NCBI GenBank assembly: GCA_947184155.2
Contig: CAMXCT020003371.1
Coordinates: 1-64,000, forward strand
Source: Cladocopium goreaui
Taxonomy: Eukaryota; Sar; Dinophyceae; Suessiales; Symbiodiniaceae
DNA: 64,000 nt
Direction: 5' to 3'
The translations under genes and the position numbers were made by a program. The notes under the pieces were generated by a model. That model made no database searches. It worked only from the letters and a program-made list of their open reading frames with translations, and had not been told where the DNA came from. Below, in pieces: positions 1 to 64,000 of the stretch (positions are counted from its first letter, which is position 1; each line of letters starts with the position of its first letter).

Positions 1-60
1 CGATAACGGAAAAATAGTTAAAATCTTGGGATCCTCGGCTAGTAACTAAAAACAAATAAT

Positions 61-210
61 ATAATAATAATAATTAAAATTATTTTTACCGCTAATTACA
101 CAAATATATATATATATATAAATACAAATATATATATAAATATATAAATATATATAAACATACATATTTATATATATATATATAATTATAATCAATTATA
201 TATATCTACA
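61..210. repeat. AT-rich microsatellite
   Basis: Almost pure A/T sequence with runs of TA and related ATAA/TAAA units. No coding potential is visible. It is the first of many TA-type arrays between longer unique stretches in this window. Confidence 0.8.
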
Positions 211-217
211 AAATATT

Positions 218-466
218 TCAGAAATCATATTCAATCAGAATCATATCATCGGATTTAATAAATTTCACTATTTGTTTCTCCTTGGAAAGCTGGTCGAGAT
301 CAACCTCCCAAAGGTGACACTTGAACGGACGAGACGCGTTTTGACAAATGGCGCACTTTGGACGCCGGGGGCCCTTCACTTTGGGGGTTTGCGCCTCGGC
401 GCTGATGGTTCCAGGCTTGCAGTGTGTACACAACCCCGTTTGGAGCACAAGAACCATCTCTGCCAA
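218..466 (-). CDS. candidate exon with two CxxC pairs, unknown product
   Basis: An 82-codon open stretch on the minus strand that looks more protein-like than its other frames. It has a CTHC pair, then about 25 residues later CAIC, followed by a further Cys and His, a spacing that could bind zinc. Its 3' half is rich in charged residues (Asp, Lys, Glu). It is GC-richer than the A/T run just downstream of it. I do not recognise a family and see no confirming splice signals. It could be an exon of a gene spliced elsewhere, or a chance frame. The zinc idea is inference from Cys spacing only. Confidence 0.25.
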   Translation of the reverse strand: MAEMVLVLQTGLCTHCKPGTISAEAQTPKVKGPRRPKCAICQNASRPFKCHLWEVDLDQLSKEKQIVKFIKSDDMILIEYDF

Positions 467-2244
467 TGGAAAGAAGAATTGTCGTCCAAACCAATTTTTC
501 GAAATGTGTTCTTATTCCACCCTATCATTTTTCATGGCAGTCAAGTCATGAAAACAAAGGGACGTGTTGCATGTTCAGCACTTCAGAGTATTGGCGGCTA
601 TTGTCACATGATATCTGCCCTCAATATACCCGTCGATGTGTCGCAAGCAAAAACCAACTCAAAGCGATGCATCCAATACATTGATGATGAATTATATAAT
701 TTCACGTCTGGACAGGGTGATTCTCGCAGCGTCAAAAACATCCAAAACCATGTACAGTAAGTCTAGCAAAACATAGGGTTCTGGCTCATGAACACAATGG
801 ATGTCATACACTGTACATGGATACATATACAAACAAATGCCATCAAAGCCACACGATATCGGTGGATCATTTGCAGAAACGTAGGGCATGTGTGAAAACT
901 TCAGCAGTGTGTTTCCCGCCCTGCCTCATTAGTAGCTCATACATGAGCGTCGGCTCCTGCCAAGCAACTCATTCGCACAATTCATTGGAATTTGATGATA
1001 ACCATGAGACTTTATGGTGGCCTATTATTAAAAACAAATCCATTTATGATCATTTATGGATAAATTACAATTACAGTACGAATTATTTGATTATAATACG
1101 AATTATCAGTGAACCCTGAACGGTGACTTCGCTCTCACTTCCTCCACTTCCTCTCGCAATGAGAGGAGATGGTTTTCGGGGCGCCTTGAAGCGATACGAC
1201 TTGACCATGGATGTTACCAAACGTAACCGTCCAACCGAAAGTACATGACTGTACACTACCCAGTGAAATGTCGTATGATATCGTATGTATTTTTTCTTGC
1301 CTGGTTGGATAGAGACTCATCTGAAGTTGACTGACACTTTAGAGTTCTTTCAAACATGTTTTGAAGACATTGTTGATGGTTTCCCCAACATCATCCTGTT
1401 GTTAGGTCGAGTGGGGTCACGTCCAAATAACAGACACCTACACTGGCACGGTTGAAGGAGTGGTATATAAATCTGCCAAGCAAAGCAAATTTGGATCTGC
1501 TTTGAAATCATGGCAAATTCAGGCTCTACAAATCGAAATTGCCTTCCGCCTTCCATTTATGGCAAAACATACAACAAAAACTATCCTTAGGCCCTTAGGC
1601 TAAGCAAACAGAGGTTTGCATGGTAGTAGAAACCTGCAGATCGAGCAGCTACAACTATGCTTGAATGATCAAGACCTAGAAATGCCTGTCTATTGTCTGA
1701 AGATAGAGATTCTGTAATCTTTCATAGACTTCATCAAATCTTCAGTGAGATTTGACCACATCCTGCTGACCAAAAGTGGTCTGCCCGTCTGCCCCTTGTA
1801 ATTCATCAATCTGAGAACTGTGGCAGAAACCTTAACACCCCTGCAAATCAAAGCTATGCACACATTGTTCATATACCAATTTATCCACTCGGGCTCAATA
1901 CTTGAGCAACTAATAACACTGTTGCTTATCAGGCCACGTGACTTGATATATACATATGTACATATAAATACACATATATGTTTTTTTAATATGCTATATT
2001 ATGCTATTGCTTAAGCGTTTAATTAAAAATAAATCTTTCAGAACCAGCGTGAGTGGTGGTTAAAAACTTGGTTTAGTATACCCCTTGGTTGTGCTACAAA
2101 TATCGCCACCTTTTCACAGCTAAAAAGGACTCCTGGATTAGTTCCCGGAAAGCCGTGGTCGGCTTGATCTTCTCTTCATTCGTGATGATGAAGTCCTGAC
2201 GATCGATCCAGCAGGATGGGTAGCAACACTGCCAAGTGACATGT
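467..2244. other. intergenic, no supported gene
   Basis: About 1.8 kb of moderately AT-rich, mostly unique sequence. The minus-strand frame at 1690-1872 has an exon-like composition but no recognisable domain, and nothing else stands out. No RNA gene or long repeat was recognised. Confidence 0.5.
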
Positions 2245-2445
2245 TGAATGTATATATATATGTATATATATGTATGTGTATATATATATATATGTATGTG
2301 TATATATATATATATGTATGTGTATATATATATATGTGTATATATATATATATATGTATGTGTATATATATATGTATATATATTTATGTGTATATATAAT
2401 TATATACATACATATATATATATATATACATGTATATATGACTAT
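2245..2445. repeat. TATATG/TGTA microsatellite
   Basis: A run of TA dinucleotides punctuated by TGTATG units. It yields Tyr/Ile-rich open frames on both strands that are artefacts of the repeat. Confidence 0.9.
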
Positions 2446-2794
2446 ATCATACTATATCTATGTACATACCCATATATCATACGTATTTCATATACACATA
2501 CAAACAACAGTATGTACGCTGTGGATCTGCAAACATATGCACACAACACCACAGATAATGAATGGGCTATACACGCTCCCACAGTCATACAATTGCTTAT
2601 CCAAAACCAACAAACAGGTTCAGGAAATCTAGTTCAGAATAGAATTAAATATTAAGTATATACCCTCCAGAATTAAATTAAACTTTTGAAACATTGAATA
2701 GAATTAAATATTGAAATCTGTTTTGGAGACTCCAACATTTACACATAAATTGTTTTCCTGGGAAAACTAGGTTTTCTCGCAGATCTATCTCAAA

Positions 2795-2955
2795 TCACCA
2801 GAGTATGTATATACATGTAATATATAATATTATATATATACATATGTTCACCAGAGTCTGTATATACATATATTATATAATCTTATATCTATATATACAT
2901 ATAATCACCAGAGTATGTATATACATTTAATATATACGTATATTATATATACCTA
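2795..2955. repeat. short tandem repeat, about 58 bp, three copies
   Basis: Three consecutive units each begin with a CACCAGAGT(A/C)TGTATATACAT-type core, at about 2798, 2849 and 2907, followed by diverged TA-rich tails. The conserved non-TA core shows this is more than a drifting microsatellite. Confidence 0.7.
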
Positions 2956-3239
2956 TGGGTCTGTCTGAAAATGGACTAATTATATCTGATTATACCAATA
3001 CAGTGGCCATTCCAACGGATCTGAATCGCCCAGCGGCCATGCAAATGTCTTTGAGGCCATCTGCGCGATGAGCCTGGCGGGATTTCACCGGGGCATGGGG
3101 AAGATATATGGAACATATGGGAAAATGATGGGTTAATGATGGATTATCTGGTGGATTAATGATGGTTCATGATGGTTTAACAATGGTTATTGATCTGGTG
3201 GAGTATCTGGTGGACTATATATATATAATATCTAGATAT

Positions 3240-3344
3240 CTGGTTGGTGGTGCAATAACCATCTTGAAAAATGATGGAGTTCGTCAATGGGAAGGATGAC
3301 ATTCCATATATGAAATGGAAAAAATGTTTGGAACCACCAACCAG
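3240..3344. mobile_element. MITE-1 copy, 105 bp
   Basis: Begins CTGGTTGGTGG and ends CCACCAACCAG, an inverted repeat. The interior shares 'caataaccatcttgaaaaat' and 'tcaatgggaaggatgacat' with other copies of the family in this window. No coding capacity. This copy lacks the inner insertion found in the copy at 47978-48216, so it serves as an empty-site reference. The transposase family is unknown. Confidence 0.8.
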
Positions 3345-3594
3345 ATGGTAAAATACCATGCTAAATCATGCTATGTGCTAAATCATGAGTGATCTACCAG
3401 TCACTACTATATGTCACCTGCCAACGTTATGGAAACAAACATGTAAAAGTAGATGACTTATCGAGTTTGAATGGTGGCTTTTTTGCATAGTTGTTTAGAC
3501 TAGCAGTTACTAACTGGGGTGTCCACCCCACTTAAGATGGGTCATGTCCAAACCTGCTAAACCTTCAGACTTGGGTGAGATTCCCATTTGGATG

Positions 3595-3690
3595 TTTCCA
3601 TAAATGGGAGTACCCCCAGTTATCATCCATTTTGGATTGGGATTTTCCCTTATAAACCATCTATTTTGGAGGTACCACCATTTATGGAAC
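3595..3690. repeat. dispersed repeat related to 11615-11690 (inverted)
   Basis: The stretch around 3617-3665, reverse complemented, matches 11618-11680 over a core containing GATGGTTTATAAGGGAAAAT flanked by AAAATGG-type sequence. Two inverted copies in one window suggest another short mobile-element family. Its ends are not clearly defined. Confidence 0.5.
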
Positions 3691-4099
3691 CCCCCATTCA
3701 TATTCTATTGGGTGATTGCTGACATCTCTGGATCAAAGCCAACCTGTGATGGTGATTGATGTGATTGAAAACCCCAGGGCCCAATTGGTCACTGTTCAAG
3801 AAGTTTAAGGCAGTTCACCTCAGAATATACGATTCAAATTCTCAGGAAAAGCGACTGCAATTTTTGGGTCAGATTTCCATGGTTGGTGGGTAAAACATGG
3901 TAAAACCATCTCCCAGAATAGAACATTGGAGGCAATCATCATAACAAACAAACCATATTGGAAGGGTTGGAAAGGAAAAACTCTCTCAAACCACAAACCA
4001 GCTAAACAAATGATTGAATCTCCCCATATCTTTGCGGGTCATCGCCCCATGTCCATCAGAGCTGTGGTTTTTTTTGTTGTCTGGGCCCGTATACTCCTG

Positions 4100-4990
4100 T
4101 GCTGCCTACGCCGCTGTCTACGCAATGCCTACGTGGCCACAGTGGGAGCCTACGCGGCTCATCCCTTTGAAGGTGTGCCTACGCAGGCCTAACGCCCGTG
4201 TAAAGCGACGCCTCAGTGTACGCCGTCACACTTCCGTTTGCTTTTGGAAGGTTGGAAACGGAACTTTTGCCTACGCGACCACAGTCCCATTCACATTTTT
4301 GCTAAGTGGGATGCCTTACGGCACCCTGCACTCCCTGCAGCAGCACGAGCGCCCAGGCTCCAAAGCGTCCATAGACATCTTGCAGCCACACCCATGTGCA
4401 GCAGCCGCACCAGCAACCAGGTCCCAAAGCGCACACTAAACATCTGGTGGATAAATCATGATAAATCACTGGAGTCAAGCCAAGCGACGTGTTCGACTGT
4501 CGCTAGCTTGGTGAAGGGCAGTTCTGGGCGGTTCAATGTGTTGAATATGGACTGGTGCGGACGTGGGCTGGTGGTCAGTCCGGGCACCCGAGCCTACGCG
4601 GTGCCTACGCGAAGTCTACGCGAAGCCTACGCCTGTTCCAGGGGTCCCCTGGCAGGAATCTGGTGAAACATTCCTCTTAAGCAAGAGCTAATATGGCCCA
4701 TCTAGCAACAAGCAGGTGGAAAGCGAAAAACATCAAGACGGTTTAAGCTGCTCCGCTGCCTTTGTATAGCTGCTCTGCCGGGCAAGTTCCACGGTTTGTT
4801 CGTATAGACAACTATCCATGAATGAACCCGGTGCCTTTGAACCTTTTGTGGATAACATTGAATCAATTTTAAAGCGTGCGATTGCAACGCCGATCATGTA
4901 CGAGCATTTGAAATACAATGAAATGTTGCCTACGCGAACCAGAAGATATTTGGAACCTTGAAAAATGCCTACGCCAATCCTACGCAATCC
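4100..4990. repeat. cluster of CCTACGC heptamers
   Basis: About fourteen exact or one-off copies of CCTACGC/TCTACGC lie in three groups: 4108-4186 with a single at 4270, 4592-4630, and 4929-4990. In the middle group they are nearly tandem, alternating with GCGGTG and GCGAAG spacers. Such density is far above chance in DNA of this composition. The sequence around them is GC-richer than its surroundings. No protein was recognised. Confidence 0.7.
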
Positions 4991-5211
4991 TTACGCCAGC
5001 CAGGTAAAACCACACCAAAAGCAACATCCAGTTTAACCTCTATATAAACCCTTTTATATTAAAAAAAACATAGCTCATCAGGTCTTCCATCTTTTGTTGC
5101 TGGTCGAGACAGTCCGCAGATCTTAGATGTATATCGAATACTAAAAAAGAACAGCTGACGCCTGATGCCTTTCCATTTCCATCCCAAGAAGACGCAAATC
5201 CACATCCAGGA

Positions 5212-6065
5212 TCACGGTAGATGTACACATTCCTCAATCCACATTGGCACCATGGAACCTTTTACAACGTGTTCCTTGGGCGCGTTCCCCCCAAGTCGCG
5301 CATCCGAATCCTCAACGCTAAAGAACAGCCCTGGAGGCCCTGGAGCCATCGCCTTGGCGGTCATCATGATTTGAACGACGTTGTCAATGGAGATGGATTT
5401 CCGGATGATGTCTTCGCAGAGGGCCTGGCAACTAAACACATGGAGGAGATGGCATTTTTCATGGGTTCACTTAAAGGGTCTAGGTATAGCATTTTTTGTC
5501 GCTCAATGGTCCCAATTGAATTCCTTTACCAACAAAAAACAATCTTGTCAATGTGAAAGCTTCACTCAGCTGCAAGGAAACATATAGAATGTGTATAGAT
5601 CACGTAGCATTTTTTCAGGCAATGATCATGGTCTCAGAAAATCCCTACATCCATGGTGGAAAGGTGGAAAAAAACATGGCTGAACATAGATACTGTACCT
5701 TGCAAAAAACAGTGTCTTTTCAATTGGCTAGTCTAAACCTTCCTCGACTAGTACGGCAGATAATAATACCGTGCAACTACCTTTCACCCATGTATACGCC
5801 AATAAAGACAATATGATGTGTGCTCTTTCACGTCATGGGATACTCCGTTGATGGTTACACCATCGCATAGCCCCAATTGTGAGACGCTCCGCCACATGAT
5901 CTGTTTCTTCCTGTCAGTGATCTCGTTGAAAACAACGCTATAATGGCTGCTTAGGAGCGTCAGGGACAGAATTTTCCGTCCCCCTGGAATTCCTGGGTGC
6001 AACATATTCGATCCAAATCTGGAACATTTCCCTTGGACCAATCCGATGGAATCTGGACATGTCAT
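5212..6065 (-). pseudogene. two exon-like minus-strand segments, unknown product
   Basis: Minus-strand segments 5830-6065 and 5212-5440 each read as protein-like sequence (the first contains a PGIPGGRKILSL stretch, the second AMAPGPPGLFFSVEDSD). A GT at about 5838, just after the SHD codons, and AG dinucleotides at about 5437-5447 could act as intron borders. A third possible piece follows in another frame at about 5100-5210. I recognise no family. It could be an intron-containing gene fragment or a decayed copy. The evidence is only composition and possible splice dinucleotides. Confidence 0.22.
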
Positions 6066-8047
6066 AGGGAAATGTGCTCTGATGGACCTGAAATTTTCAT
6101 GGTTGGAATAGATGAATAGACGCAGCTGCCAAATACCCAGGGGAACTGTCGAAAACCCTCAACAAAAATTGGAAAACAAAAAAACATCTCAGAGAGTCTT
6201 GGCTGAGAAGCCCCCCCACAAAGAGTCTAGGTTTGTTTTTTGTTTTGGTTTTCTCGAGTTTGTGTTTTTTTGTTTATTCCATATTTTTTGAGTTGTTGGC
6301 TGCAAATCTGTTGTTGTCCCTTCTGCATACATACTCCTTTTCTGAGTCTGAAGTCGTGGCACCTGCCACTTGCTCGTTACTAATTCCACGGCCCATCCAG
6401 GTCAAGTGGTGGTGTATTTTCTGGCTTTTGGTTGGTTTCCTTGTTCCAAAAGGGTTTTAGGCACATCTATATAAACAGGATGTTACGAATGTTAAAAAAC
6501 GCATGTCTAGACCAAACCCCTCTATCTTTAAAGTCACTTGTGGTGTGCAATATTGTTTGCCGTGACAATTTGTTTTCAGCCAAAAACCATGTCTCTTTTA
6601 GATAGAACTTGCATGAATACACAGAAGATACAATTTACATCCAAACACATTGCCCTATTGAATCCATTCTTCTTTGAAAGAAACATGCTTTGAAATTTGC
6701 ATGTTTTTTCATTGCTATTGGCTTCCTCTCCATAATGTAATTTATATTGTTTCCAGAACGTGCAACCTTCTCGTCAGCAAACTGTAAGCATTTAAAAGGT
6801 ACAATATGCCTTAAGACAGTATAGCCTTCAAAAATGGAATCCGCTTTGTTTTGTTCTTTTCCAATTGATGCATTATTGGTTTTACTAAATATAAGGCTTA
6901 TATATGCACATAGAGCTGTAACACTTATATATATATAGTATATACACACATTCTTTTTCTCAACCAGTGCAGACGCACTTTTCATTTGATTTATAAAGTA
7001 TAAAGAATTGCTTAGGAAAAGAGTGAGCCCCTTTCACATGTGGAACATTTCTTTAAACAATTCCAAGTTTATTTTGAAGAGACAGTGTCTTTGTCAAAGA
7101 TGCAGCATTTCTTAAACAATGCAGTCTCCTCGCTGAACAACTATGTTCCATGAAAAGCATGCTATTGCCCTTAAAAAATTGCGCTGATCCTATGCTTAGA
7201 AAACACACATGTTTTCAAGAGAACAGTATGCTTATCCTTGCAAAAACATGCCATATCTCTATATGATGCAGGGATTTCTGTCAAGAAGATGCATCACTGC
7301 TTGGGGAAAAATATCCTGTCAAGCAAAAGTGCCGTTTCCTCTTGTTCACGCTTGCTTTCAAGACATGCAACAAAGAAGCAACCACCACCCTTTCATTTTA
7401 GTATATTGCGCAACCGGTCAAAATTGAATTCCGTTTAGCTCCAATATTCATTGGCTCAATACAATATTTCATAGCAAAAACTTCTGCATTGCATTATCTT
7501 TCTACCCGACTGATTTTTTCTCTGCTGTTTTGATGGGCTTACTTTCAGGTCCTTGTAGTTTATTGTTGCCTGATGTGCAAACTACTGCCTCATCATGTGT
7601 GACCATTGCATCCAAGATTTCTTAGGTCTTAGGACAACACATACAAATATATTTTTGTTTCAGGGATTGGAGGCTACCTACCATCTTGCTAAGCTTTCCT
7701 CTTCTATCTCTGCTGGAAGCACATGGGATTAGCTACAAGCTAAGACACCTCAAACTACTGTATCATAAAGTCACATGAACACACATGTTGTGTTATTCGT
7801 TTATTGATGTTTATTGTAAATCCTGAAGGCCATGATCTGGCTGCATACATGTCATGATAAAACATGATCAAAAAAGCGCACTCCAAGATCTATAGAGATG
7901 TGATTTCTCCAGAGTGTTGGCGAAAAAAAAGAACCATCACCAGAGTCACCAGACCCTTTTCTAATCCAATGATCATAACAAAATTAACAAATGATCCCGT
8001 AGCTGTTCTTTTCAAGAAACAACTAGGAGCTATGACAGCTATGACTA
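6066..8047. other. intergenic, no supported gene
   Basis: Nearly 2 kb of AT-rich DNA with homopolymer runs of T and A, for example around 6180-6290. Short open frames here have low-complexity or inconsistent composition. No repeat family or RNA gene was recognised. Confidence 0.5.
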
Positions 8048-8134
8048 TCAAATTTTGTGCAGTCTTGGATCTTTGATTTTGGATCACTGATATTAAACAA
8101 TCAGTACAAAGATCCAAGACTGCACAACATTTGA
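8048..8134. repeat. long inverted repeat, 27-bp arms
   Basis: Arms at 8048-8074 and 8108-8134 are reverse complements at 26 of 27 positions, with a 33-nt loop. The loop itself holds ACTGAT and ATCAGT, which extend the pairing inward. Weaker similarity continues outward on both sides. It can fold into a long hairpin on either strand. It may be a foldback transposon remnant or a small-RNA source; no function is shown. Confidence 0.8.
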
Positions 8135-8701
8135 TAATCATGACAACAATCATAAAAATTAGTACTACAATGTAACACAATGATACAGGATGTGATAGTG
8201 CGACTTCTGCACCCACGAGTCCTGTGACATCTTTGTCCATGTGAGCCATGCTGTGCCGGCGAAGCTGCAGTCGAACCACCATCAGTCTTGTGGCTTGTTA
8301 ATGCATACACATAGATTTGGGGCAACTGATAGGTGATCTTGATTCTGAAACTGGAAAAAACAAGAAAAAACATGGATGGGTTCCCGGTTCCCTGTAATCG
8401 TCATGCTCTGTCTGGTTGGCGTGAGTAAAAATACGGTTTGCCCTTAAAAAAAACATGTAAAAATGACGCGCCCTCCGCTATCTTTATGTATCAAAAAATA
8501 TTTTCCAAAGCCTTAATGATCCAAAAACACTGGAGTTTCACCATGTTTTTTTTGGTCAAAATCACTGGAGGATGTCTCACGATGTTCCTAGCTCCACGGG
8601 TATGTCTTAACAATTGATCACCTCAGGTCCAATTGAAACTATCAACTTTTCATGACCATAACTTGGGGTATAAATACGTATAAATCATGGTATTGAAAAG
8701 G

Positions 8702-8774
8702 CCAGGTCTCTAGGAAATAGTATGATTCATAGTAATTATTGCATGTTATACACCGTAGAGTCCTAGAGACCTGG
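8702..8774. repeat. perfect 14-bp inverted repeat
   Basis: CCAGGTCTCTAGGA at 8702-8715 pairs exactly with TCCTAGAGACCTGG at 8761-8774 across a 45-nt AT-rich loop. It may be the ends of a very short TIR element or a hairpin. Confidence 0.75.
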
Positions 8775-9681
8775 CGTGGTGGTTCTAACTCCTCGGTGCT
8801 GTCACCTCTCTGTGGGCTTCTGACTCCAGCTACGCACTCTTAAATGGTTCAAGGCGTCAAGCCACAAAAGACGTAAGGCCGTAGCCCTCGTGGCAAGTGG
8901 AATCACTGAAGATGATGGATCTGCCTTAGATTGTATCAGACCACTTAATAAATGGTTATGAATCACTACAGTGAAGATTGTGGGTGTATAAGGAGAAAAA
9001 AAACATGATAGCAACAAGTCCATTGACTTGTTGTCTGAGATTTTCTCGATTGGGAACCTCCAGAAGTTATCCGACCTGGCTGAAATAACACATGCGAAAC
9101 CACACAACAATAGCAGCAACGACTGTTTCTAGTGTGTCTAACAATCGCTGCTAACAAATGAGGTCCTCAACTCTTCTTACACATCTGGTTGCTGTGGCAA
9201 ATTGTTTCTTTTGAATATAAAAATGTCGCAAAACCCAAATACACCCAATTGTTTTGAAGGTTGCTCTAGGGGGGAAAAAAAAACCCTACAGGAATAGATA
9301 AAATCATTGTTAACCACAAATTACGAATTGATAAACACCTGGTTGGTTTCATTGGAGTGAATTTCAGCCGCTTCTGAATCCTATTAAAATTGTTGACCAT
9401 ATGTTCATCTTATTTATTCGGATTGATCATCTATGTAATTACAACCTACTCTGATCTGATATATATATATGCACTCTATGTATATATATACTGTATATAG
9501 TATAAATAATAGAATCAATAAAAAACCAAAGTGTGAGATCATAATCCGATGACATTTCAGAATAAAACACGACCAATCATAGCTGAAGGCCTGTATCGGC
9601 ACTTGTTCATCGAACTAACTGGCCCATGGCTTCCATGGTGTTTTGTTTGTTGATGTACCCATTAATTAAATCACCATTTAT

Positions 9682-9785
9682 CTAGTTGGTGGTTTCAACC
9701 CCTCTGAACAATATGAAAGTCAGTTGGGATGATTATTCCCAATATATGGAAACATAAAATTCCATGGTTCCAAACCACCAACCAT
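9682..9785. mobile_element. MITE-1 copy, diverged
   Basis: Starts CTAGTTGGTGGTTT and ends AAACCACCAACCAT, with the family interior ('caacccctctgaacaatatg', 'ggttccaaacc'). Each terminus differs from the consensus, so this is an older copy. Confidence 0.7.
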
Positions 9786-12700
9786 CTAAATGGATCATTT
9801 TCCAAATAAAACCTCAAACTTGCCATTCAGATAGGATTCATCATTGAACATTTATCGATTTCTGTCGCCATATTGTTGTCAAGTCACATCCCATGGGAAA
9901 ATCCCATGGAAAAGTCACCACAGCTGGTTTGCTGGTCAAGTCACCATCTTAAAGACAAGTTTCATTGGTCAAAGTTCCATTCAAACATAGTGAACCACTA
10001 TTTAAGTCATGGTTAAATCACTATTTTTCGTGACGGATAAATGTCCATGTTTGATGATCAAAACACTATTTTTCGTAGTTAAATAGCCCCATGATCCTAG
10101 ACGTCACGTCTCAGCTCTCCTGTAGCAGTATCACCTGGCGAGGGCTGCCATGTCGAGAAAGCAAGGCAATAAACATATCATATATAGTTATATATATATG
10201 TAAACCCCAAATTTTAAGCTTGTTTATCGTTATTGCTGGGGAGGTAGCATATATATATATGTATATATATATATATGGGAATTCACTCCTAGTATTGGGT
10301 TGCTTTCATTTTTGTGGGTATGGGTCAAATATCAGGAGGCAATGGACACAATATCGACTGGTTCTGGTTCGTGGTAATCAGCAGGTCATCCCCTGCAAAA
10401 ATGACCATTTATCATATTTGGTGGCTCACCCCACCTAGTAAGTGGGTTATAAACCCAGTTAAAAATAGGGTAAGTTGGGTTAGTCCAGCTATACCTAGGG
10501 TGCTTGAACCATCCATCTGTCCATGTAGAAACATCCCAAGATCACCACCTGTGAATTGTGAATGAAAACATGGCCAAGATTGACCATCATTCATGTTTCG
10601 GGGTCATTTGGGCCATGAAAAATACCGCTATCCCATCACATCCTATTTTAGTGCTTGGTTGATAGGTATCCCGTCAATTATAGCTTATATTAATCACCAA
10701 TAAACCCAATAGTAACCCCCAGACCAATCAACTGTGGTCCTATTTAATGGCTCTTTTCATGTCACTTCCGTGAAGTCAAGAAATTACCCAGAGTGTACCG
10801 ACATCTCAACTATGATTTCCTGGCATCATCTGGGTTACAACCACGCGAACTGTGGCTTATGGTAGATATAAACCAACTTATATATCTGCTTTCAATGATC
10901 CAGAATCCACTGTGACACATGTTTCTTCAAAAACCCGCTGCCCTGAACAAATTCAACATGGGTGGCTGCGCGGATCCATTGCCCCAATGCTAAACGACGA
11001 TTCTTGGAAGAACATGCCATTTCTATGAACCATTGCATTCAACCCTGGGTTATGATGTACATAAACATATATATATATATACACAGTATATATATATATA
11101 TATATATCAACCATATTCAACCATTGGATATTATGTACATATATATATATATACATACATATCATTATATATCATCCTCGAAGAAACGAAAATAAACCTG
11201 GACAGCCCATCATTTATCCACGTTACTCTGGAGGGTACCTTGTTCTTACACCCTGTTCTTAGATCTCCATTTCGATGGATGCATGTGTATCTATATATAT
11301 ATACTATTACTATATCACTATATCTAAATGAATTATTTGACCACATCAACAAATATAATAATATAGAGTAAAACTAATTGTTCATATATCAATTCATATC
11401 TATATACAGCATACTATATCATATATAGTCTCTGCAACCATGCATATGAACTATTGTTGTTGTTAACCCCCCATCTACCGATAAAATCAGCACTACGCCA
11501 GGCCGGGCCCATTTTAATAACCGTTTTTTAACGACGCCAGTGCCACCGCAGAATATGCCTGGCGGATCACCATGGGTCACCATGTCTTGCGATATTTGGG
11601 GTTTCCTAAATTGGGGGTAGCCTAAAATGGATGGTTTATAAGGGAAAATCCTATTAAAATTGATGATTTAGGGGTATGTACACCTATTTCAGGAAACCTC
11701 CATTTCGAGATGTCATATACTAAGAATGATGATTGTTGGGTGTGTCAATTTAATCAATTTTAACAATTTTAATGGGGAACTGTTGATGATAAACAAGTGG
11801 ATCTTGGGGTACCTTATTCTTCAAACAAACCATGACAAATCCATTAGAGGATTCAGCGGACACGTATCAAAACTTACGATTAAACAGCAGCAAACACTGA
11901 CAAACTAAGATCTTAGCAGCGATTCCAAATAAAAAAACTGGGGGTGGGTCGGTTGAGTTTGGACATTTCAGCACCAAAATTGGAATATTTCAACGGATTC
12001 ACACATTGTCAGATTTGAATGGATCTAACCCCTGAAAATAGTTCAACCAATCTTGGTCAGTCCACCATTTTCAGACACAGCCATAAAATCGTATTACTGT
12101 ATAATACTGTATATATTGCTTTCTATCCCATGTCCCCATCATATCACCATCATATCTTCATATCTTCATTTTATATCTGGGTTTTGATAAATCCGGGTCG
12201 CATCACACGACGCACACGTCACGATCCCCACCTGCAGAGGTACATCGATGGAGCATGGAAAGTCGTGCGCAGGTCGCTGATTGGTCTGCGGAGTGGTCGC
12301 TGAGTACGACTCACTGACTGAAAAACCGCTAGGCGAACGACTTATATAGGGTTGCAATAGATGTAAATTTGCACAATTCTACATATCATATATATATGTA
12401 TATATATATTATATTATATCATATACACACTTGGGTTATATACAACTGGGATGCACATCCAAGTAGGATTGGGGCAGCTATGTCTCGACAGGTCAAAGAA
12501 AAGCTCCATCACTTCGACGGTCGCTTCAGGTGCAACACCAAAAAAACGAATAGATCACCAGATAAGTGGTTTATCTCATTCTTTATAAGGTTTTCACCAT
12601 CCAAGGTGGTGAAGGATTTCTTCCATCCACAGTATGTTTACATATCTACGTCTAGGGTTCTCGGTCGTGAATTCTTCGCCGACCAAGAGCTTTCTATGTA

Positions 12701-13299
12701 AGAAATATCAACTTATGCCGTAATATACACATACTGCAAACCATAAACATCGCTAAATGCTAATATTTTCATGTGTATTGCAAGACGTGGCATTTTTTAG
12801 CTGCTCATGTAGGTGCACATCAAGCTGACAAAACAAATACCTGCACACCACCACCATCCACCAGTTGGTTTTTCCATACTCGTCCTGCATAAATAATTTT
12901 AAATCAACCCGTATCTCGATGTTGAAACCAAATTAGATAGCAGCAACAAGCGTGCATAATCAAACTGGTAAATGGTAGGATATCATTGGTATGCATGTCT
13001 CATGGTCACCAAAGTGTCACCATCAACCAGTCATGAAAGACCCAGATAAAGTTCCATCGTCAGCTGATTTCCGCAGTGTTTTTTTCATTTCTTGTTGTTT
13101 AAAATCCCATCCAGTTGGTGAAGTGGTCCAAGAAATGTCAATCCAATTTGTCTGTTCTGAATCCCATGGACGCCTCGATATCTGTCTGCACATTGTTTTG
13201 GGGCACCGACCTGGGAGGATCTTGGGAAAGTTCTGGCAACGGAAACCGCTGTGGTTCATACATGCTGAATCTCAGATATGGTGAATCTGAAATACCTGC
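9786..13299. other. intergenic with TA microsatellites, no supported gene
   Basis: Contains TA arrays at about 10180-10275, 11064-11165, 11290-11420 and 12385-12425, and an inverted relative (11615-11690) of the repeat at 3595-3690. A GC-richer part at 12990-13290 has open frames on both strands, none recognisable. No RNA genes were seen. Confidence 0.5.
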
Positions 13300-13990
13300 C
13301 AAATATATAATATATGTATAAATAAGATATGTATATATATAATATATGTATATATAATATATGTATATATATTATATGTATACATGATATGTATATAATA
13401 TATATATATATATTATGTAAATAATATATGTATATATAATATATGTATACATAATATGTATATATAATATATGTATATATAATATATATATATATATATT
13501 ATGTAAATAATATATGTATATATAATATATGTATACATAATATGTATATATAATATATGTATATATAATATATGTGTATATATAATATATGTATTTATAA
13601 TATATGTATACATAAATCTAAATATAATATATGTATATGATATGTATATATATAATATATATATATATTATGTATATATAATATATGTATATATAATATA
13701 TGTATACATAATATATGTAAATATAATATGTATATGTAATATATGAATATATAATATATGTATATATAATATATGTATATGTAATATATGAATATATAAT
13801 ATATGTATATATAATATATGTATATATGATATATGTATACATAATATATGTATATAAGATATGTATATATAATATATGTATATATGATATGTAGAAAATA
13901 TATGTATATATAATATATGTAAATATAATATATGTATACATAATATATGTATATAAGATATGTATAATATATATATAATATATGTAAATA
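13300..13990. repeat. long TATATGTA/TATAATA microsatellite bordering the LTR element
   Basis: Nearly 700 bp of diverged TATATGTATATATAA-type units runs directly up to the left LTR. Open Tyr/Ile frames across it are repeat artefacts. Its unit differs from the array on the other side of the element at 33328-34000. Confidence 0.9.
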
Positions 13991-14218
13991 TGTGAATCGG
14001 AGGTTGTCTCCCCGATTATGTACTGGTACTTGATCTTGAAGTGGGTGTTTCAGTGATGACGGCACAGAAGTCGCGGCTTCAGCATGGCGATACTTTCTTC
14101 CGGTTCCTGCAGTGGTCTTGAGCCAAAGGGGCAAGTTGACGCACCCCTTGGCGGTGGATCCTTGCGGGCTGAATTATGTGGGAGTGTACAGTGGTCCGTA
14201 GCCTACACTCTATTCGCA
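13991..14218 (-). repeat. 3' LTR of the copia element
   Basis: A 228-bp copy of the repeat at 33100-33327 with the same TG and CA termini. It differs mostly by transitions (for example GGG against AAA at about 14044-14046) plus two single-base indels. It is directly preceded in element orientation by a G-rich tract. Confidence 0.95.
14117..14132 (-). promoter_or_regulatory. spliced-leader-like remnant in 3' LTR
   Basis: Identical 16-nt sequence to that in the other LTR, at the matching place. It sits exactly at the border between the well-conserved and the diverged halves of the LTR. Confidence 0.65.
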
Positions 14219-14226
14219 CCCCCCAC
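14219..14226 (-). promoter_or_regulatory. polypurine tract
   Basis: On the element strand GTGGGGGG lies immediately before the TG start of the 3' LTR, the position of the plus-strand primer in LTR retrotransposons. It is short but perfectly placed. Confidence 0.7.
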
Positions 14227-14740
14227 GCATGGCCAACTTTGTTGGCCACGCGCAAAGGAGTGTCCCTTGAATTGATCCACTACATCTGCAGCTGTTCATT
14301 TATTGAATTATGGAGAGCTAAAGTCCGTTCAGAACTTCAAATCTACATGGCGGCTTGCTACGATCTCTACCAAAAGATAAAGGTTCTGTTCACGTGCATG
14401 CAGACACGACGTAGTCGGTGTCCAGCATTGAGGTTCATCCGATGTGGCGTAGCCAGCATGGAATCCCACTCAAGCATGTGAATTAAAAAAAATCGAAACA
14501 CTAAGATGACTATGGAACTAGAAGTTTACCTTCCCGTTCCTCTGTCGGTTGAGATGTAGACCGCTGTAGAAACTCAGCGTCTCGCGCAATGATGTTCAAA
14601 AAAAAATGTGGTTCTAAATTAGCCGGCTCAGAGTCCTCTCAGAAATCATTCGAAATGAAGTAGAGGTAAATCTCGAGCAATGATTGCATCCTCGCTTCGC
14701 CAGGTTCAATCAGGACCTATGCAGAGGTCATATCGATTTA
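14227..14740 (-). other. 3' untranslated region of the copia element
   Basis: About 515 nt between the last stop codon and the purine tract. No open frame of note continues on the element strand. No structure or repeat was recognised. Confidence 0.6.
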
Positions 14741-15475
14741 TCATCTGTACCCCCATCCATAGTATCCGTGTTGATTCCAGTCTCCACCACGGTGTGAATA
14801 AGATCTTCCACCTTTCCCTTGGTCTTTTCCACCTTTCTGTGGTGGGGTTACTGGAGCTTGTTTTGGCGGAGGAGCGGCTTCGACGGTTCTCCATGTTGCT
14901 GATGATGATGCTTTCGCTTTTGATACTCTGCCCAGTGCTGGTGCTGCCTTCGGGGCTGCTTTCGACTTGCCAGCGGCCGGGTTAGCACGTTCACGATCGG
15001 CAGGACTTGGGGTGTCAGCAATCGCAAGTATGTGAGCTTCTGACATGTGGATGCCCCATCTTGGTCGTTGATCTTCCCGTTGTTTGATGTGGTTGTAGTC
15101 ATCGATTGCATCATACAGCTTCTGGAGTAGAGGTCGTGGCAATTGTCGGCCATTTTGAAGGATCAGGTGTAAGAGTGATATTCTTCGAAGTGCGGGACGA
15201 AGAGCACACACAATATCAACTGGGTTCAGTGTGATTGTGTCTTGAAAGTCGACGTTCCTGAAGAAATAAACGGCATTCACTCTGGATGCACCTGCGATGA
15301 TTCTTCTGACCATGACGTCTTGTCGATCAAGGGCTTCGCGGGCAGCTGTGGTCTTCCTCATTTCATCCATTGTTGTGTCACGTTTCGACAGCTTCTCCAT
15401 TTCCTCGTCATAGAAGATATTTTGCAAGTCATCATATGAGAAGTCGCTTGAGTACCACTGCCCCATAGTATGCAT
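14741..15475 (-). CDS. copia accessory ORF C-terminus, Gly/Arg/Tyr-rich tail
   Basis: A 244-codon frame, the last of the element, ending about 520 nt before the 3' LTR. The N-terminal half is helical and charged. The middle (about 150-205) is Ala/Pro/Lys-rich. The last 35 residues are rich in Gly, Arg, Ser and Tyr, as in low-complexity RNA-binding tails. It overlaps the previous ORF by 44 nt in the +1 frame, and deleting one G from the GGGG at 15461-15464 would fuse them. No domain recognised; RNA binding is a guess from composition. Confidence 0.75.
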   Translation of the reverse strand: MHTMGQWYSSDFSYDDLQNIFYDEEMEKLSKRDTTMDEMRKTTAAREALDRQDVMVRRIIAGASRVNAVYFFRNVDFQDTITLNPVDIVCALRPALRRISLLHLILQNGRQLPRPLLQKLYDAIDDYNHIKQREDQRPRWGIHMSEAHILAIADTPSPADRERANPAAGKSKAAPKAAPALGRVSKAKASSSATWRTVEAAPPPKQAPVTPPQKGGKDQGKGGRSYSHRGGDWNQHGYYGWGYR

Positions 15476-16613
15476 TGACGAATCCCTCTTCCCCGATGTC
15501 GTCCTTTTGTTTTGGTCGGCCGATCTCTTTGTAGAGCTCTTTCATCTGTTGTGCAGTTGGTTCGATGAGTTCACCATTTTCATCCTCGCCTAGGTAAGGC
15601 ACCCTTGAGTCCAGGTCCATCCTGAATTTCTGGTTCTGTTGAAAGTGTTTCCATGCCGTCTCGATGTCTCCACAGAAGTTCCGTTGGAATAGTCTGTAGA
15701 TCCTGACGATATGTAATCCAATCTGCAACAGGAGGATTTTGATGAGCTCCGGCTGAGCATCTCCAATTGTGCAAGGCTCGATCGGCAGGACCTTCGATCC
15801 AAACTCAATCCTCTTCATCCACTTGGGGTACTCAATCACTGCATCACGAGCTTCTCCAGCCTCATACTCCTCAATGTTGATTTCATCGACCGCTATTTCT
15901 TCATCGTCATTCTCGTCGGTCGGTTTTCCTTCCTCATTGAGACATTTGTCAACCTCATCTTGTTCTCTGAAGTCTCTTCTCTCATCATTGATGTCGCCCT
16001 TCTTCGAGGCTTGATCATCATTTTCTTCTTCTGGTTGAGGTTCTTGTTCTGGACTCTTCATGGTGACGTCATCATCATCTTGCATCGTCTCGTCGTCAGC
16101 ATTTTCACCTGTCAAATCGATCTTCACCTCCTCCCATGCTTTCTTGACATGGTCTTTGAGGTCTTCTTCTCGATGATGTGATTCGGCACTTGGTATTGTA
16201 GCCACAGTGATCTTGATTCGCTTCCTCCATCCATGACTCACCAAAAATCCTTTGCACATCACACAAATCGATAGTGGTACAGGGGTCTCCATCAGACATG
16301 CGGGGCATAGTCGATGGTCTTCCTTGCTGGGATGATGAGTGACTGCCAACAATGATATTGCATCATTCCAATCCGGATGTCCAGGGAACAATCTGTGAGT
16401 ATGACTGAAGTGACCGGTCTTGATATCGACAAGCTTTCGAAGTTCGTTCAGATCGGGTGATGATTCATCAGGCACAATGTTCCCAATGAGTTTGTCAAAT
16501 CGTTCAATGGTGGCCACCCTCCTTGCTCCTTGCACAGAAAGTACAAGTTGATCTCTTCCCTTTGTGATCATGAGACGGTAGTAGTCCTTCTCCTTCCAAT
16601 CGTATAATACCAC
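15432..16613 (-). CDS. copia accessory ORF, acidic, zinc-ribbon-like
   Basis: A 393-codon frame continuing the previous ORF after a two-base (GT) duplication at about 16611-16615; its first in-frame codon at 16613 is GTG and the frame is open upstream, so it is not an independent start. The first residues complete the last strand of the Tpt1-like domain (VVLYDW). A CPAC...CVMC pair near residues 101-118 suggests a zinc ribbon. Residues about 165-260 are very rich in Asp and Glu. The rest is helical and unfamiliar. No family recognised. It ends at a TGA where the next frame takes over after one extra G in a run of four (15461-15464). Confidence 0.75.
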   Translation of the reverse strand: MVLYDWKEKDYYRLMITKGRDQLVLSVQGARRVATIERFDKLIGNIVPDESSPDLNELRKLVDIKTGHFSHTHRLFPGHPDWNDAISLLAVTHHPSKEDHRLCPACLMETPVPLSICVMCKGFLVSHGWRKRIKITVATIPSAESHHREEDLKDHVKKAWEEVKIDLTGENADDETMQDDDDVTMKSPEQEPQPEEENDDQASKKGDINDERRDFREQDEVDKCLNEEGKPTDENDDEEIAVDEINIEEYEAGEARDAVIEYPKWMKRIEFGSKVLPIEPCTIGDAQPELIKILLLQIGLHIVRIYRLFQRNFCGDIETAWKHFQQNQKFRMDLDSRVPYLGEDENGELIEPTAQQMKELYKEIGRPKQKDDIGEEGFVNAYYGAVVLKRLLI

Positions 16614-19600
16614 ACTGCATCGAATGATTCGAATGGAATTGTTTCTTGGACCAAAATGTGTCCGTCTGCTGATAATCGAGGGGAGAACTTGGCGATGGAA
16701 TCGTACGTGATGTAGATGTAGACAAGATCAGTTTGTTCAATCTTCCTGAATCTCAGCACCGTCTGACTTCGCACGTCCCACGGTGCGAATGGCACGAAGA
16801 ACGTATTGATGCGGTCGCCTCCTCCTCCGGGACGTAGTCCTTCTCTGAAGATTTGAGCGATGTTGTCAAAAGTGGTGCAGTGAAATCCTCCTCCAAGAGT
16901 GTATCCGACTCCCGGGTTCATCTGATAGGAGGTCTTCTTGTCTTCGATGTGCACACCGCCTTGAACACTTGAATGTGCCATAGGGGCACGGATTGCCACC
17001 GGCCAAAGCCAAATCTCTCGATCTGCTGTGCCGATCTCCAACCTCAGTGTGTGTCGTTCAAGTCTCGAGGTCAATCCATCATTGAAGTTGTTCATGACGT
17101 ATTCCAACTCACCTTTTGTGACCTTGAGTCCTAGCACTTGAGCTCGGATTCTTTTCGTTTGCTTGTACTCAGTGAAGATCACTCTCTGGAAATTGTTCCA
17201 CCTCTCAACAAGTATCGGGTAGTTGACATGGGTCGTTCCGGCCAATGTATGTTGGTCTCTCCAAATGGCGTCGTACTTCAAGATCGACTCAACATTGACC
17301 CAACCTGCCTCATCGCATGGTAGTCCACGGTGATTCCGATTGTCCTTGACGCAACCCACGGAGTGGCGTAGCGCTGCATTGAATCTTTTCGACAATTCGA
17401 CTATCCATTGCGGATTCTCCCACTTGTTGCCCATCCACTCATTCTCGCCATATCGATGTACTTTACTCCATCCAAATCCAAGATATTCTTCTCCATTGAT
17501 GCGAGCAAGTTGAAGTGTACCAATGTTGTGGCCATGTGTGAATGGTTGGATGTACTTGAAGTTCCAGTTGTCTCCATATTGTTTCCTTTCTTCAGTAAGC
17601 CATTTCACATATTCATCATGATCAATGGGGTTCCAAGCGTTCAGCTCCTCAATGGTCGGCAAGACAGGCGGGGATTCCTCAGCCGCACGCTCAATCAGCA
17701 TATCAAGCTCATGACGATTCTTCACACCTCGGCTAATTGGGTTGACTTCGACACCATTCACTAAGTATTGTCCTCCTTCTTCACGATCACCAATGTCGTA
17801 CATAAAGGCTGACTGACTGTAGAAGCATTTGGTCACTTCTTCTTTCTCAGTGAATCTGGTTCTTCCCCAACGCTTTCCTCGTGGCATGACGTTCTTTGGG
17901 AGCTTGTCTTTTCTGCCTCTGGTCGCAGCTTTGGATCTTTCTGATGATGATGGGGATTTGGACTTCTGGTCCATGATCAATCTCATGCGCCATAGGGTGT
18001 CCTTCATGTTCTCGTCATCTGGTGTGGTACATTCATCAATGTCATGCATTCCACCACAAATGAAACAATATTGAACACTCGATGCGTCCGCAATCAGCTT
18101 CTCAAATCGATCACGGATGTTCCGCACCTCAGTTCGGCGCTTCTTCGCTTCCGAAGGTTGGCCCCCCATGTCATCTTCCTCCTCCTCAATCTCGATGTCA
18201 CCAGCTCCGGCATCGGTTTCTCCTGAAGTCTGTTCTGCTCGAGGGCCCCGCGCCGTAGGCGTCGTGGTCTCGTCTTCAGGTTCGCCAACTTCATCCTCCT
18301 CCTCATCGCTTGATGAGACCTCAATCATTTCAGGGTGGTCATCGTAGTTGGCTTCCGGGAGCACCGGCATTCTGGTGATCTTCTTCTGCAGGAGTAGGTC
18401 GAAGATTCCCGCTTCTTTCAAGACTGTTGTCACCATGTCGTTCTCGACCGGTGGGATGTATGCTTTCCTGGATCGGTTTCGCTTTGTGTTGATGGTGTCG
18501 GTAGGTCGACATGAACTGCTGAACAGCCAGAACGACTCTTCCAGTCCTGCGAGGCAACTGTCAAGGTTTGCCCCCCATCCACCAAACATAGTAGGGAATT
18601 GAAGACCCAGGTCAAGCATCCCAAGCCAGAATTCGAAAATGTCGCCGACGTACTCAGCTGTTGCGGTTGGATTGAGCATGGATGCGATCTCCTCCTTGGT
18701 CAGCACGGTCTTCATGTAGTCATGATAAGCGACGTTTCCACCATCCCAAAGCAGTCTGTAAAACCATCGCATTCGGTGCATTCCGCCTCCGCAATCCTCT
18801 GTTCGTGTTTCACGTTGCACATTGAATTGGGGTAACAGGTCTCGTCTGCATTTCCCTTTCACCATGTATGCAGGCATTCGGATGGCACCTCGATGTGATA
18901 CCTGTTTGAGTACATCGCTTGCCGTCCTGTATCCTGATAGCATTGCAAGTGTTGCAGTGACCAAAAATCCACGGAGGTCCTTCTCGGCTTCCATTTCTCT
19001 CCAGTCAACGCATTCATTGTAGATGTTGAGCAATCTTGCAGCTACTCTTGCATCCTGTGAAAATTCATCCATCCCAATGTCTTCAGTTCCGTAGATTGCC
19101 GCTCTCGTCCAGTTGCTTGCGCAATTCAGACATCTTGTGCGGTTCTCAGTGCAGGTATTCAATCTCGAATCATTTTTATGAAATCCTTTGCACACATCGC
19201 ACATCAATTCGGAATCTTCGGTTACCTCGACCCAATGCTCATCCACATCTGTCAGGGGCTCCGGGGTGAATACTCCTCGTCGGATGTCTGACCATGCTCT
19301 CCTCTGGACCGCATCTTTCATGTGTTTCATTCCTCCAATGATGTTTGCCGATCCAGCTTGTGCATCTGTGATTTCTCCAGCACGAATGCTGGGAACAATT
19401 CGTGGATGTTCTGTGCATCGTTTGATGGTTTCAATGTCAAATCCGGTGTTCTTCACATGGACGCATTCTTCATTCAGGTCATGGACTGTATCATGATCCA
19501 TTGCACAATGTAAGAAGACTTTCTGTCGCATCAGTGACTTTTCAAGCATAGCCCAAATGACTTCCTTACCTTCACCTTCTTTCCAATAGAAAGGCTCACG

Positions 19601-19828
19601 TCCACAAGCATATATCTGTTTCCAGAATCTTTCATTGGTGGAGTGAATAATGCCCTTTTCCTTCAAGATTCTTGCGAGCTCCTCGGCCATGGATACAATC
19701 GAAGATTGGGACCCAAGAAACCGGGCATCTTTCAGAATGTTGACGAAAATTGGAAGGTGTGCTACTTGGCTGATCTCCGTAATGATCTCCGCCAATTTGA
19801 TGATGAAGTCTGCATTTGGCATCAGCAT
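16568..19828 (-). CDS. copia accessory ORF with Tpt1/KptA-like RNA 2'-phosphotransferase domain
   Basis: A 1,086-codon frame from the ATG at 19828; the frame is open further upstream to about 19960 and joins the previous ORF by a -1 shift. The N-terminal 800 residues are unfamiliar, with Cys clusters near 209-240 and 586-600 and an acidic stretch near 500-570. Residues about 808-1075 match the Tpt1/KptA family in order: LRH (R821, H822), a GWVNVESIL helix where KptA has GWADIDKLI, IRA (R895), FHCTT with H983 in place of the YHGT motif followed by an I...EGL helix, then R1006 and a beta-rich end. These supply the Arg-His-Arg-Arg set plus the HGT-type His. Tpt1 enzymes use NAD+ to remove an internal RNA 2'-phosphate. 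Here the QGHS motif after IRA is altered and about 50 residues are inserted before H983. The domain's end is cut by a frameshift at about 16611. Function in the element is unknown. Confidence 0.85.
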   Translation of the reverse strand: MLMPNADFIIKLAEIITEISQVAHLPIFVNILKDARFLGSQSSIVSMAEELARILKEKGIIHSTNERFWKQIYACGREPFYWKEGEGKEVIWAMLEKSLMRQKVFLHCAMDHDTVHDLNEECVHVKNTGFDIETIKRCTEHPRIVPSIRAGEITDAQAGSANIIGGMKHMKDAVQRRAWSDIRRGVFTPEPLTDVDEHWVEVTEDSELMCDVCKGFHKNDSRLNTCTENRTRCLNCASNWTRAAIYGTEDIGMDEFSQDARVAARLLNIYNECVDWREMEAEKDLRGFLVTATLAMLSGYRTASDVLKQVSHRGAIRMPAYMVKGKCRRDLLPQFNVQRETRTEDCGGGMHRMRWFYRLLWDGGNVAYHDYMKTVLTKEEIASMLNPTATAEYVGDIFEFWLGMLDLGLQFPTMFGGWGANLDSCLAGLEESFWLFSSSCRPTDTINTKRNRSRKAYIPPVENDMVTTVLKEAGIFDLLLQKKITRMPVLPEANYDDHPEMIEVSSSDEEEDEVGEPEDETTTPTARGPRAEQTSGETDAGAGDIEIEEEEDDMGGQPSEAKKRRTEVRNIRDRFEKLIADASSVQYCFICGGMHDIDECTTPDDENMKDTLWRMRLIMDQKSKSPSSSERSKAATRGRKDKLPKNVMPRGKRWGRTRFTEKEEVTKCFYSQSAFMYDIGDREEGGQYLVNGVEVNPISRGVKNRHELDMLIERAAEESPPVLPTIEELNAWNPIDHDEYVKWLTEERKQYGDNWNFKYIQPFTHGHNIGTLQLARINGEEYLGFGWSKVHRYGENEWMGNKWENPQWIVELSKRFNAALRHSVGCVKDNRNHRGLPCDEAGWVNVESILKYDAIWRDQHTLAGTTHVNYPILVERWNNFQRVIFTEYKQTKRIRAQVLGLKVTKGELEYVMNNFNDGLTSRLERHTLRLEIGTADREIWLWPVAIRAPMAHSSVQGGVHIEDKKTSYQMNPGVGYTLGGGFHCTTFDNIAQIFREGLRPGGGGDRINTFFVPFAPWDVRSQTVLRFRKIEQTDLVYIYITYDSIAKFSPRLSADGHILVQETIPFESFDAVWYYTIGRRRTTTVS

Positions 19829-19938
19829 ACGATTTTGTCCTCTGAATAGTGCTGCGAAAGAGATCCAAATATGAACAGTGGCACTTGAGAACGTGTTGGC
19901 GTTGGTTCGTAGGAAAACCAGTGCGTTCGTTGCCAGTT

Positions 19939-22900
19939 TCAGGAATCCTCGGGCTTCTCCAGGGACTCATAGGGAAGTTGGTACACCTTGATGGATGAAA
20001 GACCCATGTTGTTGAGCCCGGCCTCAATGTCATTGATGATTCTCGAGCTAGATCTCGTTTGGTAGGTCAAATCCGTCAAGATGAGAGCTTTGTTGTTTCT
20101 CACTTGTCCTCCCAATTCATCCCATTTGTCCAACCAAGGTTTCCCGATGATGAACTGTCCAATCTTGTTTCCCAACTTCTTGAGCTTGACTCGAATCTCG
20201 CCCTCCACCGTGTCTTCAATGCCCAATGTCAACATGGCTAGGACCTCCGTCACTGGATATCCTTTGCACCTGACAAATTCTGTGGTCGTGATGATGTAGT
20301 GGTAGAGCTTTAGCCATTCGTAGTCATTCTCATTGATCATGTGGGAATCAAGTTGTCCTTCTGTCAGCATGTTGAAAGACAGGGCAGCATGAAATGTCAA
20401 TCTTCTCAAATACTGTTTCCAGATCAAATTGGTTCCATACTTGTGAGTAGTGTGAGGACCCTCTACGATGGATAGCACAAAGTCTTTGCCGGATCGTAAG
20501 AATGCAATTCTCTGTTCTTCACGAGCATAATCTTCGGCAGAATGGAGACGTACTTCCACGGTTGAAGGTTTCCTCCTCTTCATCCAGTCTTCAGTCGGAA
20601 TCCAGTTTTCATCTCTTTCTGGTTCAGTACGACCTTGAGATGTCGCTCCAGGTCCAGATCGGAAAGCTGCATGGGTCGACGAAGATGAGCCTCCGCCAGT
20701 CGATGATCTTGGCATCTTCTTCGGCTGGATGTTCGAACTTTGTGATTGTTGCGATGCCTTTGGTTGTGATCCCTCCGTAGGAGCGGATGTACTCTGGGCG
20801 CTAGGTCCAGTAGATGTGTCATCATTCACCCATGAAGGCTCCTCATTGTTCCAGAAGTCAACTTCGTAGGGTCGTCGTCCGTCATTGAAGACCAGGGGAA
20901 CATCCCAGTTGTCGAAATTGTGCATGCCTCCGGCTGTACCAGCTTCAGTCTCGGTCATCACGGTGGTGAAATCTTTGAGAGAGCTGTGGCAGGCATGACG
21001 TCTTTCCTTCTCAGTATATCTGGCTCCTTCATCGGCAATCGAGACGTTGTATCCATGCCCAATCAGGATTCCCTGAGGAATGTCAAAGACTTTGAGGATC
21101 GAGAACTGAATCTCGGACAGCTCTGCCACTCTCGGCAAGTTTCCATCTCCTCGAGCGCTGGTCTTGTGTCTTTCAAGTGTCGTGCCGAGGGCCAACAAAC
21201 ATAAGAAATGGTTCTGGGCTGCGCTCCTTCCCTTCGGTTGGTTGGTTTCAAAAGCAACCACATCTTTCATCACATCCTGCAAGATGATCTGATCCGATGG
21301 GTTCTGCTCGTTGTGATACCTCAATGCATGTCCTAGGTGCCTCATCTGGATCTCAATCATGTGTTTCATTGCCGTCAAATAGCTATCATTGTCAGATGGA
21401 GACTTCGGATTCACCTTGGTCAACTCGTCCATGACTTTGAAGTATTCGGCGGTCCTTGTCACAGCTAACCATGATGTTGCACTCGGATCTGTGTTGAATG
21501 ACGGTGTTCCTCGATAGATTTGTTTCATGCTTCGGATCTTCGCCTCAGTTTCTGCAGCAGTGGCTTGATCATCAAAAGGTTCGGGAAAGTGTCCTTTGGA
21601 CAATACGATCCAGAGCTCATCAAGTCTGTCGTAGATCTCTTTGTCCATGAAGCGTCCTACAGTTGCATCATCATAAGGGCATCTGCTGGCAAAGACCTTC
21701 ACGAATCTCGACCCTTTTGACAAAAACTCCCATCCTGAACACCCCTTCTCGACGTCCTGCGCTCTCTGCAACAACTTGTATGTAGTGGCTTCACTGGTGT
21801 GTCTGGAGTTCGCAAAGTATGCTGAGTAGACAACTGCAGGCGGCATTCCAAACCTAATCCATTGGTTGGCTGTGTCCTCATCTGAGATCAGTCGAAAATT
21901 CGAACCTCGGGTGTCTCGGAATGGTGATGGAGTCTTGGCTGCAATGGTTCCTTCAGACAATCCCTTCAGCACTCGTAATGCAACGGTGATTCGGCTTCCG
22001 GCGAATTGCCCTACTGAGTTCAGATCATGGGTTTCGGCCATCCCGCTTTGTACAGAAGAAAGTTGCACGGACCGTAGGTCTCGTGACAACTGTTCGAGCA
22101 GCGGAAATAGTTGTACGAACCGTAGGTCTCGTAACAACCAATCGGAGTCGAATTCAGAAAGCGGTCGACACGAAAATGAAAAGTGCCACGAAGAAAGAAC
22201 CGAAGTTGATGTCAATCTCGAAAAGCACCAGTGCAGTAGCGATCGCTCGAACGAAAGGTCAATGGCGTCGAGCTCTCGAGTAGCACATACGGATGTTGCC
22301 ACCGACTTGATTGGGTGACTGCGGATATTCTCGGAATCACGAGACATTTCAGCTTTCAGTTGTTCATCACATGCAAGCGGCTTCCAACGTTTCATCACTC
22401 TGACGTTCACAAATGGACTATTCCTGATTACATGATCATTGATTCCATTCATGATTATCTTGGCTATCCATTTAGTATACACTTGAGTAATGCGAGTTTC
22501 CCTACCGGCACACTCAGCATGGTCATGACGGCGATCACATCTTCTATGAAGCTTTGGGAAAGACACCCCCCATGCTACAATCTTCCAAGGTTTCTTGATT
22601 GGTTTGGGAGTCTCTTGGAACTGCGATTTCAAGCCATACATGCATCCATCAAATTTGTGTTCATGAGATACGGTTCCTTCCACAAGATCAGTCATTCTAC
22701 GGTCCTTCCAGTAGTCACAACCTCTAGGCAACTCAAGCAAGGCTGGTGATCCCATATTGATAAGTTCACTTAGCACTGATGTAAACACTTCCCACATCGC
22801 CCAGAAGATCTGCTTCTTTGCTTCGATGAGTTGTGTCGTTGCTTCGCTTACCCATCGGTTGATTCGGTTCCATGGTGAACCTCCTGTACATGGACCTGCA

Positions 22901-25900
22901 AAGAACATTGAATCAAGTTTGGTCCGAAGGCATCGCCTTGCTTTACTGATTCCGTACGGAGAGAGCATGTCGTCATCTTCAGTGATTGGTACGACATGAA
23001 ACTTCATTTCGTCCTTCATTTTGTTCTGCAAGAACGTAAACCAGTTTCTCTCTTCCGAACATAACAAGACGAAGCATGGGACTGCTTGAGGAACTTCGAT
23101 CAAATTGATTGCAAGGGAAAACTTCGCATACTTTGATGTCATCAAGTCACAAGGTGATTTGGAAAATTGAAATTCCAAAGTTCTGTTTTTCTTTTCTCTC
23201 CAAAGGATTACCGACACTTTGGGATGGTCAACCTCATGTTTGCCTACTTCAATGTGATATTGATAGGGGACAAAAACATCAGTGATGGGAATAGTTTTCA
23301 CGTCATTGCAATTGGTGCATAGCGTGATTACTCCCTGACTCACTTTACAGTTCTTACCTCCATCGATCACTTCAGCATTGGCGAGCACCTTGAATGTCGA
23401 TTTTCCAGTCCAAAATTCATTCAACTTGTTTGTTGATTCATGATTGTCGCCCTTGAATCTCCATATGTCTTTGATCACTCGAGTATTAGTTTTGAACTTT
23501 TGTTCAGTTTCCCTCTCATCACATATGATCCTAGGGTCACAAGGACAGTCTTCGCAATCCTGTGGTACAAAGTTTTGCCTTCTTGGCGTTTTGTGAATTC
23601 GGATCAATGTCTCTTTCCCATCCCACTGCCAATGGTCTTCATTTTTCTTACCTAACACTTGGGATTTTCGGGTGGATTTTACAAACGGAATGTTATCATT
23701 GATGTCCAATTCCGGATGCATATGACATAGGCCAGGTGTTGAAGTGGACTGTGGGTGCCCCTTTTCACTGTGCGAATGCCATCCTTCACCCTCACTCCCC
23801 CCATGAACAAGGCGCATAAGCGTATTGATCACACGTGTGGCTGGCTGAAGGCACTGGTGAATGGATTTCGGGTGTTGAGACGGTGATGTCTGTGCATCTA
23901 AAAACAAGGCATCAACCGAGAACATCAGCATTGGTGAATCGGTCAGATGCTGTACACGGTCATGTGGTGTTGACGCACACGAGTCACGTAGTGAGCTCGA
24001 GTGGGCAGGCGGGGCATGCACGTGCTTTGACGACATCACCCGGTGGGTTGAAGTCGTTGAAACGGATTGTGAAACAGTGTCCGGGATCAACGGCTGCTTG
24101 TTGGGCGAATGGTACTGAAAACACGCTCGTTCAACCCACTTATCAAATCTGATAGCCTGCTCTGGTGGAGATGCACGGTGTTCGACCTTTGTCCAGGCAC
24201 CATTGAGAAGAACCCATGTGGATCTCAATACATCTGGCGGCACAATCAAGCCGGGTGGCTTAGGACGATAAAACACCGGTTGCTTGACGACAAAAATGGG
24301 ATCCATACCTGGCAAGTATTGTAGCTTCTCTTTACTAGTCAAACCCTTCCTATACACTTCTTTCGGCAAATTAGGGGTTTCCGTGTATGGGAAGTTTGGG
24401 ATATCCTCAGTTTTGGATTGGAAAACTTGGCGAGTAGTCATATCGACATCGGTGCTTGGCTGCAACATGTCTAATACTTCTTTGCTCTGCAAGTCCTGAG
24501 GCTCCAACAAGTTGATTAGCATACAAGCTTTCTTCCATGCCATGGGATTCTTGAATCCTTTAGTATGGATATCGGCTGCCATTTTGGCTGTAATTTCATA
24601 GATCAATACAAAATGATCCTTTTGGAAATGTTCATGCATGGAGGCAATGGAAATACCATGTGTGCGCTCCAAATGACGCATGGTTGGATTCCGTCCTGAT
24701 CTGACAACACCAATCATACCTTGATTATCGTCATGGAACAGGAGTTGAGGAAAAACTTTGGCTAAGACTTTCCACAGACTTAGTGCGGGGATTCCTAGAG
24801 TCCTAAGTGCAGTATCTGCAGCCACAATTTCAGCTTCGGGGGTAGAATGACTAACACACCCTTGTCGCTTACTTCCACCAGCAAGTGGGAATCTTGTGAA
24901 CTTACCTTGGACTTGTAAGTGCGATCCTGAAGTTGATCTCAAGGATTGGGCACATCCAGCGAAATCCGCATCTGCAAATAGTCCTAATGATAAATCTTCA
25001 ATTTTGTCTCCGACCCATCCTATCATTTTGAGGGACAATGTGGAATTAACATAACACATTAAGTGATGAAGACGGGCGTCGTCATCCTTTGTCCATTTGG
25101 TCACATTACGTGCCAATGCATTGATGGATCTCAACAGGTCAAACCGCGCAATGCGGGCTGCATACAGCAGCTTCATAAGCACACTAGCTGCATGCGGAGC
25201 TAGATTCCCTCGGCTCAGCGTCTCACTGTCTTGGCCAGGACATGAGTTGCCAGTCTCGGAGAGAGCAGGCATATCTGGATCGAAGGAATGTGCACACCAA
25301 GGACACTCAACTTTGCGTTTTCCATCGGAAGGAGCTCGATACGGGCTGCTTTTCGTTTCCTCTGGAAGGCTTGGAGTTGATACCTTTTTCAATTTTGTGT
25401 CCTTACCAATGATGTCAAGATACTTTTCCACCGATAACTTTAACAATCCTTCCATGTTATAAGTTATGGTCTTGACTTTCTTACCATTATGCAATTGGGT
25501 CTCACCTTGGGATAAAACACATCCTAAGTAAAGTCCCAAGTCGGTTTCGGGTTCAATGCGCAGAACAGTGCGCAGCATTTCCCAACCTTTGGCCAGATTT
25601 TCGGAGGGCCCAGCAAGCTTAAGGTCATCCACATAGATTACCAACAGCAATTTGAGCTCATCATGAAAATACATAGAAGGCCATTCCTCTCCAATGGGCT
25701 TAAAACCAATTTCTTGAACTTTCTTGTCACAATGTTGTTCCCACATCGTGCCTGAATCAGGGTGTCCATACAGGGCTTTGTCGAGTCTTACGACAGGGCG
25801 ACGGAACTTCCAGTACTGTATCTCCGGAGGCCATGCATCAGTGGGTAACTCCACCCAACACAAAGGTCCCTTCAACTTAGCCTGGATGTAAGCCTGAATC

Positions 25901-28900
25901 GCATCTGCCAACTTGACGGAGTGCCCAGGAAGACATCCGTAAAAATCTGCCCATCGTGAGGCTTCGAAGGAAGCAGGGGAATTTCCCAAGTCTTGGAAGA
26001 ATGCTGCCTCCCAATGCTGATTCTTCACCTGATTTCCTAGCAGAACGCCTCTTCCTTTGAATTTTCGACCAGGATTGTCTTCGGACAACTGGTAATTCTT
26101 TTCCACGCATATGCCATGGACCCTGGCCATATGTACTTCCTTTTTGTTCTTCTTGGCCTCTGCAACAACATCGTCATATTCACGAGCCATTGTAAAGTCG
26201 AATACCTCTTGATCACGAAGGCCTTTCCACTCCTTGAGCATTGCCTCTTTGGCCTTTGGGTTAGACTCAATCTCAGCTCTGCCCACAGGTCGTGAAACCA
26301 TTGCGTTGAAAAGTTTGCTCCCAAGGCCTCCTGATGGTATCTTGGTTCGGTGACTTTGATTTGATGCAGAAGTACACGGCATAGTTGGGAATGGAATGTA
26401 CTCATCATCACCAGTGGCTACGTTCTTCACGTTCTTGACGTTAACACATTTGCCATTTTTGATCATTGTCGACTCACCTGGCGTAGCCACGGAGAATCTT
26501 GAAATCTCACCTGACAATGTGCTCCAAACTTCACCACTCCACGATGCTTTTGGGCCACGTCCTTTCTCGACCTCCGACCATTCATCCCATTCAGTGAGAT
26601 ATTCCTCGTCGTCCGGGACGTCAGTAGAAGCATCGGAACATGGACTAGCATCAGCATTCCTCTTCACTTTTCGACAATCAATGTATCGTCTTCCATGTAC
26701 ATCGTCATCATCGACTATGTCGTACAAATCAAGATACGTACTTGTACATGTGATAGGTAAGGTAACTTTGTTCTTCACAACTTCACCAACACCTGCATCG
26801 GATTTCTTTGACTTTGAATGAGAGTCATCCTTCTTGCTTTCATCACCATCTTCATCATCCTTGGACTTCGGCTTGTCCTTGTCTTTCTTTGAATCTTTCT
26901 TCTCCTTCTTCGTTGCCTTCTTCTTCTTTTCTTCGACCAATCTTTTGGCTTTGTCATCGGCCTCTTTCTTCTCCAACTTCTTCTTCTCGGCTTTGAGGAT
27001 GGTGTTCCGGTCAGATTGAGAAAGTTTGCGCCATTCTTCAGGAGAATAGGTCCCTTTGGGACGCAATGACGTTCTGAACATTCGTCTACCGTCATCTCCA
27101 ATCTTGTATGGGTAACCCTTGACATTCAACTTGACCTTCTCACCATCGTCGTTGAGGTATATCTTCCCATCTCCAGCTTTGCCCTTCTTCCAATGGTCTG
27201 GTTGGGCGTCGATCAGTTCCTGTAGGGTCATCTCTTCTGGATCTTTGTCTTTGTCGAAGATATCCTCGGAGTCATCAAGAGGCTTCTTTGAAACTTTTCC
27301 ACCACTTGGTCCAGGTCCACCGTCGTCTCCGTCATCAAGCTCATCGTGGTCATGTTCTTCGTCATCTCCATGAGGCACTTTGGAGGGATCACCATCGAGG
27401 ATTTCTCTTTCTTTCATTCCTTCCAACGTGGTGTTCACCCTCTCATACTCTTGCTTGCATGGAAATGTCAATGGAGTGACCATCTCGACCTTTTCAGTCA
27501 AATGAGGTTTGAGAAGACGGTGTTCGGGTTTGCTAGCGTCGTCACCAAGATTCTGATGTACGAATTCACTCAGAGGCCATACTTTGTATTGTCTTGACCA
27601 ATGCATCCCTGGACCAATGTGATACCCTGCAAACACTCCAGGAATAGAGTCAGGCCCGAACTTATGAAGTTGCCCTGCTTCTCTGGTTTTCGGAGGCTTG
27701 TAGTTCACACGAGCACCATAGGGAATGAGTTTGCCAGCAAATTCAGATCCATGGAGTTTGCACCAAGCGCTCAATTCATCATCGTTGGGTTCTACGTTGA
27801 GTAGATGACATACACAAAGGATTGCTGTTCTCCAGAAACAAGGTGGTAATCCAGCTTCCAAAAGACATGTAGAAGTAGCTGTGAGGATAAATTGGTTCGT
27901 CCTTTCGGCAATTGAATTGGTTTGAGGTCTTCCAGGTAACGAATGATCAATTGGAATCTTCATCTCATTCATGGCTTCAATGAATTGAGGAGCATGATCA
28001 GAGTAGGCCTGTCTGACCTTCTTGGCGCCGATGAACTGTTTCACTGCCCTAACTACATCGTCTTTGGTCATTCTATCAGATGGATAAGCACCATTGATTC
28101 CTGTAAAACAGTCTCTGACAACCAACACTTCCTTCTCGAGGACCAACACGTCATCATGGACTTTGGATGTGTCCACCGCATCAAAGGTAATGAGGTCGCC
28201 AAACTTCTTGAGTTCCCTCTTGTATGCCCCACGACGAGTCTTGAAGTGCTTCATCTTTGCTCGAATGCATGAGTCGCAATATGGATTCTTATATCTGTGG
28301 GTCAACTTGTGATTCAGGCTGTTAGCTTTTCTCTTGAGTGTTCCTCTTTTGGCTACCCTGGACTCACCCTCGACAACATCGATCTCAATGTCATCTTCAT
28401 CACCTTCAGCGGCGTCTTCAGGAGCACCATGACCATCATCTTCAAAGTCAGTCTCGTCCCCAGGAGGTCCGCCAAACGGAGTTCCGGGTTCATATTCGTC
28501 GCCTTCAGGTGGTTCTTCTTCTTCTTCTCCAGGAGTTGCCGAATGTTTTTGCCGGTTCATTGCTCTTCTCTTCTTCTTCACCTTGAGCTTCTTGACGTAT
28601 CGGGAACAATTGTGGTCCTCAATCGATGTCTCAAGACCACTTTCTCCATCGAGATGTACTCTTCGTGAGGGTTGACCAACATCATCAATGTCTTTGAAGT
28701 CATTGAATCCGACTTGAGAATGTGTCAATAGGTCATGGATCTTCGATGCATGATGACATTCATGAGGAGTGCATTCGTATATTCCAAGATCAACGTAGGG
28801 GATGTTGTCATGGATTGTCAAATCGATGCGTTCTCCATTCTTCGTAATCATGAAAGGCATTTGACCAGATGGCCATACAAAGGAGTATCCTTCTTCCATG

Positions 28901-31900
28901 CATCGTTTCCCAAGAGACATCACAGACGGAGTGTCGTCCAGTACATAAGCATGAGAGGTCACATCAAAGGTTCCCAGGTCAATCTCCGCTTCCGTCTGAG
29001 TAGCAGTTGAACCGTTGGCGGTGTGGAACATGATAGGATCACAAGTTCGTTGCTTCAAGTTCATCCTCTCGGCTTTCCTCGCAGAAATCAAATCGTGTCC
29101 GCTGCCAGAATCCAGGATGAATCTGCGATCTTTGGCTTGTACTGGTAATGAAATGCACATCATGTTCTTGGACTTCATGAGGGATTTTCCAACTTCGTGC
29201 TCAACAAGTTCTTCAATAAAAGTCAAGTCATCACGATCGTCGTCCAGCTTGATCAACATGTCGAACTTGGGGCCAATGATGATTCTAACTTCATCAACAA
29301 AACGATGGAGTCCACATCTGTCCATGATGATAGCTTTGGCCCGTGCTCGGACTGATCCGAGGGTGTTGTCGGACTTGGACTGATCGTCGGTCAAATCATC
29401 GACTTTCCAGAAGACATATTGCTTGTTGGGGTCACGATACATACGCTTGGGTAGTCCCTCCTGGTAGTTCTCAATGGCAATCTCGTGCACTTCAGGTTCC
29501 AGTTCAAAAGAGATCCTGCGATCATCAGAAGACTTCTTTGCACTGGCTATCCTCGGTGAGGTATAATCCAAAGAATCTTCATTGTCGCTATCAAAGAAGG
29601 AGTCAATGGTAATGGGAGTTGCTTTCTTCTTTGGAGTCTTCTTGCTGGTTCTCTCTGAAGATGCTGAAGGCGATTGATCTGCATGTAGGAATTTACATTT
29701 GCTTCCGAACGTGCAGGTACCCTTTTGCCAATTCCAACATATCTTCTTTTTGGGTCCAGCTGAAGATGAACTTCCTCTACTTTTCCCCCTTGATGAATCT
29801 CGACTTCCGCTTCTGCCTTTCTTACCTTTCATCTTGGCATCAAAAACCTTCTGAGAATGACTGTAGAGACATTTGTCACCTTTGTTACATCCTCCTTTAT
29901 TGAAGAAGTAGTTGCAGAAAATCTTCTTCTTGTCGACGGGTGAAGATGATCTTCCCTTCCCACCTTTGCCTTTCTTGTTGTTCTTGTCGGCATGAGATTT
30001 CGGAGAAGGTGTTGGAAGTACTGATGCAGCTTCACTCTTCGCTTTCGCCTTAGGTCGTTTGGGAGGATCACCTGTAGACGATGCAGCTGCTTCATTCTCT
30101 TTCTTGGTCTTGATGGGAGCGGCAGGTTTGTCAGCATCTTCCAGGGCAGGTGTCGTCTTGTTAGAGGACAATGACAGTTTCAGTTCTCTATCTTTCAACA
30201 GTCGTTCTTGCTTTCCTCGTGCTATGTATCCTTTGATCATACCAGTTAGGTAAGCATAGGTCTTCTCAGGATGCCCTTCATCAAAGGTTTTGTATCGGTT
30301 GATATCAAAGGCCATAAGTTTTGAATGTTCAATCTTCCGGAACAACGTGTCACGCAGGGAATTGTTAGAAGGCAGATCATCATGTTTCATGTTGTATACG
30401 ATGTCAAGCCACTTGTTGTAGAAGGCCTCAAGTTGGTCATCTCCATAGTAGTTGAACATATACAAATGATGGGCGTTGTAGAGAACTTCAGTGTGATCAG
30501 GTGACTTGATAATCAATATCATTGCGAATAGTTCTCGTCCCTTGATGAAGTCCCCACTTCTCCCATACAATTGGTTCTTCATGGACATATCATACTTCAC
30601 TTGCATGGACTTGTCACCAGCATTGTCAATGACTTTCCTCAAGGCATTGGAGAGCTTGGCATCAATGGATTGGAATCTTACATCGGGTGCTTTGGCCAGA
30701 GCTTCCAAGTCAGGTTGATCTGCAAGACACGGAGCTAGCCACGCTTTCCAATCTTCATAGTTTCGATCTCCACTTGCAACACAAACTTCATGAACGACAC
30801 TTCCCTTCCAGGATGAAAGTTCAGTAGTCTTAGGCCAGGGTTGGAGGCTGATCTTTTCGGCTTCTCTTAGAGATACGGATGACTTGGATCTATCCCTTTC
30901 AAGGTTCTCCAACTCCTTGACATTGGTGTTGTACTCGTTCCTGAGCTTCTCGAAGGCTTCAGCTTCTGCTCGGTATTCCTGCTCTTCATCATTGGCACGG
31001 TCTTCAGCTTGAGAGAAATTGTTCTTGTAATAATCTTTTCGATCTTCCATCTTCTTCAATTCATCTTGAAGATTTCGAACTTCAGCGTTCCTCTCTTGCT
31101 TCATCTCGTCCAACTCTGCTTTCAGTTTGGCACACTTCTCTTCACATTCATTCCGAGGCATAGCGTTACTGGGGTACCCATGTAATGTAGTCGGTCTATT
31201 CATTGATGAAGAAGAGTGAGCTTGGTTTTCCAATTTCAGGGCAGCAATGGTGCTCGACATCTCTTCTACCTCAGCGAAACGCTCATTGGCCAATTGATGC
31301 ATCTCGGTCAAGTGGCTTTCAGGAATGGAATAGTCAGTCGCACCTTTGATCACGAGTCTTCTGTCGTTCAACATCTTGATGGACTTACCTGCATCCCTGT
31401 GAGCACGCCCAAGAGAGTCCTTTTGGGCTTCAAGTTCAGTATGAAGGCGAGCAATAGCTGTGTCCCTGTCATTGATTTCATTGTGCAAACTGTCGAACAA
31501 GTTACTCGTCACATTCGGATTGCTACTCATGTGATCGATCTTGTTCAGAGCATCTTGATATTTCTTACCAGTTTCATCGAAATTTTGCTGGAAAGTTTTG
31601 AGCAGGTTCTCAGCGTCAATGAGTTCAGTTCTGTTTTGCAAGTACAACTTGTCAACTTCAGCCTTGGATTCCTTCAGGTTGTCACGCTCACGCACGGCTT
31701 GCATATACATCTCGTATAGTGGTCCTCCATGCGGTGATCTGCTTGATGAAGATCTTCTGGCTTGTTGACAGGAAAGTTCATGATATTGGTTCTTCGATTC
31801 AGTCAGTTGTTGTTGCATTCGATCTAAAAGACTTTGTTTCATGTGTAGTTCAGAACGTAGTCCCATTATCCTCATGTCCCGCATGCCACTTGATTCAGCT

Positions 31901-32172
31901 AGAGATTCTTCAGAAATCTTGCTCTCAGAAGTCGTTAGTCGAGATTGTAAGTTCTCATTGTGAATCACCTGCAATCGAAGTTGTGATTCTTCCAAAGACA
32001 AATGATGTTCACATTCTGCATAACGGTCATGTTCAGATCTTATGTTACTACGGAACTCCTTCATGATCTCGTCCCTCTTCATGTCAGCAGTTTCGAGCTC
32101 AGTTTCCAGTCGTCTAACATTCATGGCCATGGTGTGCTTCATCGTCTGGTTCTGATTGGCAACCTCGAGCAT
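19939..32172 (-). CDS. copia gag-pol polyprotein with accessory C-terminal region, 4,077 codons
   Basis: Domains in order: coiled coil (about 1-440); gag-like helical core (about 445-670); CCCH zinc fingers at C753-H772 and from C812; aspartic protease DSGSG (D1021); integrase HHCC (H1288, H1292, C1299, C1302) and acidic residues D1331, D1392, E1423, the last pair closer than the usual 35-residue spacing; Lys/Glu/Asp-rich linker (about 1690-1790); reverse transcriptase with D2090 and YVDD (D2182, D2183); RNase H (D2401, E2448) ending near 2550. All catalytic acids are present. After RNase H come about 1,520 further residues: a block with C5-methyltransferase-like motifs (C3095, E3147, Y3179), a low-complexity linker with two 16-residue repeats, and from M3378 what looks like the start of a second protein. 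The frame ends at a TGA at 19939-19941, while the -1 frame remains open into the next ORF. A single lost base near 19951-19956 explains this. Confidence 0.93.
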   Translation of the reverse strand: MLEVANQNQTMKHTMAMNVRRLETELETADMKRDEIMKEFRSNIRSEHDRYAECEHHLSLEESQLRLQVIHNENLQSRLTTSESKISEESLAESSGMRDMRIMGLRSELHMKQSLLDRMQQQLTESKNQYHELSCQQARRSSSSRSPHGGPLYEMYMQAVRERDNLKESKAEVDKLYLQNRTELIDAENLLKTFQQNFDETGKKYQDALNKIDHMSSNPNVTSNLFDSLHNEINDRDTAIARLHTELEAQKDSLGRAHRDAGKSIKMLNDRRLVIKGATDYSIPESHLTEMHQLANERFAEVEEMSSTIAALKLENQAHSSSSMNRPTTLHGYPSNAMPRNECEEKCAKLKAELDEMKQERNAEVRNLQDELKKMEDRKDYYKNNFSQAEDRANDEEQEYRAEAEAFEKLRNEYNTNVKELENLERDRSKSSVSLREAEKISLQPWPKTTELSSWKGSVVHEVCVASGDRNYEDWKAWLAPCLADQPDLEALAKAPDVRFQSIDAKLSNALRKVIDNAGDKSMQVKYDMSMKNQLYGRSGDFIKGRELFAMILIIKSPDHTEVLYNAHHLYMFNYYGDDQLEAFYNKWLDIVYNMKHDDLPSNNSLRDTLFRKIEHSKLMAFDINRYKTFDEGHPEKTYAYLTGMIKGYIARGKQERLLKDRELKLSLSSNKTTPALEDADKPAAPIKTKKENEAAASSTGDPPKRPKAKAKSEAASVLPTPSPKSHADKNNKKGKGGKGRSSSPVDKKKIFCNYFFNKGGCNKGDKCLYSHSQKVFDAKMKGKKGRSGSRDSSRGKSRGSSSSAGPKKKICWNWQKGTCTFGSKCKFLHADQSPSASSERTSKKTPKKKATPITIDSFFDSDNEDSLDYTSPRIASAKKSSDDRRISFELEPEVHEIAIENYQEGLPKRMYRDPNKQYVFWKVDDLTDDQSKSDNTLGSVRARAKAIIMDRCGLHRFVDEVRIIIGPKFDMLIKLDDDRDDLTFIEELVEHEVGKSLMKSKNMMCISLPVQAKDRRFILDSGSGHDLISARKAERMNLKQRTCDPIMFHTANGSTATQTEAEIDLGTFDVTSHAYVLDDTPSVMSLGKRCMEEGYSFVWPSGQMPFMITKNGERIDLTIHDNIPYVDLGIYECTPHECHHASKIHDLLTHSQVGFNDFKDIDDVGQPSRRVHLDGESGLETSIEDHNCSRYVKKLKVKKKRRAMNRQKHSATPGEEEEEPPEGDEYEPGTPFGGPPGDETDFEDDGHGAPEDAAEGDEDDIEIDVVEGESRVAKRGTLKRKANSLNHKLTHRYKNPYCDSCIRAKMKHFKTRRGAYKRELKKFGDLITFDAVDTSKVHDDVLVLEKEVLVVRDCFTGINGAYPSDRMTKDDVVRAVKQFIGAKKVRQAYSDHAPQFIEAMNEMKIPIDHSLPGRPQTNSIAERTNQFILTATSTCLLEAGLPPCFWRTAILCVCHLLNVEPNDDELSAWCKLHGSEFAGKLIPYGARVNYKPPKTREAGQLHKFGPDSIPGVFAGYHIGPGMHWSRQYKVWPLSEFVHQNLGDDASKPEHRLLKPHLTEKVEMVTPLTFPCKQEYERVNTTLEGMKEREILDGDPSKVPHGDDEEHDHDELDDGDDGGPGPSGGKVSKKPLDDSEDIFDKDKDPEEMTLQELIDAQPDHWKKGKAGDGKIYLNDDGEKVKLNVKGYPYKIGDDGRRMFRTSLRPKGTYSPEEWRKLSQSDRNTILKAEKKKLEKKEADDKAKRLVEEKKKKATKKEKKDSKKDKDKPKSKDDEDGDESKKDDSHSKSKKSDAGVGEVVKNKVTLPITCTSTYLDLYDIVDDDDVHGRRYIDCRKVKRNADASPCSDASTDVPDDEEYLTEWDEWSEVEKGRGPKASWSGEVWSTLSGEISRFSVATPGESTMIKNGKCVNVKNVKNVATGDDEYIPFPTMPCTSASNQSHRTKIPSGGLGSKLFNAMVSRPVGRAEIESNPKAKEAMLKEWKGLRDQEVFDFTMAREYDDVVAEAKKNKKEVHMARVHGICVEKNYQLSEDNPGRKFKGRGVLLGNQVKNQHWEAAFFQDLGNSPASFEASRWADFYGCLPGHSVKLADAIQAYIQAKLKGPLCWVELPTDAWPPEIQYWKFRRPVVRLDKALYGHPDSGTMWEQHCDKKVQEIGFKPIGEEWPSMYFHDELKLLLVIYVDDLKLAGPSENLAKGWEMLRTVLRIEPETDLGLYLGCVLSQGETQLHNGKKVKTITYNMEGLLKLSVEKYLDIIGKDTKLKKVSTPSLPEETKSSPYRAPSDGKRKVECPWCAHSFDPDMPALSETGNSCPGQDSETLSRGNLAPHAASVLMKLLYAARIARFDLLRSINALARNVTKWTKDDDARLHHLMCYVNSTLSLKMIGWVGDKIEDLSLGLFADADFAGCAQSLRSTSGSHLQVQGKFTRFPLAGGSKRQGCVSHSTPEAEIVAADTALRTLGIPALSLWKVLAKVFPQLLFHDDNQGMIGVVRSGRNPTMRHLERTHGISIASMHEHFQKDHFVLIYEITAKMAADIHTKGFKNPMAWKKACMLINLLEPQDLQSKEVLDMLQPSTDVDMTTRQVFQSKTEDIPNFPYTETPNLPKEVYRKGLTSKEKLQYLPGMDPIFVVKQPVFYRPKPPGLIVPPDVLRSTWVLLNGAWTKVEHRASPPEQAIRFDKWVERACFQYHSPNKQPLIPDTVSQSVSTTSTHRVMSSKHVHAPPAHSSSLRDSCASTPHDRVQHLTDSPMLMFSVDALFLDAQTSPSQHPKSIHQCLQPATRVINTLMRLVHGGSEGEGWHSHSEKGHPQSTSTPGLCHMHPELDINDNIPFVKSTRKSQVLGKKNEDHWQWDGKETLIRIHKTPRRQNFVPQDCEDCPCDPRIICDERETEQKFKTNTRVIKDIWRFKGDNHESTNKLNEFWTGKSTFKVLANAEVIDGGKNCKVSQGVITLCTNCNDVKTIPITDVFVPYQYHIEVGKHEVDHPKVSVILWREKKNRTLEFQFSKSPCDLMTSKYAKFSLAINLIEVPQAVPCFVLLCSEERNWFTFLQNKMKDEMKFHVVPITEDDDMLSPYGISKARRCLRTKLDSMFFAGPCTGGSPWNRINRWVSEATTQLIEAKKQIFWAMWEVFTSVLSELINMGSPALLELPRGCDYWKDRRMTDLVEGTVSHEHKFDGCMYGLKSQFQETPKPIKKPWKIVAWGVSFPKLHRRCDRRHDHAECAGRETRITQVYTKWIAKIIMNGINDHVIRNSPFVNVRVMKRWKPLACDEQLKAEMSRDSENIRSHPIKSVATSVCATRELDAIDLSFERSLLHWCFSRLTSTSVLSSWHFSFSCRPLSEFDSDWLLRDLRFVQLFPLLEQLSRDLRSVQLSSVQSGMAETHDLNSVGQFAGSRITVALRVLKGLSEGTIAAKTPSPFRDTRGSNFRLISDEDTANQWIRFGMPPAVVYSAYFANSRHTSEATTYKLLQRAQDVEKGCSGWEFLSKGSRFVKVFASRCPYDDATVGRFMDKEIYDRLDELWIVLSKGHFPEPFDDQATAAETEAKIRSMKQIYRGTPSFNTDPSATSWLAVTRTAEYFKVMDELTKVNPKSPSDNDSYLTAMKHMIEIQMRHLGHALRYHNEQNPSDQIILQDVMKDVVAFETNQPKGRSAAQNHFLCLLALGTTLERHKTSARGDGNLPRVAELSEIQFSILKVFDIPQGILIGHGYNVSIADEGARYTEKERRHACHSSLKDFTTVMTETEAGTAGGMHNFDNWDVPLVFNDGRRPYEVDFWNNEEPSWVNDDTSTGPSAQSTSAPTEGSQPKASQQSQSSNIQPKKMPRSSTGGGSSSSTHAAFRSGPGATSQGRTEPERDENWIPTEDWMKRRKPSTVEVRLHSAEDYAREEQRIAFLRSGKDFVLSIVEGPHTTHKYGTNLIWKQYLRRLTFHAALSFNMLTEGQLDSHMINENDYEWLKLYHYIITTTEFVRCKGYPVTEVLAMLTLGIEDTVEGEIRVKLKKLGNKIGQFIIGKPWLDKWDELGGQVRNNKALILTDLTYQTRSSSRIINDIEAGLNNMGLSSIKVYQLPYESLEKPEDS
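22062..22138 (-). repeat. two 29-bp hairpin-forming repeats between pol and accessory region
   Basis: Copies at 22062-22090 and 22110-22138 differ at three positions. Each has inverted ends (GTTG-ACG against CGT-CAAC with a one-base bulge). At arm position 5 the pair is C-G in one copy and T-A in the other, which keeps the pairing. They lie just upstream, in element sense, of an ATG at 22041 that could start a second protein. This fits an internal regulatory zone but is not proven. Confidence 0.6.
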
Positions 32173-33041
32173 CTCGATTTGTAAAGCACATGTGTTTGGT
32201 CGTTAGCGTAGCCGACCGCCAGAGCTTCTTGCTTTGCATTCATCTCTGCGTTCTCTAATTCCAGTCTGAGTTGATTGACGTGAGCATTCGCGTCAGCGCC
32301 CACATGCACCATGATAGCGTTTGCTTGTCCCATTTGTTCATCGAATTCCGAACGTAGTCGTGAATATTTGAATTCCAAATGAGATGCAGCTTCATTCGAC
32401 ATAGTCCGATACCTTTCCAACTCTTCGATTCTGTAGGTCGCACCTTCATCTTCTTGTTGTGCAGCCTGTAACTCGAAGTTCAGCATCTGGAGTTGTTCGG
32501 TCATCGACATCATCTCTTGATGAGTGGTGCTTTCCAGGAAATTAAATTGTTGATAGGCATATGCTGTCGTCTCGGCCAATCTTGCCTGAAGTACGGATTC
32601 TTCTTCGGTAGCCTTCTCCAGTGATGTCTTGTATTCAGCTAGTTCACTCTGATAGGCAGTGAAGATGTCGCTACCACTCGACGGGGCGTTCACTTGCTGA
32701 TAAGATCCTGTCCCTGATGGAGTAGCGTCCTGAATCGGTGAAGGCGGATTCGACGACGTAGTCTTTGCCTTAGTCCTTGGAGTCATCGGAGGCGACAATT
32801 GTCGTGCAGATGATCTTCTCTTTCCAGGTGTGCTGTCCCTATCTTCAATTGCTTGCATTGTCGAAACTTGTCTCCCTCTAGGAGCAACCAGAGGTCGCCT
32901 GGGTAGGCTCGTTCTCAGTTCTGAGGCATCGCTTCCACCAGTGTCGATGCTCTGTGAAGAATTTGACTGCGTGCCGGCAGCTGGTGCAACGGCATGTCCA
33001 GAGAAAGAAAATGCGTTATCACTGCTATCCTGTTCAGTCAT
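32139..33041 (-). CDS. copia gag N-terminal part (coiled coil)
   Basis: The first 300 codons of the element's coding region, starting at an ATG 58 nt after the 5' LTR. Residues 1-120 are low-complexity Ser/Thr/Pro/Arg sequence. From about 130 the sequence is helical with heptad-like Leu/Glu/Gln spacing, typical of a coiled coil. The coil breaks off at the end of this frame and resumes in the -1 frame at the start of the next ORF, so the two were probably one protein. Removing one TG from the ACATGTGC at about 32185-32192 would restore continuity. The role as gag/assembly protein is inferred from position and coiled-coil character; there is no sequence hallmark of its own. The frameshift could also be an assembly error. 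Confidence 0.8.
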   Translation of the reverse strand: MTEQDSSDNAFSFSGHAVAPAAGTQSNSSQSIDTGGSDASELRTSLPRRPLVAPRGRQVSTMQAIEDRDSTPGKRRSSARQLSPPMTPRTKAKTTSSNPPSPIQDATPSGTGSYQQVNAPSSGSDIFTAYQSELAEYKTSLEKATEEESVLQARLAETTAYAYQQFNFLESTTHQEMMSMTEQLQMLNFELQAAQQEDEGATYRIEELERYRTMSNEAASHLEFKYSRLRSEFDEQMGQANAIMVHVGADANAHVNQLRLELENAEMNAKQEALAVGYANDQTHVLYKSRCSRLPIRTRR

Positions 33042-33099
33042 CTGTAAGGCCCGCGGCTACCCGCTCGTAGGCTCCGTAGGAGTCCTACGGCTGATAACC
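33042..33099 (-). promoter_or_regulatory. 5' leader with candidate primer-binding site
   Basis: In element orientation GGTTATCAGCC directly follows the CA end of the 5' LTR, where a tRNA primer-binding site is expected. It resembles, imperfectly, the initiator-Met sites of many copia elements. Next comes a near-perfect 17-nt palindrome (CCGTAGGA/TCCTACGG around one base, 33075-33091) that could fold into a hairpin. The gag ATG is at 33041. The tRNA identity is not established. Confidence 0.45.
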
Positions 33100-33327
33100 T
33101 GTGAATCGGAGGTTATCTCCCCGATTATGTACTGATGTTTGGTCTTGAAGTAAATGTCTTCAATGATGACGGCACAGAAATTGCGGCTTCTGCATGGCGG
33201 TACTTTCTTCCGGTGCTGCAGTGGTCTTGAGCCAAAGGGGCAAGTTGACGCACCCCTTGGCGGTGGATCCTTGAGGGCTGAATTATGTGGGAGTGTACAG
33301 TGGTCCGTAGCCTACACTCTATTCGCA
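33100..33327 (-). repeat. 5' LTR of the copia element
   Basis: A 228-bp terminal repeat. In element orientation it starts TGCGAATAG and ends GATTCACA. It matches the left LTR at roughly 93%. The first 102 nt in element orientation have one difference, and the remaining 126 nt carry all the others. It contains a spliced-leader-like segment at 33226-33241. Confidence 0.95.
33226..33241 (-). promoter_or_regulatory. spliced-leader-like remnant in 5' LTR
   Basis: On the element strand the LTR reads GCCCCTTTGGCTCAAG. The 3' end of the dinoflagellate spliced leader is GCCATTTTGGCTCAAG, so 14 of 16 bases match, including the last 11. Spliced-leader relics are known in dinoflagellate genes that passed through trans-spliced mRNA and reverse transcription. 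That the LTR gained it that way is inference. Confidence 0.65.
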
Positions 33328-34000
33328 TATATAGACACATTATGCAAACACGTATGTATATTATATATATATATATATGTATTTATATATATACACATTA
33401 TGTAAACACGTATGTATCTTATATATATATATATATGTATTTCTATATATATACACATACACATTATGTAAACACATATGCATTTTATATATGCACAAAT
33501 ATGTGTAAATATGTATATATACATACATATGCATTTCTATATATATATATATATAAATAAGATTATGTAAACATGAATGTTCGAATTTTATGTAAATATA
33601 TATAGATATATACACATGATGTAAACACGTATGTATTATATATATATATATGTATATGTAGTTCTATGTATATATATATATACACATTATGTAAACACGT
33701 ATGTATCTTATTTGTAAATATATATATATATATATACATGTGTATTTCAAAATGGATATATACACAGTTTGTAAACATGTATGTATCTTACTTATAGTTA
33801 TAAATATATATATATATATATAAGAGTGTATTTCTAAATATATATATATATACACAGTATGTAAACACGTATGTATCTTATTTATATATATATAGACACA
33901 TTATGTCGACACGTACGTATTATATATATATATATATATTATATACACATGTTTATTTCTATATATATACACATTATGTAAACACGATATGTATGTTGAT
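33328..34000. repeat. tandem array with ACACATTATGTAAACACGTATGTAT core
   Basis: About ten units of roughly 60-90 bp, each a conserved CACATTATGTAAACACG-type core separated by TA microsatellite of variable length. It starts directly after the 5' LTR. The unit differs from the array at 13300-13990, so the two flanks of the element are not the same repeat. Confidence 0.85.
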
Positions 34001-34161
34001 CTACATGGCCGTTTTGATACGGACAAGGATGATTCACCAGGGTAGAGCGGCTAAGTCGCAATCCCTTTTCTCAAAGCTCCTGCCAAGTCCACTCCAACCT
34101 GAGATCGAGCGCCAAAAACCTTGGCATGGCCATCTTTGCGCCAAAAACCTTCAGAGATATC

Positions 34162-34270
34162 ACCCTCCAGGGAATTAACATAGACCCTGCCAGATGAGGG
34201 TTGGAAGATTACAGTAGTTTCCCCGAACATTTCTTGTTTTTAGGGTCTATGTTAATTTACCAGAGGGTAT
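34162..34270. mobile_element. MITE-3 copy
   Basis: Starts ACCCTCCAGGGAATTAACAT and ends ATGTTAATTTACCAGAGGGT, imperfect inverted repeats of the TACCCTCTGGTAAATTAACAT family. The subterminal TAGACCCT/AGGGTCTA also pairs. No coding capacity. Confidence 0.7.
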
Positions 34271-35683
34271 CATCAACATTCATAAACCATGATCAGCGAT
34301 ATTGTCCGCCATCCACCATCCACTTGGGCAGTGAATTTCACATCTTTCGCCATCTTTCGCTCTCCCCGGATTCAACATGTTGCAACTTCTCCTGTGCCGC
34401 GTCCAACATCGTCGCTTCAAGGCATCACAACGGCTCATGGCTCCGTTGGGATTTCCGGCACATCCATGGCTTCAGGCACCAGATCTTCCAGATCCGAGTC
34501 ATCGACGATTCAAGGATTATCGATGATCAATCGATGATCATGATCTTGGGATATCTTGGGATATCTTGGGCATAGTGACCTCCCCAACTGTCCGTTTTCC
34601 CTTCGAAAGTCGCTTCAAAGGTCTCACTCTCTCCAAGCCGCACCGGCCGCGAGGAAAACGATGCAGGGTGGCGCAGTGTCCGCTGTGGATGGGAGGTGGC
34701 CATTGGATGGTGTCGAGCAGATCCTTAGTGGGCCAGTTTGATAGCGAAGTTGGTGTATAACTTATAGCTTAACAGGGGTTTGTTTTGGATATACCGTGAT
34801 ATACCATAATATTATTATATAGATCTATAATGAACTATATAGTTGGATGGGGTAATGATAATTCAACTTATATCTTGGGGGACCCGTCCTGTAGTTCTTG
34901 TTGTTCAATGATGGGTCTTAACAGAGTGCTTGGATCTGATGCGGGAATTCGAAGGCTATGCCCCTATTTGTATCCATATGATAAACATGCATGTTTGGCA
35001 CGTAAATAACCAAAGGGAATGACCAACACGTCGCTGAACACCTAGATCTGATACCCTTCAAGCCTAATGACAGGAACATGGATGTCTTGATATTTCTTGA
35101 CAATCAGTGGGCCGCCAAGAAGTGCGGAGTGAATCCCTGCTATATTGGACTCTTTTGAACAATATCGATCTCTGGCAATCTGTTATTGAAAACCCAGCCT
35201 TTTTCACTTCGGTAAATCCCCACAGGTAAATCCTTGAACTCAAAAAAACGCCATGACTGGAAGGGGTGCCCTGATTCCCTCGGCTTGAAACAAAAACAAT
35301 TATGTTAAATTACCATGAATGGGATGATCCTACCATCATAAAGATTTGTTTAAAAAGAATTCATGTGGATTTTGCCTGACCAAACCTATTCCATAAATCT
35401 ATGTTTTCCGACCAACAATTTTGGCATGCATCAATCCTAAACATCATTGATGTCATTGAGGTGGAAAGTAAGGATGAACAAGCAAATCATTTATCAAATA
35501 ATCATTCATTATCATTTTTTTTGTGAAATCCAAATTCTTTGTGTATATTCACAGTTTATCGCCATTGTATCACAAACATACATTTCAAATCATGTTGAAT
35601 CCCCAATAAAATATCACAAGTGTATCACCATTACATGACAAACAATGATCGTGAAATATCGCCAAAACAATCAACATCACAAT
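34271..35683. other. intergenic, no supported gene
   Basis: About 1.4 kb. The part at 34290-34740 is GC-richer and open on the plus strand in several frames, but none resembles a known protein. A short TGATCATGATC-like palindromic stretch and a doubled 'ttgggatatc' occur near 34545-34570. The rest is AT-rich unique sequence. Confidence 0.45.
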
Positions 35684-35786
35684 ATCAATGGGAATTTCAG
35701 GATCCTAAAGTGGAGGTACTGTACCATATAAGGCCATATTTTGTGGTATATTCCATTATAAATCATGCATTTATGGAAACCTCCAT
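35684..35786. mobile_element. MITE-4 copy
   Basis: Matches, in inverted orientation, the repeat at 50083-50214; the shared core includes AGGATCCTAAAGTGGAGG and GGCCATATTTTG. Ends are poorly defined. A MITE-2 copy begins five bases downstream. Confidence 0.6.
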
Positions 35787-35790
35787 GTAT

Positions 35791-35906
35791 CTGGGTAAAT
35801 TATAATAATTCACAAACCTTAATCTTGTGGCCATAAAAGGGGATGATTCCCGTATTAACAATGATTCCAGTGAGGGAGAACAGTGAGGTCGTTATAATTT
35901 ACCCAG
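35791..35906. mobile_element. MITE-2 copy, 116 bp
   Basis: CTGGGTAAATTATAA at the left and TTATAATTTACCCAG at the right form perfect terminal inverted repeats. The interior ('ggggatgattccc', 'gattccagtgagg', 'gtgaggtcg') matches the copy at 48061-48171. Confidence 0.85.
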
Positions 35907-36613
35907 AATGATTAAGATTGAGACCACCAAACATCTTTACTGTCCTTCGGCTGATCCTTGCTGCCTCTTGCAGTCACTCTCTTAACAAAAAAACAAACAT
36001 GTGAAATCCAAATTCTTAGTGTGTAAATATATATATATATATATACCCAGTATCACCAATACGTCACGAGTGGCTATCATTCACATACAATGGGTTCGAG
36101 CAACCCTGAAAAAACAACACGGAATGAAAGCATTCTCCCAGTTTATCACCATTATAGTGTATTTATCCCCGTTATATACATATCATATATATATATACAT
36201 AGATATGTTTATATACCTATATATCGAAGATTATACCATGATATCACAAAAAAAAAGTACGGCTTGGAGTCCTGTCAAAACAACTGGGGATGAGGGAAGA
36301 AATGATGGATTTCTTTGGCGAAAATGGTGGTTTCACCAACAAACATGGCCTAGAGAGAGAGAGAGAGAGTATATAGAACTTATGATTATGTAAAAATACA
36401 AGAATACACAGCATCTGCAAACATGTGAAAATTTATGTTTTTTTTAAATACTCTTTCAAAAAATATACACTACGAAGTAAGAATGTCAGTCATGCAGTAT
36501 ACCCCCAGTTTAGGAAACCTCCATATATCTGGTTCCTATTTCCACGCCAGCTTAGGGATAACCGGTAATTCAACTGGTTGCGAGCTGGAAAATCACAACT
36601 GGTTTATGAACGG
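35907..36613. other. intergenic with small microsatellites
   Basis: TA arrays at about 36026-36043 and 36185-36230 and an (AG)n run at 36352-36370. No gene recognised. Confidence 0.5.
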
Positions 36614-36689
36614 TACCCTCTGTTAATTTAACATAGCTATGGAGATAAATGGGCCATTTTCCATAGCTATGTTAGTTTACCAGAGGGTA
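36614..36689. mobile_element. MITE-3 copy, 76 bp
   Basis: Starts TACCCTCTGTTAATTTAACA and ends TTAGTTTACCAGAGGGTA, with pairing subterminal CATAGCTATGG and CCATAGCTATG. It can fold almost completely into a hairpin. Confidence 0.75.
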
Positions 36690-37224
36690 AAACATCAAAC
36701 TTTTTATTGGCCACAGCTACCATAACTATGTTAAATTACTGGAAAGTAGCCTTGGATTTCCACTAAGGCAAGGGCTGTGAGAACTGTTTCTGCAACTTTC
36801 GGAAGGCTGACAATGCCTGCAGCTGGCACTTGGAACGCTAGTGTCTGATGAAGATAGGCCTGCTCGCAAAAATACTGAAACAACAGAGACATGGCACCTG
36901 GTTCATAAATATCTAAATATGTATACTATAATTTTTGTATGTATTCCATATATGTTGTGGGTATATACGTTCAACATATATTTGATATGTATGTATATAT
37001 ATATATGTATATGTATGTATACATGTAAAAATATAGATATGTAAAACATGTGTGTATACTATATATATATGTATGTAAACATGTATCTAAGTATCTATGT
37101 ATCTATCTATATATGTTGAATGTACACCATGTAACAACACAATATTTATACGTATATTTAGATATGTATGAACATGTATACGCATGTATATTACAGTAAA
37201 CTGTGGTAACCAAAACTCATATCA

Positions 37225-37399
37225 GCCATCTCTCAGCCATATCCGCTTGTGACCAGTGTGCGAACTCATCCACAATGTTAGACACTGTCTGCAAAATCTG
37301 CACATATTTACCAGTGCCTTCAGCCCTTCAACAGCTTTTTCGCCACTTCAAATGTAGCAAAGGAAACTTTGCCTCTGCTGGCAGTGTCCAAAGCTGTTT
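37225..37399 (-). pseudogene. exon-like minus-strand fragment abutting a MITE
   Basis: On the minus strand two adjoining frames give protein-like sequence (one contains KVSFATFEVAKKLL, the other YVQILQTVSNIVDEF) that meet out of frame near 37330. A MITE-1 copy starts at 37400. I recognise no family. It may be a decayed gene fragment interrupted by the MITE. The evidence is composition only. Confidence 0.22.
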
Positions 37400-37501
37400 C
37401 TGGTTGGTGGTTTCAACCCCTCTGAAAAGTATTAGTCAATGGGAAGGATGACATCCCATATATTATGGCACATAAAATTCATGTTTGAAACCACCAACCA
37501 G
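37400..37501. mobile_element. MITE-1 copy, 102 bp
   Basis: Perfect 14-bp ends: CTGGTTGGTGGTTT at left and AAACCACCAACCAG at right. The interior 'caacccctctgaaaag' and 'caatgggaaggatgacatccc' matches other copies. Confidence 0.85.
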
Positions 37502-37724
37502 GTTTGATATACACCGCTCAATTGATAATCCTTGCTCTCCGCATGTTCTGCAGGGATGGTGTGGTTCGCCAGCCCCGCGAAGACGGTTTAGCCTTCTAGC
37601 GGCCTGGTAGCTTCCCATAGCCACGTGCGAGAGTCACCGGTTAGCCTTGGAGTGGTGTGACAAGAGAACAACATCTGGGCCATGGTACTGTATATACAAG
37701 CTGATGCCCTAGTTCACCAAGTAA

Positions 37725-37815
37725 ATTGGTTTATAACTATAACAACTACTGATGGCAGATATATCTACAGTTCATGGGGGTTATAAACCGATTTGTAAGT
37801 GGGGGGCACCACCTT
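37725..37815. mobile_element. MITE-5-related fragment
   Basis: Shares 'aaattggtttataac' and a GGGGGGCACCACCTT terminus with the better-defined element at 53617-53753. It appears to lack one end. Confidence 0.5.
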
Positions 37816-38087
37816 TGTCTTATCAACAAGGTGACTTTTCTGCAACAGAATCAACATGGATCTTTTTGTCTGCAGGCTCACCTAGTGGATCTCAGTGGTG
37901 CTTCCATAAATAAAAACAATTTGGATCAATTTGGTGGATTTTAGTGTTTTCCCAACTTTGACCACTACCCCACATGATCTAAAATAGCAAGTAAAGGAAA
38001 ACCACCCCCCGCAGAACAAAATACAATGATTAGTTCGATGATTCCCCATCTGCCAGGTGAGGGTCTCTAGATTTTATCATGAGTTGT

Positions 38088-38430
38088 TTCCGCCTTCTCC
38101 TTCTTCTCCTTCTTCTCCTTCTTCTCCTTCTTCTCCTTCTCCTCCGGCAGCCGCGGACTCCGCCCTCAACCGCGAGCGCCACATCTCAGAGGACACTGCC
38201 GGGCTTCAACGGCGAGCGCCAGAGCTCAGCGCCAGAGCTCAGCGCCAGAGCTCAGCGAGTGCAAGATGTCACATAGAATGTCAGATAGAATGTCATATAG
38301 ATAGACTGCCAGTTAAAATGCAAGATAGAGAATGTAAGAATAGATGCTAAATAGAATGCCAGAATGAATGCCTGTAAAGATGCCAGATAGAATGTCAGAA
38401 TAGAATGTCAGAATAAATGCCAAATGGAAT
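38088..38430. repeat. composite simple repeats
   Basis: Three arrays follow each other: (CTTCTC)n at 38093-38145; three tandem 13-mers of AGCGCCAGAGCTC at about 38211-38256; and a degenerate AGATAGAATGTCAGA-type array at 38270-38430. Pro/Ser-rich open frames here are repeat artefacts. Confidence 0.8.
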
Positions 38431-38840
38431 GTAAGAATATATATGCCATATATTATTGTCAGAAGTGTCATAATATAAATACCATATTATACTATTATTA
38501 TTGACTATTACCATATTATTGTCATGGTATATATATATATGATATAGATAGTATATAATATAATATTACTTACAGATGGTATGTCAGAAACTATGTCAGT
38601 GGCTCGTCGTGTGGAGGGGATCACTTTCGGCCCAGTGGCTCATCTTTCAGCTCCTCCCAAACTCGGAGGTGGTATGAGTCAACCCACTGCCGTTCAACTG
38701 GTGAGAGCAACGATACATTCACCAGCTTGCGACACATGGGCACCAAGGTCAAGTAGTCAAACTTCAGGAATTTCTGCGAGGACATCCTGATGAACAAGCT
38801 TCACATCCAGATTTTGCCAAGTGGAAACTTCTAAAGAATC

Positions 38841-38953
38841 TACCCTCTGGTAAACGTTTACATATCTATGGAAAATCACCATTTGTCATGGGTAAATCCA
38901 CGAACCAAATGGGCCATTTTCAATAGCAAACTGTAAACGTTTACCAGAGGGTA
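38841..38953. mobile_element. MITE-3 copy, 113 bp
   Basis: TACCCTCTGGTAAACGTTTA at the left is the exact reverse complement of TAAACGTTTACCAGAGGGTA at the right, a perfect 20-bp terminal inverted repeat. This is the best-preserved copy in the window. Confidence 0.88.
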
Positions 38954-39169
38954 AAGATTGAGACCACTAGGATCCGGTGAAGTTCACTTCATTTCGCATC
39001 TCCAAGCCGAGACACCCTAAACCCTCACGTTTCCCATTTTCCCAAATATTGCAGGTAATGTGAATTCGCATCCACCATTTCAGGACAAACCCTAACATTG
39101 TGGACATATATTGCATGTATTCAACTCTGTATATGTTTACAAATGTATATCTATATGTATACATGTGTA

Positions 39170-39420
39170 TATATAAATAGATATATACATATATATATAT
39201 ATGTATACATATATATATATATGTGTGCAGATGTTATTACATATGAGTACCATTGCAATACCCTGACAAAAAAAAACACATACAAATTATGTCTATGTCA
39301 TTAAATATATATATATATATATGTTTGTATGTATGTATGTATGTATGTATGTATGTATGTTTGTTTGATTATGTATGATTATGTATGATTATGTATGATT
39401 ATGTATGTTTGATTATGTAT
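39170..39420. repeat. microsatellites: TA, (GTAT)n and a decamer array
   Basis: TA-rich run at 39170-39225, then (TATG)n at 39325-39360, then about five tandem GATTATGTAT units at 39367-39420, ending where the GC-richer satellite begins. Confidence 0.85.
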
Positions 39421-39424
39421 CCGC

Positions 39425-42230
39425 CGACCCCGGCCTTCGCCAAGGCAGGGGCGGCGCCTGGGACCACCGCAGGTGTGGAACTTGTCTTTCTTAGCAACAG
39501 GCCATCCCTATCCATGGCTTTTTATGGGCGTCCAAGCTTGCCGTTTGCCAGCCTTAAAACGCTCCAAACCGCTACAACCCCTCCAAGTCCACTTCCATGG
39601 CTTCTTATGGGCTTCCAGCGCAGGCAAAAGCTACCCCAAGGCCAGATCCATTGCTGTTTCTGGGCGGTCCAGCGTGCCGTTCGCCAGGCATTCGCAGCCA
39701 ACGGGCATCCGAAGGCCACTTCAATGGCTTCTTCTGGGCTTCCAGCGGCTTCCAAGCTTGCCGTTTGCCAAGCCTAAAACCCTCCAAACCCCTAAAACCC
39801 CTAAAAGGCCACTTCAATGGCTTCTTATAGGCTTCCAGCGCCCACATCCATGGCTTTTTATGGGCGTCCAAGCTTGCCGTTTGCCAGGCCTAAAACGCTC
39901 CAAACCCTCCAAACCCCTAAAACCCCACTTCAATGGCCTCTTATAGGCTTCCAGCGCCCACATCCATGGCTTTTTATGGGCGTCCAAGATTGCCGTTTGC
40001 CAGGCCTAAAACGCTCCAAACCCTCCAAACCCCTAAAACCCCTAAAAGGCCACTTCAATGGCTTCTTATGGGCTTCCAGCGGCTTCCAAGCTTGCCGTTT
40101 GCCAAGCCTAAAACCCTCCAAACCCCTAAAACCCCTAAAAGGCCACTTCAATGGCTTCTTATAGGCTTCCAGCGCCCACATCCATGGCTTTTTATGGGCG
40201 TCCAAGCTTGCCGTTTGCCAGGCCTAAAACGCTCCAAACCCTCCAAACCCCTAAAACCTCTAAAAGGCCACTTCCATGGCTTCTTATAGGCTTCCAGCGC
40301 CCACATCCATGGCTTTTTATGGGCGTCCAAGCTTGCCGTTTGCCAGGCCTAAAACCCTCCAAACCCCTAAAACCCCTAAAACCCTAAACCCTAAAACCCC
40401 TAAAAGGCCACTTCGGCGGTCCAGCGTGCCATTGGCCAGCAACAGGCCATCCCTATCCATGGCTTTTTATGGGCGTCCAAGCTTGCCGTTTGCCAGCCTT
40501 AAAACGCTCCAAACCGCTACAACCCCTCCAAGTTCACTTCCATGGCTTCTTATGGGCTTCCAGCGCAGGCAAAAGCTACCCCAAGGCCAGATCCATTGCT
40601 GTTTCTGGGCGGTCCAGCGTGCCGTTCGCCAGGCATTCGCAGCCAACGGGCATCCGAAGGCCACTTCAATGGCTTCTTCTGGGCTTCCAGCGGCTTCCAA
40701 GCTTGCCGTTTGCCAAGCCTAAAACCCTCCAAACCCCTAAAACCCCTAAAAGGCCACTTCCATGGCTTCTTATAGGCTTCCAGCGCCCACATCCATGGCT
40801 TTTTATGGGCGTCCAAGCTTGCCGTTTGCCAGGCCTAAAACGCTCCAAACCCTCCAAACCCTCCAAACCCCTAAAACCCCTAAAAGGCCACTTCAATGGC
40901 CTCTTATAGGCTTCCAGCGCCCACATCCATGGCTTTTAATGGGCGTCCAAGATTGCCGTTTGCCAGGCCTAAAACGCTCCAAACCCTCCAAACCCCTAAA
41001 ACCCCTAAAAGGCCACTTCAATGGCTTCTTATGGGCTTCCAGCGCAGGCAAAAGCCCACATCCATGGCTTTTTATGGGCGTCCAAGCTTGCCGTTTGCCA
41101 GGCCTAGAACCCTCCAAACCCGTAAAACCCCTCAAAGGCCACTTCAATGGCTTCTTATGGGCTTCCACCGCCCACATCCATGGCTTTTTACGGGCGTCCA
41201 AGATTGCCGTTTGCCAGGCCTAAAACGCTCCAAACCCTCCAAACCCTCCAAACCCGTAAAACCCCTAAAAGGCCACTTCAATGGCTTCTTATGGGCTTCC
41301 AGTGCAGGCAAAAGCCCACATCCATGGCTTTTTATGGGCGTCCAAGCTTGCCGTTTGCGAGGCCTAAAACCCTCCAAACCCCTAAAACCCCTAAAAGGCC
41401 ACTTCAATGGCTTCTTATGGGCTTCCAGCGCCCACATCCATGGCTTTTCATGGGCGTCCAAGATTGCCGTTTGCCAGGCCTAAAACGCTCCAAACCCGTA
41501 AAACCCCTAAAAGGCCACTTCAATGGCTTCTTATGGGCTTCCAGCGCCCACATCCATGGCTTTTTATGGGCGTCCAAGATTGCCGTTTGCCAGGCCTAAA
41601 ACGCTCCAAACCCTCCAAAACCAGTGTAAAACCCGTAAAGGCCACTTCAATGGCTTCTTATGGGCTTCCAGTGCAGGCAAAAAAGCCCAACATCAATGGC
41701 GTTTTATGGGCGTCACATCCAAGCTTGCCTTGAGAGCTAAAACCCTCCAAACCCCTAAAACCCCTAAAAGGCCACTTCAATGGCTTCTTATGGGCTTCCA
41801 GCGCCCACATCCATGGCTTTTTATGGGCGTCCAAGATTGCCGTTTGCCAGGCCTCCAAACCCCTAAAACCCCTAAAAGGCCACTTCAATGGCTTCTTATG
41901 GGCTTCCAGCGCCCACATCCATGGCTTTTTATGGGCGTCCAAGATTGCCGTTTGCCAGGCCTAAAACGCTCCAAACCCTCCAAACCCTAAAACCCCTAAA
42001 AGGCCACTTCAATGGCTTCTTATGGGCTTCCAGTGCAGGCAAAAGCCCACATCCATGGCTTTTTATGGGCGTCCAAGCTTGCCGTTTGCGAGGCCTAAAA
42101 CCCTCCAAACCCCTAAAACCCCTAAAACCCGAAACCCTAAAACCCCTAAAAGGCCACTTCGGCGGTCCAGCGTGCCATTGGCCAGGCATTCGCAACCAAC
42201 AGGCATCAGGCATCAGGCGTTCAAGCCTGC
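39425..42230. repeat. GC-richer satellite with telomere-like blocks, 2.8 kb
   Basis: More than 20 units of about 93-126 bp built from the modules GGCCACTTCAATGGCTTCTT, CCACATCCATGGCTTTTTAT, GGGCGTCCAAGCTTGCCGTT and a block of CCAAACCCCTAAAACCCCTAAAA. A higher-order duplication is visible: 39493-39860 recurs almost unchanged at 40438-40805. Exact CCCTAAACCCTAAA occurs near 40380. All long frames across it on both strands are repeat artefacts. Confidence 0.92.
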
Positions 42231-45184
42231 CGTTTACTACTTTTTTTCTTCACAACGCCGTCCTTGACAGAAAACTTGTTCCCACACACCGTTCGATGGT
42301 CAATTTGCCCTGTCTTCACGTCACTGGCCACATTCCCTTTGCAAGCGGGGCAAACGTACACATACGCTTTTTCCTTCACAACGCCATCCTTCACAGAAAA
42401 CTTGTTCCCACACAGCGTTCGATGGTCGATTTGCCCTGTCTTCACGTCACTGGCCACATTCCCTTTGCAAGCGGGGCAAACGTAAACATACGCTTTTTCC
42501 TGCACAACGCCATCCTGCACAGAAAACTGCTTCCCACACACTGTTCGATGGTCTATTTTCCCTGTCTTCACGTCACTGGCCACATTCCCTTTGCAAGCGG
42601 GGCAAACGTAATTATACGCTTTTTCCTGCACAACGCCATCCTGCACAGAAAACTGCTTCCCACACACTGTTCGATGGTCTATTTTCCCTGTCTTCACGTC
42701 ACTGGCCACATTCCCTTTGCAAGCGGGGCAAACGTAAACATACGCTTTTTCCTGCACAACGCCATCCTTCACAGAAAACTGCTTCCCACACACTGTTCGA
42801 TGGTTTATTTTCCCTGTCTTCACGTCACTGGCCACATTCCCTTTGCACGCGGGGCAAACGTACACATACCCTTTCGCAACGACCTGCGCGTCCCACACCT
42901 GGAAACGGTTACCGCATGCGCGCCGGTGATTTACCTGGCCCGTCCGTATACTGCTCCTCACAGACTTTTTGCAAGCGGGACAAACATATCGGAAACTCTT
43001 GCCTTTCCTCGCTGTTTTGACTTCATCTGCCAGCAACGTCACCGTCTCCGTCGCGCTGCCCTTGCTCTGCTGCTTGCAGCTCATTTCTGCCTGCCTGTCT
43101 GTGCTTCTTTCCGTTCCGCCGTCTTCTCTACGTTGCTTTGCTTGCGGCTGGGCTTCCTGCATTTGGGCCGTGTCCTTTGTCTTCCGTTTTCGTTCCACGC
43201 TGGCCCAGACATCAGTCGTCGCCCGCACCGCCCTCTGCCTTTCGTCGCTGTCTTCCCGTTGGCCATGTCCATCTTCAGGCCCGTCTGTGCTCACTTCTGT
43301 TCGGTTCTCTTGTTTGGGATGCTTTGCCTTCGGCTCTGCGTCCTTCATTTCGGAGCTCTCCTGTTCTCTGTTGCGTTTTCTTTCCGCGATGGCGTCCCAG
43401 ACACCGGCGATGGCACGTACTTTTTTTTCTTCCGCTGCCGTCCTCGCGACTTTTGCCTGCGTTGCAGCTACCCGCTGTACCGCTTTGCTGATGCTTCTCC
43501 GGGGAATGGGGCACTTCCAGCAGTTGCTACAGACTTGGTCGCCATTACAAGAACGATGTTGCGCCAGCCACGGTTCAAAAGCGCACGCTGCTTGCTTCAC
43601 CTTGCAGACGCTGCATCTCCACAGGCCCCATGCTTTACCCGAACAATCTAAACACACTCTACCGCCCGTGCGTGCTCGTCTCCACGCCCCGGCAGAATAT
43701 TTCTTTTCGTCCTTGCGCGTATTGCAAACACTACACACTTGCGTCTGCTCGCACGTCGCACAAATGCGATAAAATGTGGCTTGTGGGGTTGCATGTTTTG
43801 CGTTGAATGCATCTTCCTGTTTCCAGGCCATGCATGCCATGCATTGCCACGGCATCTGCCTCTCAACGTGCCGAAGAATGCATTCTTTGCATACTCTCGC
43901 CGCATCTGTGCGTTTCCATCGACCAGCCGTGAATGCAGAAGCCGGCTTTGATTCATTACATTCTTTGCATTCCCTTTCGTCTCGGTATTTCGCTCGCAGC
44001 GCGCTCCAATCCATTTTTTCACCACCCCAGAACCGCAACAGCAATTCCCGCCCTATTTTTGCGCCTTTTTGAAAAGGTGCTGCAGGGAACGGTCTGTACA
44101 CAAACAAACCATGCCTGTCTTGGACCCGCGTTAACGCAATGTAAGCTGTCAATGGGTCGCCTGCTTCCCCAATGTGCATGTCCATGACAACGCCTTCTTT
44201 GCAAGTTTGCCCTTGGGCTGCGTGAGCGGTGGTTGCAAACCCTGGAGCCAATGGAAACTGCTTCCGCGTCACACGGAGAACTGGCCGCCTTCGCCCCTTG
44301 TCCAAATACCACGGTTTCTTTTGCGGCGCGACAGGAAACACATTGTCTTCGTCAATCCCCTCGACACGCCAGGTGGTCTTGGTCTTGAACCGGACCAAGA
44401 TGCACGCCGGCAACTCGTTCCAAATCTGCGTCCCTTCTTCACGCGCGGCTCCGACGGCATCGGCCGGCCAAACCCAGCCAACAATCTCCCCAGCACACCC
44501 CCGTCAAATTCCACGGCTGCGATCCAAGTGATCTGCGGCAGCCACTGGCATACCAAGGCACAGTGGCAAAACACCGTACAAGGACCCACAGTCCTGATCG
44601 TGTCGCTGCAGCCAACTCAATTTTTCTTTGCCCAGATCGGGCTTCTCACGCAAAGCCATGCTTGATATTCTATCTTTTGCAATGGCATAGTGCAGCACCT
44701 GTCCTTTTTCTGCGGCCCAAGCTTTTGCTCGCAGTTTATTCACATGATACTTCACGGCATTTGTGGCGAAAATAGCTTTTGCACCGGCGAACTTCTCGGA
44801 CGCCGCGGCGGCACTATCTGCAACTCTGGCCTTGGACCGGCGCTCGGTTCTGCACATGTCGCATTCCGACCGTGAGATAGCATCTGGCGCTGCTCTTCCC
44901 GAGAGTAACTTTTGGCACGTGGCGTGGTTGCACTCTAGTCTGTGGCCGTTCCAGCTGCCAGGTACGCGCGTGTGACAGCCATGCAAAAATGCGTGGTTCG
45001 TCTCGGACAACGCGCCGTTTCGTACTTCGTTTTGTAGGCTCTGCAACCATATATCTTGGGTACGCTTGCACTCGACCAGTTCTGTCACACCATGGATTCC
45101 ATCCGAGGTTTCGCCCCAGACTAACTCCTGCCCGCGGATGGTATGGGCTACTTTCTTCGTTTTGCATTGCGTCAACCATGTTCA
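42221..45184 (-). pseudogene. PIF1/RecD-like helicase C-terminal half with zinc-ribbon repeats, truncated
   Basis: The minus-strand frame from about 45184 to 42221 is interrupted by one in-frame TGA at 44504-44506. The upstream 223 codons contain CRTERRS, VKYHVNKLRA, ALREKPDL and LQRHDQDCG motifs that I associate with dinoflagellate PIF1-like proteins. Downstream are superfamily-1 helicase motifs V and VI (TTAHAAQGQT, AYIALTRV). Motifs I-III with the Walker A loop are missing upstream, so the gene is 5'-truncated; no ATG begins it. After the helicase come about five Cys-rich motifs (CKEC, CMAC, CSVC, CLDC, CSNC), a charged linker, and six tandem 42-residue units with CPAC...H..CG spacing that suggest zinc ribbons (42230-42990). 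The last four codons and stop lie in satellite-derived sequence. Either a decayed gene or a mobile-element helicase remnant. Confidence 0.85.
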
Positions 45185-45615
45185 GATTTCAGAAGGAGCC
45201 ATGGCCTCAGCCAACAGGTGACCTTCCAAGCAGCTGGACTGGAAAAATCCTTTAGCACCATATCTGTTCGTGGCTCATTTTCCTTTCAAGAACTTGAATT
45301 CGATATCGAAACTGTACAGATGATAGATGTCACATCTTTCATTTCCATATATTTCCATGTATATGCACGAACGACTCGAATGGCGAATCTCCTGAAGATG
45401 AGTTGCTGGATCTATTTACATGTCACCGTTCTGACCCTTGAACCTACTTTAGTAAACAAATTTGTTTTATGTACCCTAAAATCACATGGACTAATGTCGT
45501 CACATAAGAACCCCAGATATGTTGAGTATATGTTGGGATATTTTTCAAATATATGTAAAGACAGACAACAAGAACAACGAATACCCTTTTTCCCTGGACA
45601 CAAACACAGCGCAGT

Positions 45616-46122
45616 TTGCCAATTTCAGCTAGATTATCACCCTGCTCTTCTTCATCATCGAAACCGATAGGGTATCCTCCGAAAACAGTTGAACCACGAC
45701 CGTTGGAACGCAAACGGAAATTTGATTCAAATTTAGATGTGTCATCGCCACGATTGCGAGCCTTTTCTGCTGAGTGTGGGGCATTGGGATGCATTTCTTT
45801 GAAACTTTGTGACCTGAACCCTGTTGCTGGTGTGGTTCATCGCCATGCAGTTGAAGTCTTGGAAAATCTTTTCCGACAACAAGAACCATTGATATTCAAA
45901 ATCGGTTTCACCCATTCCCCAATTTGGAGGTGGTCGAACAAAACCTATGGGTATGAAATGGCCAGGGAAAAGTGGTCGAACATGCTTATTTTCTATTACT
46001 CCAGAGAACCCTACAGCCCTGCGATGCTGGAAGCAAGTCAAATTGAAAAATATGGAAGTGGCTGTGATGCGGTCAAACTATGGAAAAACGGATGTTCCGT
46101 GATTTTTCTAAATGTGCTTTAA
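45616..46122 (+). CDS. exon with GIY-YIG/T5orf172-type nuclease-like domain, partial
   Basis: A plus-strand open segment whose second half looks like the GIY-YIG clan, T5orf172/Mug113 branch. It shows IFKIGFTHSP (K95) as the YIG-like strand, WRWSN with R105, a YGYE stretch, MLIFYYS and then MLEASQIEKY with E139, the expected Arg-then-Glu order. These domains act as nicking nucleases, though many eukaryotic copies lack known activity. The first codon at 45616 is TTG, so this is an internal exon or lacks its start; TTTCAG at 45622-45627 is a possible acceptor. A GT at 46072 after GATGCG is a possible donor, beyond which the frame loses protein-like character. Other exons were not found. Divergent from the helicase relic. 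Confidence 0.55.
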   Translation: MPISARLSPCSSSSSKPIGYPPKTVEPRPLERKRKFDSNLDVSSPRLRAFSAECGALGCISLKLCDLNPVAGVVHRHAVEVLENLFRQQEPLIFKIGFTHSPIWRWSNKTYGYEMAREKWSNMLIFYYSREPYSPAMLEASQIEKYGSGCDAVKLWKNGCSVIFLNVL

Positions 46123-46534
46123 CCCCCAAATGGTTTTGCATATAATGGGTTTTCATGTTTCACTCTGCTTACCAATCAAGGCAGACGTGGATTTGGGATC
46201 AACAGAATCAACACTTAAAACACCTGCGCCCAAGCTTCAGTCCGCTTAGCGCCAAGCCACTTCAGACAAAGTTCGCTGCATTCTTGGGGACCAAAATGAC
46301 TTGAGGCGTGAGTCGGCTAGGACGGGATACATGGTGGTTTTTACACCCCTCGTTTTGTTGTGCAAACCCTGTGTTTCAAGTCACACCTGCCTTTTTTTGC
46401 GTGTATGGTAGGTGAAGGTATATATATATATGTGGGATCATGTGCTACATCATACTCCCCAGGTTGATTGCCAGTACCCTCCCTCCGATTAGGGGGGTCG
46501 GCGGCACCTGGGCGCTAGCCCATTTTATTATTGC
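46123..46534. other. intergenic, no supported gene
   Basis: About 400 bp of unique sequence with a short TA run near 46420. If the GIY-YIG-type gene is real, its intron may start here. Confidence 0.45.
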
Positions 46535-47595
46535 TGGTAAATCTATCCCATTAAAATAATATCATTAAATCCCATTAAACCTCTATTACTGCTGGTAAAT
46601 CTATCCCATTAAAATATCATGAAGTACCATTAAACCTCTATTATTGCTGGTAAATCTATCCCATTAAAATATCATTAAGTCCCATTAAACCTCTATATTA
46701 TTGCTGGTAAATCTATCCCATTAAAATATCATTAAGTCCCATTAAACCTCTATTACTGCTGGTAAATCTATCCCATTAAAATATCATGAAGTACCATTAA
46801 ACCTCTATATTATTGCTGGTAAATCTATCCCATTAAAATATCATTAAGTCCCATTAAACCTCTATATTATTGCTGGTAAATCTATCCCATTAAAATATCA
46901 TTAAATCCCATTAAACCTCTATTACTGCTGGTAAATCTATCCCATTAAAATATCATGAAGTACCATTAAACCTCTATTACTGCTGGTAAATCTATCCCAT
47001 TAAAATATCATTAAGTCCCATTAAACCTCTATCATTGCTGGTAAATCTATCCCATTGAAATATCATTAAATCCCATTAAACCTCTATTACTGCTGGTAAA
47101 TCTATCCCATTAAAATATCATGAAGTACCATTAAACCTCTATTACTGCTGGTAAATCTATCCCATTAAAATATCATTAAGTCCCATTAAACCTCTATCAT
47201 TGCTGGTAAATCTATCCCATTAAAATATCATTAAGTCCCATTAAACCTCTATTATTGCTGGTAAATCTATCCCATTAAAAGTCCCATTAAACCTCTATAT
47301 TATTGCTGGTAAATCTATCCCATTAAAATATCATTAAGTCCCATTAAACCTCTATATTATTGCTGGTGAATCTATCCCATTAAAATATCATTAAGTCCCA
47401 TTAAACCTCTATTATTGCTGGTAAATCTATCCCATTAAAATATCATTAAGTCCCATTAAACCTCTATTATTGCTGGTAAATCTATCCCATTAAAATATCA
47501 TGAAGTACCATTAAACCTCTATTGTTGCTGGTAAATCTATCCCATTAAAATATCATTAAGTCCCATTAAACCTCTATTTTTGCCGGTATATCTTT
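46535..47595. repeat. 55-bp minisatellite, about 19 copies
   Basis: Units contain GCTGGTAAATCTATCCCATT, then AAAATATCATTAAGTCCCAT, then TAAACCTCTATTA. Nineteen copies plus a degenerate last one occur with an average period of 55 bp. Variant units (TCATGAAGTACC against TCATTAAGTCCC) recur in mixed order, suggesting multi-unit duplications. Confidence 0.93.
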
Positions 47596-47977
47596 CTTCA
47601 AAACCAAGGCTGACCCCTGTCTGCGAAATCATCGTCATCTGCAACTAAGAAGCAGTTCTTGGGGCATGATCATTCCAGCAGCAAGATATCGGTCCTTCGT
47701 TTAGCGGGCCGCGATTGGATCCTGTGGATAGCCTATGGAAAACTCGTGTTTTTTTTCGTGGAGATTTTTTTATGGAACATCCACTATAAATAGAGGTTTC
47801 GGTAAGTCTATAACTAGGAAAATCCACTATAGCTAGAGGTTTCTATAGGGAAAATGATCAAACAAATCATGGATTTTCCAGCCATGTTTACCATGTAGGA
47901 TCAGAATCAAACTGACAACAGGTCATCCAGTCGAACAGATTTTTTGGGCCCCATAAGGGGGATGAGTCCCTAAATAT

Positions 47978-48216
47978 CTGCTTGGTGGTTTGAAGGTGCA
48001 ATAACCATCTTGAAAAATATGAAGACTTCGTCAATGGGTTTCGGATGACATCCCATATATCTGGGTAAATTGTAATATTTCACTAACCTGAATTAAGGCC
48101 ATTTGGGGATGATTCCCCTTACAAACCATGATTCCAGTGAGGTCGCAGTGAGGTCGTTATAATTTACCCAGATATATGAAATGGAAAATTTAAAAATGTT
48201 CCAAACCACCAACCAG
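47978..48216. mobile_element. MITE-1 copy carrying a nested MITE-2
   Basis: Outer ends are CTGCTTGGTGGTTTG and CCAAACCACCAACCAG. The outer interior matches 3240-3344 on both sides of the inner element. Without the insert the copy would be about 120-128 bp. Confidence 0.88.
48061..48171. mobile_element. MITE-2 copy nested in MITE-1, 111 bp
   Basis: CTGGGTAAATT at left and AATTTACCCAG at right are perfect inverted repeats. ATATAT stands on both sides, whereas the uninterrupted MITE-1 at 3240-3344 has a single CATATATGAAATGG there, so up to six bases were duplicated on insertion. Confidence 0.9.
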
Positions 48217-48390
48217 ATATAAATTGGATCGAGTCACTGTCCATGTATATCATTCAAATATATTCACATATCGAATACAGACCATAATTCAAGAATTAAA
48301 AAAAAAAACACACGCCCCATAGACTATCATAAATTACACACCATTTCAGAAATCCATCAGAAATCAGAAATCCATGATGAAAAAAATGAT

Positions 48391-48508
48391 CTGGTTGGTG
48401 GTATACCTACCCCTCTGAAAAATATGGCTTCGTCAGTTGGGATGATGACATTCCCAATATGATGGGCAAGTCATAATCCATTCCATGGTTCCAGTCACCA
48501 CCAACCAG
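48391..48508. mobile_element. MITE-1 copy, 118 bp
   Basis: Starts CTGGTTGGTGGTATACC and ends GTCACCACCAACCAG. It shares 'taccccctctgaaaaatatg'-like sequence (with small differences) and 'cgtcagttggga' with the copy at 51340-51449. Confidence 0.85.
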
Positions 48509-49053
48509 GAACACATCTTCCCTATTGTAGAATCCCCAAATTCGTAATGGATTTCCCAGTGGGAAAATCAGCCAAATCATTTTCAGCTGCAGGAAGAATG
48601 TGGTCGGCCATCTTCCCCCAGCGTTCCAATAGATCGCCACGCTACATGACTTGGATAGATGTAGAGCTTCCAATAGATCCACGCTGCAGGTCCTGAAACC
48701 TGGCGTTTAACGAACAAACCAGTCGGCTTCCGGTGTGACCGTCAACGATTAAATTGATAGCTTGCGAAAAGGAATCAATGCCATGTATAGATATGATAAA
48801 AACATGTTAAAACGAATGATGTTCAAGAGTTATGTTAGTTTATCAGAGGGATCATCATTTTTTGACAGTTTGAACATGTTGTCCGCAACCTCAACGTTCG
48901 CCCAGACTCATCATTGTGACATAACAGAGACAATTCTGTGTTGCTGGGAAGTTGCGAATCCAAGCAAGGCCAAGGGGGAAAATTAGGCCACGGTGGCATG
49001 TGAAAGATACCTTGAATACAGTTATCTTCAGGAGGAAACAATATCACCTTGAT
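48509..49053. other. intergenic, no supported gene
   Basis: Unique AT-rich sequence. A half MITE-3 end (GTTATGTTAGTTTATCAGAGGG) is visible near 48830. No gene recognised. Confidence 0.45.
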
Positions 49054-49390
49054 CATCATGAGGGATCAAAATCCGCCACCCCCTATGACCAATACCTCCT
49101 ATGCCCAATATGCTGAACGGGCTAACAACATGCCACACTCTATGGCCAATATGTTGAATCGGGTAATTACATCAACATTATCTTCATGAGGGAACAAAAT
49201 CCGCCACCCCCTATGACCAATATGCTGAACGGGCTAACAACATCAACTTTATCTTCATGAGGGATCAAAATTTGCCACCTCCTCAGAACAATATGTTGAT
49301 TGGGGAAATAACATCAACTTTATCTTCATGAGGGATCAAAGTTAGCCACCCCCTCTGAACAATACGTTGATTGCGGGACATCAACTCCGG
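49054..49390. repeat. about 70-bp tandem repeat, four to five units
   Basis: Units share TCTTCATGAGGGATCAAA, GCCACCCCCTATGACCAATA and TGCTGAACGGGCTAACAACA. Starts are near 49054, 49183, 49253 and 49323; the first interval holds a diverged internal extra unit. Confidence 0.8.
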
Positions 49391-50082
49391 GCAAACGTCC
49401 AGGTTGCAGCGAACATGTTCAATGTGTGGCTTTCCCTCCAATATTAAGTATCACCCAAACAAAGGAACCACAATTCAATGAATAGGACCAATAATGGCTA
49501 ATACTAAACCAGAGGTTTCGCTTCGGGGTAGTATTAGGCAGAAGGAATGAATCCCTTACCCGGCCCCCATCATATATGAACCATATATTCCCAAAATGAA
49601 ATTCCCTGTTTTTGTACTGGATCATTGTACTGGATCTAGTGCGGGTATTTATCTTCCAAAGCCATGGCCATTTCTTTTTGGCTTTGGCATTTATCTATTA
49701 AGGATGACTACAGCTATGAAAATCAACTTAACTCATCTTAACTCAACTTATATAACTCATCTTAACTCAAGATATCTCAAGATACCCTCTGGTAGTGACT
49801 AACAGTTTGCTATTGAAAATGGTTTGTGAATACAGTTGATTTACCTATTCCAAATGCTTATTTTCCATAGTTTTTTACACAACACCCTCGGGAGGACATC
49901 TAGGTCAAGCCACACAACAAAAAATCAACCAGAACGCCGCGAAGACAATGACATTCCTCAGCCCAAATTCCGTCATGGAGCACTGCCGACGCTGTCGCGA
50001 CAGCGTCAGGTCATGGCTCGACCAACTCACTGGTTGGTGGTTTCAAACTGCCATCAATGGCCATGACTCAGGAACCGATAAA
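49391..50082. other. intergenic with partial MITE ends
   Basis: A MITE-3-like end (TACCCTCTGGTAGTGACTAAC) near 49783 and a MITE-1-like end (CTGGTTGGTGGTTTC) near 50030 appear without partners. Short 'aactcatctt/aactcaa' repeats occur at 49727-49785. No gene. Confidence 0.45.
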
Positions 50083-50214
50083 AATTGGAGGTACCTACCA
50101 TAGAAAAAAAGGCCTATTTTTTAGGCCTATGTAAGGGGATATACCCCCAAAATATGGCCTCAAAAATGGTACAGTACCTCCACTTTAGGATCCTGGAATT
50201 CCCATTGATGCCAT
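50083..50214. mobile_element. MITE-4 copy
   Basis: Inverted relative of 35684-35786, sharing CCTCCACTTTAGGATCCT. The palindromic AGGCCTATTTTTTAGGCCT near its left side could form a hairpin. Confidence 0.6.
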
Positions 50215-50316
50215 GTGATCTTGATTAATAGTTGGTTTACCCAGCTATAAAATGGGTGGACTTTGCATAGGTTTCTTGTTAAATCACCAGAAATTAACAA
50301 TTTTTCACATGGATCA

Positions 50317-50411
50317 CTGGTTGGTGGTTGAAAACCCTGCCCCCCAGTGATGAAATTAAATTCCCCTATGGAAAGTCATAAAATTCCATGGATCCAAAGC
50401 ACCACTCCCAG
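50317..50411. mobile_element. MITE-1 copy, degraded right end
   Basis: CTGGTTGGTGGTTGAAA at the left; the right end CACCACTCCCAG is altered from the family CCACCAACCAG. The interior 'gtcataaaattccatgg' matches family members. Confidence 0.6.
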
Positions 50412-50493
50412 GATCCCTGTGAAAGGAATCGATTGGGTTAACGCCTGTGCGGGGCTGTTAGTCCCATTTTTAGCCATGTTTGGGATTTCTATA

Positions 50494-50655
50494 TAATTCT
50501 ATATATTTCTATATAATTCTATATAATTCTATATAATTCTATATAATTCTATATAATTCTATATAATTCTATATAATTCTATAATTCTATATAATTCTAT
50601 ATAATTCTATATAATTCTATAAAATTCCATATAATTCTATATAATTCTATATATA
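50494..50655. repeat. TATATAATTC decamer array
   Basis: About fifteen tandem 10-bp units with a few partial or mutated ones, then a pure TA run to about 50675. Confidence 0.92.
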
Positions 50656-51117
50656 TATATATAATATATATACACACATCCCTAAGGGGTTGAAGACCTT
50701 CCCCAAAAAAACTTTGCAGATTACCCCAGTTTTGACCATGGCACATATTGTCACCAGGTCATACCAGGTCTACCAAGCGCTTCCCACCTGGACCATCTAC
50801 CAAGTTTCAGAAATCTGGTCCAACCATATTGGTCCTCCCATTCGTAATCGTAATCCTTGTCCAATGAGATCTCGCGAGGTGACATGGTTGTGGTTCATGG
50901 AGACGGTTGGTTGAGGTGTCCCGTCACGTGTTGAGTTATCATGTTAAATCATGTTCCCCACGAAAAACCATGCACTATGATCCACTATAACAAACCCTAT
51001 AATAAACCTATCAACAAACAGCCCGCGCATTTCTGGTTCATCTACTACCTACGGTAGGATGCACAGTACCTATCACATACTACCTATACCAATCATGGAG
51101 GAGGCACCAGAGAATGG

Positions 51118-51324
51118 ATGTGCATGGATCAAGTGGATGAAATGATATCCTTGGTTCCAAAGGAAAAATCCAGGTTCGCGGAATTTCTCACACAGATGTT
51201 CTTCGATTATTCCAGATCCGTGCTGAAATCAACTGGGCGATTTTTCGTCACATCTTGGGGTGGGGCTTGTCTGCATTGCATGTTGCTCAAGGTGGTTGTC
51301 CCTGGTTCTAAGTTGCGAAAGTAG
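51118..51324 (+). CDS. candidate exon, unknown product
   Basis: A 68-codon plus-strand frame with protein-like composition (a stretch reads EKSRFAEFLTQMFFDY, then a hydrophobic CLHCMLLKVVV). It sits just before a MITE-1 copy. I recognise no family and cannot place splice sites. It may be chance. Confidence 0.22.
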   Translation: MCMDQVDEMISLVPKEKSRFAEFLTQMFFDYSRSVLKSTGRFFVTSWGGACLHCMLLKVVVPGSKLRK

Positions 51325-51339
51325 GCCCCCTCAACTATA

Positions 51340-51449
51340 CTGGTTGGTGGTATACCTACCCCTCTTAAAAATATGAGTTCGTCAGTTGGGAAGGATGATA
51401 TCCCATGTATTATGGAAAAATAATCCAAATGTTCCAAACCACCAACCAG
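51340..51449. mobile_element. MITE-1 copy, 110 bp
   Basis: CTGGTTGGTGG at left and CCACCAACCAG at right are perfect inverted repeats. The interior is close to the copy at 48391-48508. Confidence 0.85.
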
Positions 51450-51574
51450 CTATAGATTGATCTTTCACAACCCTGCTGAAATTTTGGCTAGAAATCAACT
51501 TAGCTCACTGACCACCTCGTTACTTTGCCGATGGGCTTTCCCCCACAGCAGTTCCATAATTCATTAAAGAGCCC

Positions 51575-52080
51575 TGGGCTACTCCATGCTACTCCTAACA
51601 GGGCTACTCTTAACAGGGCTACTCCTAAAAGTTGCTACTCCTTTAAAGAAAAAACTCGGAAAAAAAAGGAAACATATCAAACATTCAAAACAAAAACACA
51701 CATTCAAAAAAACGCTTTAACAAATCAATCCAACAATGCAAACAACATCAACAAAAATGTCAAAAAAAAACAACGCCAAACATTCAAAGAGACTAATAAT
51801 GAAAAAAAACATTAAAGTTCAAAACAAAATGCAAAAAGTTCAAAGAAAAAAAGTAGCAATAGTAAATAAAGAATAAAAATTGCAATAGTAAATCAAAAAA
51901 ATATCAAAATTGATAAACACATCTTTAACTAAGTCTTTAAAATAATCACAAAGTATTATACAATGAAACCTAATTAGTTGGAATAAAAAATGGAATGAAA
52001 TGAAATTATTTGGAATGAAATCGAATTATTTGGAATGAAATAGAACTATTCTGGAATGAAATTTCAAAATTAATGAACAG
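51575..52080. repeat. GGGCTACTC repeats followed by a strongly A-skewed tract
   Basis: Four GCTACTCCTAACA-type units lie at 51576-51640. From 51640 to about 51960 the plus strand is dominated by A with little T (runs such as AAAAAAAACG, CAAACATTCAAA). At 51985-52065 a TTGGAATGAAAT unit repeats three to four times. No credible coding sequence. Confidence 0.7.
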
Positions 52081-53048
52081 GAATGTTCTTGGAGTGTCCC
52101 TACAAGGAATGTCCCCCTCCATAGTCAAGACCATATACATCCCTGTACAACGAAATTTGACAGTAAATTCTGTGGACTGCCCACCAAACTTCAGCAACGT
52201 GGCCCCCTTGTAGTAGTAGTAGGAGTACTGAAGCTGCCGTTTTGAGCCTGTCCTCGAGTAAACATGGCTGGTAAACATCAAGACGGGTCACTGGGTCACT
52301 GGTTTGCATATGGGGAGACCTTCTCCAACCATCAGTTCATCAAGTTGCAAAACTCTGGTTCAATGGAAATCATCGATGTTCAGTAGCTTGCTGTAGCAAT
52401 AGTCATCCGCTAGGGACCATATTTATTTCTGATTTTCTTAGGAGTAAGGTAGGCATGGACCGCTTATGAATCTTGTTTCAAGGAGACATTGAATCTTCGG
52501 CCCCAATGATCCCAGTGACCCCGGGGAAATCCTGCCACTTTCCGGGGGAAAATCACTGGGATTTTTCCCCAGATCCAGCCAGATCCCATATGACTTGCCG
52601 TCGCCAGTTTGAGTAGTGGTACCCGGCATGGTAATGACCAACATATTGAACATGGCCCAGTCGAAATAGTGAGTTTTCCCCATAAAAATGGTGATGTTCC
52701 ATAGTTATGTAACAGTCTACCAGAGGGTATTCCTCATTTCCAGACACACCCATGTAAAGTCATAATATATGTTCGCTCAGAAAACTGATCTTGAAGAATT
52801 TAATTGCCAAGATCAAACCATGCTCTTCCAGTTTCAACATACACCAGGCTTTGAATAATATGTGGAGGATTATCAAGAATATTGGCTAATATCCCATTAT
52901 ATCCCCGTTTTGTTGGTTATATATATATATAGTATATACACCTTTCCTTCTGCTATTCCTATTCATTAGTATACTCCTCTTATTCTATGTTAACGCTCTG
53001 AATGACATTGGCTATACACAAGTGTATATACATATATATATATATATA
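52081..53048. other. intergenic, no supported gene
   Basis: Mostly unique sequence with a TA array near 52918-52935 and an unpaired MITE-3-like end (ACAGTCTACCAGAGGGTA) near 52725. No gene recognised. Confidence 0.45.
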
Positions 53049-53163
53049 TACCCTCTGGTTATTTAACATAGCCATGGAAAATGGACCATTTATAGATGTT
53101 GTTTGATGGTTTACCCATTAAACATGGTGATTTTCCATGGCTATGTTAAATAACCAGATGGTA
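53049..53163. mobile_element. MITE-3 copy, 115 bp
   Basis: TACCCTCTGGTTATTTAACA at left and TGTTAAATAACCAGATGGTA at right are inverted repeats with one mismatch. Subterminal CATAGCCATGGAAAAT and ATTTTCCATGGCTATG also pair. It sits in a TA array. Confidence 0.87.
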
Positions 53164-53616
53164 TATTATAAGTAAGTATATGCACACACACAGAACCGCA
53201 GGCCATATCTGGTTCAACTTCCTGAATGGTTCCAACTAAAATGCTGGAAAATCTTCACACTCATCCGAACATCAAGTGTCCATTAAAATCCATTAAAACG
53301 TTATGGCATCTCTATGATCTCCATGTATATATACTGTATACATATATAATTATACCCTGTGGATCCATGGCCACTGTCTGAGAAGGTACGGCTGACCCCG
53401 AAACGTCATCATACCCCAGTCGTACTTTCAGAAGGCACGGCTGGATCCATAACGATACAGAAACATACACAATAATACACTAATTTTCAGGTATAACATA
53501 GGTAATAAACTGGTTGGTGATATGAAATAATCCATAAATAATCCATAGTAATCCCAATTTTTGTTCACTGTTGGGCCATAACTTATATCCAGAATAATCA
53601 CAGTTTATAATCCCAC

Positions 53617-53753
53617 AAGGTGGTGCCCCCCTAGTTATAAATTGGTTTATCAACCCCATGAAAACTAGTTCGATATATCAGCAACAAAAACCGCAGTGAA
53701 ATTGGAGTTATTTGTTTACCCCAACTGAACGCTATGTTGGGGGCACCACCTTC
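53617..53753. mobile_element. MITE-5 copy, 137 bp
   Basis: AAGGTGGTGCCCCC at the left pairs with GGGGGCACCACCTT at the right, perfect 14-bp inverted ends. No coding capacity. Related to the fragment at 37725-37815. Confidence 0.8.
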
Positions 53754-54000
53754 TATAACATAGTTCATAACCCTATTTCAGGATGGTTTTCCATCCCATA
53801 TGCTCCATGTATGGAATATTTACCTACATTTACCCCAAAAATCGCCCAGTTTTGTAGGTAAATATTCCAGCACCATGGAGCATATGGGCATGTTAAAACC
53901 ATTCTTCAGGGGAATGGATTTTCCAATCCCTCATTTTTTGGGATACCTCTCTTGGGGATCATATCGTGGGACGATCCGGATGGAAACGATGGTTGGCTTG

Positions 54001-54121
54001 GGATCCCTCTGGTGATGTCAAAATAGCGAACTGGAAAATGGTGATTTCTGATTTCGTTCGTGGATTTACCACACTAAAAATGGTGGATCTTTTCATAGTT
54101 ATGTTAGTTTACCAAAGTATA
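54001..54121. mobile_element. MITE-3-like copy, degraded
   Basis: Begins near CCCTCTGGTGATGTCAAAAT and ends near ATAGTTATGTTAGTTTACCA. The interior 'gcgaactggaaaatggtgat' resembles sequence at 56070-56100. Confidence 0.5.
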
Positions 54122-54589
54122 ACCACTAATACCAGCGTATCGACTGACATTGAATCTTAAAGATAGCCTCATGTTCCAAGGAGAAAACCCAATGGTTGGA
54201 TTTCATGTTTGATGATCTTTGCCAGCAAAATCACAATGTTTGACCGCTTAAACCAAGAATCGTTTGCAGAAAGGCATTGTTACCACCGGGCGGGTGAATC
54301 TCATCGTTCCTTGGCACTTGGCAAGGCGGAATTCGTTGGTGAACTGCAGAAATCAGTTGGTAACATATATCCATATATCGATGAGTCTGTCTGAAGATAG
54401 AGTATTTCAAAATCCAGGTGGCTTAAAACAGTCATTTGGGAAGATACCACATTCTCAAACACACCCATATATCCCATAGTAACTGCCTTAGGCCCAGCAG
54501 GAAAACAGATGGCTTCACCCATGAGTCTGAGACCGGTAACCTCGTCGTTTTTGAAAACCGGAATGGAACCGCAAAGCTGGATTAATCTA

Positions 54590-55034
54590 TCTGTACATAT
54601 ATATATATATACATATCAATTCTGGTGGGTGGAGTGACCATATATATACATTAATTACATATATACTCATAATATACTCAGTTGTATATATATATATATA
54701 CATACATAGATATAACACAATTGTATACAAATACGTTGGATACACTTTTTGTTGGCTTGCAGCTGGCGTTGCAACTATTTCACAAACACATTCCTTCCAG
54801 CTCGGTCGCTGCCAGCACGCCACAAGGTAGTAAAATTGGGGATGCAAAGAGGCAAAATGATCCATTCCCTCACTTGTGCCAACCATTCATTCACGCATCA
54901 TACATACATATATGTATATATATATATACATATATATATACACATATATATATATATTATAGGCAATTGCTATCTATATATATATATACATATGACTATA
55001 TGACATAGTATATATATATATATATTACATAATG
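54590..55034. repeat. TA microsatellites around unique sequence
   Basis: TA arrays at 54597-54715 and 54900-55030 flank a short, GC-richer unique piece (54740-54890) in which no protein is recognisable. Confidence 0.75.
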
Positions 55035-55240
55035 TATTTGAATGCTTTTGAAGGAGCAACCCAGTTTCAAGGCTGCGAATGACGCCCAGCTGCAGTTTCA
55101 AGCTGCTCGACAGCTGCATGGCACCAGTCACCATGGAGGTCGCCGTTGACACGACGAAAAGCAGCACGCACTGCCCTGTTCCCCGTGGCGCAGATGGTAG
55201 AGAAATGTCAAACGCATGTTTCTCGCAAGTTGCACACAGA
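55035..55240. other. GC-rich island between microsatellites, possible exon
   Basis: About 200 bp with markedly higher GC than the TA arrays on both sides. The minus strand is open and protein-like (one stretch reads GQCVLLFVVSTATSMVTG, hydrophobic). The plus strand is also open. No family recognised and orientation is uncertain. Confidence 0.25.
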
Positions 55241-55480
55241 TATACAAATATATATATATATACATATTGCACACTTAATATATATATATATAACAATATA
55301 ATATAATATAATATAATATAGTATGATATAATATAATATAATATGATATGATATAATATACTATGATATAATATAGTATGATATTTAAAAATATATGTAA
55401 TATAACATAACACAATATAATATAATATAGTATAATTATAATTTGATATATTATATGATATTGTATTATATTATATAGAT
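55240..55480. repeat. TATAA/TATGA pentamer array
   Basis: After a TA run, units of ATAAT and ATGAT repeat in mixed order (55290-55440), then drift into plain A/T sequence. Confidence 0.88.
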
Positions 55481-56558
55481 GTAAATGTTTGGATTTGTAC
55501 CACAAACGCCATGGTTTTAACATTTTTCGGGGATCTCATTCAACAAGAAGATTCAACCAACATGTTCCTGGCAACACTAGGTGCCCCTCAAGACTCTTAG
55601 ATCTCAAATCGGCCCAGTGAAGCCGAAAACTCGGGACCCACGATCATTGGTCATTTAGTACCAGATATTACCAGTATCGAACACCCACTTAGTGACTTAG
55701 TATTTAAATCACAAGCATAGTATATTTTATAAGTGCTATTATGAGACCCCCATTTCTATTATATAAAGATATATATATTATATTATATATATTATATTTT
55801 TTTTTTATAAAGCACCCCTAAAAATTGAGGGACAATGCATAGAGTCCAGCCCCAGCCTAGAAGAAATAACATCAGCATTCCACAGATCATTCCAACGCGT
55901 TTGCCCGTCGACATTGCGACCAGCGAAACAACGGCGCTTTTTCGGCTTCGGAAATCTAGAGGAATCTACACAAAAGTCAGCATGTCAGCTGCGGTCGCCT
56001 TGAAATGCAACAAAGTCGGGACTGGTGATCATCACGTTCCCAAAAACCGACCATGACTGGTAACGACTAACATAGCGAACTGGAAAATCGCCATTTTGAT
56101 AGGCACAAAAAATATGCAAATGGTCCATGGAGTCCATGATCATCCTTTTTTCCATAGATCTGTGACATTACCGGATTGTATTTCCCATTCATATCCCCAT
56201 GTTTGTTGGTTAAATCCCCATTTTTCTCAACATTAAATCCCATGAAATCACCATTCAATATTTTAAATTTAAAGCGCCCATAAGATCCCATAAAATCCCA
56301 TTAAAGCTCCACTTTCATGGCATCCAGCAGGTCCCCAAGTTCCACACCCCGCAGCAATGCATACCCAATAGGACCACGGGCAAACCAACCTGCGGAGACT
56401 CTGTGCCCGAAAAACTTCTCGTTGGGTCGAAAAAATGGGGGATACCACAAAGATAGTGGCTGTAATAGGCCAGGCCAAATATGGCAAAATGGTGATTTTT
56501 TGTGATTTTTTTTGGATCGATCCGTAAACCAACTGAAGTGTAGATTCTGTAGATATAT
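55481..56558. other. intergenic, no supported gene
   Basis: Contains an A/T run at 55755-55810, a GC-richer piece at 55835-56055 open on the plus strand, and a degraded MITE-3-like stretch at about 56057-56178. Nothing recognisable as protein. Confidence 0.45.
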
Positions 56559-56598
56559 CTGGGTAAATTACAATATTTCACTAACCTGAATTAAGGCC
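56559..56598. mobile_element. left end of a MITE-2 cut by the LINE
   Basis: CTGGGTAAATTACAATATTT and 'cactaacctgaattaaggcc' match the first 40 bp of the copy at 48061-48171 almost exactly. Then the sequence switches abruptly to the LINE end. The other MITE half should lie beyond the LINE's 5' end, outside this window. Confidence 0.8.
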
Positions 56599-56648
56599 CC
56601 TTTCCTTCGCAAAGGAGCCTGCGCCCGGCATGAGCAGAACGCAGGCTC
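56599..56648 (-). repeat. twin hairpins at LINE 3' end
   Basis: CCTTT/AAAGG (56599-56615, 7-nt loop) and GAGCCTGCG/CGCAGGCTC (56615-56648, 16-nt loop, perfect 9-bp stem) stand side by side at the 3' terminus. Many LINE reverse transcriptases recognise a 3' stem-loop; that role here is inferred from position. Confidence 0.7.
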
Positions 56649-56708
56649 TAGATCCACGAGCTCTCTGCTGGTTTCAGCAGGTAAACAAAACTAAATTTGG
56701 ATATCAGC

Positions 56709-58436
56709 TTAGCTGATGTTTCCCCTGCCTTGCTTGATGTTGCGCCTCGAGTATTTGAAGGTGTTGCATATATTGGTCCAATCCAAATCTTGCATCTGTT
56801 GACATCTGGCTTCCAGCCACGTTGGTTTGAAGGGATATTCATAGGACTTCTTTGTTTGCAAATTCTCACGTATGTATGTTGCCACTCGGTCCTGCATTGG
56901 ATAGCTCGGTCGTGGTGACATACCACTGACACTCTGGCCAAACCCTTGAACATATAGCGATGTCTGTAAGCCCTTTGCCACTGTTGGCACTGCTGATTGC
57001 TGCATCAACAGTACTGCTTGTGCCCACATTTTTTGCGCAGTGGTGGCAATGTCATTTAGATGTACTCCATGTGCTTCGACATCTACTGCATCTTCTACCA
57101 TTAGGAGTCTGACCTGTCCTTGCTGATTCTTACGGAGTATAGGCAAACATTTGGATACTGAAAGCGACAGCGAAAGTGCTAACTCCAGCCATGAAACGCC
57201 AAGCTCTTTCTCCAAAGGTCCCTGCGGCTCAGTTGGCCATATATAAACCTTTTCAGCCCACCATGTACCCCAGGAAAATTGAGAAAACCATTCTTGTTGC
57301 CCCCCCGGAAAATTTAATGCCTGCGTGTCGGCTGGCATCCAGTTGCAAAGCTTCTGAAAAATGGCATCAGGTGAGTTTTTGGCATTGACTGGAACTGTCG
57401 AAGCATCCTGTCTGGTTCTTTGTTGCATGGTTTGCGCTCGTGCTTTAAACAAATCCAAGTGCAGCTGGTAGCACTCATAGAGCAACTGTCTGGCTGTGTC
57501 TGTTTGGCCATGAAATGTTTGTAGTTCCATTTGCCAGTCCTGGTTGATGGTTTTACATGCAATCTTAGCCATTTCATCTGCTACATGGTTTCCCAAGGCA
57601 TGATAAAGATCCAGCATGTCATCCAGTGCATGGAGGTTTTGGTGGGCCCGGATCTTACGAAAACGGCTGGGATCAGGTTGCATGTCATGAAGTTCCCAAA
57701 GCACATCTGCATTGGACTTGGCATAGAACTTGGAGGTATCTACAACCGCATGAGTGGCCTGAGATATTGCATAGTTACTGTCGGAATGAATAATCCCATA
57801 TGGTATGGATGCTGCTGTTTTGATAGCCAAGAGCTCTGCACGTGGGATACTCTGGAAACCCCTCACTCTTGCAGCAAAACATGTCACTAGTGTAGGTGGC
57901 AAGGTTCGATGATCTCGAAATGCTCTGGCAAGTTCACGCCTGTGCAAGTCGTTGTCAGCTGTGTCAATAACTCCGGAGAATGCTGCGTACCGAGATGTTG
58001 GGAATCTCGGATTGCTGCAACTGCCGTCTACGTAGATATTGAATGGTTGTTGGTGCAATTGTCTGATTTCAGCAAAGGTTTGAAAGTTCTCCGCTACAAT
58101 GGCATCAGGTTGTTTGTGATGTAAGAGTTGGTGTATTTGCATGTCTGCATGTGAATGGATCACCGCCATGTCGTGAAATGTGAGTCCTTCTTCCTCCATC
58201 CGGCATATCATGTCAAGGTATGGTTCTCTGGTATGTGCAAAAGCGGGACATGTCAAAAGTCTGTGGGTCTTCCCATCCCCGCAGAATTGGCAGTTTCCAC
58301 TTGTGTCTTCCAACCAGTGCGCTTTCTGCGCTTCAAGCTGATATGCGCCGGCAATTTCCCGAAGAAGTTGTCTGCGGTCTGCATCGGGATAGGATTTGAG
58401 GATGGCAAGGGTGTCACTTCTTGAAACATCTGGCAT
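56709..58436 (-). pseudogene. LINE ORF2 C-terminal part: zinc motif and RNase H
   Basis: A 575-codon frame from an ATG at 58436, which is open a little further upstream, so the ATG is probably internal. Near residue 49 a CQFC...H...C pattern suggests a zinc knuckle. Residues about 133-305 form an RNase H domain: YVDGSC (D137), RAELLAIK (E201), HSDSNYA (D219) and a GNHVADEMAK end. All four acidic positions appear present. The last 270 residues are not recognised. RNase H removes RNA from the RNA-DNA hybrid during retrotransposition. The upstream RT-end fragment is in another frame (+1 shift near 58460), so this was once fused to the RT. Confidence 0.85.
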
Positions 58437-58452
58437 GGAAAAAAGACTAAAC

Positions 58453-58689
58453 CTAGCAAGAGAAAGCTGGTGACATGCTGTGAGAGGCTCCCACTAAAGC
58501 TTCTGCTGCCATGGTGCGCACCTTGGAAAATGTGTCAGTTGCCACGGGAAAAATTTCTGTGCCATAGAACATCGCTGGGTATATGCTCATTCGCAACACA
58601 TACTCCTTGACTGTGAGGTTGTATGGCAATTGTGCCAACCTACCAAGTCGGTTGAGGCCATTTTCAAGTCTGGTTTTTCTGCTTCCCAA
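58453..58689 (-). pseudogene. LINE ORF2 fragment after RT (thumb/linker)
   Basis: A 78-codon frame, -1 relative to the RT frame, that reads naturally from the RT's end: RLGRLAQLP, KEYVLRMSIYPAMFYGTE and a final ASHSMSP. In related LINEs this follows the RT palm. The overlap with the RT frame at 58587-58689 shows the RT frame has run into a nonsense tail after the indel. It ends at a TAG just before the RNase H frame. Confidence 0.75.
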
Positions 58690-61496
58690 AACTCGGGTGC
58701 CTGAGTAGTAACTGAGTAGTGCAACTGGAAACCCAGGTCCTTTGCGTTATGGCATCTGTCAATGTCCTGTGCACGCATGTTGGTATGGATGGATTCTAAT
58801 GCCTGCGCTGCAGTTGATGTCGTTGTGGCCCATCGCCAGGTTTTTCCCCAGTCAATTGCCAAGCCACAAACTGAAGTTACTTGCATGGTAACATTGGCTG
58901 CAGGGCCATTGTCTGACACTTGTCGTGTGATCCAGGCCCAGTTGTCTGCGTATGCCGACGCTTGGAACTGGGAGCTTGTTACTTTTTCGGCATTACATGC
59001 CCACAGCAAGGCAATTGCCAACATCACTAGCACCGAGTGGGCGTCACCTTCGGGAAAACCACATGTGGCTGTAATTGGTCCAAAGCATTGTCCACTAACT
59101 TCCCAGTATCTATGCATGCGTTTAATACTGAGGATGAATTGACGCACACGCGCTTCAGGAAGGCCTAATGCAAGCAAAAGGCGATGGCCCGCCTCATGTC
59201 GGATGCAGTTGAAACATTTCTTGATATTAAGGGTTAATCCTGAAAGGTCTTGGCCCTGAAACTTAGCTAGCTCTACCATCATCTGCACTGCATAAGCTGC
59301 ATCATGGGATCCTCGCGATGGCAGCATGCCTGTGATGGAAGGGGGGAAGTATTGGGACCAGAATTTCAGAACCTGTGAACAGAACACACCAGCAAACAAT
59401 CTGTAGATTTGACTCATGATACAAATCGGGCGGCTCTGTTGTGCAGTTGGAACATCATCTGTTTTATTAAGGGGACACACCCTGGTACGCATGAACCAAG
59501 TGGGAAAACCCTGGGAATATGAGTTACACACTGCAAGTAGCTCTTGGATCAAGACATCTGGCAGCATTTTGAGTTCTTGTGCTGACACGGCATCAAATCC
59601 CCGGGCTGAGGTGGCTCGAAGTTTTTTGATGGCTTCTTTCCATTTGTCTAGGGAGTCATCAAACTGGAATACGGTGGGGAAAATTGGCAGGTGTTGCACA
59701 AGCGTTTCAAACTCTGGCCAATTGTCATTTGGCTGTACATCATGTTCTGCCTGCCACAAAGGGGCCCAAAAAGCTGTCAACTGATCAGCAACCTGACTCG
59801 GTTCAACAACATAATTGGCCTGTGTGACCGTGGCTGTGGTTTCCTCGGATGCTGGGATGTCATGGAATTGCACCGTAAGACTGTGGCAATCATGTTGCAC
59901 AATCCATCCAGTGTACTGCAAAACTTTGACTGGTGACATCGTGGTAAAAAGGTCTGGTTCATCACAAAAACATTCAACCTGTTGGTGCTCAGGCTTCCAA
60001 ACAAGGATGCATTCTGCTTCGGCTGGAATGTAAACTTCTGTGATAGGTAATGGGGGTGCTCCCTTTACCTTGGAAAAAGCTTGTGACGATCCATGGTATC
60101 TTTGATCACAGAACCGATTAAATTGACTCTTTTTGGCAAAAATTGCATGGTCTTTGGCGATATCATCTGTGACCTGGTGTTGCACTATTTGGGATACTTC
60201 ATGCAACCATTTGGATGTCGGTAGTGGCCATTGGGGGTATCCAAGTTCAGGTACTTCTACAAGCCATTGATAAAAAGGGACACCGAATGCTGTGGATTTG
60301 AGAATCGTTGTCCACTCTTGTTGGCATTCTTGGATGTATTCCTGAGATGTATTACCCCCATGGTCCATTTTTTGGATTCTCCGCAGCAGGTTTTGGATCC
60401 TTCGGGTTTGTTTGACCCTTCGTTTGGTTGTCCTTCGGTTGATTTCAAATTGAGGTTCAAAATCACCTTGTCGTGCTTTTGGCACCGAGCTATACACTGG
60501 AGATTTGATGGGGTGTCGTGGTTGGCATCTTCCTCGATATGCTTTGGGCAGGCCTTTCATGCCATGTCCATTGGTAGCATAATGGCTATGGATGCAAACA
60601 TCGACCATTGATTCAACTTTTTGACCCCATTCTTCAAGTGTGGTGGAAATTGGGTGGTGCCGCATACTCTCACATGTCTGGGTCAGGTCGGCTTGGTCAA
60701 TTCCCAATTCCACCCAGCTTTTTGGCATTTTCAAGGTAATTTTATGTAGTGTGGGTTGGGGCAACTGTAAATTGAAAAAGACTGGGCAATGAGTAGCAAA
60801 CCATTCTGGTGACGTGACTTTGACATGACCTACGTACGGAATCAACTGTTCGGACAGGATGGCATTGTCAGGTCTGGTAACCCCTTGACACGCAGGAGGC
60901 ATACCGGTGCCATATTTTTGCTTATGGATTGCTATCAAATCTGCACAACCTTTACGTTGGAATTGTTCCCAAATGGGAAGGTCATGAAGTTCCATGTTGA
61001 AGTCTCCGCAGATTATGAAAGGTAATGGCACTGTAGCAGCTTGTTGTAATGTCATAGTTAAGAGGTTATTCAGGAAGTCTTTTGCATGACTGTGGCTTTG
61101 GGGGATACTGTAGAGGGTGAAAATCTGCACATGAGTTTGCCCCCAACTGGCAATTGTGTGCACATATCTGGTGGTTGAATTCCATTCGGCTGGCAACGGA
61201 TTTCTGCATCTCCTCATTGGAACATTGGCAGCTATGGCTGTGCCACCTGTTCGTCCACGGATGCTTTCTGTTCCGTTCTGGCAAGTTCTCTGTGGTGGCA
61301 CCGGATGTGACCAAAAAACTTTGAATCCTTGTCTGGAGAGGTCTTTCTGGCACTGCGTCTGAACATCTTTGGTGGCCGATGTTTCGGCCAGGCACAACAC
61401 ATTGACATCTTCCTCCTGTAAGAGCTGTCGTACTGTAGTGTGTCCTTTTTGTTTGCAAGACTGGTAGGATTGGCTAGGACTATGTTGACTAAGCAT
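58587..61496 (-). pseudogene. LINE ORF2: APE endonuclease and reverse transcriptase
   Basis: A 969-codon frame. The endonuclease has LAETS (E38), GDFN (D165) and THCP near 242, the APE-type active site that nicks target DNA. The reverse transcriptase runs from about 640: SRPI motif, GxxPSRGSHDA, motif A TLNIKKCFN where the usual Asp is Asn757 (AAT at 59226-59228, one transition from GAT), motif B GFPEGD, and motif C AYADNW (D851, N852) instead of xxDD. Loss of the motif A Asp should abolish polymerase activity; the Asn in motif C may be a family trait. The true N-terminus (GEAKNPGP) lies in another frame at 61445-61609. The last 30 or so codons are out-of-frame sequence. Confidence 0.88.
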
Positions 61497-61609
61497 GTGC
61501 TACGTCTTGGTCCCGGGTTTTTGGCTTCACCTATGCGAATGGCACAGCCCAAAGTGGGCGATGTTTGGTCCCTGTGACGGAGCTGCTGTGGCTGCGGCAG
61601 GTGGTGCAT
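61445..61609 (-). pseudogene. LINE ORF2 N-terminal segment with GEAKNPGP
   Basis: In the frame starting at 61609 the sequence reads CAIRIGEAKNPGPRR followed by NIVLANPTSLANKKDTL, the usual entry into the endonuclease domain of this LINE type. The endonuclease itself continues in the -1 frame, so an indel lies near 61430-61445. It overlaps the C-terminus of ORF1. Confidence 0.75.
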
Positions 61610-64000
61610 TTCGATTCAAGTAATTCCACCATGGGTCATTGGGGGTGGTTACTGGGGCTGCACTTGCCGTCTGTTGGATGGGCTGTGTCGGTGCGCTTCT
61701 GGGGCCAGCTAAGATTGGCTGCATCTGAGGGCTTTGCTTCTGTGGCATGTACCTTGGTAACACCGGGTGCCCGTTGAATGCCAATGGTCCAACTGGCGGG
61801 TTTTCACCTGTGCACACTAACCAGCTCTTGGGTCCTGTGGCTCTCAAAGGCCTGAACGTCCATCCAACATGTTGTGACCACTCCTCGAGCATGCATGAAT
61901 TACATCCATATGGCAAAGGCTCGAGCTTGTAAATCCATTTGTTTGAGACATCGACTGGAGGTTTTTCATTGGGATTGATTGCTTTCCATGCTTCTGCAAA
62001 CATGCTGGCATTGACACGGACTTCCAAGGATGATTTTCCCCGAACCAAACCTGCAAGGCCGGCAACTTTGGCTGTGATGGTGGCTGCTTTTGGGTGGTCA
62101 ACCGTCTGTGGGAGCCAAATGATTCGAAAATCATCTGTGAGTCTTCCATCTTCATTTTTTGGCACTGCCCAAATTTTGTTGTGGCCAGTGATCTTGAGCA
62201 TGGCTGTGAACTGGGATTCCTGTACAGCGACATGGACTTGGACACTTGTTGCATCCCGGGCAATGGCTGGCTGTTTGCCTCTGCGAAATGATCTTCCCCA
62301 CACACTTGTGATGGCTCCATGGATACCGTCATGTGCAAAGACTTCTTTCACGAATTGTGTGGTTTGATTGGTGGCTGATCTCCATTCATCTTCAGTCCAA
62401 TCCTGCTTCCAAAGAGTGAGCGAACACACCTTGCTTGTCCCTGATTTTGTGGCTGTTTGATCCCATTGTCTTGGTTTGACAAGTTTGGCTCCAAACTGAA
62501 CCATGGTGGCTTGCATGAGAACCTGCTGTGTATCACTGTTGAAGCATGGGACGACGACTGACTCATGTGGCAACGTTGTCTCGATTGGCATGGGTCCAAG
62601 GATTAACATGGCAAGCTCATCGGAGGACAATTGCTGGTTTTCCCTGAGCCAAGGGGTGGCTCCTTGTGCATTTGTCAGGGAGATACCCGTGGAATTGCAT
62701 CTGAATTCCTGCAATTGTTGGGTAGGTTGTCCATCTTCTTTCAGCAAATAAGTACAGTCTACTTTGAACTGTTGAGGCTCCGGCATGGTCTGGTGCTTTT
62801 TGCGAATCTTGTTCTTTGCGACCTGTGCTGCATGTTGCACTTTCGGTGTCGGTTGTGGCAATTGGATGGCAGCCTCTTTGAGGATTTGATGGAGCTGACT
62901 GTCTCTCTTGTTGCTGGACGGTTGCTGAATGACAGGAACACATCGTTTCATTCCTATATCGTCAATGAGCTTCTCAAGGTTGTCATTGATCCATGAGAGT
63001 TCAATGTTGTTTTCCAGCATCCACGAAGCAATGGAGTTTCGAACCTGCTGCCTGAGCTGAGTTTTCGTTGCTGTTGGTCCTGCTCCCCCGCAAACTTCAA
63101 AAGCCAAATGAACTTCGATCATCTGTCCACTGCCTGCAAATTGAAGCATGTTGCCTGTGCAGAACTGGCGTCCATTGACTACAAGTCGGACTTCTCTGAA
63201 ATGTGTGGCGGGAGCCAAGGCATACATCAGCATAGTGGATATCACTTCTGACGTGACATTTGGGTCGGTTCTTCCTTCCCACAGGGGTCGTGACTTCCAT
63301 TTGATGCTGACTGGCAAACCCTCAGGTGTTGACACTGTGTCTAACATGGTTCTGGCAAAAGCTACTGCAACGGCTGTGATGAAAGCTGTTGGTGGTGCGG
63401 CTGCCCCTGTTTCTGCTGCTCCAAACTCGATCACAGTTTTGGTGTCATGCTTGATGGTCACGTATCTGCCCATCATCTGAAGTGATGGTTTGCTGATCGC
63501 GGTGGCAATGATGGATGCAACTATCTGGCGGGAAACTGGGTCACCCTCCAGTTGGCAGCACCATTTGTCATCTTCAATCTGGTAGTGAAAGACTTCGGTG
63601 CAGTTTTGCAATGCTGCAATCGCAACCATGATGTCATGTGTGTTGGCTCCATGTACGACAGGTGATTCCATGATCATGGTGTCATGTGATGGCTTCGTGT
63701 TCGTAGTGAGCATCCCAAACTGGTCATACATGTTTTCCACGGCAAAAGTGTTGCAGCAGAATTCATAGAAATTGTCTTCTTTGGGTGCATACACTGTCAG
63801 TCTTCTGTCAGCCATGTACACGATCAGGTTGTGATCAAGGGATCTGAGTACCTGTGGACCTGGAAAAAGGTGGCATTCCCCATTGATGGATTGGATTTCA
63901 CATGCAGTCATCCACAAATTGGATAAGTCTTGCGGAGGCACATCGGATGCTATCCAAAAAGACATGTTCCCTTTGGCTTGGTGCAGTACGGCACGGAGTG
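61527..64000 (-). CDS. LINE ORF1 protein, partial
   Basis: The frame is open from the window's right edge (an ATG at 63965 is probably internal) to a TGA at 61527. At least 824 codons. It is a mixed alpha/beta protein with no RRM or CCHC knuckle that I can recognise; there is a GCNSC pair near residue 697 and a Pro/Gln/Ala-rich C-terminal tail. ORF1 proteins of LINEs bind RNA and act as chaperones; the assignment here rests on position upstream of ORF2 and on its large size. Unlike ORF2 it has no visible break within the window. Confidence 0.75.
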   Translation of the reverse strand, partial: LRAVLHQAKGNMSFWIASDVPPQDLSNLWMTACEIQSINGECHLFPGPQVLRSLDHNLIVYMADRRLTVYAPKEDNFYEFCCNTFAVENMYDQFGMLTTNTKPSHDTMIMESPVVHGANTHDIMVAIAALQNCTEVFHYQIEDDKWCCQLEGDPVSRQIVASIIATAISKPSLQMMGRYVTIKHDTKTVIEFGAAETGAAAPPTAFITAVAVAFARTMLDTVSTPEGLPVSIKWKSRPLWEGRTDPNVTSEVISTMLMYALAPATHFREVRLVVNGRQFCTGNMLQFAGSGQMIEVHLAFEVCGGAGPTATKTQLRQQVRNSIASWMLENNIELSWINDNLEKLIDDIGMKRCVPVIQQPSSNKRDSQLHQILKEAAIQLPQPTPKVQHAAQVAKNKIRKKHQTMPEPQQFKVDCTYLLKEDGQPTQQLQEFRCNSTGISLTNAQGATPWLRENQQLSSDELAMLILGPMPIETTLPHESVVVPCFNSDTQQVLMQATMVQFGAKLVKPRQWDQTATKSGTSKVCSLTLWKQDWTEDEWRSATNQTTQFVKEVFAHDGIHGAITSVWGRSFRRGKQPAIARDATSVQVHVAVQESQFTAMLKITGHNKIWAVPKNEDGRLTDDFRIIWLPQTVDHPKAATITAKVAGLAGLVRGKSSLEVRVNASMFAEAWKAINPNEKPPVDVSNKWIYKLEPLPYGCNSCMLEEWSQHVGWTFRPLRATGPKSWLVCTGENPPVGPLAFNGHPVLPRYMPQKQSPQMQPILAGPRSAPTQPIQQTASAAPVTTPNDPWWNYLNRNAPPAAATAAPSQGPNIAHFGLCHSHR

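Follow-up and report, generated by a model that had tools for sequence, protein, structure and literature searches.

It is known that retrotransposons can acquire enzymes. Drosophila copia is primed from the anticodon loop of a tRNA, and Ty5, to go by the title of a cited paper, reportedly has an anticodon-loop primer site too. The RNA 2'-phosphotransferases known as Tpt1, KptA or TRPT1 (PF01885) share a two-lobe fold, the motifs LRH, IRAxxGH and yHgT, C-terminal IP motifs and a catalytic Arg-His-Arg-Arg set. What Tpt1 acts on outside tRNA splicing is unsettled, according to the available text of PMC8883491. Capture of enzymes by mobile elements has been described for a DNMT in LINE and DIRS elements of the dinoflagellate Symbiodinium (PMC5890265) and for a GDSL esterase and a DEDDy exonuclease in LTR elements of bdelloids (PMC5408684), as far as the accessible portions of these papers go. 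A picorna-like virus and a nidovirus have KptA domains in their polyproteins (PMC9503650, available text), and primer sites matching tRNA anticodon loops are found in certain fungal Copia families, in a paper whose accessible part does not mention Tpt1 (PMC10886601).

The locus described here resembles each of these systems in part. It shares accessory enzyme capture with the dinoflagellate and bdelloid elements, the enzyme being a different one and, compared with LINE and DIRS elements, the class of element as well. Like the viruses, it is a replicating element with a KptA domain built into its polyprotein, but the carrier is an LTR retroelement rather than an RNA virus, and the domain extends over a whole lineage. 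With the fungal Copia families it has in common a primer site resembling an anticodon stem-loop. The domain shows the fold of the Tpt1/KptA/TRPT1 enzymes, their LRH, IRAxxGH and yHgT motifs and their C-terminal IP; unlike described members, this one is embedded in a retrotransposon polyprotein. Set against Ty1/copia elements, whose LTRs, primer site, polypurine tract, protease and RVT_2 it has, the element differs in being 19.3 kb long, with about 3000 residues beyond RT-RNase H that include a PCTGGS domain, the Tpt1 domain and a zinc ribbon. Our literature search, which took in few subscription papers and no preprints, found no description of a Tpt1 domain in any retrotransposon, in agreement with the initial annotation of this DNA, whose author knew of no LTR element with such a domain.

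Results

The window, by which we mean the whole 64,000-nucleotide stretch of DNA analysed, holds an element of 19,337 bp from LTR to LTR (Table 1). The two LTRs are identical in 212 of 229 aligned columns; no target-site duplication was seen in the flanks, which read AAATA on the left and TATAT on the right and lie within AT-rich repeats. Of the features that define Ty1/copia elements, the window has two TG...CA LTRs, a primer site with a polypurine tract, and RVT_2, matched by PF07727 at pol residues 2125-2223 (E = 1.3e-8, 35.2 bits against a cut-off of 31.6). Between protease and RT, where an integrase would be expected, Pfam gives no integrase match; a stretch at pol residues 1270-1600 is conserved (0.97, 0.61 and 0.59 to three relatives). 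Judged by these sequence features, the element is an LTR retrotransposon of copia type with a captured enzyme of a new kind. A Tpt1-like domain inside a copia element was what the initial annotation had proposed, and the LTRs do enclose both the domain and RVT_2.

Table 1. Features of the element, with positions in the window
Feature	Position	Strand	Basis or remark
5' LTR (element sense)	33100..33327	-	228 bp, TG...CA; direct repeat with 13991-14218
Putative primer-binding site GGTTATCAGCC	33089..33099	-	Immediately 3' of the 5' LTR; sequence
N-terminal polyprotein frame, 300 aa	32139..33041	-	84-92% match to the start of P0116, P0145 and P0179
Gag-pol frame, 4077 aa	19939..32172	-	CCCH zinc fingers, aspartyl protease, RVT_2, RNase H region, PCTGGS domain; Pfam (RNase H region through alignment with relatives only)
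RT-RNase H region, pol aa 1929-2575	24448..26388	-	Used for the RT tree
PCTGGS domain, pol aa 2990-3262	22387..23205	-	Conserved in the 9-sequence alignment A3
1086-aa frame holding the Tpt1 domain	16568..19828	-	Continues the polyprotein after pol
Tpt1/KptA RNA 2'-phosphotransferase domain, aa 805-1075	16604..17416	-	PF01885, PDB profiles, predicted fold
Catalytic R821-H822 (LRH)	17363..17368	-	R in 12/13, H in 13/13 representatives with a residue there
Catalytic R947 (VAIRAPMAHS; family IRAxxGH)	16988..16990	-	14/14 representatives
H983 of the FHCT motif (family yHgT)	16880..16882	-	13/13 representatives with a residue there
R1020 (PWDxRS), candidate fourth Arg	16769..16771	-	13/13 representatives with a residue there
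Next polyprotein frame, 393 aa	15432..16613	-	Aligns to P0001 aa 1208-1600
Zinc-ribbon-like CPxC...CxxC	16254..16307	-	After the Tpt1 domain, in frame 16613-15432
C-terminal polyprotein frame, 244 aa	14741..15475	-	Aligns to P0001 aa 1607-1839
Polypurine tract GTGGGGGG	14219..14226	-	Immediately 5' of the 3' LTR (element sense); sequence
3' LTR (element sense)	13991..14218	-	228 bp, TG...CA

The window copy is split into five frames, and long open frames exist in other copies. P0124, a single frame of 5944 aa, aligns from window pol residue 19 into the window's last frame, and P0106 (4558 aa) does so from pol residue 1307; in P0001 and P0106 the counterpart of the 1086-aa frame runs on uninterrupted from the end of pol into the later frames. 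Going by these alignments, the five window frames are pieces of one polyprotein. No significant match to the PCTGGS domain was found in Pfam or among PDB sequences, nor was a known family found for it.

The Tpt1/KptA domain of the window matches PF01885 above the curated cut-off of 26 (E = 2.2e-6, 28.3 bits). The strings LRH, GWVNVESIL, FHCTT and VQETIPF reported in the initial annotation all occur in the minus-strand frame 19828-16568, as does its IRA with R895, within RIRAQ, and the Tpt1/KptA-like fold it suggested, for which profile and fold matches had been set beforehand as the test, is recovered by PF01885, by PDB profiles and by an AlphaFold model (pLDDT 69.8, pTM 0.62) whose structural matches at ranks 1-14 are Tpt1/KptA entries. 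Both the N-terminal lobe and the ART-fold lobe of solved Tpt1 are present. Among relatives, PF01885 scores are 90.8 bits for P0176 and 64.7 for P0172, and just under the cut-off for P0166 (25.5) and P0001 (25.1); P0106 and P0093 give no PF01885 match as single sequences, and two of the seven window-clade members fail to reach a Pfam E of 0.1. By itself the window domain has no match in PDB at E 10 (phmmer), and a profile of seven members of its own clade (A4) reaches only E = 0.021 against PDB. That profile aligns with another, A1, based on three retroelement Tpt1 domains of more canonical type (hhalign E = 3.8e-14, probability 98.2), and A1 in turn matches yeast Tpt1 in PDB at E = 2.2e-17. 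A chance motif is ruled out by the PF01885 match, the fold ranks and the agreement of the two profiles. Against the NCBIfam equivalog for prokaryotic KptA (NF002013) the domain scores 11.9 bits where 231 are required, so we do not class it as an orthologue of cellular KptA.

Searches with the domain region and the pol region returned 103 and 76 proteins respectively, and a domain profile of seven seeds found the domain in 43 of the 76, with P0166, P0172 and P0176, which are among the seeds, matching by construction. Nine proteins carry on one frame an RT-RNase H stretch of more than 450 aa and at least part of the Tpt1 domain: P0106, P0124, P0129, P0135, P0143, P0162, P0166, P0172 and P0176. 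The domain of P0135 is cut at the frame end, and P0143 has only its first part, also at the frame end. Listed member sequences number 608 for P0106, 240 for P0124, 283 for P0129 and 1086 for P0135. Pfam alone finds PF01885 in P0172 (E = 1.5e-17) and P0176 (E = 1.4e-25), each with an RVT_2 match alongside (31.2 bits, just under the family cut-off, and 20.9, well under it). Copia pol and Tpt1 on one ORF had been suggested as a check, and absence of the domain from all related elements as a reason to give up the idea; eight relatives and the partial case P0143 have the two together, and the domain is found in relatives. One of the nine, P0162, bears the source label Symbiodinium sp. KB8, and the domain search also gave EukProt matches, so the lineage is most likely one of dinoflagellates. 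In P0138 and P0173 the frame extends beyond the usual place of the domain, yet switching the filters off still brought up no Tpt1 match; some elements of this type therefore do without the domain. A third relative of this kind may be P0161, with 2352 aa beyond RT and no Tpt1 match; P0157 has 1700 aa beyond RT and likewise no Tpt1 match.

Many of the 103 matches are near-copies, and residues were therefore counted over 14 representatives of less than 75% identity, after 17 rows that covered less than 55% of the columns had been dropped from a total of 153; no row of P0166, P0172 or P0176 is among these representatives. Besides the residues in Table 1, R895 (14/14), H952 (13/14) and R1006 (13/13) are conserved in those with a residue there, and in an alignment of ten R821, H822, R947, H952, H983 and T985 are invariant. 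Of the Arg-His-Arg-Arg set first proposed, R821 and H822 hold, but the third member is R947 rather than R895, which lies about 50 residues earlier and is also conserved. R1006, put forward as a further active-site Arg, is indeed conserved; R1020 is equally so and profile alignments put neither clearly on the Arg of the family GMR, so that this assignment is ambiguous. In P0172, LRG replaces LRH and CAVQGH replaces IRAxQGH, with loss of the His of the first motif and the Arg of IRAxxGH, and its domain may be inactive.

A tree of the RT-RNase H region has 36 rows, of which 12 could be scored: ten with the domain, P0143 counted among them, and two without. The other 24, P0157 and P0161 included, have frames that end early or an unsure place for the domain. 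The root is a midpoint for drawing only, and several long branches meet. The domain occurs on both sides of this root, on distant RT branches, and so does not look like a recent catch. P0138 groups with P0143, and loss of the domain in P0138 is the simplest reading of this placement, the rest being unsure given the long branches. The capture originally proposed thus stands insofar as the domain is found in the element and its relatives, with the amendment that P0138 and P0173 are without it and that the event does not look recent. Across nine sequences, P0143 left out, identity in RT is correlated with identity in Tpt1 (Mantel 0.78, 7 of 5000 permutations). Against P0106 and P0129 the ART lobe is the best-conserved measured stretch in the three post-pol frames, and against P0124 its conservation roughly equals that of the second frame's first 120 aa (0.79, 0.37 and 0.39 for P0106, P0129 and P0124). 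We are highly confident that the domain belongs to the Tpt1/KptA family and has been selectively retained. Since the active site is kept in relatives, the domain probably helps the element to copy itself.

Discussion

Having found a Tpt1/KptA domain in a retrotransposon lineage, we can ask what it might do there; the initial annotation suggested RNA end repair, handling of a tRNA primer or capping as possible roles. We propose that a giant copia lineage took up the domain long ago and would have retained it as a working part of its polyprotein, presumably made and carried together with RT, where it could use NAD+ to strip 2'-phosphates from RNA ends and so leave them extendable. That the domain removes 2'-phosphates from RNA of any kind has, in our view, about an even chance of being right. 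The favoured substrate would be the tRNA primer, cut in its anticodon loop to a half-tRNA; that the primer is the substrate is possible, if doubtful. Lineage, retention, NAD+-dependent phosphate removal and primer taken together make up what we tentatively regard as the best explanation.

The primer site is what directs attention to the anticodon loop. Counting both strands, the window contains GGTTATNNGCC a single time, and ARAGORN finds no tRNA genes in it. One possible reading of the site's complement, CGGCUGAUAACC, is an anticodon arm with U33, A37 and A38, its stem formed by G30-G31 and C39-C40. We infer that the primer site, seen in one copy, resembles a tRNA anticodon-loop site. What we take to be the iMet-type primer site differs from it by one base, and the site in the window may fit tRNA-Ile or a changed iMet. 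A cut in the anticodon loop would leave a 2',3'-cyclic phosphate, which a phosphodiesterase could open to a 2'-phosphate, the substrate of Tpt1. Each of these steps has a counterpart in RNA repair as laid out in the available text of PMC9503650, in which the 2',3'-cyclic ends left by metal-independent nucleases are opened by 2H enzymes to 2'-phosphates, and these are removed by KptA. No RNA ligase, 2H phosphoesterase or macrodomain was found by Pfam in the window frames, so the partner that opens the cyclic end would come from the host. That an LTR lineage carries its own primer-healing enzyme, priming coming from a half-tRNA severed in the anticodon loop whose phosphate an NAD+-dependent Tpt1 takes off, strikes us as rather unlikely when stated in full. 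The next candidate substrate would be cut genomic RNA, which the domain could repair.

The main rival is that the domain instead ADP-ribosylates element RNA or cDNA at phosphate ends, giving an NAD+-derived cap, or else a host target, with the domain's fast divergence reflecting conflict with the host. Tpt1 enzymes do ADP-ribosylate 5'-phosphorylated RNA and ssDNA ends (PMC8883491, available text), and divergence is much greater in the domain than in RT: between the window and P0124, Tpt1 is 0.30 identical and RT 0.81. The domain is also longer in the window clade, at 271 aa against 203 aa in P0176, and much of the roughly 70 extra residues lies just before IRAxxGH. If ADP-ribosylation of ends were its task, one would still have to account for conserved residues that are those of the phosphotransferase family, the N-lobe LRH included, and for other accessory regions of the polyprotein, which diverge as fast, so that the pace is not specific to this domain. 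We consider such an activity conceivable, though not probable.

It is also possible that the enzyme serves RNA repair against host defence, healing tRNAs or the element's RNA after host nucleases have cut them. The KptA domains in the polyproteins of RNA viruses and those of jumbo phages are read as RNA repair in the accessible text of PMC9503650 and PMC7824862, and the P0176 domain matches 29 of 50,697 phage records, with 27.5-31.7% identity in the 15 matches listed. Healing without sealing would, however, need a host ligase, there being no Pfam ligase in the window polyprotein frames, and we think this account unlikely.

Could the domain be a relic, a Tpt1 gene caught by chance and carried without function? 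The broken state of the window copy, the two relatives without the domain and the lost catalytic residues of P0172 are what one might expect of a relic, but the active-site residues are near-invariant in the 14 representatives despite low overall identity, and conservation is higher in the ART lobe than in the stretches around it, which would speak for selection; a plain relic is on these grounds very improbable. That the domain is no part of the element at all, being an adjoining or nested host gene or an assembly join, is hardly tenable, for although domain and RT are on separate frames in the window, the LTRs enclose both and P0106, P0124, P0129 and P0135 carry the two on one frame.

Were healing of the primer by the element's own Tpt1 domain to prove true, it would offer a concrete and testable route from a cut tRNA to an extendable primer, and would tie reverse transcription to NAD+. 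Tpt1 would gain a possible role outside tRNA splicing, and RNA end chemistry would be added to the toolset of retroelements in dinoflagellates, a group in which LTR elements make up about 12% of Polarella genomes (PMC11453091, available text).

The zinc-ribbon-like CPxC...CxxC that follows the Tpt1 domain in the window is also found after it in P0124, P0106, P0129, P0093, P0172 and P0176, and P0166 has the variant CKVN...CLSC in this position.

Additional conserved regions of the copia polyprotein

The copia polyprotein in the window and eight related proteins from our searches (P0106, P0124, P0129, P0135, P0138, P0166, P0172 and P0176) have in common a region that we call the PCTGGS domain, whose invariant residues are CTGGS, E, C, YW, GCM, C and H (alignment A3). 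The domain also occurs in P0138 and P0173, two proteins without the Tpt1 RNA 2'-phosphotransferase domain. No significant match to the PCTGGS domain was found among Pfam and PDB sequences. Its PC motif, together with an FCCG/VCCG start in P0172, P0173 and P0176, is reminiscent of C5-methyltransferases. Between this domain and Tpt1 (or the C-terminus), P0172, P0173, P0176 and P0166 carry DS and GND/GNE motifs, and the first three also DxWH-like motifs. Such motifs are typical of SGNH hydrolases and make the stretch a candidate SGNH hydrolase; a Pfam search of the related proteins gave no SGNH hydrolase match there. SGNH hydrolases occur in other retroelements, as described in PMC5408684.

The zinc-ribbon motif found after Tpt1 in the window also stands after Tpt1 in P0001, P0093, P0106, P0124, P0129 and P0176. 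Variant forms of it occur in P0172 and P0166, and P0138, a protein lacking Tpt1, retains such a motif. Separately, P0170, a related copia polyprotein, contains a dUTPase domain (Pfam PF00692, E = 3.6e-12).

Other repeats in the window

A 126-bp unit is present in 5 tandem copies within a 730-aa frame that has weak zinc-ribbon-type Pfam matches, and a 55-bp unit in 19 tandem copies.

Positions of the additional features in the window
Feature	Position	Strand	Basis or remark
PCTGGS domain	22387-23205	-	alignment A3; C-terminal to RT-RNase H region
Candidate counterpart of SGNH-like stretch	around 19500-20500	-	perhaps
Zinc-ribbon motif CPxC...CxxC, after Tpt1 domain	16254-16307	-	sequence motif
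126-bp unit and 55-bp unit tandem arrays	42242-42874 and 46526-47593		
Complex arrays, units ~116 bp	39712-42127		AAACCCTCC/AAACCCC motifs
Non-LTR retrotransposon frames	56709-63965	-	endonuclease, RVT_1, RNase H matches in 2/3 frames
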